The notes beneath the pieces were generated by a model. That model was not told the origin of the DNA, made no database searches, and was given only the letters and a program-made list of their open reading frames with translations. Made by a program: the position numbers and the translations under genes. DNA of 45,355 bases from Mesorhizobium sp. Its GTDB lineage: Bacteria; Pseudomonadota; Alphaproteobacteria; Rhizobiales; Rhizobiaceae. The stretch lies in assembly GCF_017306545.1 (NCBI RefSeq), contig NZ_JAFKID010000034.1, positions 1-45,355 on the forward strand. Reading direction: 5' to 3'. Shown here in pieces: positions 1 to 45,355 of this stretch (position 1 is its first letter; each line of letters starts with the position of its first letter).

Positions 1-101
1 TCGGCTGGGACCACATCAACATCACCGGCGACTACATCTGGTCCGAAACCTTGCCGCTCGACACCGATGGGTATCTGCCGCTGCGCAGCAATCAGGCTTG
101 A
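1..101 (+). CDS. Tn3-family transposase, C-terminal end (partial)
   Basis: The window opens inside an open frame (first full codon at base 3) that ends with TGA at 99-101. The 32 visible residues begin GWDHINITGDYIW, which resembles the very C-terminus of Tn3-family TnpA proteins (WEHINLTGDY-like in many members). The rest of the gene lies outside the window, so intactness cannot be judged. A C-terminal extension of about 20 residues follows the conserved motif. I could not find a clear 38-bp terminal inverted repeat downstream, so the transposon boundary is not located. The call rests on one short motif. Confidence 0.6.
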   Translation, partial: GWDHINITGDYIWSETLPLDTDGYLPLRSNQA

Positions 102-567
102 TTGCCATGCCTACCGTATATCCGTGTCCCAATAATGTACCGGTGCCAACGGGCAGGTACCGCTTGCCAGGGCGCTACGTGCCGAACCGGCGGTGAAAGG
201 TGTAGCGAGAAATAGTAAGGCCGGCGGCGTGGGATGGCTGCCCGCCTGTCCCAAAGGATACCGTCACCGCGCGTCCCACTTTGAGGCCCGACCGAGGCTC
301 AGCAATTCCCAGCCGGTCACGTAAGGAGGGCTGTCGTCCAGTCCCGAAAGGAGCAACGGATAAGCACCTCATCCACGGCGATCATCACCAGTGCGCGTTT
401 GCAGCGACACGATCCCGATCGCTTCCAATCGGGAAAGGAAAAGAAGGATCGTCAAAACGGACACCGCGTTTGGAGCCCAATCTCCATGGTCTTTTGAACC
501 CCGTTTACGTATGAGCGTCGAGTGGATTCTATGATCGGGGCGACGCGACCCAACTTGGAATCGGAGC
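102..567. other. Non-coding stretch with degenerate repeats
   Basis: No gene is supported here. The stretch holds two imperfect copies of a unit of about 35 bases (near 231-265 and 323-360), both with the pattern GGNNGGCTG...GTCCC.AAAGGA. In the minus-strand reading these become FGTGGQPS and FGTGRQPS, and a third FGT lies near 175. Two open frames crossing the region on opposite strands have no recognisable domain and look like shadows of the repeat. It may be the decayed end of the Tn3 element, but no terminal repeat is visible. Confidence 0.3.
231..360. repeat. Imperfect direct repeat pair
   Basis: Unit A starts at about 231 (GGGATGGCTG..., then GTCCC and AAAGGA). Unit B starts at about 323 (AAGGAGGGCTG..., then GTCCC and AAAGGA). 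They are in the same orientation with roughly 90 bases between starts. Similarity was judged by eye. No function is assigned. Confidence 0.3.
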
Positions 568-1593
568 TTGTACGGCAGATCGTGCGAAGGGGGGCGGCGA
601 TATGGGGTTTTCTATTTCTTCCTCATTCTCATATGCAAGGACGATTCAGAAACAGGAGAGCGGTCGCTGAGCAGGAAATTCTGGCCGGTGGTCGGGCTTG
701 GCGCGGTCGCGCTGTCGATCTGGCTGCTTTACCACGAATTGCGGGGGATTTCCGTCGCGGATCTCGAAGAGAGCTTCGCGGCTATCAGCATGCGCGGCTG
801 GGCGCTGGCTTGTGCCTCGACGTTCGCTGCCTACGCGGCACTGGCCGGTTACGATCACATTGCGCTTATGCATCTGCGCCGCAAGATCAGCCCGGTCTTC
901 GTCACGCTGACATCGTTCACCGCCTACGCTCTGGCGCACAATATCGGGGCATCGGTTTTCTCGGGCGCCGTTGTCCGCTACCGGGCATATTCATCCAGGG
1001 GCCTGACGACAGCCGAAATCGGAGTGCTCGTCGCCTTCTGTTCCTTTACCTTCGCGCTCGGCACACTGTTTTTGACCGGGCTTGTGCTCCTCGTAGAGCC
1101 AGGGATCCTGGAGCGCTTTGTCGACATGTTGCCTCTTGAAGCGTCGGCGACCACGGGGGTGGCGCTGCTGACCCTGGTGGCGCTCTATGTTTTGGGAAGC
1201 TGGCTGCATTTGAAGCCTCTCAAGATCGGTGGCTTCGAGCTGCAATATCCGCGCCTGCCGATCGTGGCGCGCCAGTTGCTGATCGGCCCGGTCGAACTCG
1301 CCGCAGCGGCGGCAATCGTCTATTTCGCGCTGCCTAAAGCAGGAAATCCCGGCTATCCCGTCGTGCTCGGCATTTTCATGATTTCGTTTTCGATCGCGCT
1401 TATCAGCCATGCGCCCGGCGGGATCGGCGTGCTGGAGCTTGCCTTCATCAATGGGCTTGCCGACATGGACGAGGCCGATGTGCTGGCGGCGCTGATCGTC
1501 TTTCGCCTGCTCTATCTGATCGTGCCATTCGTCCTGTCGCTGTTCATGATACTGATCTTCGAGCGGCAGCAATATGGCCGTGGCGACGCTTAG
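568..1593 (+). CDS. YbhN/UPF0104-type (LPG synthase TM domain-like) membrane protein
   Basis: This is a predicted inner-membrane protein with about seven to eight hydrophobic segments. It carries motifs of the UPF0104/YbhN family, related to the transmembrane half of lysyl-phosphatidylglycerol synthase: LSHNIGAS-like (here LAHNIGASVFSGA), VRYRAY, and a C-terminal SHAPGGIGVLE. The real protein probably starts later than 568, because the first 35 residues do not look like the family and conserved sequence begins near RKFWPVVGLGAVAL. A GTG at 688 preceded by AGGAAA at 673-678 is one candidate, but it would cut into the first membrane segment. The gene stands alone upstream of the sulfur operon. 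Substrate unknown; the family is linked to membrane lipid or glycan handling. Confidence 0.75.
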   Translation: MYGRSCEGGRRYGVFYFFLILICKDDSETGERSLSRKFWPVVGLGAVALSIWLLYHELRGISVADLEESFAAISMRGWALACASTFAAYAALAGYDHIALMHLRRKISPVFVTLTSFTAYALAHNIGASVFSGAVVRYRAYSSRGLTTAEIGVLVAFCSFTFALGTLFLTGLVLLVEPGILERFVDMLPLEASATTGVALLTLVALYVLGSWLHLKPLKIGGFELQYPRLPIVARQLLIGPVELAAAAAIVYFALPKAGNPGYPVVLGIFMISFSIALISHAPGGIGVLELAFINGLADMDEADVLAALIVFRLLYLIVPFVLSLFMILIFERQQYGRGDA

Positions 1594-1725
1594 CTGGAAG
1601 AAGATGCACGCGAGGCCAGCGCGATAGCGCACACGGTATGGGGGCTCGCTCCGCCGATCAGGAATGCTCTGAAATATCTTCGCTATGACGTTGTGCCGAG
1701 TGGCTGGCGACGAAACGGTAGAAAT

Positions 1726-1749
1726 ATGATTGCGTTTTAGTGCAATCAT
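1726..1749. promoter_or_regulatory. Perfect dyad, candidate BigR/SqrR operator with overlapping -10
   Basis: ATGATTGC (1726-1733) and GCAATCAT (1742-1749) form a perfect 8-base inverted repeat with an 8-base spacer. A good -10 hexamer, TATGAT (1725-1730), overlaps the left arm; no strong -35 is visible. The site lies 51 bases upstream of the first gene of an operon that encodes a BigR/SqrR-type repressor. The spacing matches the ATTC-N8-GAAT operator I recall for the persulfide sensor SqrR of Rhodobacter. Binding by the repressor at 3146 is inferred. Confidence 0.55.
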
Positions 1750-1799
1750 CATTAGGTAATCGTCACCGCTGATGTTTGGCTGTCCGGAGAGGGCGACAC

Positions 1800-2222
1800 A
1801 TGAAACAAGTTTTCGACAAGCTCTATGTCGGGCCGCAACTCACGGCCGGCGACATTCGTCAGGCCAAAGCGAACGGCTTCGCCGCGATCATCAATAACCG
1901 TCCCGACGACGAGGAGCCGGGCCAGCCGAGCGCTGCCCAAAACCGCGCTGCCGCTGAGAGCGAAGGGCTGGGCTACAGCCACATCCCGGTTGTGCCTGGA
2001 AGGATTAGCGAAGAACAGGTGCGCGCGTTCCAGAAGGCGCTTTCGAAGGCGGATGGTCCGGTGCTGGCCCACTGCAAGACCGGGACGCGCTCGGCCACTC
2101 TCTACATCATTGGCGAGGTTCTCGGCGGACGCATGCGGAAAGACGAGGTGACGCCGCTTGGCGAGCGTCTCGGCCTCGATCTCTCCGGCGCGGTCAAATG
2201 GCTCGACGCTCACGGCCGCTAG
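1800..2222 (+). CDS. DUF442 (TIGR01244-type) phosphatase-like sulfur protein
   Basis: This 140-residue protein is similar to the N-terminal phosphatase-like domain of Blh proteins. It has a PTP-type loop, HCKTGTRS, with the nucleophile at Cys92. Family members accompany persulfide dioxygenases and may handle sulfane sulfur in the way rhodaneses do; the exact reaction is not established. ATG at 1800 is chosen because GGAGAGGG (1786-1793) sits at good distance; a GTG at 1776 is in frame but less likely. It is the first gene of the operon DUF442-MBL-ArsR-YeeE-YedE-TauE, 36 bases before the MBL gene. The same domain is fused to an SQR at 14461-16161. Confidence 0.85.
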   Translation: MKQVFDKLYVGPQLTAGDIRQAKANGFAAIINNRPDDEEPGQPSAAQNRAAAESEGLGYSHIPVVPGRISEEQVRAFQKALSKADGPVLAHCKTGTRSATLYIIGEVLGGRMRKDEVTPLGERLGLDLSGAVKWLDAHGR

Positions 2223-2258
2223 ACGACAAAAATCATCATCCGATCAGGAGCGATTTTC

Positions 2259-3149
2259 ATGGCAACACCCACGCCGTACGTGAAGGGTTTTTATGACGCG
2301 CGCACCTTTTCCATCCAGTATGTCGTCGCCGATCCGGAAACGAAGAAGTGCGTGATCGTCGATCCGATCCTCGACTTCGACGAGAAGTCGGGGGCGACCG
2401 CGACGAAGAACGCCGACGCTATCCTGACCTACGTCGAGCAACGGGGGCTCGAGATCGAATGGATCCTCGACACCCATCCCCATGCCGATCATCTCTCCGC
2501 AGCCCGCTATCTGAAGAAAAAAACAGGCGTTCCGACCGCGATCGGCGAGAAGGTCGTCGAGGTGCAGAAGCTGTGGAAGGGTATCTATAACTGGCCTGAT
2601 TTCCCGGCCGACGGGTCGCAATGGGACAGACTGTTTGCCGAAGGCGAGGCCTTCAAGGTTGGCCACATTCCAGCCAGGGTGCTGTTCTCGCCAGGGCATA
2701 CGCGGGCCTCGATCACCTATGTGATCGGCGACGCGGCCTTCGTCCACGATACGCTCTTCATGCCGGATTCGGGCACCGCGCGGGCCGACTTCCCCGGCGG
2801 CAGCGCGTCCCAACTGTACAGGTCGATCATGGAGATCCTGTCGCTTCCGGACGAAACCCGCGTCTTCACCGGCCACGATTACCGGCCCGATGGCCGAGAG
2901 CCTCTGTGGGAATCGACGGTCGCCGAACAGAAGACAAAGAATATCCACATGTCGCGGTACAAGTCCGAGACCGAGTTCATGAAACTGCGCGAGACACGCG
3001 ACAGGAACCTGTCCATGCCGAGACTGATCCTCCATGCGCTGCAGGTGAACATCAATGGCGGGCGACTGCCCGAGCCGGAGGCGAATGGCAGGCGCTATCT
3101 GAAATTCCCGCTCGATGCGCTGCAAGGAGCCGCATGGGACGGCCAATGA
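2259..3149 (+). CDS. blh: MBL-fold persulfide dioxygenase-like hydrolase (Blh/ETHE1 family)
   Basis: This 296-residue metallo-beta-lactamase-fold protein is of the Blh/ETHE1 type, which oxidises glutathione persulfide to sulfite using one non-haem iron. Visible metal motifs are THPHADH (residues 72-78), SPGHT, the aspartate in FVHDTLFMPD and FTGHDY. The DSGTARADFPGG stretch is typical of the persulfide dioxygenase branch. It is preceded by an AGGAGCG-type ribosome site and overlaps the repressor gene by ATGA. A paralogue of nearly the same length lies at 16639-17520 with long identical stretches, so the window carries two copies in two operons. Substrate is inferred from family and neighbours. 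Confidence 0.88.
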   Translation: MATPTPYVKGFYDARTFSIQYVVADPETKKCVIVDPILDFDEKSGATATKNADAILTYVEQRGLEIEWILDTHPHADHLSAARYLKKKTGVPTAIGEKVVEVQKLWKGIYNWPDFPADGSQWDRLFAEGEAFKVGHIPARVLFSPGHTRASITYVIGDAAFVHDTLFMPDSGTARADFPGGSASQLYRSIMEILSLPDETRVFTGHDYRPDGREPLWESTVAEQKTKNIHMSRYKSETEFMKLRETRDRNLSMPRLILHALQVNINGGRLPEPEANGRRYLKFPLDALQGAAWDGQ

Positions 3150-3490
3150 AGCTCGAACTCGCTCCCGATACCGCCGAAATGGTGGCGAGCGCCGCGGATG
3201 CGGCGGATTTCCTGAAGAAGTTCGCCCATCCGTCGCGGCTAATGATCGTCTGCGCGCTCGTCGACGGCGAGCGCTCCGTCCGTGACCTGGAGGACACGCT
3301 GGGCATCCGCCAGCCGGGCCTGTCTCAGCAAATCGCCGAATTGCGTGAGGCCGGATTCATCATCGGCCGCAAGGAATCGAAGAACAGGTTCTACCGGCTG
3401 GCGGACGGCCGGATCGCCGAATTTATCTCGCTGATGCACCGCATGTTCTGCGAAGTCCCGCGGAACCATCGCCAAGGAACCAAATCATGA
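3146..3490 (+). CDS. bigR: ArsR-family persulfide-sensing repressor (BigR/SqrR type), copy 1
   Basis: This 114-residue winged-helix repressor carries the recognition segment [19 protein letters not shown]. Two cysteines, Cys36 ([10 protein letters not shown]) and Cys102 (RMFCEV), sit where BigR and SqrR carry the pair that forms a disulfide or polysulfide bridge in the presence of persulfide, releasing DNA. ATG 3146 overlaps the MBL stop (ATGA). An upstream in-frame ATG at 3134 has AAGGAG (3124-3129) close before it and could be the true start, adding four residues. It probably represses its own operon through the dyad at 1726-1749. Two further paralogues in this window keep both cysteines. 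Confidence 0.88.
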
Positions 3491-3915
3491 CCGAGTTCAC
3501 CCCCTTCGCCTCGCTGATCGGCGGCATGATGATCGGCCTGTCGGCCGTGCTCCTGATGCTTCTGGAAGGGCGCATCGCCGGCATTTCCGGCATCGCCGGC
3601 CGGCTCTTGCCGCCCTATCGCGACGGCGCGTTCCTTTCGCGCTTCGGCTTCGTGATCGGTCTTGTGGCCGCACCGTTCGCGATGATGGCGCTGACCGGCG
3701 ATGCGGTCGAACAGACCGTCTCTTCCAACATTGCGCTGATGGTCGCCGCCGGCCTGCTGGTAGGCTTCGGAACCGTCTGGGGCAGTGGCTGCACCTCGGG
3801 GCATGGCGTGTGCGGCCTGTCCCGGCTTTCCGCGCGCTCCTTGGCGGCAACGGTCGTGTTCATGGCGACGGCGATCGTCACGGTCTTTCTCGTCCGTCAC
3901 GTGATCGGAGCCTGA
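3487..3915 (+). CDS. YeeE/YedE-family sulfur transporter, first half
   Basis: This 142-residue membrane protein has four hydrophobic segments. It carries the YeeE/YedE (DUF395) signature [17 protein letters not shown], whose cysteines are needed for thiosulfate or sulfur uptake in characterised YeeE. The gene overlaps the repressor stop by ATGA and is followed after five bases by a second half-size homologue. The two probably form one transporter, as in the split PmpA/PmpB-type pairs found next to bigR and blh in rhizobia and Xylella. Direction and substrate (sulfite, thiosulfate or sulfide) are not shown by the sequence. Confidence 0.85.
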
Positions 3916-3920
3916 TCAAT

Positions 3921-4352
3921 ATGTCCTTTCTCGTCAATCTCGCCCTCGGCCTTCTCTTCGGCGCCGGCCTCGTCGTCTCCGGCATGTCGGACCCGACGAA
4001 GGTGCTCAACTTCCTCGACCTCTTCGGCACATGGGATCCGTCGCTCGCCTTTGTCATGGGCGGCGCCGTGCTTGTGACCTTCATCGGCTACCGCCTTGTG
4101 CTGTGGCGCGACAGGCCCGTTGCCGGCGGCCATTTTCGGTTGCCGACACGCAAAGACATCGACGCACGGGTGATCGTTGGTCCCGCCGTCTTCGGCATCG
4201 GCTGGGGACTTGGCGGCTTCTGTCCCGGCCCGGCGTTCGCTGCCGTCGGCCTCGCCGCGACCGGCACGCTGGCCTTCGTTCCGGCCATGATCGTCGGCAT
4301 GTGGGCGGCGCGCCTCATCGCCGAAAGCCGGCCGCAAGCAAAACCCGCGTGA
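3921..4352 (+). CDS. YeeE/YedE-family sulfur transporter, second half
   Basis: This 143-residue membrane protein completes the YeeE/YedE pair. Typical stretches are GLVVSGMSDPTKVLNFLD near the N-terminus and GIGWGLGGFCPGPA, where the single conserved cysteine lies, near residue 100. ATG 3921 follows the preceding stop by five bases, so translation is probably coupled. A longer in-frame reading from 3810 is a shadow of the upstream gene. It shares the bigR-blh operon and is predicted to act in the inner membrane. Confidence 0.83.
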   Translation: MSFLVNLALGLLFGAGLVVSGMSDPTKVLNFLDLFGTWDPSLAFVMGGAVLVTFIGYRLVLWRDRPVAGGHFRLPTRKDIDARVIVGPAVFGIGWGLGGFCPGPAFAAVGLAATGTLAFVPAMIVGMWAARLIAESRPQAKPA

Positions 4353-4410
4353 GATCGGACGGGACATAGATCATGCCCGACCGGCACGCTACGCGACCAT
4401 TCTAGCCATC

Positions 4411-4959
4411 ATGTTGTCGTTCCTCGTTCCAACGCTGCTGTCGGGCGGACTGGTCGGATTTTCGCTCGGCCTCATCGGCGGTGGCGGGTCCATCCTCGCC
4501 ACGCCGCTGCTCCTTTATGTCGTCGGCCTATCGGATCCACATATCGCCATCGGAACGAGCGCGCTTGCGGGATCGAGCCTCGGCAAGCTTGTCGATGGCG
4601 AGCGACTGCTGTTTCTGTTCGGGCTTCTGATGATCGTGGTCGGCGCCATGACGCTTCGCCCCGGACGAAAGGTCGCCTCCACCGAGCGGTCGGCGAATTT
4701 CGAGCTTCTCACCGCCGGGGCGGCTTTCGTCACCGGCATGGCCTCCGGTTTCTTCGGAATCGGCGGCGGCTTTCTCATCGTGCACGCCCCGATCCTTGCC
4801 ACGGGCATGCCGATGATCAATGTTATTGGTTCGTCGCTGCTCGCGGTCGGCGCCTTCGGCCTCGCGACGGCCTTGAATTACGCCGCATCCGGGCTGGTCG
4901 ATTGGCCGGTCGCCTTCGAGTTCATCGCCGGCGGAATTCTTGGCGGCATCTTCGAATGA
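4411..4959 (+). pseudogene. TauE/SafE sulfite exporter, internally deleted and truncated by an IS
   Basis: The frame starts like a normal TauE/SafE permease (GFSLGLIGGGGSILATPLL), but against the intact paralogue at 13652-14440 it lacks 36 residues: AIGTSALA joins directly to GSSLGK near base 4570. This is an in-frame loss of about 108 bases covering membrane sequence. The C-terminus is also cut: after GGILGG the frame reads IFE and stops at 4959, where IS110-type sequence begins, so about 45 residues are missing. A working exporter is unlikely. It was the last gene of the sulfur operon; the function may be supplied by the second copy. Confidence 0.85.
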
Positions 4960-5163
4960 ATGAGGGTTCTGTTTGATCCTGCAGGACTGACGGCAACGGC
5001 TTGCCTCGCACTGCATGCGGGATGGAACAGAAGCCTGATTGAATGAAGTTGCGGATGGAGGACGTTGTCTATGGGGTTTGTGCGCCGCCGGCACCCGGAG
5101 CGGGGGATATTGGCCGCGTCAGGGCGATGATCGGAAACGGCTTGCGGCCAGTCGAGAACATGC

Positions 5164-6057
5164 GTGATTGCCATGGAAGCGTGTTGCGGCGCGCATTATC
5201 TGGGGCGTCTTCTCGCCGATAAGGGGCATGAGATTCGGCTGATGTCGCCGGAATATGTCCGTCCCTACGTTAAGGCCCAGAAGAATGACGACCGTGACGC
5301 GGAAGCCATTGCCGAGGCCGCGACACGCCCGACCATGCGTTTTGTCGGGCTCAAGGCGCAAGAGCAGCTTGACGTCCAGTCGCTCCACCGGGTTCGCTCA
5401 CGACTGGTGGGCGCACACACGACCTTGACCAATCAGTTGCGCGCCATCCTGCTCGAACGTGGCACCACCATCCCCCAGGGCCGCCGCAAGCTTGAACAGG
5501 CTGTCGATGCGCTGCTCGCCGATCCGGAATTCATGGCCGGCAATCGAATTCGACAGCTGCTTTCGGAGATGCGGGAGGAATGGATCGGTCTCGACGGTCG
5601 CATCGAGGCTCTCGATCGGGAGTTCGTCGAACTCGCCCGCGACGATGCCGCCACGCGTCGCCTGGCGTCGATCCCGGGGATCGGTGCTCTCAATGCTACC
5701 GCGCTCGTCGCCGCCGTGGGTGACGCCTCAATCTTCGACAAGGCACGCGATCTCGGCGCATGGCTTGGGATTGTGCCCCGACAATATTCCACCGGCGGCA
5801 AGCCGAAACTGCTCGGCATCTCCAAGCGTGGCAACAAATATCTGCGAACGCTATTGATCCACGGCGCCAGGGCGGCTTTGCCGTCGCTTGCCCGAAGCCA
5901 GACGCCGCTGGGCGCATGGCTGCGGGGTCTTCTCGTCAGGCGACACCGTAACACGGTGGTCGTGGCGCTCGCCAACAAGCTTGCCCGTATTGCATGGGTG
6001 ACGCTGCGGCGCGGCGTCACCTTCGAGGCGAGCTTGGCCGCGGCGCCGGCAAGCTGA
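5164..6057 (+). pseudogene. IS110-family (IS1111-like) transposase, N-terminally degraded
   Basis: The frame encodes the bulk of a DEDD transposase: the glutamate (AMEACCGAHY), the later aspartates (KNDDRDAEAIAEAATRPTMRF) and the C-terminal helix-hairpin-helix and serine region (SIPGIGALNATALVAA, LGIVPRQYSTGGK, SKRGNKYLRTLLIHGAR). The first catalytic Asp region (about 50 residues, compare GLDLAKN in the 44499 copy) is missing: in frame upstream a stop lies at 5128-5130, and residual similarity appears only in other frames. The only start is GTG 5164. I therefore call it inactive. It sits directly against the truncated tauE. Confidence 0.8.
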
Positions 6058-6311
6058 AACAATCGGTCGGCGGCGACGGACGCCGTCTGACCCATGATGT
6101 CTGCGGGAGGACTTTGAAAGATGGCCTGACGGTCGAACCGACGTCCCGGAAGCCTGGTATAAAAGATGGCGCAGCGACGCCGTGCGTTTTATGAGGCCCA
6201 GGGCGTGCGGATCTCCATCTTGGCAACGGCCCCAAGCCGATATGCCGTATACGTTGATGCAGACCAAAAGATGCCATCAGGAATAAACCTCTTGCAGACC
6301 GGGCGGGCCAT
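6058..6311 (+). other. 3' non-coding tail of the IS110/IS1111-like element
   Basis: About 250 bases without a supported gene lie between the IS110 transposase stop and the IS630 fragment. In IS1111-group elements the long 3' non-coding end carries subterminal repeats and encodes the guide (bridge/seek) RNA, so this stretch may hold its remains. I see no clear terminal repeat, and the right boundary is not fixed. Confidence 0.3.
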
Positions 6312-6637
6312 ACGTTTTTGAAGCGGTAGCCGTGGCGGATCAGCCAGCGCGAGATCGAGGACGGGTCGACAACGGTGCCCAAGTCGGCCAGTTCGGCGGC
6401 GAGCTCCGGCATGGTGATATCGTCCTTCTCAGCCACCCGGCACATCAGGAAATCCCGGTTCGGATCAAGCTTGGAGTAGCGCCAGCCTCCCTCCGGCTTC
6501 GCCTTCAAGCTGCCCGTCGCGCGCAACGCCGCCATCAGCTTCACGACGAAGGACACCGACACGCCGAAATGCGCCGCCGCCGAATGCCGCGAGCTACCGT
6601 CATCGACAATCCGCCTTGTTGATTGCTCGGAAAGCAC
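6312..6637 (-). pseudogene. IS630-family transposase fragment (N-terminal HTH)
   Basis: Minus-strand sequence matches the N-terminal helix-turn-helix half of IS630 transposases: LSEQSTRRIVDDG, HFGVSVSFVVKLM, a GSLKAKPEGGWR linker, ITMPELAAELAD and SISRWLIRHGYRFK. After RFKN the similarity ends and the frame runs on as unrelated residues into the neighbouring element. The DDE catalytic domain is absent and no ATG start is present (GTG at 6637), so it is a broken remnant. Confidence 0.75.
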
Positions 6638-6719
6638 CTTGGGACCAGGCGTTCAATGCGCCGTCAAATACAAGCTCCGTGCTAAATAGGAGAATGAAGG
6701 CGAGGGCATTGTCGGCTTC

Positions 6720-7187
6720 TCAAAAGGCCCCGATGGCTGGCAGGCTTACCAGATCAAATAGACGGCCGTTGCGCCGCTCGCCGCGGCGGGCGGGAAGCCC
6801 TGAATCCTTTCCGCTCCACAACCCGCCCCGTTCCTTCATGCCCTTGGGCGCATCGATGCCGTGACGTTGCAGACAACGATGCAGCGATGAGCGTGTCAGA
6901 TGCGGGAGGGTCGGCTGGAGTGCATAGAGGCAATCGTCCAGCGGCAGCAGTGTATGGCGCCGGAAGGCGACGATGACCGCTTCCTCCTCGATCCACAGCA
7001 CCGTCGATCTCGGATCCCTGGGGCCGGTGGGAAGATCGGCCACCGACGTTCGATGCTTCCACTTCGCCACCGTCTTCTGGTTGATGCCGTAGCGCTTGGC
7101 AAACTGGCTCAGGCTCGCTTGACTATGTTGTATCGCTCGACGGACCGCCTCTGTCGTTGTGGCGCTGCCGTGTAAAACCTGGCCCAT
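6720..7187 (-). pseudogene. IS481-family transposase fragment
   Basis: The ATG at 7187 (minus) begins MGQVLHGSATTTEAVRRAIQ, the usual N-terminus of IS481-type transposases. Helix-turn-helix sequence follows (FAKRYGINQKTVAKWK), then TSVADLPTGPRDPRSTVL and LPLDDCLYALQPTLPHLTRSS. Similarity stops after about residue 111 (near 6855); the last 45 residues to 6720 come from foreign DNA and the DDE domain is missing. The outer end of the element is probably near 7243, where the minus strand reads TGTTTGATCCCGGG. Confidence 0.75.
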
Positions 7188-7360
7188 AGTGCATCCCTCC
7201 ATGCGGGAGAAAACATCGCACCATCAAAGCCCGGGATCAAACACTTAGGCGTTAAGTCGATACAATGCGGGGCGTGATGCCGCACTAGCCGACATACGCC
7301 CCTTGGAACGATCGAGCCAGCGTGCGCGTTCAGTTCCGATAGATCAGGTGGAGATGTTCA

Positions 7361-8650
7361 ATGCCCATGTTCGACGAAAAGCCCCACGTTCTCGTCCTGG
7401 GAGGGAATTTTGCGGGGCTGGCCTGTGCTCAGAAGATTCGAAAATACGTCGGTGACGCCGCCAGGATCACCGTGATCGATAAGAAGAGTTACCTGCTCTA
7501 CATCCCGAATATCTCGTCGGACGTGTTCGAGGACCGCGATCCGGCGCTCCACCAGCGCATGGACATCGTGCCTGTCCTCGCCAAGGACGACATCGACTTC
7601 ATCCACGCCGAGGTGACCGCGGTCGATGTCGATCGGCATACGGTGACCTTCGTGCCGGCCGAGCGCGGCGGCGCCGAGGCGCACACGGAAAAATATGATT
7701 TTGTCGTCTTTGCGATGGGTGCTCGTCTGGCTTTCGACAGGATCGAAGGATTCGTCGAACACGGCCACACCGTCACCGACATCTATCACGGCGAGAAGCT
7801 GCGCCAGTATCTGAAGCGTGAATATCGCGGCGGTCCAATCGCAATCGGCTCTGCTCGCTTCCATCAGGGGAACGGCGCGGACGGCTTGATGCCCTATCCG
7901 GGCGGTTCGATCCCGCATACGCTTGCCGCGTGCGAGGGGCCGCCCGTCGAAGTGATGATGTCGATGGCGACCTGGCTCAAGGACAACGATCAGGGCGAGC
8001 CGAGCAAAATCACCGTGTTCACGCCGGGCAAGATGATCGCGGAAGACGCGGGCGAGGAGGTGGTCAAGCAGTTGCTCGACCTCGCCACCAAGATGGGATT
8101 CAACTATTGGCACGACACGCAGGATATCACGCGGCTGACCGCCGAAGGCATCGAGTTCGCGGATGGCCGCTTTTTGAAGGCCGAACTCAAGATTGTCTTC
8201 CCCGACTGGCGCGCGCACGATTTCCTGAAAGGCCTACCGGTCAGCGATTCCGAAGGATTCATCCGCACCAATTTGTGCATGCAGAACCCGGATTACCCCG
8301 ACGTGTTTGCCTGCGGCGACTGCGCGGCGGTGACCGTTCCCAAGCTCGGCGCAATCGGTCACCAGCAATCCGACATCGTTGGCCTTCAGCTCGGCAAGGC
8401 ATTCGGTAAGGTCGAGCCCGAGAAAGCCGATCAGCCGCTCAAGCCCGAGGTGCTCTGCATCGGCGACATGGGCGACGGCAAGGCCTTCTGGATTCACTCG
8501 AACAGCTGGTTCGGTGGCGACATGCAGAAGCTTAAGCTCGGTCGCGTGCCCTATTTCCTCAAGATGCGCTACCGCGATCTGTTTTTCGCCAACGATGGCA
8601 AGATACCCGCCTGGGGGCTCGAGGCTGCGGAACTGATTGCTGAACGATGA
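7361..8650 (+). CDS. SQR/NDH-2-like FAD-dependent oxidoreductase
   Basis: This 429-residue flavoprotein is of the disulfide-reductase-like family that contains sulfide:quinone reductases, flavocytochrome c and type II NADH dehydrogenases. The N-terminal FAD motif is LGGNFAGLACAQK (residues 13-25) and the second FAD contact is VFACGDCAAV. Cysteines occur at 22, in AACEGPP, in LCMQN, as CGDC and near LCIGD, enough for sulfur chemistry, but the type I SQR spacing is not met. The C-terminus is amphipathic, as in membrane-associated quinone reductases. ATG 7361 has GGAG about nine bases upstream. It is a single gene between IS remnants and the catalase. SQR-like is more likely than NADH dehydrogenase from context, not proven. 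Confidence 0.72.
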   Translation: MPMFDEKPHVLVLGGNFAGLACAQKIRKYVGDAARITVIDKKSYLLYIPNISSDVFEDRDPALHQRMDIVPVLAKDDIDFIHAEVTAVDVDRHTVTFVPAERGGAEAHTEKYDFVVFAMGARLAFDRIEGFVEHGHTVTDIYHGEKLRQYLKREYRGGPIAIGSARFHQGNGADGLMPYPGGSIPHTLAACEGPPVEVMMSMATWLKDNDQGEPSKITVFTPGKMIAEDAGEEVVKQLLDLATKMGFNYWHDTQDITRLTAEGIEFADGRFLKAELKIVFPDWRAHDFLKGLPVSDSEGFIRTNLCMQNPDYPDVFACGDCAAVTVPKLGAIGHQQSDIVGLQLGKAFGKVEPEKADQPLKPEVLCIGDMGDGKAFWIHSNSWFGGDMQKLKLGRVPYFLKMRYRDLFFANDGKIPAWGLEAAELIAER

Positions 8651-9191
8651 TGCGAGCCCGAAACTACATCTCATGCCCGTCATCGCCCCCGTTGGTGCAA
8701 GACAAGGTAGGAGCGTGATCGGCTGCTGACATGTGTCCTGCCCGTGATGCGGCGCCATATGCCGACGGCCGGATGGGAGTTCGCGGAGTGTAAAATTGCG
8801 CCGAACAGTGGCCCTACGCCGATCAGGTTTAGTCTGGTGATTTCATTGCGAAAACGATTGCGAGTTGAGGAGAGCCATAAGGCGCATATCGTGACCCCCC
8901 TCGGAAATTCTGAAAGAGCAGCTGGATCAGACACTTGACTGTTCTGGCACGCAAGATCACAGTTCGGTGAAATTCCACAAACAAAAGCACCGGTAGATGG
9001 GAACACGCCCGTTTGCGAAGCCGTCATGAAGGTGAATGTAAGACCTCGACGGCCATCTCGTCGCTTCATCACGAGGTCGACGGTTTCGCGGCTTGCCGAG
9101 ACAGGCTTCCGTGCTTCGCTGGCCAGCCAGCCGCGTCTACCGCAGTCCGTATGGACGCACTGACAGGCGGGGTAGCATTCGTTTACAACAA
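8651..9191. other. Intergenic stretch, no supported feature
   Basis: These 541 bases separate the SQR-like gene from the converging catalase gene. Short open frames occur on both strands, but none has a convincing ribosome site or known domain. I see no hairpin with a T-run strong enough to call a terminator. Confidence 0.3.
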
Positions 9192-10691
9192 TCAGCGTTC
9201 GCCCATGCCTTCAGCGGGCTCGGGGATGGCACCCTTGCGCACCTTCTCCTCGATGCAGGCTCCGACCTCGGCGTCGATGCTCTTCCAATATCGGAACGCG
9301 CGGCTCAGCACCGGCTCGCGCACGCCGCCGAGCAGGCTGCCGGCAACCTGCTCCACGAGTTTCGCGCGTTGCTCGTCATTGAACACCTCGCGCACGAGGA
9401 CGCCCGGCTGGCCGAAATCGTCATCATTGCCACGCAGCGTATAGGCGCTGCGCACCATCTCGCCGTCTGCTTCCCACCCTTCAGGCACCGGGCCCGTGGT
9501 ATCGGCCCAACTGCGCTCACCGCTGTTTGGCGCGTAGACCGGCGCGGCACCGCTATGATGGTAAGCCATCTGGCCGTCAAACATATAGGTGTGAACCGGA
9601 ACCTTGGGCTGGTTAACCGGAAGCTGATGGAAATTGGTGCCGATACGGTTTCGCTGCGCATCGTTATAGGCGAAGGCGCGGCCGAGCAGCATCTTGTCGG
9701 GCGACAGGCCGACGCCGGGCACGGTGTTGCCGGGCGAAAACGCCGCCTGCTCGATCTGGGCAAAAAAGTTCTCCGGATTGCGGTTGAGCGTCATCCTGCC
9801 GACCTTGATCAGCGGATAGTCCTTGTGTGGCCATACCTTGGTCAGATCGAAGGGATTGATGCGGTAGGTCCTGGCCTCTTCATAGGGCATGACCTGCACC
9901 GACAGCGTCCAGCTCGGATGCTCGCCGCGCGCGATGGCGTCGAACAGGTCGCGGCGATGGAAGTCGGCATCGTCGCCGGCCATGGCCGCCGCTTCCTGGT
10001 TGGAGAAGAACCTCATGCCCTGCTGGGTGTGGAAGTGATATTTGACCCAGAATTTCTCACCCTTGGCGTTGATCCACATATAGGTGTGGGAGCCGTAGCC
10101 GTTCATGTTCCGCCAAGTGCGCGGCAGGCCACGCTCGCCCATCACATAGGTCACCTGATGCGCGCTTTCGGGATTGTTGGTCCAGAAATCCCATTGCATA
10201 TGATTGTCGCGCAGGCCCGAATCGGGAAGCCGCTTCTGGCTGCGGATGAAGTGCGGGAACTTCATCGGATCACGCACGAAGAAGACCGGCGTATTGTTGC
10301 CGACAAGATCGTAATTGCCCTCGTCCGTGTAGAATTTGAGCGAGAAGCCGCGCACGTCCCGCCATGTGTCGGGGCTGCCCATCTCGCCCGCGACGGTAGA
10401 AAAGCGCGCCAGCATCTCGCTCGACGCACCCTTCCGAAACAGCGCCGCCTTGGTGTAGGCCGACACGTCCTCGGTCGTCTCGAATACGCCGAACGCACCG
10501 GCGCCCTTGGCATGTGGCTGGCGCTCCGGCACCTTTTCCCGGTTGAAGTGCGCCATCTGCTCCAGGAAATGCACATCGTGCAGCAGGATCGGTCCGTCCG
10601 GACCGATGGTCAGGGAGTTGCGGTCGCTCGGCGCCGGCGCCCCGTTCCCCATGGTGGATCCAGTGCTATTCTTCTTGTTTGTAACGGTCAT
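9192..10691 (-). CDS. katA: Haem catalase (monofunctional, small-subunit)
   Basis: This 499-residue catalase converts hydrogen peroxide to water and oxygen. Visible landmarks are the active-site histidine in [13 protein letters not shown], the distal asparagine in [12 protein letters not shown], the Trp-rich [20 protein letters not shown] block and the haem-ligand tyrosine in [17 protein letters not shown]. Length fits the small-subunit clade; there is no C-terminal flavodoxin-like domain. No signal peptide, so cytoplasmic. It is transcribed leftwards behind a 68-residue gene (10777-10983), with oxyR divergent beyond it, so induction by OxyR is likely. RBS AAAGGATTG lies just before ATG 10691. 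Confidence 0.95.
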
Positions 10692-10776
10692 ATCGTCAAT
10701 CCTTTCCGGCTAGCTTCCAGCATGTTTCAAAAATATCCCGATCCTTGCTGTGATGGGCTTCATACGGCTTACGGGA

Positions 10777-10983
10777 TTAGTTGGGCCGATAAAGAACACG
10801 GAACCGCGGCGCCACGGGCACGCCCATCCCTTGACCCGGAACGGCTAGTACGGAAATGATTTGTTCGGCTTCGATGCCGCGTTCCAAGAGGGCGGCATTG
10901 AGAGCCACAACCGTGTCATCCGTGTAGAGCTCGTGAACCCTATTAACGCAAGATGAATCCGTGTTCTTATTTTCGACGATCAT
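10777..10983 (-). CDS. Small conserved-looking protein upstream of katA
   Basis: This 68-residue protein starts MIVENKNTDSSCV and carries VHELYTDDTVVALNAALLERG and IEAEQIISVLAVPGQG. It has no signal peptide or membrane segment. I have an impression of similar short proteins beside catalase genes in rhizobia, but cannot name a family. It is the first gene after the oxyR-katA divergent region and 85 bases before katA, so it is probably cotranscribed. TCCAAG-type sequence rather than a strong ribosome site precedes ATG. The clean reading frame and position make it more than a chance frame. Confidence 0.6.
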   Translation of the reverse strand: MIVENKNTDSSCVNRVHELYTDDTVVALNAALLERGIEAEQIISVLAVPGQGMGVPVAPRFRVLYRPN

Positions 10984-11117
10984 GAGGATACTCCAAGTGA
11001 CATTCCAGTGGAGGGTATCAGCAAAATTTGGACGCCAATCTACTTGGCATTCATCGCTGGCGCGAAGGCAAATTGCCGGTTGTCCGGGTAGGCTGATCTC
11101 AGGGTAGGCAACCTTGA

Positions 11118-11168
11118 CGATCAGAGCAAATGATATTATTTACAAAATGCGATAAGGAAAACTGATCG
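11118..11168. promoter_or_regulatory. AT-rich divergent promoter region with distant dyad
   Basis: Between the katA unit (leftwards) and oxyR (rightwards), CGATCAG (11118-11124) and CTGATCG (11162-11168) form a 7-base inverted repeat around an AT-rich core. OxyR-type regulators bind long, poorly conserved dyads at such positions. The match to the OxyR consensus is not clear, so this is only a candidate. Confidence 0.25.
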
Positions 11169-11170
11169 TA

Positions 11171-12091
11171 GTGCTCTCGCTGAAGCAGTTGAAATATTTC
11201 GATGCCTTGGCCCGCTGCCGGCATTTTGGCAAAGCTGCGGAACAATGTTCCGTTACCCAACCTGCTCTCTCAATGCAGATTCAGGAGCTGGAGAAATTTC
11301 TGGGAGTTCAGCTCTTTGAACGACGTCGAGGGCCTGTCATGCTGACGCACAGCGGCAGGAACGTTGCGCTTCGCGCCGCACGCATTCTTTCTGATGCCCG
11401 CGATATAGTCGATCTCGCACGGCAGGACGGCAGAGCTTTGTCTGGACCGTTGGGGTTGGGGGTTATCCCGTCGATTGCTCCTTATATTCTTCCCAGATTG
11501 TTGCCTTCGATTCGTGACAGCTATCCTGATCTCGATCTTCGCCTCCGCGAGACCCAGACTCAATTCCTCCTGAGCGAACTCCTCGACGGAAGCATTGATC
11601 TTCTTTTGCTTGCGCTGCCGGTCGAGAGCGCGGCGATTGAAACATGTCGACTTTTTGACGACCGCTTCTTGTTAGCAATGTCCCAATCGAGGCGGGGATC
11701 AAACCATGTGCGTGCCACACGCGATATGATCGAGCGCGATAAGCTATTGCTGTTGGAGGAAGGCCATTGCTTCCGAGATCAGGCGCTGATGTTTTGTGGA
11801 CTTCAACAGATCGAAAATTCCGCCACGTTCGGCGTGTCGAGCCTGTCCACGCTTCTGGAAATGGTAGCCAACGGGCTTGGAGTGACATTGATTCCGGAAA
11901 TTAGTGTGGGGCTGGAGTCAAGGCGCGCAAACATTCATTTGATGCGGTTCGCCGACCCCGAACCAAAGCGGGTTATTGGACTGGCCTGGCGCAGGAGTTC
12001 TCCGCGAAAGCATGATTTTGTCAAATTGGGCGAAACGATTACCGCCGTAACCGAGCAGTTGCGGACCCAAGCGTCGGAACACCATGAGTGA
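11171..12091 (+). CDS. oxyR: LysR-family peroxide sensor OxyR
   Basis: This 306-residue LysR-type regulator has a winged helix-turn-helix at the N-terminus (HFGKAAEQCSVTQPALSMQIQELE, residues 18-41 in two runs) and a periplasmic-binding-like effector domain. The redox pair of OxyR is visible: Cys200 in LLLEEGHCFRDQAL and Cys209 in LMFCG, matching Cys199 and Cys208 of the E. coli protein. Peroxide should form a disulfide and switch on catalase. GTG 11171 is the start that gives the family's usual N-terminus (MLSLKQLKYF). It is divergent from the katA unit, the common rhizobial arrangement. Confidence 0.92.
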   Translation: MLSLKQLKYFDALARCRHFGKAAEQCSVTQPALSMQIQELEKFLGVQLFERRRGPVMLTHSGRNVALRAARILSDARDIVDLARQDGRALSGPLGLGVIPSIAPYILPRLLPSIRDSYPDLDLRLRETQTQFLLSELLDGSIDLLLLALPVESAAIETCRLFDDRFLLAMSQSRRGSNHVRATRDMIERDKLLLLEEGHCFRDQALMFCGLQQIENSATFGVSSLSTLLEMVANGLGVTLIPEISVGLESRRANIHLMRFADPEPKRVIGLAWRRSSPRKHDFVKLGETITAVTEQLRTQASEHHE

Positions 12092-12375
12092 ATGAGGACG
12101 TCACGGCCGCTCTCCATCAACAAACTTACAACGGCTCGATACTCAAGCGCTGCCAGCGAGGATAGCCGTACTCAGTTCGCGGTGCCTCGCTTTTCATTGC
12201 ATAGAGTATCTTGCACTCGTCAAGCATCTTTTCAAACGGAATGGAGTACGTCATGGCCGCCGCCGAGCCAGCAACCGCTTACCAGCACTCGTGACTTTTG
12301 CTTCCTTTAAAACTATCCTTCAAATTGAAGCAGAACCTGCTTTCGCTAACATGAAAGCTGGATCAAGTGGACGTG

Positions 12376-13053
12376 ATGGGCAAGAAATCCGATTGGCTGG
12401 AACGGTTTGAATGCTTGAACCGCCTTGCGCCTGACCTCCAAGGGGAACTCGTCACGGGCTGTTTCATTGTGTCGGTTTCGGCCGGCGCCATCGTCTTCGA
12501 GCCCGGTCAGACGGCTGACAACCTGCTGTTGCTGCTCAATGGCACGGTCCGTGTACAGCAGAGATCCGCGACCGGGCGCGAGGTGTTCCTTTACCGCGTC
12601 CACGCCGGCGAGAGCTGCGTGCTGACCACCGCCTGTATGCTGGCATTCGAACGCTATTCCGCCGAGGGCACGGCCGAAACGGATGTGACGGCGGTGGCGA
12701 TACCGCGCGCGACGTTCGACAATCTCGCGGGCAAGTCGCCGCTGTTCCGACAATTCATCTTCCAAGCCTTTTCCCGCAGGATTACAGATCTCTTCACGCT
12801 GATCGACGACATTGTCTGCCAGAAGATTGACGTGCGGCTTGCAGACCGGCTCCTCGAATTGGCTGGCGGCGGCGACACCATCCACGCGACGCACCAGGTT
12901 CTGGCAGGCGAACTCGGAACAGCGCGCGAGGTTGTCTCCCGAACCCTTGCCGAATTTCAGCGCAGACACTGGATCGAACAATCGCGCGGGAAAATTCGTC
13001 TCGTGAGCAAGGCCGGCCTAGGCCGGCTCCTGCGGGCTGCCGGAGAACGGTGA
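12376..13053 (+). CDS. Crp/Fnr-family regulator with sensor-domain cysteines
   Basis: This 225-residue regulator has a cyclic-nucleotide-type beta-barrel (about residues 20-130, including FEPGQTADNLLLLLNGTVRV) and a C-terminal winged helix (LAGELGTAREVVSRTLAEFQRR). The barrel contains GESCVLTTACML with Cys81 and Cys87; Cys13 and Cys29 are further upstream. It lacks the N-terminal cysteine cluster of classical Fnr, so an iron-sulfur cluster is unlikely and thiol or sulfur sensing is possible. GTG codons at 12367 and 12373 are alternative starts. CTTCAA-A-TTGAAG (12318-12330) upstream is a perfect short dyad that might be an autoregulatory site. It precedes a DUF2892 gene, a family often found near sulfur genes. 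Confidence 0.82.
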   Translation: MGKKSDWLERFECLNRLAPDLQGELVTGCFIVSVSAGAIVFEPGQTADNLLLLLNGTVRVQQRSATGREVFLYRVHAGESCVLTTACMLAFERYSAEGTAETDVTAVAIPRATFDNLAGKSPLFRQFIFQAFSRRITDLFTLIDDIVCQKIDVRLADRLLELAGGGDTIHATHQVLAGELGTAREVVSRTLAEFQRRHWIEQSRGKIRLVSKAGLGRLLRAAGER

Positions 13054-13119
13054 CAATGTCACCAAGGCTGACCGCTCTATCATGCGATGATGTCTCATCG
13101 AAAACCACAGGAGGATCCA

Positions 13120-13332
13120 ATGCGCACCAACATGGGAACGATCGATCGAGGACTGAGGCTAGTTGTAGCGGCGGCCCTCCTCTACGCGGCATTTGGCGGC
13201 GCCACTGTTCTCGCCGCGGGTATCCTGCACTGGGTCGTCATTGCCGTCGCCGTGGTTTTCATCCTGACCTCGTTCGTCGGCATTTGCCCGCTCTACAGTA
13301 TTCTCGGCATCAAGACGTGTCGGTCCGCGTGA
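13120..13332 (+). CDS. DUF2892 membrane protein (YgaP-like), copy 1
   Basis: This 70-residue protein has two hydrophobic helices and the family end motif GICPLYSILGIKTC. It begins MRTNMGTIDRGLRL, typical of DUF2892. The same domain forms the membrane tail of the rhodanese YgaP, which suggests a role near membrane sulfur transfer, but its activity is unknown. The strong ribosome site AGGAGG (13109-13114) fixes ATG 13120. It follows the Crp/Fnr gene by 66 bases and is probably cotranscribed or controlled by it. A second DUF2892 protein lies at 30555-30761. Confidence 0.83.
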   Translation: MRTNMGTIDRGLRLVVAAALLYAAFGGATVLAAGILHWVVIAVAVVFILTSFVGICPLYSILGIKTCRSA

Positions 13333-13449
13333 GCCGCTACATACATCCGTTCGAGACTGATACAATGCCCAACCAGATGAACGTCCAGCCTGTTGTCACC
13401 GCCTTTTTCACCCTGCGGCCACGAATTGAGCGGCCCGAGAGTCGTGACG

Positions 13450-13575
13450 GGACGTGCCGGACACACGGGTAACACTTTTCGCGTTTTGCGGGAGGTGTTG
13501 ATGCAGTGGAGTAAGTGTTCGGTGATGGATGAGCGTGTCGTTTTGTTGGCCACCTTTTTGATGGCGAGGTGATGA
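13450..13575 (+). mobile_element. IS481-family remnant (left end and frameshifted N-terminus)
   Basis: From about 13450 the sequence TGCCGGACACACGGGTAACAC looks like the end of an IS481-family element. At 13501 a frame begins MQWSKCSVMDER, a known IS481-type N-terminus, but it shifts frame and stops at 13572 after 23 residues. No catalytic domain follows. The remnant lies between the DUF2892 gene and the converging TauE operon. Confidence 0.6.
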
Positions 13576-13651
13576 TGCCGGTCAATACGCTTTGATCCGA
13601 TGGAGGCTGCCGACCTTTCGCTCCATCCCGGTTTAGCTTTACGTCGTTTGG

Positions 13652-14440
13652 CTACGCTAGGAAGTCCGGCACGCTACGATAAAGCATATAGATCGCAACG
13701 ACGACGATCAGCGCGGCGAACAGCGCGCCGAGCGTTCCATTCTTGCCAGCAAGGCGACGTGCGACGAGACTGCCTGCGATGCCGCCAACCGCGCCGCCAG
13801 CCACGAACAGGATTGCCAGAGGCCAGTCAACGAGACCGGAAAGCGTGTAGTTGAAGGCAGTCGTCAGACCGAACGCAGTAATCGCGACGAGCGACGAGCC
13901 GATTGCATTGATGATCGGCATGCCTGTCGAGGCCATCAGCCCCGGGACGATCAAGAATCCGCCGCCTATGCCGAAAAAGCCGGAAAACGCTCCGGTAAGG
14001 CCACCATAACCCGCGACCTTGGGCGCGTTCTCGCGCGTGCACTGGGCGGCCGCATCGCCTTCACGGCCCCGGCTCCTGAACATCAGCGTGCCCACCACCA
14101 GCATCAGCAGAGCAAACAGCACCAGCAGTTGCTTGCCATCCACGATCTTGCCGAGGCTGGAACCGAGGAAGGCGCCGACGATGCCGGCGGCACTGTAGAC
14201 GCCGGCGCAGCGCCATTTGACATTCCCCAGTCGCCAATGGCTGATCATGTTGGTGAAGGCGTTCGCCGCGACGGCGAAGGCGCTCGTGCCAATCGCCATA
14301 TGAGCATTCGGCACGCCGACCACATAGACCATCAAAGGAACCGCCAGGATCGAACCGCCGCCTCCGAACATGCCGAGGCTGAAGCCGACGATCCCTCCGG
14401 ATATAACGCCGAGGAAGTATTGCAGAAAAGACAGGGTCAT
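13652..14440 (-). CDS. TauE/SafE-family sulfite/sulfur-anion exporter
   Basis: This 262-residue permease has about eight hydrophobic segments and the two TauE/SafE repeats: GFSLGMFGGGGSILAVPLM near the N-terminus and GFFGIGGGFLIVPGLM in the middle. It likely exports sulfite or a similar anion made by SQR and persulfide dioxygenase. It is the last gene of the minus-strand operon, 20 bases after the DUF442-SQR fusion. It aligns along its length with the broken tauE at 4411-4959 and contains the 36 residues that the other copy lost, so it is the working copy. Confidence 0.88.
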   Translation of the reverse strand: MTLSFLQYFLGVISGGIVGFSLGMFGGGGSILAVPLMVYVVGVPNAHMAIGTSAFAVAANAFTNMISHWRLGNVKWRCAGVYSAAGIVGAFLGSSLGKIVDGKQLLVLFALLMLVVGTLMFRSRGREGDAAAQCTRENAPKVAGYGGLTGAFSGFFGIGGGFLIVPGLMASTGMPIINAIGSSLVAITAFGLTTAFNYTLSGLVDWPLAILFVAGGAVGGIAGSLVARRLAGKNGTLGALFAALIVVVAIYMLYRSVPDFLA

Positions 14441-14460
14441 ACGGTTTCAGGGCAAGCGTT

Positions 14461-16161
14461 TCAGCTCGTTTTGCCTTCCAGTTGTGTCGTGTGTTTCGGC
14501 TTTGCAAGCGGCTCGCGGCCCTTGAGCATCGCCTGCCAATAGATCGGTGGAAGCATCTTCTCCTTCAGGAACCAGGCCAGGCGTGACGGCTTGAGGTCAT
14601 CGATCAGCCATGACGGGAAGCTCGGGACGCGTTTGCCGCCATAGGCAAATTCCGCGAGAACGATCTTGCCGCGTTCGACGGTGAGTGGGCAAGAACCGTA
14701 ACCGTCGTAGATGGCACGGCGGCGTGAATCGAGTTTGCCCATGTCGGCGAGCAGGTTTTCCGCAACGACAGGTGCCTGCTTGCGCGCTGCGGCTGCCGTC
14801 TTGGCGTTCGGTGCGCTCACCACATCGCCAAGGCCATAGATGTTCTCATATTTGGTGTGCTTGAGCGTGTTCTGATCAACCGAGACCCAGCCACTGTCGG
14901 CTGCCAGCGCACTAGCGCGAATGAAGTCCGGCGCGGTCTGGGGAGGAACGACATGGATCATGTCGAACCTGCGCTCAACGATTTCGCTGTTGCCTTCCTT
15001 GCCGGTCTTCTTGAACCATGCCGTCTTCGCCGAACCGTCGATGCGGATGAGATTGTCGCCGAAAGAGAGTTGAATGCCGTATCGCTCAACATACTTCATC
15101 AGCGGCGGGACGTAATCGGCGACGCCGAAGAGACCAGGTCCCGCAACGAGGAACTCGACATTGCAACCTTTGAGGATGCCTTTGTCGAGCCAGGTGTCGC
15201 AGGATAGATACATCGCCTTTTGCGGCGCGCCGGCGCATTTGATCGGCATCGGCGGTTGTGTGAAGAGCGCCGTTCCGCCTTTGAACTCGTTGACAAGCTT
15301 CCAGGTATAGGGCGCGAGATCGTAGCGGTAGTTGGAGGTGACACCGTTCTTGCCCAGCGTTTCGGGAAGGCCTTCGACGCCCGCCCAGTTGAGCTTCAAA
15401 CCGGGCGCAACGACAAGCCATTGATATTTGACGACGCGGCAGCCTTCGAGGACGACCGCGTTGTTGTCGGGATCGAAGGCGACGACGCCGGCCTTGATGC
15501 GCTTGACACCGCGCGGGATAAGCGAATCAAGCTGGCGGCGCGTCTGTTCAGGCGTGAAAATGCCGGCCCCTACTAGCGTCCAGCCGGGCTGGTAATAATG
15601 GACGTCGGCCGGGTCGATGATGACGATGTCAAGATCCTTCGTGCGCGCGAGCATGCTGGCGGCTACGGCGATGCCTGCCGCGCCGCCGCCGACCACAACG
15701 ATCTGGTGGCTTTCGCTCGCCGTGCCGGTCAGGACCCTGCCGCCATTGGCGATACGCGCCGCAACGCCGGAAAGGTCATACCCGGCCGCCTTTCCGGTCG
15801 CGAGAATCTCCGGAACGCTCTTGCCGCCGCGTTCCGCCTCGGACAGTGCCCATAAGGTGGTCGTGCGCGTACCGGTGCGGCAATAGCCGATCACCGGCGT
15901 TGGCAGCGCTTTGAGTGCCTCCGCGAAATCGCTGACATGGGCGTCTGAAAGCTTCCCCGGCGCTACGGGGATGTAGCGCGCCTCCAGTCCCGCTTTTCGG
16001 GCCTCCGCGTTGATCTCGGCGAAAGTGGGCTGATCGTCGCCCTCGCCATCCGGCCGGTTGACGATGATCGATTTGAAACCGGCGTCGGCCGCTTCCCTGA
16101 CCTCGGCAAGCGAGAGCTGCTTCGAAACCGAGAGATGTTCGCTGATTTTCTTCGCTTCCAT
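14461..16161 (-). CDS. DUF442 phosphatase-like domain fused to type II-like sulfide:quinone reductase
   Basis: This 566-residue fusion protein has two parts. Residues 1-about 145 are a DUF442/Blh-type phosphatase-like domain with GYCRTGTRT (Cys94). Residues 153-566 are an SQR-type flavoprotein: VVVGGGAAGIA (156-166), PIKCAGAPQKAMYLSC (Cys309 and Cys321), GLGDVVSAPNAKTAAAARKQAP, and a YGSCPL tail (Cys491). Type II SQRs usually carry the second redox cysteine at the GDC or GDVC position; here it reads GDVV. ATG 16161 is fixed by AGGGAGGATGAC upstream; a longer frame to 16380 runs through the repressor gene. The fusion suggests direct handover of SQR-bound sulfur to the phosphatase/rhodanese-like domain. 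It lies in the prx-blh-bigR-sqr-tauE operon. Confidence 0.9.
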   Translation of the reverse strand: MEAKKISEHLSVSKQLSLAEVREAADAGFKSIIVNRPDGEGDDQPTFAEINAEARKAGLEARYIPVAPGKLSDAHVSDFAEALKALPTPVIGYCRTGTRTTTLWALSEAERGGKSVPEILATGKAAGYDLSGVAARIANGGRVLTGTASESHQIVVVGGGAAGIAVAASMLARTKDLDIVIIDPADVHYYQPGWTLVGAGIFTPEQTRRQLDSLIPRGVKRIKAGVVAFDPDNNAVVLEGCRVVKYQWLVVAPGLKLNWAGVEGLPETLGKNGVTSNYRYDLAPYTWKLVNEFKGGTALFTQPPMPIKCAGAPQKAMYLSCDTWLDKGILKGCNVEFLVAGPGLFGVADYVPPLMKYVERYGIQLSFGDNLIRIDGSAKTAWFKKTGKEGNSEIVERRFDMIHVVPPQTAPDFIRASALAADSGWVSVDQNTLKHTKYENIYGLGDVVSAPNAKTAAAARKQAPVVAENLLADMGKLDSRRRAIYDGYGSCPLTVERGKIVLAEFAYGGKRVPSFPSWLIDDLKPSRLAWFLKEKMLPPIYWQAMLKGREPLAKPKHTTQLEGKTS

Positions 16162-16201
16162 GTCATCCTCCCTGGAAGGGGTTATCGGAAAAGCCGTGCG
16201 A

Positions 16202-16636
16202 TCAAGTGAGCCGCGCGTTTTCCTCCTGATCGAGAAGTCGGGCGAATACCGCCGCGTGAGAACGCGGCTCGGTTCTGGGCTTGCGATCCGCCGGAGGTTG
16301 CGGCGCGGGCCTTCCGGCCACGGTTTGCGGCGTGCAGAAAAGGGCGTGAACGTAGCCGACAAGGGCGCGGGCTCGCGCATCCGTCAGTTTGTAGAAAACG
16401 ATCTTCGCCTCGCGGCGGTCATCGACCAGGCCTGTCTTGCGCAATTCGCCGAGTTGCTGGGAAAGCGTCGGCTGACGGATGCCCAGCTTTTCCTCCATCT
16501 CGCCCACGGACGCTTCCCCCTCCGACAGGCGACAGAGAATCGCGAGGCGATTGGGATTGGCGATAATCTTCAAAAGGTCCGCTGCTTCGACGATCACGTC
16601 GGAGGCTGGCCGTCCGGCAGGCGCCTTTGCCCGCAT
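16202..16636 (-). CDS. bigR: ArsR-family persulfide-sensing repressor (BigR/SqrR type), copy 2
   Basis: This 144-residue winged-helix repressor carries GIRQPTLSQQLGELRKTGL. Cys35 (LAILCRLSEGE) and Cys101 (HALFCTPQ) match the sensing pair of BigR/SqrR. A Pro/Arg-rich C-terminal tail of about 40 residues (from TPQTVAGRP on) is longer than in copy 1. ATG 16636 has GGAG at seven bases; a GTG at 16648 overlapping the MBL stop is an alternative. It is encoded inside the operon it probably represses, between the MBL gene and the SQR fusion. Confidence 0.87.
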   Translation of the reverse strand: MRAKAPAGRPASDVIVEAADLLKIIANPNRLAILCRLSEGEASVGEMEEKLGIRQPTLSQQLGELRKTGLVDDRREAKIVFYKLTDARARALVGYVHALFCTPQTVAGRPAPQPPADRKPRTEPRSHAAVFARLLDQEENARLT

Positions 16637-16638
16637 CG

Positions 16639-17520
16639 CTAGCTCCACGCCGCGCCGTCAAGCGCGTCCAGAGGAAATTTGAGATAGCGCCTGCCGTTGG
16701 CTTCGGGTTCGGGCAAACGGCCACCATTGACGTTCACCTGCAGCGCATGAAGGATGAGCTTCGGCATCGGCAGGGTCCGGTCGCGCGCCTCGCGCAGTTC
16801 GATGAAAGCGGCTTCATTCCCGGTCCTGACCAGATGGATGTTCGCTGCGAGTTGTTCAGCGACGGTCGATTCCCATTTCGGCCGACGGCCGCCGGGCTGA
16901 TAGTCATGTCCTGTGAAGACGCGTGTTTCGGGAGGAAGCGTCACAATCTCCTGGATCGAACGCCACAATCGCGAAGCGCTGCCGCCCGGAAAATCCGCCC
17001 GGGCGGTGCCGCCATCGGGCATGAACAGCGTGTCGTGGACAAAAGCGGCATCTCCGATCACATAGGTAATCGACGCGAGCGTGTGTCCCGGAGAAAACAG
17101 GATCCTCGCGGCGATGTCGCCAACCCGGAACGTATCGCCTTCGGCGAAGAGACGGTTCCATTGCGAGCCGTCGGCCGGAAAATCCGGCCAGTTGTAGATG
17201 TCCTTCCAGAGCCTCTGGACCTCGACCACCTTCTCACCGATGGCCGTCGGCGCGCCGGTGGCGTCGCGCAGATAGCGGGCCGCGGATAGATGGTCGGCAT
17301 GCGGATGCGTATCGAGTATCCACTCCACCGACAGGCTTTCGGCGCGCACGTAGTCGAGAAGCGTATCGGCGCTTTCTGTCTTGGTTGCGCCCGACTTCTC
17401 GTCGAAGTCGAGGACCGGATCGATGATGGCACAGCGGCGCGTCCGCGGGCAACTCACCACATACTGGATGGAAAAGGTGCGAGGATCGAAGAAGCTCTTG
17501 ACGTTCGGCTTGCCGGTCAT
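16639..17520 (-). CDS. blh: MBL-fold persulfide dioxygenase-like hydrolase, copy 2
   Basis: This 293-residue MBL-fold protein is close to the copy at 2259-3149. It has the same metal motifs (THPHADH, SPGHT, HDTLFMPDGGTARADFPGG, FTGHDYQPGG) and the same C-terminus (LPEPEANGRRYLKFPLDAL). It is expected to oxidise glutathione persulfide to sulfite. ATG overlaps the stop of the peroxiredoxin gene by four bases (17517-17520), so the two are translationally coupled. Divergence from copy 1 spread over the whole protein suggests old paralogues or separate acquisitions rather than a recent duplication. Confidence 0.88.
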   Translation of the reverse strand: MTGKPNVKSFFDPRTFSIQYVVSCPRTRRCAIIDPVLDFDEKSGATKTESADTLLDYVRAESLSVEWILDTHPHADHLSAARYLRDATGAPTAIGEKVVEVQRLWKDIYNWPDFPADGSQWNRLFAEGDTFRVGDIAARILFSPGHTLASITYVIGDAAFVHDTLFMPDGGTARADFPGGSASRLWRSIQEIVTLPPETRVFTGHDYQPGGRRPKWESTVAEQLAANIHLVRTGNEAAFIELREARDRTLPMPKLILHALQVNVNGGRLPEPEANGRRYLKFPLDALDGAAWS

Positions 17521-18158
17521 TGCTCGAACTCCGGCTGCATGGTGCGATAGAACCAGTCCGGATCGAGTTCACCTTCCGCCGAGATCACTGCGGCGGGTTT
17601 GATCACTGGACCTCCTGGTTGCCAGGCTTCCGGCGTGAGAACGTTGTAAGCATCCGTCGCCTGGAGGGCCCGGACCGTGCGCAGTATTTCTTCGACATTG
17701 CGCCCGGTCGACATTGGGTAGGACGCGGTCATGCGGATGATACCGTCTGGATCGATGATGAAGCACGCGCGAACGGTGGTGCTGTCGGGCGCGTCCGGCC
17801 GCAGCATGCCGTAGGCCTTCGCGATCGCCATGGACGGATCTTCCGCGATCGGGAACGGGATGGCGACGCCGAACGCGTCCTTGATCGCCTTGACCCAGGC
17901 AAGGTGGGAAAAGAGGCTGTCCACCGAGAGTCCGAGCAGATCGCAATCCGCCGTCTGGAACGCGTCGTAGTGCCGCGCGAAAGCGAGGAATTCCGAGGTG
18001 CAGACAGGTGTGAAATCGGCGGGGTGGGAGAACATCACCAGCCAACGGCCGCGATAGCCATCGACCGAGCGCTCGCCCAATGTGGTGCGGCAGAGAAAAC
18101 GCGGTGCGGGAGAGCCGATCTGGGGATACGGCAAAGCGGGGTCGAATTCCTGGGCCAT
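17517..18158 (-). CDS. 1-Cys peroxiredoxin (Prx6/AhpC-TSA type)
   Basis: This 213-residue thiol peroxidase carries the peroxidatic motif DFTPVCTSEF (Cys53) and the Prx6-type C-terminal extension (ATDAYNVLTPEAWQPG). No resolving cysteine is obvious at the usual 2-Cys position; other cysteines are Cys23, one in TADCDLLG and one in VRACFIID. It reduces peroxides, and related enzymes react with persulfides, which fits its place at the head of a sulfide-oxidation operon. ATG 18158 follows CGGAGG; an upstream in-frame ATG at 18185 lies within the promoter dyad and is unlikely. Cytoplasmic. Confidence 0.88.
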   Translation of the reverse strand: MAQEFDPALPYPQIGSPAPRFLCRTTLGERSVDGYRGRWLVMFSHPADFTPVCTSEFLAFARHYDAFQTADCDLLGLSVDSLFSHLAWVKAIKDAFGVAIPFPIAEDPSMAIAKAYGMLRPDAPDSTTVRACFIIDPDGIIRMTASYPMSTGRNVEEILRTVRALQATDAYNVLTPEAWQPGGPVIKPAAVISAEGELDPDWFYRTMQPEFEQ

Positions 18159-18180
18159 GCTGCCTCCGATTGATTGAACT

Positions 18181-18206
18181 ATCAATTTCGAAACTGATGA
18201 ATTGAT
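18181..18206. promoter_or_regulatory. AT-rich dyad in divergent prx operon / cyd promoter region
   Basis: ATCAATT (18181-18187) and AATTGAT (18200-18206) form a perfect 7-base inverted repeat with a 12-base spacer, 23 bases upstream of the peroxiredoxin ATG. On the minus strand a candidate promoter, TTGCAC and TAAATC with a 17-base spacer, lies immediately upstream, so a protein bound here would sit at the transcription start. The repressor at 16202-16636 is the likely ligand; its spacing differs from the dyad at 1726. Confidence 0.4.
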
Positions 18207-18396
18207 TTAGGCCAAGTTTGGTAGTAGTGCAAGCCTTGACTGCGAAATGAGATCGTGCGGCGATTGGCTAACCAAAGTTGCCGTCTCGAACCGGCAAATG
18301 CCCGAAGGGGTCTCGAATCGTCACTGATTGCCTTGTCGGGAGCCATCGGCAGACCGCGACCCGGTAGACACAATCGTCGCTTCGGCCAGAGAGGTC

Positions 18397-19806
18397 ATGA
18401 TGTTCCAGGGAATGAGCGCTATCGATCTTGCACGTGGCCAGTTCGCCTTCACGGTGATGTTCCACATCGTCTTCCCTGCCTTCACAATAGGCATCGCCAG
18501 CTACCTCGCCGTTCTCGAAGGCCTGTGGCTGTGGACCAGGGACGAGGTCTACATGCGCATTTTCGACTACTGGAAGACGATCTTCGCCGTCGTCTTCGGC
18601 ATGGGCGTCGTCTCGGGCATCGTCATGTCCTACCAGTTTGGCACCAACTGGTCGGTGTTCTCCGACAAGGCCGGGCCGGTCATCGGGCCGCTGATGGGCT
18701 ACGAGGTGCTGTCGGCTTTCTTCCTCGAGGCCGGCTTCCTCGGCATCATGCTGTTCGGGCTGAAGAAGGTCGGGCCGAAGCTGCATTTCACCGCCACCGT
18801 GATGGTCGCGATCGGCACGCTGTTCTCCGCCTTCTGGATCCTGTCGGCCAATTCCTGGATGCAGACGCCGACCGGCTATTCCATCAACGAGGCCGGCCAG
18901 TTCGTTCCGGAGGACTGGTGGGCCGTCATCTTCAATCCGTCTTTCCCCTACCGCCTCGTGCACATGACGCTGGCCGCCTATTTGACGACGGCTTTCGTCG
19001 TCGGCGCGGTGTCTGCCTGGCACCTTCTTTCCGACCGCGAAAACCGGGCCGCGCGCACCATGTTCTCCATGGCCATGTGGATGGCGCTTATCGTGGCGCC
19101 GATCCAGATCTTCGCCGGCGACCAGCACGGTCTCAATACGCTGGAGTACCAGCCGCGCAAGATCGCCGCCATGGAAGGCCACTGGGAGACTGAAGCCGGC
19201 GCGCCGCTGATCCTGTTCGGCATACCAGACGACGATGCGGAAGTGACGCGCTACAAGCTCGAAATCCCCTATGGCAGCGCACTGATTTTGACGCACAGCC
19301 TCGACGGCACGCTCAAGGGCCTGAAGGAATGGACCAAGGATGACCGCCCACCCATGGAGATCGTCTTCTGGTCCTTCCGCATCATGGTCGGGCTCGGCTT
19401 CCTGATGCTCGGCATCGGGCTATGGAGCGGCTGGCGGCGACTGCGTGGCCGCCTTTTTGACGACCGATGGCTCCTGCGCGCGGCCATCGTCATGGGGCCG
19501 AGCGGGTTTGTCGCGGTGCTCGCAGGCTGGGTGACAACAGAGGTCGGCCGGCAGCCCTACACAGTCTACGAGCTGCTGCGCACCGCCGACAGCGCCGCCC
19601 CGCTCGCCGCACCGGCGGTGGCTGCCTCGCTGATCGCCTTCATCGTCGTATACTGCGCGGTGTTCGGCGCCGGCATCTTCTACATATTGCGCCTGATGCA
19701 CCGCCGGCCCGGCCACGAGAAGCCGGTCGAGGAATTGGGGCCGACCCGCACGGCCGGCATCACGCCCGCAGCCACGGTTGATATCGATAGGACGCTAGGG
19801 GAGTGA
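18397..19806 (+). CDS. cydA: Cytochrome bd-type quinol oxidase subunit I (CIO-like)
   Basis: This 469-residue membrane subunit contains the haem b and d sites and the quinol site. Histidine ligands are seen in FTVMFHIVFP (His23) and YRLVHMTLAAY. The GRQP motif (EVGRQPYTVYELLRT) is present, and the loop after FAGDQHGLN is short, as in cyanide-insensitive CioA-type oxidases. About nine hydrophobic segments. ATG 18397 (or 18400) follows AGAGAGG. Cytochrome bd is resistant to sulfide, so a copy divergent from a sulfide-oxidation operon makes sense as the electron sink. It is followed by subunit II after five bases. Confidence 0.93.
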   Translation: MMFQGMSAIDLARGQFAFTVMFHIVFPAFTIGIASYLAVLEGLWLWTRDEVYMRIFDYWKTIFAVVFGMGVVSGIVMSYQFGTNWSVFSDKAGPVIGPLMGYEVLSAFFLEAGFLGIMLFGLKKVGPKLHFTATVMVAIGTLFSAFWILSANSWMQTPTGYSINEAGQFVPEDWWAVIFNPSFPYRLVHMTLAAYLTTAFVVGAVSAWHLLSDRENRAARTMFSMAMWMALIVAPIQIFAGDQHGLNTLEYQPRKIAAMEGHWETEAGAPLILFGIPDDDAEVTRYKLEIPYGSALILTHSLDGTLKGLKEWTKDDRPPMEIVFWSFRIMVGLGFLMLGIGLWSGWRRLRGRLFDDRWLLRAAIVMGPSGFVAVLAGWVTTEVGRQPYTVYELLRTADSAAPLAAPAVAASLIAFIVVYCAVFGAGIFYILRLMHRRPGHEKPVEELGPTRTAGITPAATVDIDRTLGE

Positions 19807-19811
19807 TCAGC

Positions 19812-20819
19812 ATGGATTTCAACCTGCTCGCCTTCATCTGGGCCGCCATCATCGCCTTCGCCGTGCTCGCCTACATCGTGCTCGACGGTTTCGATCTCGG
19901 CGTCGGTATTCTCTTCCCTTTCATGAAGGAGGAGAAGGAGCGCGATCTGATGATGAACTCGGTGGCGCCGATCTGGGACGGCAACGAAACCTGGCTGGTG
20001 CTCGGCGGCGGCGGCCTGCTCGCCGTCTTCCCCCTCGCTTACGCGACCATCCTGCCGGCGCTCTACGCGCCCATCATCGCCATGCTGCTCGGCCTCATCT
20101 TCCGCGGCGTAGCCTTCGAGTTCCGCTGGCGCACGCGGCGCGGAAAGTTCCTGTGGGACTGGGCCTTCGCAGGCGGCTCCATGATAGCGGCATTCGCGCA
20201 AGGCGTGGCGCTCGGCGCGCTGGTGCAGGGCATCCATGTCGAGAACCGCGCCTATGCCGGCGGCTGGTGGGACTGGCTCACCTGGTTCAGCCTGCTCACC
20301 GGCGTGGCGCTGATCGTCGGCTACGGCCTGCTCGGCGCCACGTGGCTGGTGATGAAGACGGAAGGCCCCGTGCATGACCATGCACGGCGGCTCGCGAAAC
20401 CGGCCGGCATCGCCACGCTCGGCCTGATCGGCCTCGTCAGTCTGGTGACCCCCTTCCTGGAACCGCAATATCTCGCCCGCTGGTTCGACTATCCGACGGT
20501 CGTCTTCAGCCTCATCGTGCCGCTCCTGGTGCTCGGCTGCGCCTTTATCCTGTTCAACGGGCTGATACGCGGCGGCGACCATGCCCCGTTCTTCGCCGCC
20601 CAGGCGATCTTCATCCTTTGCTATGCCGGCATCGGCATCAGCTTCTATCCTTACATGGTGCCAACCAGCGTGACCATCTGGGACGCGGCCGCGCCCGATT
20701 CCAGCTTGGCGTTCATGCTCGTGGGCGCCTGCATCCTTATGCCGATTATCCTCACCTACACGGGCTTCGCCTACTGGGTCTTCCGCGGCAAGGTCCATGC
20801 CGACGGGGGCTATCATTGA
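19812..20819 (+). CDS. cydB: Cytochrome bd-type quinol oxidase subunit II
   Basis: This 335-residue membrane protein has eight to nine hydrophobic segments. The family start is clear: WAAIIAFAVLAYIVLDGFDLGVGILFP, followed by SVAPIWDGNETWLVLGGGGL and FRGVAFEFR. It stabilises the haem d site of subunit I. ATG 19812 is preceded by GGGGAG at eight bases; a GTG at 19803 is in frame but overlaps cydA. The stop overlaps the next small gene as TGATG. Confidence 0.94.
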   Translation: MDFNLLAFIWAAIIAFAVLAYIVLDGFDLGVGILFPFMKEEKERDLMMNSVAPIWDGNETWLVLGGGGLLAVFPLAYATILPALYAPIIAMLLGLIFRGVAFEFRWRTRRGKFLWDWAFAGGSMIAAFAQGVALGALVQGIHVENRAYAGGWWDWLTWFSLLTGVALIVGYGLLGATWLVMKTEGPVHDHARRLAKPAGIATLGLIGLVSLVTPFLEPQYLARWFDYPTVVFSLIVPLLVLGCAFILFNGLIRGGDHAPFFAAQAIFILCYAGIGISFYPYMVPTSVTIWDAAAPDSSLAFMLVGACILMPIILTYTGFAYWVFRGKVHADGGYH

Positions 20820-20932
20820 TGCAAGCCAATCACCGTCGAAAACTGCTGTGGTTTGCCGGGCTGTGGCTGGCTGGCGTGCTCGTGGTCGCCGGCGCGGCGG
20901 CAATGCTACGCCTCGCCATCATTGGAACCTAG
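20819..20932 (+). CDS. DUF2474/CydX-like small subunit of cytochrome bd
   Basis: This 37-residue single-helix protein begins MQANHRRKLLWFAGLWLAG, with a basic N-terminus and one membrane segment ending LRLAIIGT. The start overlaps the cydB stop (TGATG), so translation is coupled. Short proteins of this type (CydX, or DUF2474 beside CioAB) are accessory subunits that stabilise the oxidase. The length, position and RKLLWFAGLW pattern fit DUF2474. Confidence 0.8.
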   Translation: MQANHRRKLLWFAGLWLAGVLVVAGAAAMLRLAIIGT

Positions 20933-21286
20933 ACGCCCGCACTTCGGAAAGAGCGTGTAGGCTTCAGCCGGCAGGTCACCCCTCGGCTTGCGAAGATAGC
21001 ATGACCGTGCATGATCGCCAAAGTGATACCCAAAAGCATTTGCGATACGATATATTGGCTAATTCGCTCGTGAAATCGGGCTGGACAGAGCTCCCGAACT
21101 ATCGTTGCGCGCCTACAGCATGCGATGGTCGCAGATGCACTAGTCGCGGGCGGGTGCGCGCTGCCGCTGACAACGGTTGTGTTGCCAGATGGTCTGCCAG
21201 GGTTTCGCGACTGCTGCAATGGCGACCAGCGCCGCCGGCTATCAGCTCGGCTATAAAATCCAGAACCGAGATCTCATGATTGCTGC
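20933..21286. other. Intergenic stretch, no supported gene
   Basis: About 350 bases between the cyd operon and the L,D-transpeptidase promoter. A plus-strand frame from 20797 crosses it but uses cydB sequence and has no domain I recognise. No terminator-like hairpin was found. The right edge carries the PmrA-like box. Confidence 0.3.
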
Positions 21287-21303
21287 CTTAAGCTGGCCTT
21301 AAG
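21287..21303 (+). promoter_or_regulatory. PmrA-box-like direct repeat upstream of L,D-transpeptidase
   Basis: CTTAAG (21287-21292), five bases, CTTAAG (21298-21303) form a direct repeat with an 11-base period, the layout bound by PmrA/BasR-type OmpR-family regulators. It ends 57 bases before the GTG of the L,D-transpeptidase gene. An almost identical element in the same orientation precedes the response-regulator gene at 26327. Confidence 0.65.
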
Positions 21304-21360
21304 GTCCGCCCGAGTTTTTGGGCTTCCATCGCATGCAATGATTCAGAAGGCAAAGAGACA

Positions 21361-22086
21361 GTGAGCGGAAGCGGAACAAGACATACCAGCGTCGTGACAA
21401 GACGCGCTTTGCTGATCGGAATAGGCGTTGTCACTCTGACCGGCTGCGTTTCGACGCGACGGCCGGTCTCGGCCGTGGCGCCCGTGGCGGAGGTAAAGCC
21501 GCAATCGGCCGTTCCGTTGATGTATGCCGCGATGCCGGACGAGAAGTTCCCGATCCCTGCGGTGAAGATCGCCCAGCTCGACCAACAATTTTGGCGCACG
21601 GAGATCGATTATCCCACGAAGGAAACGCCGGGCACGCTGATTGTCGATACGCCGGCCAAATATCTCTATCATGTGAAGCCCAGCGGCCGGGCGACGCGCT
21701 ACGGAATCGGCGTCGGACGTGAAGGCTTCGCCTGGGCCGGGCGGGCTGTCGTCGCCTACAAGCGCAAATGGCCGCGCTGGACGCCGCCCGACAGCATGGT
21801 GGCGCGTCAACCCGAACTCGAACCCTACAGCATCGCCAATGGCGGCATGGATCCGGGCCTGAATAATCCACTCGGCGCACGCGCGCACTATATCCATGAA
21901 GGCGGGCGCGACACGCTTTACCGTCTGCACGGCACGCCGGAAGCATTTTCGATCGGCAAGGCTGTGTCGTCCGGCTGCATCCGTCTGATCAACCAGGATG
22001 TCATTCACCTTTACAACGAAGTCAGGGACGGCAGCCCGATCGTGGTCATCCCCGATCCGACTATGTCGAACATCGCCATCGGCTGA
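21361..22086 (+). CDS. L,D-transpeptidase (YkuD), lipoprotein
   Basis: This 241-residue protein has an N-terminal signal with lipobox LTGC (Cys29) and a YkuD domain. The catalytic HGTPEAFSIGKAVSSGCIRL contains His190 and Cys206. Such enzymes form 3-3 cross-links in peptidoglycan or attach proteins to it, and many are copper-sensitive through the active-site thiol. GTG 21361 gives the natural signal peptide (RRALLIGIGVVTLTGC); the ribosome site is weak. It sits alone on the plus strand opposite the Dsb/Scs cluster and shares its promoter element with the two-component system, suggesting a role in the same envelope stress response. Confidence 0.9.
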   Translation: MSGSGTRHTSVVTRRALLIGIGVVTLTGCVSTRRPVSAVAPVAEVKPQSAVPLMYAAMPDEKFPIPAVKIAQLDQQFWRTEIDYPTKETPGTLIVDTPAKYLYHVKPSGRATRYGIGVGREGFAWAGRAVVAYKRKWPRWTPPDSMVARQPELEPYSIANGGMDPGLNNPLGARAHYIHEGGRDTLYRLHGTPEAFSIGKAVSSGCIRLINQDVIHLYNEVRDGSPIVVIPDPTMSNIAIG

Positions 22087-22110
22087 CGACAGGCAGCGTG
22101 ACGGGGCGGC

Positions 22111-22731
22111 TCAACCCATACGACCGGACGATGCGATGGGCTTTCGGGCGACGAGGTCGATGAGGGCCGACATTCCCGAGTGTCCTGCCCCCTCGTCAAC
22201 CGGGCCGTCATGTTCTTTGAGGTAGCAGATCTCCCAGTGCGCGAACGCGCTTAGCAGAAGCTCGCTGGTGTAGAGTTGCTTGGCATCCGGAGGGCCTCCG
22301 GTTCCATAGCGCAATTGCTCGACGCGGTATCCCTGCATGATGAGCGACCCGCCCGGTTTGAGCGCGGTGTAAAACCCCTCGAACATCCGGTCACGCAGCA
22401 TGGGCGCCGCGAACTGTATAAATATCGCGATCACGACATCATACCGTTCTGCCTCCCATTCCCAAACGGCTAGGTCGGCCTTCACCGTGGTCAGCATCAC
22501 GCCACGCTTGGCAGCCAGCTCCCGCGATTTTTGCAGGCCAACGGATGACGCGTCCACGGCGACGACTTCGAGAGCCTGTTCGGCCAGCCACACGCCGTTT
22601 CGTCCTTCGCCATCGGCGACCGCAAGCACCCGCATCCCGCCTTCGAGCCGGAATGCCTGCGAGACAAGGAACTCGTTTGGCTTTGTCCCGAACAGATAGT
22701 CCGCTCTGTTGTAGCGTTCGTCCCAATCCAT
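22111..22731 (-). CDS. SAM-dependent class I methyltransferase (TehB-like)
   Basis: This 206-residue methyltransferase begins MDWDERYNRADYLFGTKPNEFL, typical of the TehB/thiopurine-methyltransferase-like group. SAM motif I is VLAVADGEGRNGVWLA, followed by VVAVDASSVGL and the motif IV region YDVVIAIFIQF. Substrate unknown; homologues methylate tellurite, thiols or other toxic compounds. ATG 22731 has GAGG at six bases, and the longer frame to 22824 has no matching sequence. It lies downstream of the tlpA/dsbD/dsbA genes on the same strand (126-base gap) and converges with the L,D-transpeptidase. Confidence 0.85.
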   Translation of the reverse strand: MDWDERYNRADYLFGTKPNEFLVSQAFRLEGGMRVLAVADGEGRNGVWLAEQALEVVAVDASSVGLQKSRELAAKRGVMLTTVKADLAVWEWEAERYDVVIAIFIQFAAPMLRDRMFEGFYTALKPGGSLIMQGYRVEQLRYGTGGPPDAKQLYTSELLLSAFAHWEICYLKEHDGPVDEGAGHSGMSALIDLVARKPIASSGRMG

Positions 22732-22857
22732 GTTCAACCTCGACCCCACCTCAAGCAGATCGCACCCCGATGACGCGTCCTTTGCCTCCAATATTATGCC
22801 GGGTTTTGCGTTCCCGGTAGCCACGGCCGTCGTAGAGGATCGATGTCGATCCGACGG

Positions 22858-23661
22858 TTAACGCGAGGGGGCGATCTTGCCGATGTTTGTGTCGAGGGCC
22901 TCTTTCGATATCTCGCCCATATGCAGCGAGGCCAGCGTGCCGTCGGCGCGCAGGAACAGCGTCGTCGGCATGCCGGGCGCGCTATAGTAGCGCGGCAGGC
23001 GCATGGCAGGATCGAGCATGACATGGTCGAGGGCCAGATTCTCACCGACCAGATAGGCGCGAATCGTCTCCGCGCTTTCACCCTGATTGACGAACAAGAA
23101 GGTGACGTCGGTGCGGGCTGCGGCCGTTTTCGCCAGCAACGGCATTTCCCGGCGGCATGGCGGGCACCAGCTTGCCCACAGGTTGACGACGGCCGGCTTG
23201 CCTGCGAAAGTGCTGAGCGCCACCAGCGCGCCGTCCATCTGCTCGAACGCCATGTCAGGCGCCGGCTGGCCAAGCGTCGCCTTCGTCAGTTGAGCGGCAC
23301 CTGCCCAGACGAGCGCGCCGAGCCCGAGTGCGGCGGCCGCCGCAGCACCGGCCTTGAACGAGCGGATATAAAAGACGCTGACGAGGAGAACGCCGGCAAA
23401 GCCTGCGGCGGGCTCGAAGCCACCCTGCCAGACAGCTATCGCGCGCCATGGCTCGTCTCGGAAGTTTTGCCAATGCAGCACCACATGGCCGAAGCGCGCG
23501 GCGGCTAGACCGCCGATCAGCGCCCATGACGACCACGGACCGATCGCGCGGTCGACGCGGCGGGCCAGGATCGCGGTCAGGATCAGGAAGGCGACGATGC
23601 CGAGGATGGCGGCGAGGCGATCCGAAGCGAAGACGAAAGGACCGATGGCAATGCCGTTCAT
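22858..23661 (-). CDS. TlpA/ScsD-like thioredoxin with Lgt-like membrane domain
   Basis: This 267-residue protein has two parts. Residues 1-about 125 form a four-helix membrane region containing GGLAAARFGHVVLHW and FRDEPWRAIAVWQGGFEP, which resembles the GGRLGYVLFY...AVWQGGMSFHG part of prolipoprotein diacylglyceryl transferase. Residues 130-267 form a TlpA-type thioredoxin fold with WCPPC (Cys166, Cys169) and a cis-Pro in GMPTT. The thioredoxin domain should face the periplasm and receive electrons from the DsbD homologue whose gene overlaps it by ATGA. The trio DsbA-DsbD-TlpA matches ScsC-ScsB-ScsD of the copper-tolerance Scs system. The Lgt-like part probably lacks transferase activity (inference). 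Confidence 0.82.
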   Translation of the reverse strand: MNGIAIGPFVFASDRLAAILGIVAFLILTAILARRVDRAIGPWSSWALIGGLAAARFGHVVLHWQNFRDEPWRAIAVWQGGFEPAAGFAGVLLVSVFYIRSFKAGAAAAAALGLGALVWAGAAQLTKATLGQPAPDMAFEQMDGALVALSTFAGKPAVVNLWASWCPPCRREMPLLAKTAAARTDVTFLFVNQGESAETIRAYLVGENLALDHVMLDPAMRLPRYYSAPGMPTTLFLRADGTLASLHMGEISKEALDTNIGKIAPSR

Positions 23662-25508
23662 TGCGCGCTTTCCATCCGGCTTGCCGAGGTTTTAAGCGTG
23701 GTCTTAGTGACATCGCCGACCAGACGCGTCCCCGCCTTTTCGCGACCATTGGCATCGACGAAGATCATCGTCGGCGGGCCGGCCACCTGAAGGCTTTGCA
23801 TCATCTGCCGCTGCACCGGAGAATTGTCGCTGACATCGAGCTCGACGAGGTTGAAGCCGGCAAGCTTTGCCTGAATGGCCGGGTCTGGCAAGACACTGCG
23901 GTCGATGACGGTGCAGGTCACGCACCAGTCGGCAGTGACATAAAGCAGGCTCGGCCGGCCATCGGCATCGGCGATTTGCGCCTGGAGTTCGCCGGGATTG
24001 CCGACAGCGTGAAACGCAATCCGTTCGCTCTTGCCGATAGTCACGTCAGAGTGCATTGCCACGAGCCCGCTGAGCGGACGCAGCGGATCGTCCGCGCCGC
24101 TGGCCGCGCCCACAGCCAGAACCGCGCCGTAAAGGCCCGCCGCAAGGCCCGCCGCCTTGGCTGTTCGCCTTGCGCCGCCGGCATCGACGCTCAACGCATC
24201 GAACGCGCCCAGCCAGACGGCGATGCCGATGGCAAACAGCGCCCACAACGCGAGCGTGGCCTGTGGCGGCAACAGGCGTGAGAGCATCCAGATCGCCGTG
24301 GCGATGAAGATGAAGCCGAAGGCCTGTCGCACCGCGTTCATCCACGCGCCGGCCCTGGGCAAGGCCTTGGGGCCGAGCGTGCCAAAGATGATGAGCGGCA
24401 CGCCTTGGCCGAGACCGAGCGCGAAGAGCGATGCCGCGCCCAGCGTCACATCTCCGGTTTGGGCGATATAGATCAGGGCGCCGGCGAGCGGCGCCGTCAC
24501 GCAAGGGCCGACGATAAGCGCGGAAGTGAAGCCGAGAAGTGCTGCGGAAGCCAGAGAGCCGCGTCGGCTACGGCCGAGGCCGCCAACCGCTTTGACCCAT
24601 GCCGAAGGCAGTTGCAGCTCGAACAGGCCGAACATCGACAACGCGAAGACAAGGAAGAGTGCGGAAACGGCGCCGATGGCGAGCGGCGACTGCAAGGCCA
24701 TCTGCAAATTCTGGCCCGACCATGCCGCTGCCACGCCGAGCAGGCCGAAGGCCGATGCCATCGCCAGCACATAGGCAAGCGACAGGGCGAAGCCGCGCGC
24801 CAGCGTCGGCGCCTCACCCTGCCGGGCAATCGTGCCCGCAAGGATCGGATACATGGGAAACACGCAAGGCGTGAACGCCAGAAGCATGCCGAACAGCATG
24901 AAGCTGCCGAGTACCAGCACTACACCGCCTCGGGCCAGCAGCGAGCCGACCATGCCACTGTCGTTGTCGGCAATCGCAATCGGGCTGGACGGAGCTGACG
25001 GTTCCGGCGCCGACCATTGGCTGGCGAGCGCGGTTGCCGCGTGGTCGCCGGGCGAGGCGACGGCGAGCGTCGCGGCATCGACGTGCCTTACCTGCGGCGG
25101 ATAACAGATGCCGTTCTCCTGGCAACCCTGATAGCGGACCTCGAGCGAGCCTGCATCCCCGGCCAGCGGCACCGCAAGCGCGGCTCGGTCGTGATAGACG
25201 GTGGTGACGCCGAAAGTCGGATCGTCCTTCGACTGCGGATTGCCTTCGGCTTGCGCAACCGCGAGTTCTTCCTGTCCGAGCTTCAGGGCGAACCGGTCCT
25301 GATAGAGGTAATAGCCGGTGGCGATGGTCCATTCGAGCCTGACAAGCCCGTCATCGACCCGCGTTGCGGCGAGCCGAAAAGCCTGGTCGGGTGGTAGCGG
25401 CATCGCGCCGCTGGATGTCACCTGCGCGAAGCCGGGCGAAGCCAGTAGCGATGCGATCAGGGCCAACACTACAGCGACGAGGGCGGATCGAATGGATTTC
25501 AGGGACAA
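23658..25508 (-). CDS. DsbD/ScsB-like thiol:disulfide interchange protein
   Basis: This 616-residue protein has all three redox pairs of DsbD: the periplasmic alpha domain after a signal peptide (VRYQGCQENGICYPP, Cys129/Cys135), the membrane domain (FTPCVFPMYP, Cys215; VGPCVTAPLAG, Cys336) and the gamma thioredoxin domain (TADWCVTC, Cys529/Cys532). It moves electrons from cytoplasmic thioredoxin to periplasmic partners. The gene lies 47 bases after the DsbA-like gene and overlaps the TlpA-like gene, so it should reduce both. In Salmonella and Caulobacter the equivalent ScsB serves ScsC and protects against copper and peroxide; the same role is inferred here. Confidence 0.92.
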   Translation of the reverse strand: MSLKSIRSALVAVVLALIASLLASPGFAQVTSSGAMPLPPDQAFRLAATRVDDGLVRLEWTIATGYYLYQDRFALKLGQEELAVAQAEGNPQSKDDPTFGVTTVYHDRAALAVPLAGDAGSLEVRYQGCQENGICYPPQVRHVDAATLAVASPGDHAATALASQWSAPEPSAPSSPIAIADNDSGMVGSLLARGGVVLVLGSFMLFGMLLAFTPCVFPMYPILAGTIARQGEAPTLARGFALSLAYVLAMASAFGLLGVAAAWSGQNLQMALQSPLAIGAVSALFLVFALSMFGLFELQLPSAWVKAVGGLGRSRRGSLASAALLGFTSALIVGPCVTAPLAGALIYIAQTGDVTLGAASLFALGLGQGVPLIIFGTLGPKALPRAGAWMNAVRQAFGFIFIATAIWMLSRLLPPQATLALWALFAIGIAVWLGAFDALSVDAGGARRTAKAAGLAAGLYGAVLAVGAASGADDPLRPLSGLVAMHSDVTIGKSERIAFHAVGNPGELQAQIADADGRPSLLYVTADWCVTCTVIDRSVLPDPAIQAKLAGFNLVELDVSDNSPVQRQMMQSLQVAGPPTMIFVDANGREKAGTRLVGDVTKTTLKTSASRMESAQ

Positions 25509-25555
25509 GCACAGGCTCCGGGCGCGAGGACGAACAGGCAGAGACTCGAACAGAG

Positions 25556-26197
25556 CTACTGGGAGGCCCCAGCCTGCTTGGCGCGGGCATCCGCGATCAC
25601 CTGCTTGAAGCCCTTGTAGTCGAGGGTGGATGTCATGAACGGGCCTATGAGATAGGTCGGTGTTCCGGTGAGGCCCAGCGCATCCGCCTGCGCCATGTTG
25701 CGCTTGATGATCGACTCGATCTCTGCCGATTTGGCCTTCATGTCGGCGTCGAGACGGCGCATGTCGATGCCGGCGGCCTGCAAGGCCTTACGCATCTTTT
25801 CCTTTGAAACCCCCGAACCGGGAATGGCCATCAGTGCATGGTGGGCACCATCATATTTGCCCTGATATTTGGCGGCCAGCGCTAGTTTGGCGCCGTCGAT
25901 CGAAGTCGGACGGATGACGGGCCAGTCCTTGTAGACCAGCCGAACCTCGCCGTCTTCCTTGACAGCGCGGTCGAGGTCCGGCGCGCTCTTCTTGCAGAAG
26001 GGGCAATTGTAATCGAGGAAGGCGACGATGGTGACATCGCCCTTCGGATCGCCGCCAACGGGTGCCGCCGGATCGTTGAGGATCATCTCCTTCGAGACAT
26101 CGGCAAATTGCGCAAGGGCGCTGCGCCCCATAAAAGGCGTGGCAAGAACGCCGGCGCCGATGGCGAACAATGCGTGGCGGCGCGAAAGGCCTGTCAT
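25556..26197 (-). CDS. DsbA/ScsC-like periplasmic thiol oxidoreductase
   Basis: This 213-residue protein has a signal peptide with a twin-arginine-like start (SRRHALFAIGAGVLATPF, cleavage near ALAQ) and a DsbA-type thioredoxin domain of the Com1/ScsC class. The active site is YNCPFCKK (Cys65, Cys68) and the cis-Pro loop is LTGTPTYLIG. ATG 26197 has GGAG at seven bases; an in-frame ATG at 26239 has no such site. It may act as an isomerase or reductase rather than an oxidant because a DsbD homologue is encoded directly downstream. It is divergent from the two-component operon, across the PmrA-like box. Confidence 0.88.
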   Translation of the reverse strand: MTGLSRRHALFAIGAGVLATPFMGRSALAQFADVSKEMILNDPAAPVGGDPKGDVTIVAFLDYNCPFCKKSAPDLDRAVKEDGEVRLVYKDWPVIRPTSIDGAKLALAAKYQGKYDGAHHALMAIPGSGVSKEKMRKALQAAGIDMRRLDADMKAKSAEIESIIKRNMAQADALGLTGTPTYLIGPFMTSTLDYKGFKQVIADARAKQAGASQ

Positions 26198-26264
26198 TCG
26201 AAATCTCCGTGCTGGTCTGATATCGGTTACGTTGGGCATGTTGACGCCCTGATCCCTGCTGAAC

Positions 26265-26281
26265 CTTAAGGCTGGCTTAAG
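26265..26281 (+). promoter_or_regulatory. PmrA-box-like direct repeat upstream of the response regulator
   Basis: CTTAAG (26265-26270), five bases, CTTAAG (26276-26281) repeat the pattern at 21287-21303, including GCTGG-type spacer bases and a following GTC. It ends 45 bases before the response-regulator ATG and starts 67 bases before the divergent DsbA ATG, so it could control both directions. Autoregulation by the regulator it precedes is the simplest reading. Confidence 0.68.
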
Positions 26282-26326
26282 GTCGCCATTGATCCTGTGT
26301 CGTCATCAGAATCTGGACGGGATTTC

Positions 26327-26992
26327 ATGAGAGTGCTGGTGGTCGAGGACGACGCGGTATTGCTGAACGGCCTTCAGGTGGGTCTCGGCCTTGCCGGCTT
26401 TACGGTGGAGGCCGTCGCGACTTGCGCCGACGCATCGGCGGCGCTGGACACGTCGGTGTTCGACGCTATCGTTCTCGACCTGATGCTCCCCGATGGCTCG
26501 GGGCTCGATGTTCTCGCCGCGTTGCGACGGCGGCAATCCAGGGTTCCGGTGCTGCTTCTGACCGCGCGCGACAGCGTGCCGGACCGCATCGCCGGACTGG
26601 ACGCCGGCGCTGACGATTATCTCGGCAAGCCATTCGATCTCGATGAGGTCGGCGCGCGGCTACGCGCCATGGTGCGTCGGTCCGGCGGCCATGCAGCGGC
26701 GACGTTGCAATGGCGTGATATCGTGCTCGATCCGGCAAGCATGGGTGCTACGCGTGGTGGGCAACCGGTTCGACTGTCGCGCAGGGAGTTCTCGATCCTG
26801 CGCGCCCTGATCGACCGTCCGGGGCAGATCTTGTCCAGGTCGCAACTGGAGGAGCGGCTCTATGGCTGGCAGGAGGAAATCGAGAGCAACGCTATCGAAG
26901 TCCATATCCACAATCTGCGCGCCAAGCTGGGGCCGGGCATCGTCGAAACCGTGCGCGGGGTAGGCTATCGCATGGCGGAGGCCGGCCTATGA
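26327..26992 (+). CDS. OmpR-family response regulator (PmrA/QseB-like)
   Basis: This 221-residue regulator has a receiver domain (VLVVEDD near the start, phospho-acceptor Asp51 in IVLDLMLPDGSGLDV, LLLTARDS, conserved Lys in YLGKPFDLDE) and a winged-helix DNA-binding domain (LSRREFSILRALIDRPGQ, SNAIEVHIHNLRAKLG, VRGVGYRM). This is the PmrA/QseB/TctD class. ATG 26327 is chosen because the natural domain starts there; the frame is open to 26297. It overlaps the kinase gene by ATGA. Expected target: the CTTAAG-N5-CTTAAG boxes at 26265 and 21287. Confidence 0.92.
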   Translation: MRVLVVEDDAVLLNGLQVGLGLAGFTVEAVATCADASAALDTSVFDAIVLDLMLPDGSGLDVLAALRRRQSRVPVLLLTARDSVPDRIAGLDAGADDYLGKPFDLDEVGARLRAMVRRSGGHAAATLQWRDIVLDPASMGATRGGQPVRLSRREFSILRALIDRPGQILSRSQLEERLYGWQEEIESNAIEVHIHNLRAKLGPGIVETVRGVGYRMAEAGL

Positions 26993-28377
26993 GATCGATC
27001 CGGGCGAGGCTTTTCACGATCCTGCTGGTGACGACCGGCATCGTATGGTTGTCGGCGATTGCGTGGATCTATCTCAGCACCAAGGCGGAGGTCGAGCGCG
27101 TGCTCGATGCGCGCCTGACCGAAGCGGCGCGCATGGTCAGTTCGCTGATCACCAGCCAGGAAATCGCCATCAGGAAGGCGGGCGGGGTTCCGGCTATGGT
27201 CGCGGTTCCGCATGTCTCCTATGATCGGCAGCTTTCCTGCCAGATATGGGGGTTCGACGGTACGTTGGTCGGGCGCTCAGAAAGTGCGCCGGGTCAACCA
27301 CTCACGGCCGCCAAGTCGGGATTTTCCGAGACGACGATCGACGGCGAGACCTGGCGGGTTTACGCCGTCGCGAATCCCGAACTCGGCATTCGGGTGCTGG
27401 TCGGCGACAATCTGTATGTCCGCGATCGCCTTGTCGCCGATGTCATTCGCGGCCTGGCGTTTCCTGCCTTGCTCATCCTCCCGGTCCTCGCTGCCCTGCT
27501 GTGGCTGAGTGTGGGAAAAGGGCTCGCACCGTTGGCCGCCATAGCAAGCGCGCTTGGCGTGCGGCGCGCATCGGATTTGAGCGCCTTGCCCGACAATGAC
27601 AGCCCATCCGAAATCAAGCCGGTGATCCGTTCGCTGAACGGGCTGTTTGCGCGCGTCAGCACGGCGCGCGAGCGTGAGCGTGATTTCACCGCTTTCGCCG
27701 CGCATGAACTGCGCACGCCGATCGCCGGCCTCAAGACGCAGGCGCAAATCGCGCTCGGCAGCAACGATGAAGCCATCCGCAACAACGCGCTACGCCAGAT
27801 CACGGTGGGCGTCGACCGCACGGCCCGGCTGGTGCGCCAACTCACCGACCTGACGAATGCCGAAAGCGGCGAACTCGACGATGACGCGGGCCACGTCGAT
27901 GTCGGCCGCACCCTGCAAGCACTGGCCGACGATATCGGGCAGCACCATCGCGATGCGGCGTCCTTCTCGATTTCCGCGGAACTCGCGCGGCTGGAACTTG
28001 GTGTCAATCCGTCATTGTTCATGGTTGGCGTCCGCAACCTGCTTGAAAACGCGGTCCTGCACTCGCCGCCCGACAAGCCTGTTCGCTGCGATTTGCGGCG
28101 TGACCAAGGCTTTGAGGCCATCACCATCGACGATTGCGGTCCCGGTATTCCCGAGGATGAATTGCCGAAGGTTTGCAGCCGCTTCTTTCGCGGCCGCAAC
28201 CAGACGGCGGCCGGCAGCGGGCTCGGCCTGGCAATCGCCAATCTGGCGGCGGAACGCATGGGCGCGCGCCTCTATCTGGAGAACCGCGCCGAGGGTGGCT
28301 TGCGGGCAGAACTGCGGTTCAAGAAAACCGTCCGTAACGGCAAGGCCGCGCAGGGGAACGAAATCAGACCGATTTGA
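26989..28377 (+). CDS. Sensor histidine kinase (QseC/PmrB-like)
   Basis: This 462-residue kinase has an N-terminal membrane helix (about 8-30), a periplasmic sensor of roughly 125 residues, a second helix (about 157-175), a HAMP-like linker, the phospho-acceptor His239 in FAAHELRTPIAGLK, and an ATPase domain (NLLENAVLHS, DDCGPGIPEDE, GSGLGLAIA). The sensor resembles QseC but has a cysteine (Cys84 in RQLSCQIWGFDG) where QseC relatives usually have a non-cysteine residue. A thiol- or metal-related signal would fit the adjacent Dsb/Scs genes; this is inference. Confidence 0.92.
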   Translation: MRSIRARLFTILLVTTGIVWLSAIAWIYLSTKAEVERVLDARLTEAARMVSSLITSQEIAIRKAGGVPAMVAVPHVSYDRQLSCQIWGFDGTLVGRSESAPGQPLTAAKSGFSETTIDGETWRVYAVANPELGIRVLVGDNLYVRDRLVADVIRGLAFPALLILPVLAALLWLSVGKGLAPLAAIASALGVRRASDLSALPDNDSPSEIKPVIRSLNGLFARVSTARERERDFTAFAAHELRTPIAGLKTQAQIALGSNDEAIRNNALRQITVGVDRTARLVRQLTDLTNAESGELDDDAGHVDVGRTLQALADDIGQHHRDAASFSISAELARLELGVNPSLFMVGVRNLLENAVLHSPPDKPVRCDLRRDQGFEAITIDDCGPGIPEDELPKVCSRFFRGRNQTAAGSGLGLAIANLAAERMGARLYLENRAEGGLRAELRFKKTVRNGKAAQGNEIRPI

Positions 28378-28788
28378 CGAGCGCGGAGTGGCGGCTGGCC
28401 GCGCCTTGTCTGCCATCGGCCGAAAAGACGGAGCGCCTTGCCTGTGGCCACCGCCGGCGACTTGTGAAGGTTCTTTTGCATGGATGGCTTCAGGATCGCG
28501 CGTCGCGACGCCAGGCTGGTCGTGATGCTCGTCCAGCTGTCGCGACATCGCTTTCAACTCGTGGCCGACCTTCTGTGTCGCGAAACGTCCAATAGGCTGG
28601 CTGGGAGGGGTCCGTTCCTGGCGCCTCATTGGCTCCGGCGTTGGCTGGGTTCTGAACCCCCGCGGCATGATCCCAAACTACGTGAAGCCGCTTGGACATC
28701 CCTTATGCAAGGGCGATAATTAGTACAACAACTCAATATGTTACCCATTTTGCGGAACTGAGCAGCCCTTCGACCTGGATCCGCGCCT
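28378..28788. other. Intergenic stretch, no supported gene
   Basis: About 410 bases between the kinase and the third sulfur repressor. Overlapping open frames on both strands have no recognisable domain. Directly after the kinase stop, GCGCGG (28381-28386) and CCGCGC (28399-28404) could form a hairpin, but no T-run follows, so it is at best a weak terminator. Confidence 0.3.
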
Positions 28789-29097
28789 TTATTTGTGCCC
28801 GCTGGTTGTACAGTAAGCCAAATGCAATGCTCCGACGACGGTCAATACCTCGGGTCGGGCAATCGAGTAATAGACGGTGGTGCCCTCGCGGCGCGCCTCC
28901 ACCAGGCCATCTGCCCTCAAACGCATGAGTTGCTGCGACATCGGTACTTGTTCGATGTCGAGTTCCCGACGCAATTCGGCAACGGACTTCTCGCCATCCA
29001 CCAATGCGCACAGCACCAGCAGACGCTGCGGGTGTGACAGACTGCGCATCAACTCGGCGGCCGAACTTGCCGCAGGGATCATATCTGATACATTCAT
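28789..29097 (-). CDS. ArsR-family persulfide-sensing repressor (BigR/SqrR type), copy 3
   Basis: This 102-residue winged-helix repressor carries the recognition segment VPMSQQLMRLRADGLVEARREG and the wing TTVYYSIA. Cys30 (LLVLCALVDGE) and Cys96 (LHLAYCTTSG) match the sensing pair of BigR/SqrR. It begins MNVSDMIPAASSAAEL at ATG 29097; a later ATG at 29082 is possible and the frame is open to 29133. It is divergent from the type I SQR at 29231, with a 16-base dyad (29092-29107) over its own start, so it probably represses both itself and the SQR/efflux operon. Confidence 0.86.
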   Translation of the reverse strand: MNVSDMIPAASSAAELMRSLSHPQRLLVLCALVDGEKSVAELRRELDIEQVPMSQQLMRLRADGLVEARREGTTVYYSIARPEVLTVVGALHLAYCTTSGHK

Positions 29098-29107
29098 GCT
29101 ATTGAAT
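29092..29107. promoter_or_regulatory. ATTC-N8-GAAT dyad, candidate SqrR-type operator
   Basis: ATTC (29092-29095), eight bases, GAAT (29104-29107). This equals the ATTC-N8-GAAT operator I recall for Rhodobacter SqrR and covers the start codon of the divergent repressor gene. AT-rich sequence with TATAAA-like elements lies alongside (29108-29130), where the divergent promoters must be. Confidence 0.5.
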
Positions 29108-29230
29108 TTATAAAAACTGAATGTTATATGCAAGCCCGAAACGTTCGGGAAGCCAATGATTGGGGCCGACTAACCTTACGGTTGGGCGGCGGGCAATAAC
29201 CAGCGCCAGGCTTCAAATGGAGGAGATGCA

Positions 29231-30523
29231 ATGTCTCATGTCGTCATACTCGGAGCAGGGCTCGGCGGCGTCATCATGGCCTACGAAATGAAGGCCAAGT
29301 TACGGCGTGAGGATCGCCTGACCGTAGTCAATCTTGGTTCGACCTACTCGTTCGTGCCTTCCAATCCTTGGGTCGCAGTCGGCTGGCGGCAGCCCAAGGA
29401 CATAACGGTGGACCTCGGTCCGATAATGAGGAAGCGCGGCATCGAGCTTCGCCTGGAAGGGGCCGAGCGGGTGGAGCCGGCCCTGAACCAGGTACGGCTC
29501 AACGGCGGCGACGTCGTGGACTACGACTACCTCGTCATCGCCACCGGACCGGACCTTGCTTTCGACGAAGTGCCGGGACTCGGTCCCAGTGCCCACACGC
29601 AGTCCGTCTGCCAGACCGATCATGCCCTTCAGGCAAAATCCGCCTTCGACAAGCTCGTCAAGGCGCCGGGACCTGTCGTGATCGGGGCGGTGCAGGGCGC
29701 ATCATGCTATGGTCCGGCCTACGAGTTCGCCTTCATCCTCGACGCCGCGCTTCGCAACGCCCGCATGCGCGACCAGGTGCCGATGACATTTGTCACGCCC
29801 GAACCCTATATCGGCCATCTCGGGCTCGACGGCGTCGGCGACACGAAGGGGTTGATGGAAAGCGCCATGCGCGAGCGCCACATCAAGTGGATCACGAATG
29901 CGCGCACGACGAAGGCCGACCCCGACAAGCTTTTCGTCGAGGAGGTCAACGACGACGGCTCCATCAAAGCGACCCATGAGCTACCTTTTGCTTTCTCTAT
30001 GCTCCTGCCGGCTTTTCGGGGCGTGCCCGCCGTTACCGGCATCGAGGGGTTGACCAATCCACGCGGCTTCGTGATCATCGATAAATACCAGCGCAACCCC
30101 GGCTTCCCGAACGTCTTCGCGATCGGCGTTTGTGTTGCCATCCCGCCGGTGGGCAAGACGCCACTGGCTGTCGGGGTGCCGAAGACCGGTTTCATGATCG
30201 AATCGATGGTCATGGCGACGGCGGAGAACATCGCGTCGCTGCTGAAGGGCGAGGAGCCGAAGGCGACCGCCACGTGGAACGCGATTTGCCTCGCCGACTT
30301 CGGTGACGACGGCATCGCCTTCGTGGCGCAGCCGCAGATCCCGCCGCGCAACGTGAACTGGTCGTCGCAGGGCAAATGGGTGCATGCCGCCAAGATCGGC
30401 TTCGAGAAGTATTTTCTCCACAAGGTCCGGCAGGGAAAGACGGAAACCTTGTACGAGAACCTCGTGCTCGACATGCTGGGCATCAAGAAACTGAAAGAAA
30501 TCCACATCGAGACCGCACGGTAG
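29231..30523 (+). CDS. sqr: Sulfide:quinone oxidoreductase, type I
   Basis: This 430-residue flavoprotein oxidises sulfide to polysulfide or persulfide and passes electrons to quinone. The FAD motif is VILGAGLGGVIMAYE at the N-terminus. The three cysteines of type I enzymes are at the right places: Cys127 (HTQSVCQTD), Cys159 (GAVQGASCYGPAYEF) and Cys353 (NAICLADFG), against 128, 160 and 356 in the Acidithiobacillus enzyme; Cys301 is extra. The C-terminus has the amphipathic membrane-binding region (KYFLHKVRQGKTE). RBS GGAGGAG lies just upstream. It heads the operon with DUF2892 and the efflux genes, divergent from repressor copy 3. Confidence 0.92.
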   Translation: MSHVVILGAGLGGVIMAYEMKAKLRREDRLTVVNLGSTYSFVPSNPWVAVGWRQPKDITVDLGPIMRKRGIELRLEGAERVEPALNQVRLNGGDVVDYDYLVIATGPDLAFDEVPGLGPSAHTQSVCQTDHALQAKSAFDKLVKAPGPVVIGAVQGASCYGPAYEFAFILDAALRNARMRDQVPMTFVTPEPYIGHLGLDGVGDTKGLMESAMRERHIKWITNARTTKADPDKLFVEEVNDDGSIKATHELPFAFSMLLPAFRGVPAVTGIEGLTNPRGFVIIDKYQRNPGFPNVFAIGVCVAIPPVGKTPLAVGVPKTGFMIESMVMATAENIASLLKGEEPKATATWNAICLADFGDDGIAFVAQPQIPPRNVNWSSQGKWVHAAKIGFEKYFLHKVRQGKTETLYENLVLDMLGIKKLKEIHIETAR

Positions 30524-30554
30524 GCGCGGTTCGGCAACAGAAGGAATATAGACG

Positions 30555-30761
30555 ATGACGCTCGATCGTGCCGTGATGATGTTCGCCGGCTTCATGGTTC
30601 TCCTGTCCTTGGCGCTGGGGTTCTACGTGTCGCCGTGGTGGTACCTGTTGAACGCCTTCGTCGGGTTGAACCTGATACAGGCATCCGTGACCGGCTTCTG
30701 CCCCGCGGCGATTGCCTTCCGCTTGTTTGGAATCAAGGCCGGCCGCGCCTTCAAGGGATAG
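30555..30761 (+). CDS. DUF2892 membrane protein, copy 2
   Basis: This 68-residue protein has two membrane helices and the conserved end GFCPAAIAFRLFGIKAG, in which the cysteine of the family's CP motif is kept. It starts MTLDRAVMMFAGFMVL with AAGGAA upstream. It lies 31 bases after the type I SQR and is probably cotranscribed. Role unknown; the family recurs beside SQR and rhodanese genes. Confidence 0.85.
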   Translation: MTLDRAVMMFAGFMVLLSLALGFYVSPWWYLLNAFVGLNLIQASVTGFCPAAIAFRLFGIKAGRAFKG

Positions 30762-30832
30762 CGGCTTGCCTGGCCGCCCTCCACGTTCAGCGGGCGCGTC
30801 GTCGACATTGCCGCCCGAACAGGGATCATATC

Positions 30833-31846
30833 ATGCTTCGATCCATTTCCTGGTTTGCTATTGCCGTTCTTTCGACAGCGGTAACGCTTGCCAGCCCAGC
30901 ATCCCAGGCGGCCGAATTCGTCGTGCGGCCTCTTGTCGTTCCTGAAATGAAGGCGGTTTTCGGTGAGGTCGAGAGCCGCACAGTGGTTCCGGCCCGCGCG
31001 CGGATCTCGGGCACGATCGGCGAAATAGGCATCAGCGAGGGAAGCGGAGTAAAGGAGGGCGAGGTGATAGCACTTGTCGTCGACGACAAGATCGCCCTTC
31101 AACTCGCCGCGGCCGAAGCCAGGGTCAAGGCCCTCCAGTCGCAACTGGCCAATGCCCGCCTGGCCGTCGACCGGGCTCAGCAATTGCAGACACGTGGCGT
31201 AACGGCGCAAAGCCAACTCGACGCGGCGAACACGCAGCTTAGCGTCGTAGCCAATCAAGTCGCGGCCGCGGAAGCGGAGAAGGCCGTCATTGTGCAGACC
31301 GCGCGCGAGGGCAGGGTTCTCGCCCCCGCCAGCGGCCGCGTCCTGACGGTGCCGGTGACGCCCGGCTCCGTCATCCTAGCGGGCGAGGAAATCGCACGTG
31401 TCGCAACCGGACCCTATTACCTGCGACTTTCTCTGCCCGAACGCTATGCGACACAGATCGAGGAAGGCGCCTCCGTCGAAGTGGAAGAGCGCGGCCGAAA
31501 CCACGCGTCTGGTACGCTCGCCACGAAGTTGCACGGAAAAATCGTCAAGGTCTATCCCGAGATCGTGGACGGGCGCGTCATAGCGGATGTCGATGTCGAC
31601 AACATCGGCAATTACTTCGTCAACGAGCGGACATTGGTTTCGATCCCTATCGCCAAGCGTTCGGTGCTTGCGGTCCCGCCGGAAGCCGTCCAGACATTAC
31701 ACGGTATCGACTATGTCCGCATCGCCACGGTGAACGGAACACTCGATGTTGCGGTCATTCTCGGCGAACGTCTCGAGGTTGGCGGCGATAAATGGGTCGT
31801 GGTCCTGACCGGGCTGCATGATGGCGACAAGGTCGTTCTGCCATGA
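30833..31846 (+). CDS. RND efflux periplasmic adaptor (membrane fusion protein)
   Basis: This 337-residue protein has a signal peptide (cleavage near SQAAEFV) and the adaptor order: beta-barrel/lipoyl halves around a coiled-coil hairpin. The first lipoyl half is ARISGTIGEIGISEGSGVKEGE, the coiled coil runs roughly residues 90-155 (AEARVKALQSQLANARLAVD...), and the second half is APASGRVLTVPVTPGSVI. It links the RND pump to an outer-membrane channel, which is not encoded here. ATG 30833 overlaps nothing upstream, and its stop overlaps the pump start by ATGA. Confidence 0.88.
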   Translation: MLRSISWFAIAVLSTAVTLASPASQAAEFVVRPLVVPEMKAVFGEVESRTVVPARARISGTIGEIGISEGSGVKEGEVIALVVDDKIALQLAAAEARVKALQSQLANARLAVDRAQQLQTRGVTAQSQLDAANTQLSVVANQVAAAEAEKAVIVQTAREGRVLAPASGRVLTVPVTPGSVILAGEEIARVATGPYYLRLSLPERYATQIEEGASVEVEERGRNHASGTLATKLHGKIVKVYPEIVDGRVIADVDVDNIGNYFVNERTLVSIPIAKRSVLAVPPEAVQTLHGIDYVRIATVNGTLDVAVILGERLEVGGDKWVVVLTGLHDGDKVVLP

Positions 31847-34800
31847 AATCCGCCGCCCCTGGTCTCGGCCTTGCCGGCAATCTGACACGTGCCTTCATCA
31901 GCTCGCCGCTGACGCCGCTCTTCCTCCTGGCCGCGCTCGCGCTTGGCCTTGTCGCCCTGATCACGCTGCCGCGCGAGGAGGAGCCGCAGATCTCCGTGCC
32001 GATGGTCGATATCCATGTGACGGCAAACGGCCTCAAGGCGGCGGATGCCGAGAAGCTCGTCACCGAACCGCTCGAAACCATCGTCAAGAGCATCGATGGC
32101 GTCGAACATGTCTACTCACAGACCGAAGACAATGGTGCGATCGTTACTCCGCGCTTCCAGGTAGGCACGAATGCCGACACGGCCGTGCTGAGGGTGCAGG
32201 AGAAGATCGACGCCAACATGAATCGCATCCCGGTCGGCATTCCCGCGCCACTCATCGTCGGACGCGGCATCGATGACGTGGCCATTGTCGTCGTCACCCT
32301 GCGACCAACGTCCGATGCCGCTTCCCACTGGACGGCGAACGGCCTGACGCGGCTTGCGCGCGAGTTGCAGTTCGAACTCGCCAAGGTGCCGAATATCGGG
32401 CTCACCTACATCGTCGGAGAGCAGCCGGAACGGATCGAGGTGGAGCCGGATCCGGAAAAGCTGTCGCTCTATGGCATAACGTTGCAGCAGCTTGTCGCGA
32501 AGATCGACGGCGCCAACCAGTCTTTCCGGATCGGCACCGTGCGGGAGAATGGCCAGCAGCGCGCGATCGTCGCCGGGCAGACGCTGCAGGAATTACCGCA
32601 GATCGGCAATCTGCTGCTGACGGCGCGCGACGGCCGGCCGGTCTATGTACGTGACGTGGCGAAGGTGGTGCTGGCGACCAGCCCGGCGGAGAACCGGGTG
32701 ACGGATATCCGCAAGACGGCCGAAGGCCTGGAGGTTGCTCCCGCCGTTTCGCTGGCGATCGCCAAGCGCCCCGGCACCAATGCAGTCGTCATCGCCCACG
32801 ATATCATCAAGCGCCTGCAGGAAGTGCGCGGCCAGATTTTCCCAAAGGACGTGGAAATGGCGGTCACGCGCGACTACGGACATACCGCCAACGAGAAGGC
32901 CAACGAGCTTCTCTTCCATCTCGGCCTTGCGACGGTGTCGATTGTCATCCTCGTCGCGATCGCGATCGGCTGGCGGGAGGCGTTGGTCGTCGCCGTCGTT
33001 ATCCCGACGACTATCCTCCTGACGCTGTTCGCCGCACGCATCATGGGCTACACCCTCAATCGCGTCAGTCTCTTCGCCCTGATCTTCTCGATCGGCATTC
33101 TGGTCGACGATGCGACCGTCGTCATCGAGAACATTGCCCGCCACTGGGCCATGAATGACGGCCGCTCGCGCGCGTCCGCCGCAATCGACGCCGTGGCCGA
33201 GGTCGGCAATCCAACCATCATCGCAACGCTGACGGTGGTGGCCGCGCTTCTGCCGATGCTTTTCGTTTCCGGCATGATGGGTCCCTATATGAGCCCGATC
33301 CCGGCCAATGCTTCGGCCGCCATGCTGTTTTCCTTCTTCGTCGCCGTCATGCTGACACCGTGGCTGATGGTGAAGGTTGGAAAGCGCGACGCTGGCGGCC
33401 ACGGCCATGCGCCCGGCGAGGTCGGCCGCCTTGGCAGATTCTATGTCGCCGTGGCGCGGCCGATCCTGAAAAGCAGGGCGCGCGCCTGGGCATTTCTCGT
33501 CGTCGTCGGCTTCGCCACTCTTGCTTCGATGGGGCTGCTCTACACAGAGCAAGTGACCGTCAAACTTCTGCCGTTCGACAACAAGTCGAACCTCCAGGTC
33601 GTCGTGGACCTGCCGAAAGGGTCGTCGGTCGAGGATACGAACAGGTCGCTGCAGGAGATCGTCAAACGGCTGGCAACCGTTCCAGAGATCGTTTCCTTCC
33701 AAACCTATGCCGGCACCGCCGCGCCCTTCGACTTCAACGGGCTGGTCAGGCATTACTATCTCAGGTCAAACCCCGAGCAGGGCGACGTCACCGTCGATCT
33801 CCTGGAGAAGGGCGACCGTGAACGGACGAGCCATGCGATCGCGCTCGATATCCGGGAGCGTCTCAGGGACCTTGACCTGCCGGCGGGCTCCACCGTGAAA
33901 GTGGTGGAACCGCCGCCAGGACCGCCGGTCCTCGCCACGCTGCTTGCCGAGATCTACGGCCCTGATCCGGCGACGCGCCGCGCCGTCGCGCAAAAGGTGC
34001 GCGAGATATTCAAGAGCATTCCCTTCATCGTCGATGTCGATGACAGTTTCCATAACCAGGCGGAACGGGTCCGCGTCTCGATCGACCAGGATAATCTCGA
34101 ATACTATCGCGTCGAACAATCGGACGTCTACGATACGCTGAACACGCTCTATGGCGGCACCACCGTCGGTTACTCGCACCGCGGCGGCGGTCGTCAGCCG
34201 ATTCCGATCCGTATCGCCCTGCCGAAGGGACGATCGGTGATGGACGAGCGAGCTCTGTCGACACCTGTTCCAGCCAATGCGCTGCCGGGCGGGCGCGGTG
34301 TGGTCGAGCTGGGCGACGTGGTGTCCGTATCGCGCGAGCCGGCATCCTGGCCGATCTTCAGGCACAATGGCCACCCTGCCGAGATGGTGATGGCCGATCT
34401 GGCCGGCGCCTATGAAGCGCCCATCTACGGTATGCTGGCCGTCGACGATGCCATTGCGAAGGCCGATTGGGGGAAGCTTCCCAAGCCGGTGATTTCCTTC
34501 CATGGGCAACCGGATGACGAAACCCATCCGACCCTTCTTTGGGATGGCGAGTGGGAGGTGACCTGGGTGACGTTCCGCGATATGGGCGCGGCCTTCATGG
34601 TCGCGCTACTGGGAATCTATATCCTCGTCGTGGCGCAGTTCGGCTCCTTTAAGGTGCCGCTCGTCATCCTGACGCCGATACCGCTCACTCTGATCGGCAT
34701 CATGTTCGGGCATTGGCTGTTCGCTGCTCCGTTTACCGCGACTTCGATGATCGGCTTCATCGCGCTTGCCGGCATCATCGTGCGCAACTCGATCCTCCTC

Positions 34801-35115
34801 GTCGACTTCATCCGCCATTCAAGGGGTACGGACAGGGAATTGATCGACGTGCTCCTGGAGGCGGGCGCCATCCGCTTCAAGCCTATCCTGCTCACTGCCC
34901 TTGCCGCTATGATCGGTGCGGCGGTGATCCTCGCCGACCCGATCTTCCAGGGCCTTGCGATCTCGCTGCTGTTCGGTCTCGCCTCATCGACGGCTCTGAC
35001 CGTTCTCGTAATTCCGGCCATCTATATCGTGCTGAGAGGAGAAAAACACTCGAGCCGCCGCCGGCAGCCTCCCGAAGCAGCGGTAGCGGCCCCGGTCCCG
35101 CCCTCATCAAGCTGA
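31843..35115 (+). CDS. RND-family efflux pump (AcrB/MexB-like)
   Basis: This 1090-residue inner-membrane pump has the 12-helix RND layout with two large periplasmic loops. The proton-relay aspartate pair is seen in FSIGILVDDATVVIENIAR, and the matching helix 10 region is AGIIVRNSILLVDFIRHS, with Arg where AcrB has Lys. It lacks the charged pattern expected for heavy-metal (CusA-type) pumps, so it is closer to drug or small-molecule exporters. It is the third gene after the type I SQR, so export of sulfur-stress products or of toxic compounds induced together is possible. Substrate unknown. Confidence 0.9.
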   Translation: MKSAAPGLGLAGNLTRAFISSPLTPLFLLAALALGLVALITLPREEEPQISVPMVDIHVTANGLKAADAEKLVTEPLETIVKSIDGVEHVYSQTEDNGAIVTPRFQVGTNADTAVLRVQEKIDANMNRIPVGIPAPLIVGRGIDDVAIVVVTLRPTSDAASHWTANGLTRLARELQFELAKVPNIGLTYIVGEQPERIEVEPDPEKLSLYGITLQQLVAKIDGANQSFRIGTVRENGQQRAIVAGQTLQELPQIGNLLLTARDGRPVYVRDVAKVVLATSPAENRVTDIRKTAEGLEVAPAVSLAIAKRPGTNAVVIAHDIIKRLQEVRGQIFPKDVEMAVTRDYGHTANEKANELLFHLGLATVSIVILVAIAIGWREALVVAVVIPTTILLTLFAARIMGYTLNRVSLFALIFSIGILVDDATVVIENIARHWAMNDGRSRASAAIDAVAEVGNPTIIATLTVVAALLPMLFVSGMMGPYMSPIPANASAAMLFSFFVAVMLTPWLMVKVGKRDAGGHGHAPGEVGRLGRFYVAVARPILKSRARAWAFLVVVGFATLASMGLLYTEQVTVKLLPFDNKSNLQVVVDLPKGSSVEDTNRSLQEIVKRLATVPEIVSFQTYAGTAAPFDFNGLVRHYYLRSNPEQGDVTVDLLEKGDRERTSHAIALDIRERLRDLDLPAGSTVKVVEPPPGPPVLATLLAEIYGPDPATRRAVAQKVREIFKSIPFIVDVDDSFHNQAERVRVSIDQDNLEYYRVEQSDVYDTLNTLYGGTTVGYSHRGGGRQPIPIRIALPKGRSVMDERALSTPVPANALPGGRGVVELGDVVSVSREPASWPIFRHNGHPAEMVMADLAGAYEAPIYGMLAVDDAIAKADWGKLPKPVISFHGQPDDETHPTLLWDGEWEVTWVTFRDMGAAFMVALLGIYILVVAQFGSFKVPLVILTPIPLTLIGIMFGHWLFAAPFTATSMIGFIALAGIIVRNSILLVDFIRHSRGTDRELIDVLLEAGAIRFKPILLTALAAMIGAAVILADPIFQGLAISLLFGLASSTALTVLVIPAIYIVLRGEKHSSRRRQPPEAAVAAPVPPSSS

Positions 35116-35132
35116 AACTTGGGAGGTCTCCC

Positions 35133-35215
35133 ATGAATTACTATTTCGCAAGACGCTTCATCGCTCTTTCGATGACGTCGTGCAGCGCGCGACCGACCGC
35201 GGTCGACGGCAAACC
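35133..35215 (+). pseudogene. DUF302 gene remnant
   Basis: After a good ribosome site (GGGAGG, 35121-35126), ATG 35133 begins MNYYFA, the common DUF302 start. A shift of frame then gives KTLHRSFDDVVQRATD, which continues the family N-terminus in a different frame. After about 27 residues all similarity is lost. This is therefore a frameshifted, truncated DUF302 gene, downstream of the RND pump. An intact DUF302 gene lies at 42565-42951. Confidence 0.65.
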
Positions 35216-35341
35216 CATCGCCCGATGCGGCCGGGATTGGCGCCGAGTGGCTCGTTCAGCGTGGAGGCCCCCGCTGGTCAATGCCATTGCTCGCCATCAT
35301 ACTCTGGCTCAACGTTGAAAATGTAAGGAGTTTGAGCACTC

Positions 35342-36583
35342 ATGAGCACCTCGACGCGGCACGCCGCGAATAGAACCGAAAGCGAAGCGCTAGCTGCGAA
35401 ATCGCGACCAGCGTCCATTTTTCGGCGGCCTGTCGTGCGGTACGCGCTTGTCGGGGCTGGGATTCTCGCGTTGATCCTGGCCACTGTCGCCATAATGAAC
35501 AACCGCCCGATCAAGGTTGAGGTGGCTTCGGTCGAGCGAAACATCCCGGTCCGCGTCTTCGGTCTCGGCACGGTCGAGGCGCGCGTCCTGTCGAAGATCG
35601 GGTTCGAGGTCGGCGGCACGCTCGCCGAACTCCAGGTCGACCATGGCGATCGCATTGCGAAAGGCCAGGTGCTTGCGCGGCTCGGCCTTGGCGAGCAGGA
35701 GGCCAAGGTCGCCAAGGCCCGCGCCGCACTCGAGATCACCACGGCCAATATCACGCGAGCAGACGCCAACCTCGAGAAGGTCCGCGCCGTTCTCGCTCAG
35801 AAGCAGGTGGCCAACCGGCGCAAGCAGGCTCTCGTCGGCCGCGACATCGTCTCACAACAGATGGCGGAGGAGGCTGCACGGGACGAGGCGGTGGCGAACG
35901 CCGATGTCGTCGTTGCCGAAAGTGAGATCGCAAGCGCTCGCGCACAGCTTACCGATGCCAAGGCACAGGTTCAGTTCGAGGAAACGTTGCTGCGGCACCG
36001 CACACTCGTTGCGCCCTACGACGCCATCGTGATCGAGCGGCATACGGAACTGGGCACCGTGGTGAAGGCCGGCGATCCGATCTTCACTCTCGTTGAGGTA
36101 GACAGCTACTGGGGCCTTGCCTATGTCGACGAGGCGCGCGCCGGCTACATTTCGGAAGGCAACCACGTCGACGCGCGATTGCGCTCTCGTCCCAGAGAGG
36201 CATTCACCGGCAAGGTCGTCCGCATCGGGCTTGAGAGTGACCGCGTCACGGAGGAGCGGCGCGTCTACATCAAGGGCGACAACCCCCCACCACGTGTGTT
36301 TCTTGGCGAGCAGGTTGAGTTCTGGATTACGGTCGCGACGCTCGATAAGGCTCTGCTGGTGCCGGAGGCCGCTGTCCGCGGCTACAACGGACGCGATGGC
36401 ACGGTATGGACGATCGAGAAAGATCGATTGCAGCGCCGGCTCGTCCAATTCCGGCATCGCACCGAGGATGCCCGCCTCGAGATCGCCGAAGGGCTGCCCG
36501 AGGGCGCGCGCGTCGTCGTAAGCCGGAACAGCGGCTTCAAGGAAGGCAGAGCGGCGCGCATAGACAAGGCGAGTTCCGAATGA
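35342..36583 (+). CDS. HlyD/DevB-like membrane fusion protein of ABC exporter
   Basis: This 413-residue adaptor has an N-terminal membrane anchor (RYALVGAGILALILATVAIM, residues 33-52), lipoyl halves (VLSKIGFEVGGTLAELQVDHG and APYDAIVIERHTELGTVV) and a coiled-coil hairpin of about 110 residues between them. It would bridge an FtsX-type permease to an outer-membrane channel. The following permease overlaps its stop by ATGA and the ATPase follows, giving the DevB-DevC-DevA order known from glycolipid exporters. The cargo here is unknown. Confidence 0.87.
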   Translation: MSTSTRHAANRTESEALAAKSRPASIFRRPVVRYALVGAGILALILATVAIMNNRPIKVEVASVERNIPVRVFGLGTVEARVLSKIGFEVGGTLAELQVDHGDRIAKGQVLARLGLGEQEAKVAKARAALEITTANITRADANLEKVRAVLAQKQVANRRKQALVGRDIVSQQMAEEAARDEAVANADVVVAESEIASARAQLTDAKAQVQFEETLLRHRTLVAPYDAIVIERHTELGTVVKAGDPIFTLVEVDSYWGLAYVDEARAGYISEGNHVDARLRSRPREAFTGKVVRIGLESDRVTEERRVYIKGDNPPPRVFLGEQVEFWITVATLDKALLVPEAAVRGYNGRDGTVWTIEKDRLQRRLVQFRHRTEDARLEIAEGLPEGARVVVSRNSGFKEGRAARIDKASSE

Positions 36584-37713
36584 ACCTCGCTTATCGGGAT
36601 ATCCGCCACAATCTCGGCCGCTTTCTATTGACCTGTGTTGGGCTCGGATTGCTGCTCGGCGTTGTGCTGGCCATGATCGGCATCTATCGCGGCCTCGTCG
36701 TCGACGCGCTGACGATCGCCCGGGCACCTGCTGTCGACCTATGGGTGGTGGAGGCCAACACGCGCGGCCCCTTCGCCGAGGCCTCCCGCATCCCCGGGGA
36801 CATACGCGAGGCCGTGGCGCGTATTGCCGGCGTGACCTCAGCCGGCAGCATCACCTTTCAGACCGTCGAGGCCGAGCACCGGGGGGCCAAGCTTAGGCTC
36901 TACGTCATCGGCTACGAATTGACCCGGCCCGGGGGTCCGCCAGAGATTTTCGAGGGCCGTGAGATCGCCCGCAGCCATTACGAGATGGTCGCCGATCAAA
37001 GCACGGGCCTGATCCTGGGTGATCGCATCCGTCTTGGACGGCACGTGTTCACTGTCGTGGGACTGACGCAGCACCAAGTCAACTCCGGCGGAGATCCCGC
37101 TGTCTATATCACGCTGCCGGATGCACAGAAGCTGCAGTTCGATCTCTCTCCGCCTGCTGCACGCGTAGAAGTCGCGCGGGGAACCAGTGGCTCGAGCCGA
37201 GACACTGTCAATGCCGTCGTCGCGCGATTGCACGCCAATGCGTCGCCGGAAGCGGTTGCCGAGACGGTACGTCGCTGGAAGCATCTGTCGGCAATCACGC
37301 AAGAGGCCCAGGAGTTGATACTCACGCGGTCGCTGGTCGACCGCGCGAGGCGCCAGATCGGGCTCTTCACGTCGCTGCTGCTGGTGGTTTCGGCCGTAAT
37401 CATCGCCCTCATCATCTACACGATGACCATGGAAAAGCTGAAGCAGATCGCCACATTGAAGCTGATCGGCGCGCCGGACCGCACCATCATCGGCATGATC
37501 GTGCAACAGGCTCTGGCGCTCGGCTTCATCGGCTTTGCGATCGGCACAACGCTGATCGTCAACATCAAGGACTACTTTCCACGACGCGTGGTGCTGGAGC
37601 CCGATAACGTTCTCATACTCGGCCTGATCGTGTTCGCCGTGTGCCTGGTATCGAGTGCTCTTGGCGTGCGTGCTGCCCTGCGAGTCGATCCCGCCACGGC
37701 GCTCGGGGGCTGA
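36580..37713 (+). CDS. FtsX/DevC-like ABC transporter permease
   Basis: This 377-residue permease has one membrane helix at the N-terminus (FLLTCVGLGLLLGVVLAMIG), a periplasmic domain of about 200 residues, and three more helices at the end (TSLLLVVSAVIIALIIYTMT, QALALGFIGFAIGTTLIV, NVLILGLIVFAVCLVSS). This is the MacB/DevC/FtsX fold. KLIGAPDRTIIGMIV is the typical coupling-helix region contacting the ATPase. ATG overlaps the adaptor stop, and the ATPase gene begins one base after its own stop. Confidence 0.88.
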   Translation: MNLAYRDIRHNLGRFLLTCVGLGLLLGVVLAMIGIYRGLVVDALTIARAPAVDLWVVEANTRGPFAEASRIPGDIREAVARIAGVTSAGSITFQTVEAEHRGAKLRLYVIGYELTRPGGPPEIFEGREIARSHYEMVADQSTGLILGDRIRLGRHVFTVVGLTQHQVNSGGDPAVYITLPDAQKLQFDLSPPAARVEVARGTSGSSRDTVNAVVARLHANASPEAVAETVRRWKHLSAITQEAQELILTRSLVDRARRQIGLFTSLLLVVSAVIIALIIYTMTMEKLKQIATLKLIGAPDRTIIGMIVQQALALGFIGFAIGTTLIVNIKDYFPRRVVLEPDNVLILGLIVFAVCLVSSALGVRAALRVDPATALGG

Positions 37714-37714
37714 G

Positions 37715-38434
37715 ATGGCGGGAGGGGGACCAGACCACGCGCTCGTGCGGCTCGATCGCATTTCGAAGCATTTCGGCGAAGGAGAAACCCGTGTCGACGC
37801 ATTGCGAGAGGTCTCGCTTGATGTCTACCCGGGCCAGGTTGTCGCCCTGCTCGGACCGTCGGGATCGGGCAAGACGACGCTTCTCAACATCATTGGCTGC
37901 ATCCTCGATGCCTCATCGGGGGCAATGGAGGTTGATGGCGAAACAGTGCTGAGGGACGGCCAGTGGCTGCGGCCGAATCTACGACAACTCAGGCTCGACA
38001 AGATCGGCTTCATCTTCCAGTTCCACAACCTGATCCCGTTCCTCGACGCGACCGACAATGTCGCGCTCGTGCTGCGGCTGGCTGGCGCGGATCATGCGGT
38101 CGCGCGCGCTCGTGCGACCGATCTGCTCGACTATCTGGAAGTCGGGCACCGCCGCAGCGCCATGCCGTCCAAGCTGTCAGGTGGCGAGGCGCAGCGTGTT
38201 GCCATCGCGCGTGCCTTGGCCAACCGACCGCGCATCATCCTTGCCGACGAACCGACAGCGGCGCTCGATTCGAAACGCGCAGAAATTGTAATGGACCTCT
38301 TGCGCAAGGTTGCCCTCGAGCAGGAGGCGGCAATCATTGCGGTCACCCACGACGAGAAGATTTTCGATCGTTTCGATCGCATCTTCAGTCTGCGTGACGG
38401 GCGATTGGAAGCGGATACTGCCCACGCCGATTAG
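37715..38434 (+). CDS. ABC transporter ATPase (LolD/MacB/DevA-like)
   Basis: This 239-residue ATPase has Walker A GPSGSGKTT, the Q-loop in IGFIFQFHNLIPFL, signature LSGGEAQRVAIARAL, Walker B IILADEPTAALDS and the switch His in AVTHDEK. It pairs with the FtsX-like permease directly upstream. ATG 37715 follows the permease stop by one base; the longer frame to 37655 lies inside the permease. It is the last gene of the sqr-to-efflux run, and no gene continues the operon. Confidence 0.93.
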   Translation: MAGGGPDHALVRLDRISKHFGEGETRVDALREVSLDVYPGQVVALLGPSGSGKTTLLNIIGCILDASSGAMEVDGETVLRDGQWLRPNLRQLRLDKIGFIFQFHNLIPFLDATDNVALVLRLAGADHAVARARATDLLDYLEVGHRRSAMPSKLSGGEAQRVAIARALANRPRIILADEPTAALDSKRAEIVMDLLRKVALEQEAAIIAVTHDEKIFDRFDRIFSLRDGRLEADTAHAD

Positions 38435-38734
38435 CGGGACGAAGCCGCTTTACTGCAGTGCCTGTTATCACACTTGATCATCTCCCGCTGCAGCGGCGGC
38501 AGCCGCTCATTCTTTGAGCAGCTCCTCACGTTGAGAATCAGTAGAGAGTTATCAGCACTGGCATGACCTCTATCGAGCGCAGATCCTCGACAAATTTGAT
38601 CGGCGCGAAGATAGGGACAATAGAGGCCATCGAAGAACATGTGCTTCAATGCGCGAGACGAAAAGTTAACCGCCGGCGGATCAAAACCCGCAGTCGTGCC
38701 GACCAAGGCTGTTTTGATGAGGGTCGGACTCTGC
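38435..38734. other. Intergenic stretch with weak hairpin
   Basis: No gene is supported. AGCGGC (38492-38497) and GCCGCT (38502-38507) form a short GC hairpin 58 bases after the ATPase stop, followed by CATTCTTT, which could be a weak rho-independent terminator. Other frames here have no recognisable domains. Confidence 0.3.
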
Positions 38735-38822
38735 ATGATGGCGCCATCATGCATTTGCGCCGCAAGATTGCGCGAAGGGCGCAAGGTTCACCGCAAATGG
38801 AGCGTTGTCGAGAACAGGTGCT
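38735..38822 (+). mobile_element. Probable IS4/IS1634-type transposase N-terminal scrap
   Basis: A plus-strand frame reads LREGRKVHRKWSVVENR near 38770-38818, which resembles the KDGKxHRYWSVVEN start of IS4/IS1634-type transposases. Only about 20 residues match and the downstream sequence is unrelated. It lies between the efflux operon and the copper genes. Confidence 0.35.
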
Positions 38823-39020
38823 TCACCGTTCGCCGTGACGCTTACAAACGCGGGCTACCGGTCCCAACACTGAGATCTCCCCGGTCGTTTTCCGCCTCCG
38901 CGCCGTCGGACAAATTCGCACAGGCGCATGTGCCACCCGACCCGTGCGATCCAATTGCCCATGCAGAAGTCTACCAGCGCAATCATGGACATTGCCTTGG
39001 TCAACGCCTATCTCTGTGGC

Positions 39021-39383
39021 ATGATCGTCCGTCTCGTCGCCATGCTTGGCATCCTTGCGATCACCGTCGTGACGATGGTGTCCTCCGCCCATGCGGCGCG
39101 AATGCCGGCGGCGATGCGGCAAGGACAGTCGATGCATGTGGGCATGATCGTCCAGCCTAACGACCAGAATGGCCCGTCATGCATCCGCGATCAGGGGTGT
39201 GGCATGGATGACGCCGCGGCCTGCATGGTGCTCTGTTCCGGCCTTCATGCCTACACGCCGATCCCCTTCAACCTACCGGACAGTGTCGATCCTCCCGTCC
39301 TCCACGCTCTGCCCATCGTGGCGATTCCCGCCGGCGGCGTGCCCGGTCTGCCCGAACGGCCTCCTAGGCTCCGTCTCCTCTGA
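39021..39383 (+). CDS. Small Cys-rich secreted protein next to multicopper oxidase
   Basis: About 120 residues. From ATG 39021 the protein has a classical signal peptide (MIVRLVAMLGILAITVV, cleavage after SSAHA). The mature part is short, with Met-rich MPAAMRQGQSMHVGM and a cysteine cluster CIRDQGCGMDDAAACMVLC. Such Met/Cys patterns suggest copper binding; I cannot name a family. Earlier in-frame ATGs at 38928, 38961 and 38985 are possible starts but would weaken the signal peptide. It precedes the multicopper oxidase by 73 bases in the same direction, so a joint copper-tolerance role is inferred. Confidence 0.6.
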   Translation: MIVRLVAMLGILAITVVTMVSSAHAARMPAAMRQGQSMHVGMIVQPNDQNGPSCIRDQGCGMDDAAACMVLCSGLHAYTPIPFNLPDSVDPPVLHALPIVAIPAGGVPGLPERPPRLRLL

Positions 39384-39456
39384 TCTCGCCGGGGGCTCGA
39401 TGTCCGCGGCTTCTTCGGCCCATCAGAAACGGGACCATTGTCCCGGGGAGACGACC

Positions 39457-41010
39457 ATGAAAACCCTTTCTCGACGCGGCTTCCTCGCCGCAAGTGCAGC
39501 GGCGCTGGCCACTGCTCATCTTCCGCGCGCTGCCATGGCGCAGTCGTTAGCGCCTCTCGCGCTGTCCGCGACAACCCGCACGCTCGACATCGGCGGTCGC
39601 GCGGCGACCGTCTTTGGTCTTGCTGGCCCTCGCGGCCAAGGCCTCGTCCTCGACCCCGGACAGAGGTTCCGGGTCGATCTGACCAACGACCTGGACGTCG
39701 GGACCATCATCCACTGGCACGGACAGATCCCGCCCAATGCGCAGGACGGCGTGCCGGACATGCCGATGCCGCTGCTCTCGCCGGGCGAGACCCGGTCCTA
39801 CGATTTCGAGGCCCGGCCGGGCACATATTGGATGCACAGTCATGTGCCGATCCAGGAGATGCACCTCCTCGCCGCGCCGCTGATCGTGCGCTCGCAGGAG
39901 GATGTGGAAGCAGACCGGCAGGAGGTCGTGATGTTCCTCCATGACTTCTCCTTCAAGACCCCCGAGGAGGTTCTCGCCGAAATAGGCGGCGGCCATGGCG
40001 GTGGACACGGCGCTGGCAACGATGCAGGTGCGCAGCCCGATCAAGGCGGGCCCATGGGAGGCATGGGGGCAATGCAGGGCACGGATCATGGAGCCATGGG
40101 CCATGGCGCAATGGGCGGCATGCCGATGGGAAACATGCCCGGAATGGGCGGGATGATGGGCATGGGCGGCCAGATGGGCGGCATGGCCATGGACCTGAAC
40201 GATTACGACTGGGACGCTTATCTCGCCAACGACCGGACCCTGTCGGACCCCGAAGTGGTGCCGGTCGACCGCGGTGGACGCATCCGGCTTCGGGTGATCA
40301 ACGCCGCCGCAGCCACAGTGTTCTGGATCGACACTGGTGCCGCAGCATCGCGGCTGGTGGCCGTGGACGGACACGCCGTCCAACCGCTCCCTGGCCCGCG
40401 GTTCGGGCTCGCGATGGGCCAGCGGCTGGACATTGAGCTCGACCTGCCGAGCGAAGGCGGCGCGTGGCCGATCCTCGCGCTGCGCGAGGGCGCGCGGGAA
40501 CGCACCGGGCTCATCCTCGCCACGCAGGGCGCCGAGGTCCGGCGCCTGGACGCGGTGGCGGAGACGGAGGCTCCGGCGTTCGATACGGACCTCGCGCAGG
40601 AGGCTCGCCTTAGCGCGCTGAATGCCCTGCCGGACCGGCCGGTGGATCGCAGCCAGATGCTGATGCTGGGCGGGTCGATGCAGCCCTATGTCTGGACGAT
40701 CAACGGGGCCGTCTGGGGCCAGCACCAGCTCATCACCGCGCGCAGCGGCGAGCGCGTCGTGCTGTCGTTCCACAACATGTCGATGATGGCGCACCCGATG
40801 CATCTGCACGGCCATGTGTTCCAGGTCGTGGGCCTGAACGGGCGGCGCGTTGCCGGCGCGCTGCGCGACACGGTTCACGTGCCGCCGATGTCGATGGTCA
40901 ACGTGGCCCTCGATGCAGGCGAGGCCGCGCGCTGGATGCTGCATTGTCACCACATGCCGCACCTCGCCTCGGGGATGATGACCGAGTTCGCGGTCACGCC
41001 GTCGGCCTGA
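39457..41010 (+). CDS. Multicopper oxidase (CopA/CueO-like), Tat-exported
   Basis: This 517-residue periplasmic oxidase has a twin-arginine signal (LSRRGFLAASAAALATAHLP). The copper sites are all visible: IHWHGQ, WMHSHVP, AHPMHLHGHVF and LHCHHMPHLASGMM, the last with the type 1 Cys-His-Met pattern. A Met/Gly/His-rich insert of about 60 residues (near 195-245, with repeats such as GAMGHGAMGGM and MPGMGGMMGMGG) resembles the Met-rich copper loops of CueO and CopA. It probably oxidises Cu(I) and phenolics. ATG 39457 follows CGGGGAG; the longer frame to 39169 runs through the upstream gene. A strong hairpin follows the stop. Confidence 0.92.
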   Translation: MKTLSRRGFLAASAAALATAHLPRAAMAQSLAPLALSATTRTLDIGGRAATVFGLAGPRGQGLVLDPGQRFRVDLTNDLDVGTIIHWHGQIPPNAQDGVPDMPMPLLSPGETRSYDFEARPGTYWMHSHVPIQEMHLLAAPLIVRSQEDVEADRQEVVMFLHDFSFKTPEEVLAEIGGGHGGGHGAGNDAGAQPDQGGPMGGMGAMQGTDHGAMGHGAMGGMPMGNMPGMGGMMGMGGQMGGMAMDLNDYDWDAYLANDRTLSDPEVVPVDRGGRIRLRVINAAAATVFWIDTGAAASRLVAVDGHAVQPLPGPRFGLAMGQRLDIELDLPSEGGAWPILALREGARERTGLILATQGAEVRRLDAVAETEAPAFDTDLAQEARLSALNALPDRPVDRSQMLMLGGSMQPYVWTINGAVWGQHQLITARSGERVVLSFHNMSMMAHPMHLHGHVFQVVGLNGRRVAGALRDTVHVPPMSMVNVALDAGEAARWMLHCHHMPHLASGMMTEFAVTPSA

Positions 41011-41018
41011 CCGCAGGC

Positions 41019-41041
41019 GGGGCGTTCCCTCCGAACGCCCC
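41019..41041 (+). terminator. Strong GC hairpin after the multicopper oxidase
   Basis: GGGGCGTTC (41019-41027) and GAACGCCCC (41033-41041) form a perfect 9-base stem with a CCTCC loop, beginning eight bases after the stop codon. There is no T-run, so it may act as an mRNA-stabilising or inefficient terminator. Confidence 0.5.
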
Positions 41042-41129
41042 GACGTCCCGACCGCTGGGGTGTTGCACTCCCCGATCTTCTCGCAAGAGCCGGTCGAGAT
41101 GCACACCCCACAAGCAAGAAATCAGGAGA

Positions 41130-41373
41130 TGGCATGGATGAGGAGTGAGCGGTCGGTGCGCCCGATGCTGTTAAGGTGTTGGGAGAGGCGGATAGGTTTC
41201 AGGCTGGATGTGCATTCTAGGGCCATTGACCCTGTACAGGAGATTCGCCGTCGCCTGCTTCCGAACGACCATCTTGAGGCCCGGTTATGGCCGGTGACCT
41301 CGCATAGGAGTTTGGGTCGGCCGTTCACGCCCCTTTCGGGGTTCCGCCTCCCGCCAACGGGGAGATGTTAGCA
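41130..41373 (+). ncRNA. Candidate bridge-RNA region, left end of IS110-group element
   Basis: About 240 non-coding bases precede an intact IS110-group transposase whose 3' side has almost no non-coding sequence. This layout matches IS110-group elements such as IS621, where the left end encodes the bridge RNA that pairs with target and donor DNA. Short stems are visible, such as CCCC-TTTC-GGGG near 41330 and a GGCC...GGCC palindromic pair near 41279-41296. The left boundary is a guess. Confidence 0.35.
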
Positions 41374-42435
41374 ATGGCCTTTATCGGTGTCGATCTTCAC
41401 ACGAACAGTTTTTCCGTCTGCCGGCTGGAAGCGGACGGCAGGGAGCAGCTTGAAACCTTCCAGCTTGCGGCGGCCGATCTGGAGCGGTTCTGCCTCTCCC
41501 TGGACGCCGACGACGAACTGGCGGTGGAGGCGACCGGCAACAGCGCCTGGTTCTGCGGTGAGGTCCGGTCCTGCGTCGGCCGTGTCGTGGTGGTCAACCC
41601 CAAGCAGTTCCAGGTTATCCGCAAGTCGGTGAAAAAGACGGATCGTCACGACGCCCGGGCGCTGGCGTTGTTCCTGTCGAAGGACATGCTGCCTGAAACG
41701 CGCCTGAAGTCGCAGGCCGAGAATGAGCTGGCCTCGCTGGTTCATACCCGCGACGTGCTGGTCAAGCAGCGCACGCGGCTCCTGAACAAGATCCATGCGC
41801 TGCATGTGCGCCACGGCGTCAAGCTGAAGAAGGAAAGCCTGTCCTCCAGGCGGGCCCTGAAGGAACTGGACATCGCCCGCTTCTCGGCCCTTGAGCAGGT
41901 CGAGCTCAAGATCGTGCGCGATCAGGCTCTGAGCCTCAACGCGGCCATCGTAGAGATCGACGCGGCGATCGAGACGGCGGCCAGGGATATGGACGGCTAT
42001 AACGGCCTGGTCTCGATCAAGGGCATTGGACCGCGCTCGGCCGCCGTGCTCTTGTCGGGCATCGGAAACGTCGCCGACTTCGACAGCGCCGACAAGCTGG
42101 CCGCCTATCTCGGCATCGTGGCGAGGGTCAGCCAGTCGAACGACACCGATAATCGCGGCAGGATCACCAAGCGTGGCAACAAGTTGATGCGCACCACGCT
42201 GGTCCAGTGCACGCTGATCGCCATCCGCTACTCCGGCTATCTCAACGCCTTCTACCGCCGCATCAAGGAGCGCCGCGGCGTCGGCAAGGCCATCATCGCC
42301 ACCGCCCGCAAGCTGCTCAAAATCGTCTTCGACACCCTGACCAGGCGCTGGGTCTTCGAAGACTTCCCCAACTTCGTCATCGCCGGTGAACAGAAAAACC
42401 GGCTCGACATTCATCATAGGAGGAGGACGACATGA
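41374..42435 (+). CDS. IS110-family transposase (intact)
   Basis: This 353-residue DEDD recombinase starts MAFIGVDLHTN (first catalytic Asp at residue 6). Glu lies in ELAVEATGNSAW, and further aspartates in KKTDRHDARALALFL. The C-terminal transposase_20 domain contains SIKGIGPRSAAVLLSGIG, AYLGIVARVSQSNDTDNRG and TKRGNKLMRTTLVQCTL, with the conserved serine in the tyrosine/serine region. ATG 41374 has GGGGAG at nine bases; ATG 41365 abuts that site. Full length and uninterrupted, so possibly active. It lies between the multicopper oxidase and its likely partner genes, and its stop overlaps the start of the next gene (ATGA). Confidence 0.9.
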   Translation: MAFIGVDLHTNSFSVCRLEADGREQLETFQLAAADLERFCLSLDADDELAVEATGNSAWFCGEVRSCVGRVVVVNPKQFQVIRKSVKKTDRHDARALALFLSKDMLPETRLKSQAENELASLVHTRDVLVKQRTRLLNKIHALHVRHGVKLKKESLSSRRALKELDIARFSALEQVELKIVRDQALSLNAAIVEIDAAIETAARDMDGYNGLVSIKGIGPRSAAVLLSGIGNVADFDSADKLAAYLGIVARVSQSNDTDNRGRITKRGNKLMRTTLVQCTLIAIRYSGYLNAFYRRIKERRGVGKAIIATARKLLKIVFDTLTRRWVFEDFPNFVIAGEQKNRLDIHHRRRTT

Positions 42436-42548
42436 TGAACTGGAACGACATGGGCACCGGAATGGGATTTGGTTGGCTGTTCGGCCTTCTGATCGTTGTG
42501 CTGGTGGTTTTGGCCATAGCGGCGCTGATCAAGTATCTTCGAAAATAG
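42432..42548 (+). CDS. Small single-helix membrane protein
   Basis: This 38-residue protein starts MMNWNDMGTGMGFGWLFG and continues with one long hydrophobic helix ending LIKYLRK. Very strong ribosome site AGGAGGAGG lies just upstream, inside the end of the IS110 gene. Small Met-rich, single-helix proteins of this kind accompany copper oxidases and DUF302 genes; I do not know its function. ATG 42432 overlaps the transposase stop; ATG 42435 is an equally good start. Confidence 0.7.
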   Translation: MMNWNDMGTGMGFGWLFGLLIVVLVVLAIAALIKYLRK

Positions 42549-42564
42549 GAGAAAGGATTTCGCA

Positions 42565-42951
42565 ATGACCTACACGATCAATCGAATGATCCCCGACGCG
42601 GGTATCGACGACGTCGACGCTCGGGCGCGCAAGGCGCTGGTGGATCATGGCTTCGGCGTCCTGACCGAGATCGACGTCAAGGCGACGATGAAGAAGAAGC
42701 TGGAGGTCGAGATGCCGGCCTACCGCATCCTTGGTGCCTGCAATCCGAAGATGGCGCATCTGGCGATCGGCATCGAGCCTCGGGTGGGAGCCATGCTGCC
42801 CTGCAACGTCATCCTGCGCGAGGTCGAGGGCGGCGTGGAGGTTAGCGCCATTGACCCGGTGGCGTCGATGCAAGCGATCGAGAATGCCGAACTGGCGGCC
42901 GTCGCCGGCGAGGTCCGCGACCTTCTGGCCAAGGCGGTCGTCGCGGTCTGA
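42565..42951 (+). CDS. DUF302 protein
   Basis: This 128-residue protein matches DUF302: HGFGVLTEIDVKATMKKKLEVEMPAYRILGACNP, then PRVGAMLPCNVILREVEGG and SAIDPVASM. Cysteines in GACNP and LPCNV are the typical family pair. No signal peptide. The family is linked to copper and sulfur-stress gene clusters, but no reaction is established. RBS AGGAGAAAGGA precedes ATG 42565, 16 bases after the small membrane protein, so the two are probably cotranscribed. Confidence 0.88.
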   Translation: MTYTINRMIPDAGIDDVDARARKALVDHGFGVLTEIDVKATMKKKLEVEMPAYRILGACNPKMAHLAIGIEPRVGAMLPCNVILREVEGGVEVSAIDPVASMQAIENAELAAVAGEVRDLLAKAVVAV

Positions 42952-43409
42952 GGCGGCGCGCGCAGGGCCGAGTGCTTCCTCGCCGTCGTCCATTTCGCGA
43001 CAATCGCACAGCGGCTGCATTGAACGCGGGTCGTTCGTTCTCGCCGAGCGAGGAACTGACCGGTTTTGCCCGGCGGATGTGCATTTCGATGATTTACCGC
43101 CGAGGTTTGGCGCTGGTCTTCGCTATCATCTCGGTCATGCCGATGCTGACATTGCTCTTCCAGCTGGCGATCCGACGGGCGCGTTCAGGCACGCGGAGCC
43201 CGTCCGCGCCGCCTTGCGCAACATCGGACCGAAGACGTTGCTCCCATTCGCCAACAATCTGTCTGGCATCTTCATTGTGATAGGATTAGTCTACCGAGGT
43301 TCCGGCTTGCTGTCGCCGACAACTGCAGCAGCAACGACAAATATATCTTCGGGGTCGCTCGTCACGATTGCGCTGTGGCTGCAGCGCGTCGATCTGTGAA
43401 GGATCTAGC
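42952..43409. other. Stretch with no supported gene
   Basis: About 460 bases between the DUF302 gene and the methyltransferase. Two overlapping plus-strand frames contain hydrophobic stretches (LALVFAIISVMPMLTLLF and TLLPFANNLSGIFIVIGLVY) in different frames, which could be the scrap of a membrane-protein gene, but I recognise no family. Confidence 0.3.
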
Positions 43410-44323
<914 letters not shown>

Positions 44324-44498
44324 AGGGGTCGATTCCTCAATTCGCCAAAGGGGGGTCGTTTGCGGGAGGGGGCGGAATCCTACGCTAGGGCTTTGGCCAA
44401 CGATATTCTCCAGTGAGATTGATGTGTTGAGATGGACGGCTCCTGCTCCGACCGCTGTGCCATAGTGGCGTGCGGATGAAAAACTGGAGGAGCAGTTG

Positions 44499-45239
44499 AT
44501 GAAAACGATCGCGACGATTGGCCTTGATCTGGCGAAGAACGTTTTTCAAGCACATGGCATTGATCATGCCGGGAACGTTGTAGTGCGGCGCCAACTTCGG
44601 CGAGGTGAGGTACTACGGTTTTTCAGCAGCATCCAGCCTTGCCTTGTCGGCATTGAAGCGTGTGGTAGTTCACATTACTGGTCACGGGAAATCGAAAAAC
44701 TCGGCCATACTGTCAAGCTTATGCCGGCTGGCTACGTGAAGCCGTATGTCAAAAGGGGCAAGACCGATGCCGCCGATGCAGAGGCGATCTGCGAGGCCGT
44801 GACACGACCAACAATGCGTTTTGTTGCTGCGAAGTCTGCCGAGCAACAGTCTGTACTGATGATGCACAAGGTTCGCGAGCTTCTTGTCCGCCAGAGGACG
44901 ATGCTGATCAATTCATTGCGTGGGCACTTGAGCGAGTTTGGAATCGTCGGAGCTGGCGGGGCAAAGAATGTGCCCAAACTTGTCGAACATTTTCACGAGA
45001 TCCAGGACACGTTGCCGGAGGTGGCTCGGGCAATGCTATGGGCGATAATCGATCAGCTGCAACGCCTAGGCGCTGAGGTCGTAAAGATCGAGAAGAAGAT
45101 TGTCGACGCTGTGAGGTCTGACGCCGCAGCGCGCCGCCTGCTCTCTGTACCGGGCGTAGGTCCCATAACAGCTAGCGCGATCACCGCAGCCGTGCCGGAC
45201 ATCAAGTGTCCGGGATCAGCGCCTATGGCACAGAATTGA
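44499..45239 (+). pseudogene. IS110-family (IS1111-like) transposase, C-terminally truncated
   Basis: ATG 44499 has GGAGG at eight bases. The N-terminus is complete: ATIGLDLAKNVFQAHGID with the first catalytic Asp, GIEACGSSHYW with Glu, and KTDAADAEAICEAVTRPTMRF with the last aspartates. The frame reaches SVPGVGPITASAITAAVPD and then runs into foreign sequence (KCPGSAPMAQN, stop 45239). The C-terminal region with the conserved serine is lost. It resembles the copy at 5164, which lacks the opposite end. The break is where a new IS begins near 45207. Confidence 0.85.
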
Positions 45240-45355
45240 GGGTGTGATTTAAGGAGTGTTCGGTTCTCGTCTAAGACGAAGGAACGAACATGAATTCGAA
45301 GTTGACTGGCGGCAAACGCTCCGCCGAGCATGTGGTCAAAGACATCCGTCGGGCG
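45207..45355 (+). mobile_element. Left end of a probable IS3-type element
   Basis: The IS110 frame is interrupted near 45207 by TGTCCGGGATC..., probably the end of a new insertion sequence, with a new transposase start at 45290. The exact terminal base and any target duplication cannot be fixed from one end. Confidence 0.5.
45290..45355 (+). CDS. Probable IS3-type transposase OrfA, N-terminus (partial)
   Basis: ATG 45290 is preceded by AAGGAACGAAC and reads MNSKLTGGKRSAEHVVKD, then IRRA at the window edge. The VVKDIRRAT-like start resembles OrfA proteins of IS3-family elements in rhizobia. Only 22 residues are visible, so the family call is tentative. Confidence 0.45.
   Translation, partial: MNSKLTGGKRSAEHVVKDIRRA

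Follow-up and report, generated by a model that had tools for sequence, protein, structure and literature searches.

The window, by which we mean the whole 45,355-nucleotide stretch of Mesorhizobium sp. DNA that was analysed, carries the following features.

21287–21303, no strand: putative operator 1, CTTAAG-CTGGC-CTTAAG, 57 bp upstream of the GTG called as start for the L,D-transpeptidase
21361–22086, plus strand: L,D-transpeptidase, probable lipoprotein, YkuD type with an SSGCIR motif (Pfam YkuD, 66.6 bits)
22111–22824, minus strand: SAM-dependent methyltransferase (Pfam Methyltransf_25)
22858–23661, minus strand: TlpA/ResA-like thioredoxin with membrane segments (Redoxin/AhpC-TSA)
23658–25508, minus strand: DsbD, transmembrane thiol reductase (DsbD_TM and DsbD_N)
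25556–26239, minus strand: DsbA-like periplasmic thioredoxin with a CPFC motif (DSBA, 65.0 bits)
26265–26281, no strand: putative operator 2, CTTAAG-GCTGG-CTTAAG, separating the regulator gene from the divergent dsbA
26327–26992, plus strand: PmrA/QseB-type response regulator, 221 aa (Response_reg and Trans_reg_C)
26989–28377, plus strand: QseC-like sensor kinase (2CSK_N, HisKA and HATPase_c)

The neighbours named in an earlier note on this DNA, a YkuD L,D-transpeptidase, an OmpR-family regulator with its kinase, and divergent DsbA-like, DsbD and TlpA-like genes, were all recovered. The L,D-transpeptidase belongs to the YkuD family by its YkuD domain and SxGCxR catalytic motif. It has two cysteines, one in the lipobox (C29) and one catalytic (C206), which are kept in 17 and 21 of 21 aligned sequences, respectively. 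Its predicted activity is 3-3 cross-linking, as opposed to carboxypeptidase or lipoprotein-linking activity. DsbD falls within the DsbD subfamily (NCBIfam DsbD, 495.4 bits, above the cut-off of 330), and its six redox cysteines are present in 14/14 aligned proteins. The TlpA/ResA-like protein matched both the ResA and the TlpA model below cut-off, with the CxxC motif conserved in 7/7 sequences. In the DsbA-like protein, whose gene may start at an inner ATG at 26197, the motif is found in 16 of the 17. The methyltransferase gene, possibly an accessory of the locus, also adjoins it in one near relative (L135). Elsewhere in the window lie a multicopper oxidase gene (39169–41010) and an RND efflux pair (30635–35115), the latter named from a first reading of the ORFs and from matches in relatives. 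A plasmid origin was considered and rejected: a megablast search with 17.4 kb of the window returned 91 plasmid records, all of which cover less than 80% of the query, and the best 10 of these 91 cover at most 14% of it, over the cydAB stretch.

Both boxes match CTTAAG-N5-CTTAAG exactly and are followed by GTC, just as the earlier note had described them: two direct repeats with nearly equal spacers. Its placement of both on the plus strand holds for the spacer and flanks alone; CTTAAG is self-complementary, so the strand of the half-sites is undefined. The regulator ATG at 26327 is 45 bp from operator 2. Shuffling the window 100 times gave a mean of 0.27 sites with up to two mismatches, and two sites were reached in 3/100 shuffles. 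Scanning the genome (4,818,058 bases in 66 contigs) revealed only the two window boxes at zero or one mismatch, in agreement with the earlier impression by eye that there was no third copy. A further 20 sites carry two mismatches. Scaling from these 20 sites, with composition ignored, about 0.03 exact sites would be expected genome-wide, with a probability of around 6e-4 for at least two.

The box is strongly conserved at related loci, which speaks for the proposed link of the repeat to the orthologous genes. An exact box lies just upstream of the regulator in 22/23 clade loci, at a position that is fixed across loci (starts were read on this side). The six L,D-transpeptidases closest to that of the window (65–79% identity) all have an exact box 33–50 bp upstream; genes of the relatives were called by ORF heuristics, with some starts and a few frames wrong (for example, ORFs spanning a box), so that box-to-gene distances away from the regulator side are approximate. 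In 21 loci, 32 CTTAAG pairs have a 5-bp spacer and none has any of 30 other spacers; the spacer sequence tends to SCWGS. Among 199 genomes of the order, an exact box occurs in 14/14 with the regulator and in 11/185 without it (p = 4e-15, without correction for relatedness), where the order set and the clade-locus set are not fully independent, because L029 and L145, with the same box place, are seemingly one genome. Each of five further copies of the system, spread over four genomes, has a box of its own, and a Sphingobium clade member (L032) has a two-mismatch box only. The same predicted wiring recurs in many alphaproteobacteria.

The regulator is of the OmpR/PhoB type, with a receiver domain and a Trans_reg_C winged helix, both above the Pfam cut-offs. 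Its nearest solved relative is Klebsiella PmrA/BasR (8jo2/4s04, E ~1e-47). However, the NCBIfam models for PmrA (230.6 bits, cut-off 330) and QseB (213.4 bits, cut-off 345) are both matched below their cut-offs. The best NCBIfam model for the kinase is QseC at 246.4 bits, under the cut-off of 475; a heavy-metal kinase model (136 bits) and PmrB (130 bits, cut-off 314) are also matched below cut-off, and the QseC membrane-domain structure 2kse also matches it (E 1.7e-4). Judged by sequence, the regulator belongs to a supported clade, and it and its kinase are not PmrA, QseB or QseC themselves. In the excerpted text of PMC3973317, the modelled base-contact residues of PmrA are N188, H193 and H195. 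All three are conserved in 24/24 clade members and are common outside the clade too (N188 in 57/57, H193 in 46/57 and H195 in 41/57). The boxes are very probably binding sites of the neighbouring two-component system.

The kinase has a single cysteine in its sensor domain, Cys84 (codon 27238–27240). Comparing 73 kinases, with 8 of the 57 other loci left out because they have no full-length kinase, revealed this residue in 24/24 clade members and 0/49 others; the lone sensor-domain cysteine is the new feature here, found in the clade kinases only among those compared. It is also present in 18/18 further copies (13/13 order-set loci and 5/5 extra copies of the system), as alignment showed, for example in L139, L146 and L148. 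A structural model places Cys84 in the first strand of the sensor domain. A structure search with this kinase model returned, in the best 50 of 701 matches, chiefly kinase cores, which are uninformative on the sensor domain. The kinase is a candidate redox sensor, with Cys84 as its putatively reactive cysteine; the lone residue could alternatively be a metal ligand.

Comparing the neighbourhoods of 23 clade loci and 57 other loci, several of them ended by contig edges, with identity and score thresholds set by us, reveals recurrent partners. An L,D-transpeptidase is found at 19/23 clade loci versus 0/57 elsewhere, a DsbA-like protein at 17/23 versus 0/57 and DsbD at 13/23 versus 1/57, with a Blh-type dioxygenase (7/23 versus 1/57) and TauE (7/23 versus 0/57) at fewer. 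No significant enrichment at clade loci was found for cydA (2/23 versus 0/57), peroxiredoxin (1/23 versus 0/57) or RND genes (4/23 versus 8/57). Boxes in other genomes also adjoin Sox-, SorA-, DsrE- and cbb3-like genes, with scores under the curated cut-offs for the Sox-, SorA- and cbb3-like proteins, and many of the box-linked genes encode thioredoxin-fold proteins. Extra boxes lie beside a seemingly unrelated chemotaxis receptor (L157) and RTX protein (L159), and the neighbours of several others are uninformative. In the B. elkanii genome G210, a repeat present in five copies happens to contain the box pattern and looks unrelated. These comparisons support the small regulon that the earlier note had predicted; in other genomes, however, the boxes reach more operons than it envisaged.

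From the computed sites, their conservation, their tie to the regulator clade and to close transpeptidase homologues, Cys84 and the recurrent partners, we infer binding, regulation by activation and not repression, the nature of the signal, and a repair relationship between reductases and transpeptidase. We consider it likely that the boxes are operators of the adjacent PmrA/QseB-type system, which would sense periplasmic thiol-reactive species and induce the L,D-transpeptidase together with the reductases. Both repeats would be bound by the response regulator at 26327–26992 and jointly define a small regulon, operator 1 serving the L,D-transpeptidase gene and operator 2 both the regulator-kinase operon and the divergent dsbA-dsbD-tlpA genes. 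The kinase would detect the thiol-reactive species via its single Cys84. Persulfide, tetrathionate, sulfite and similar sulfur species are the favoured signals, given the genes found elsewhere with the same box or at the same locus. Once phosphorylated, the regulator would activate both the Cys-dependent transpeptidase and the reductases fed by DsbD; these reductases could hold the catalytic thiol of the transpeptidase reduced. More tentatively, the kinases may form an undescribed QseC-like clade in which one periplasmic cysteine directly senses reactive sulfur species, and in which a near-palindromic, bidirectional PmrA-type box induces Cys-dependent wall cross-linkers with a dedicated thiol-repair chain, thereby coupling sulfur metabolism to 3-3 cross-linking. 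We recognised no description of this system in the open PMC literature among the matches listed.

Other signals could act through the same operators and regulon. General oxidative or disulfide stress (peroxide, hypochlorite, diamide) perceived via Cys84 would fit the conserved lone sensor cysteine and the many box-linked genes for thioredoxin-fold proteins. Plain oxidants, however, do not account for the repeated presence, at loci or boxes, of genes for persulfide dioxygenase, TauE and Sox-like and SorA-like proteins, and we regard this alternative as doubtful. Copper, which would inactivate L,D-transpeptidases and mis-oxidise periplasmic thiols in an Scs-like copper response, is unlikelier still. 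It would be in line with the inhibition of Cys-dependent L,D-transpeptidases by copper (cited in the excerpted PMC8630537), with the ties of ScsC proteins to copper (excerpts of PMC8900818 and PMC5524982) and with the multicopper oxidase gene (39169–41010) and RND efflux pair (30635–35115) of the window. Yet the annotated box-adjacent genes, which are part of all such genes, include no recognisable copper pump or chaperone, RND genes are without enrichment at clade loci, and QseC matches the kinase better than the heavy-metal kinase model does (246 versus 136 bits, both below cut-off).

A true PmrA/PmrB system that controls lipopolysaccharide modification, and to which the transpeptidase belongs only marginally, would account for the PmrA-like box layout and recognition helix. 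It appears highly improbable given that both proteins fall short of the cut-offs of the respective models (230.6 versus 330 for PmrA and 130 versus 314 for PmrB) and that a lipid A modification gene was not seen beside the annotated boxes, which are part of all boxes. Least probable of all, to the point of being negligible, is that the palindrome recurs by chance or as a spreading repeat element. One exact site each occurs in 11/185 genomes without the system, the G210 repeat holds the pattern by accident, and a reversed control pattern with GAATTC halves outnumbers the box, both in the 199 genomes (50 versus 34 sites) and in the genome of the window at up to two mismatches (110 versus 22), so raw frequency alone is insufficient against chance. 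Instead, the strict 5-bp spacing, the fixed place upstream of the regulator and the co-occurrence with it served as controls, and on these a chance origin of the boxes was rejected.

The proposed thiol-responsive system resembles several known ones in part. L,D-transpeptidases need a reduced cysteine inside an oxidising compartment, and work by Depuydt from 2009 is said to have found that E. coli DsbD-DsbG protects single-cysteine L,D-transpeptidases. To our knowledge, the protection or replacement of these enzymes under thiol stress is little explored beyond E. coli. DsbD-fed periplasmic reductases and Cys-dependent L,D-transpeptidases are common to both systems, whereas the reductases here are DsbA- and TlpA-like and one dedicated two-component system is predicted for both partners. 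ScsABCD combines a membrane protein resembling DsbD with partners of the DsbA-like and TlpA-like kinds. The window has the same DsbD-like, DsbA-like and TlpA-like set; its membrane protein, however, matches the DsbD model. A DsbG-like protein of H. pylori reduces a putative L,D-transpeptidase in vitro, according to the excerpted PMC3463561. If the proposal holds, a conserved regulon that pairs the transpeptidase with its reductases, controlled by a kinase with a lone sensor cysteine, would make thiol-stress protection directly testable, and the wiring points to a stress response linking wall cross-linking with the protection of periplasmic cysteines.

The PmrA box of enterobacteria consists of the half-sites CTTAAG and XTTAAT, five bases apart (excerpt of PMC3973317). 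The boxes described here share its two six-base TTAA-type half-sites and 5-bp spacer, and fall under that definition in layout, and the regulator shares the OmpR family and the key recognition-helix residues of PmrA (BasRS). Unlike in PmrA/PmrB, both half-sites are perfect CTTAAG with a spacer tending to SCWGS, the predicted target genes serve the wall and periplasmic thiols, and regulator and kinase fall under the PmrA and PmrB cut-offs. The kinase shares with QseBC its top NCBIfam model, the 2CSK_N sensor and the 2kse match; in contrast, scores lie below the QseC and QseB cut-offs, and the sensor cysteine is absent from 49 other kinases. The box specificity would suffice to predict targets in each genome.

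Two-component responses to sulfur compounds, the signal proposed here, are known from NreBC of Bacillus licheniformis, a sulfide-sensing system (PMC9918477), and from Shewanella systems that sense thiosulfate and tetrathionate (PMC5408782); the excerpted descriptions do not mention wall or Dsb genes. BigR is inactivated by H2S and polysulfides (excerpt of PMC5823870). A Blh-type dioxygenase, TauE and a BigR-like repressor, as in the BigR/Blh sulfide-response operon, lie near the locus here and in some relatives. BigR is a one-component repressor, whereas the system described here has a membrane kinase; if our proposal is correct, alphaproteobacteria would have, at the membrane, a sensor that parallels BigR and other cytosolic sulfide sensors. 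Finally, the regulator-side flank of the box shows an A at a distance of 12 bp and a T at 15 bp, mirrored on the other side, an arrangement that would suit −10 elements of divergent promoters.

Both copies of CTTAAG-N5-CTTAAG (the box) are exact and lie where the earlier note had placed them, at 21287-21303 (box 1) and 26265-26281 (box 2) of the window (C40:1-45355). Its assignment of both to the plus strand falls away, since CTTAAG is its own reverse complement and the half-sites therefore leave the strand of the box undefined. That note had seen no third copy, and a scan of the window's genome (4,818,058 bases, 66 contigs) agrees: only these two sites have fewer than two mismatches, and 20 further sites have two. 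Extrapolation from these two-mismatch sites predicts about 0.03 exact ones in this genome, so a pair of them within 5 kb is improbable as a random event. Pfam matches bear out the gene reading as well: box 1 is followed by a YkuD L,D-transpeptidase, DsbA-like, DsbD and TlpA-like proteins point away from box 2, and an OmpR-family regulator and its kinase lie on the opposite side of box 2. The features concerned are:

14461-16380 (-): sulfurtransferase-SQR fusion, 639 aa, with a TIGR01244/Blh-type sulfurtransferase domain (residues about 77-208) and a sulfide:quinone reductase-like flavoprotein (residues 226-637)
16639-17520: Blh-type dioxygenase, in a gene apart from the sulfurtransferase
21287-21303: box 1
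26265-26281: box 2
26327-26992 (+): PmrA/QseB-type response regulator, start ATG at 26327
26989-28377 (+): QseC-like sensor kinase
28789-35115: genes following the kinase, for an ArsR repressor of BigR-like type (its score below cut-off), an SQR-like flavoprotein and, on a reading of the ORFs, probably RND efflux

The Blh model unites transferase and dioxygenase, which in the window sit in different genes. Farther out lie a TauE exporter and a peroxiredoxin, and annotated features under the sequence matches place cydAB in the wider surroundings.

The repeat is kept at orthologous loci. From the best 80 loci among the regulator matches listed, those with at least 60% identity were taken as the clade set (23 loci, L011-L032 and L038); with the window sequence they form one clade, with support 1.0 in the regulator tree and in the kinase tree. 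An exact box lies just upstream of the regulator in 22 of the 23. The sole exception, Sphingobium, carries a two-mismatch version and is also the one genome without exact boxes among the 22 clade genomes searched whole. Outside the clade, an exact box occurs within 150 bp of the regulator at 2 of 57 loci (L044, L052) and a single-mismatch box at two more (L046, L064). Over the 328 kb of L011-L031 there are 32 CTTAAG pairs at the 5-bp spacer and none at 30 alternative spacers; seven further palindromes never gave more than one pair for a given spacer. In the remaining 59 loci the pair was found 14 times at spacer 5 and three times in total over the other 30.

The same association holds across 199 sampled genomes of the order, with the regulator scored as present from 64% identity upwards. 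The exact box is present in 25 genomes and the regulator in 14, with the box in 14/14 genomes that have the regulator versus 11/185 that do not (Fisher p = 4e-15, kinship of genomes ignored); leaving out the window's own genome gives 13/13. Exact sites total 23 in the regulator-bearing genomes and 11 in the other 185. Twelve of the 14 regulator-bearing genomes carry the box 40-75 bp upstream of this gene's match. Genome G098 has it between the transpeptidase-regulator genes and dsbD, and G124 has an exact box elsewhere and a one-mismatch box between transpeptidase and regulator. Each of five extra copies of the system, which occur in four of the clade genomes searched whole (L150, L152, L153, L154, L156), is accompanied by an exact box at 41-57 bp from its regulator match. 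At two loci of the order set (L141, L148) the regulator and kinase genes are divergent and do not form one operon; at L148 the box sits between them.

The boxes are thus very probably operators of this regulator, as predicted from sequence. In Salmonella, verified PmrA boxes pair CTTAAG with XTTAAT across a gap of 5 bp, and a model has PmrA contacting bases through residues N188, H193 and H195 (PMC3973317). The clade regulators share these residues in 24/24 cases; the others have them in 57/57, 46/57 and 41/57 respectively, so they mark the PmrA/QseB type rather than this clade. The closest solved structures are BasR/PmrA entries. The regulator is neither PmrA nor QseB, both NCBIfam models falling below cut-off, and the kinase is neither QseC, PmrB nor a heavy-metal kinase by the same measure. 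The spacers of 56 distinct exact sites lean to S-C-W-G-S, with position 2 a C in 44 of them and position 4 a G in 50, and 18 sites are entirely self-complementary except for the central base; the consensus is therefore near-palindromic, which would suit two-way activation from a single site between divergent operons. Beside box 2 (26240-26264 and 26282-26326) and in relatives' flanks, there is an excess of A 12 bp, and of T 15 bp, beyond the box on the side of the regulator, with the mirror image on the opposite side; these positions are possibly -10 elements of divergent promoters.

The link that the earlier note drew between the transpeptidase and the thiol locus is a conserved trait rather than a coincidence of the window. 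When 37 L,D-transpeptidase genes called in relatives' loci were compared with the window's (TRANSPEPTIDASE link), the six nearest (65-79% identity; L014, L024, L025, L135, L138, L143) all had an exact box 33-50 bp upstream; the rest are at most 56% identical. This box is the regulator's own in L014 and L025 and a separate one in the other four. A transpeptidase gene is found at 19/23 clade loci versus 0/57 others, a DsbA-like gene at 17/23 versus 0/57, DsbD at 13/23 versus 1/57 and a TlpA-like gene at 7/23 versus 2/57. Some genomes have at least two L,D-transpeptidase genes at the locus: L014, L018 and L135 have one immediately after a box plus another within the dsb cluster or close to it, and L015, L020 and L021 have an added distant type (29%) that lacks the SxGCxR motif.

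Also enriched at clade loci are the Blh-type dioxygenase (7/23 versus 1/57), TauE (7/23 versus 0/57) and an ArsR-type repressor (4/23 versus 0/57); cydA, peroxiredoxin and RND genes were not significantly enriched in this comparison of 23 with 57 loci. In other genomes, further genes lie behind or beside exact boxes, where Sox-, SorA- and cbb3- matches are named "-like" because they fall below NCBIfam cut-offs:

DsbA-like and DsbD-TlpA genes, separately: L012, L135, L151
thioredoxin-fold genes: L135, L138
SoxB-like and SoxA-like genes: L150
SoxB-like gene and, across the box from it, cbb3-like oxidase genes: L020
cytochrome c and SoxA-like gene: L135, L136
cbb3-like genes: L135
DsrE: L136
SorA-like sulfite dehydrogenases: L140, and L152 (after TlpA)
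DoxX: L023, L154

Other boxes are apparently unrelated, namely those at an MCP gene (L157), at an RTX gene (L159) and in a five-copy repeat; some in other genomes have no informative neighbour. The repeat in question, CTTAAGTGGAACTTAAG read either way round, has five copies in the Bradyrhizobium elkanii genome G210 (L153, L154, L155, L160) and looks like a repeat element holding the box pattern by accident.

A single cysteine of the kinase is conserved, Cys84, which lies in the motif RQLSCQIW. It is present in 24/24 clade members, in 13/13 order-set loci and in 5/5 extra copies; of the other kinases fetched by the same search, 0/49 have a cysteine at the aligned place. A further cysteine in the same region occurs in 4 of 23 clade relatives. 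In a structure model (mean pLDDT 84, 23 sequences), Cys84 belongs to strand 83-88, the first of a small beta domain flanked by two long helices, and the modelled region matches the QseC membrane-domain entry 2kse (E 1.7e-4). Judging from the family, the helices would be membrane-spanning and the beta domain periplasmic.

Overall, a regulon with a thiol-linked role appears likely. A signal of thiol type is slightly favoured; that it is a sulfur species specifically is a more tentative proposal. In such a scheme, periplasmic thiol-reactive sulfur species would act on Cys84, the kinase would phosphorylate the regulator, and the regulator would occupy both boxes and raise expression of the transpeptidase, the Dsb chain and itself. 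For its biochemistry this scheme has precedents, reportedly among them the E. coli DsbG work of Depuydt 2009. L,D-transpeptidases have a catalytic cysteine, and the two cysteines of the window's enzyme are the catalytic one and that of the lipobox. A DsbG-like protein of H. pylori was reported to reduce a putative L,D-transpeptidase in vitro (PMC3463561), an L,D-carboxypeptidase of the same fold had a sulfenic acid on its cysteine in the crystal (PMC4599014), and the transpeptidase family is inhibited by copper (cited in PMC8630537). Box, regulator and gene products all belong to known types. In the open literature searched, which omits most subscription papers, we found among the papers listed no description of a clade with this sensor cysteine, of the near-palindromic operator, or of a wall cross-linker and thiol reductases under one system.

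IS110-family transposase genes lie on both flanks of the region (5164-6057 and 41365-42435), and the regulator orthologue is absent from all three same-genus genomes of the order sample, one of which has a 49% relative; the block between the IS110 genes may therefore be an acquired island. At 9192-10691 (-), a frame matches catalase HPII with 420 bits (cut-off 1102) over 78-489 of 752 model positions, and is either a shorter or a broken catalase.
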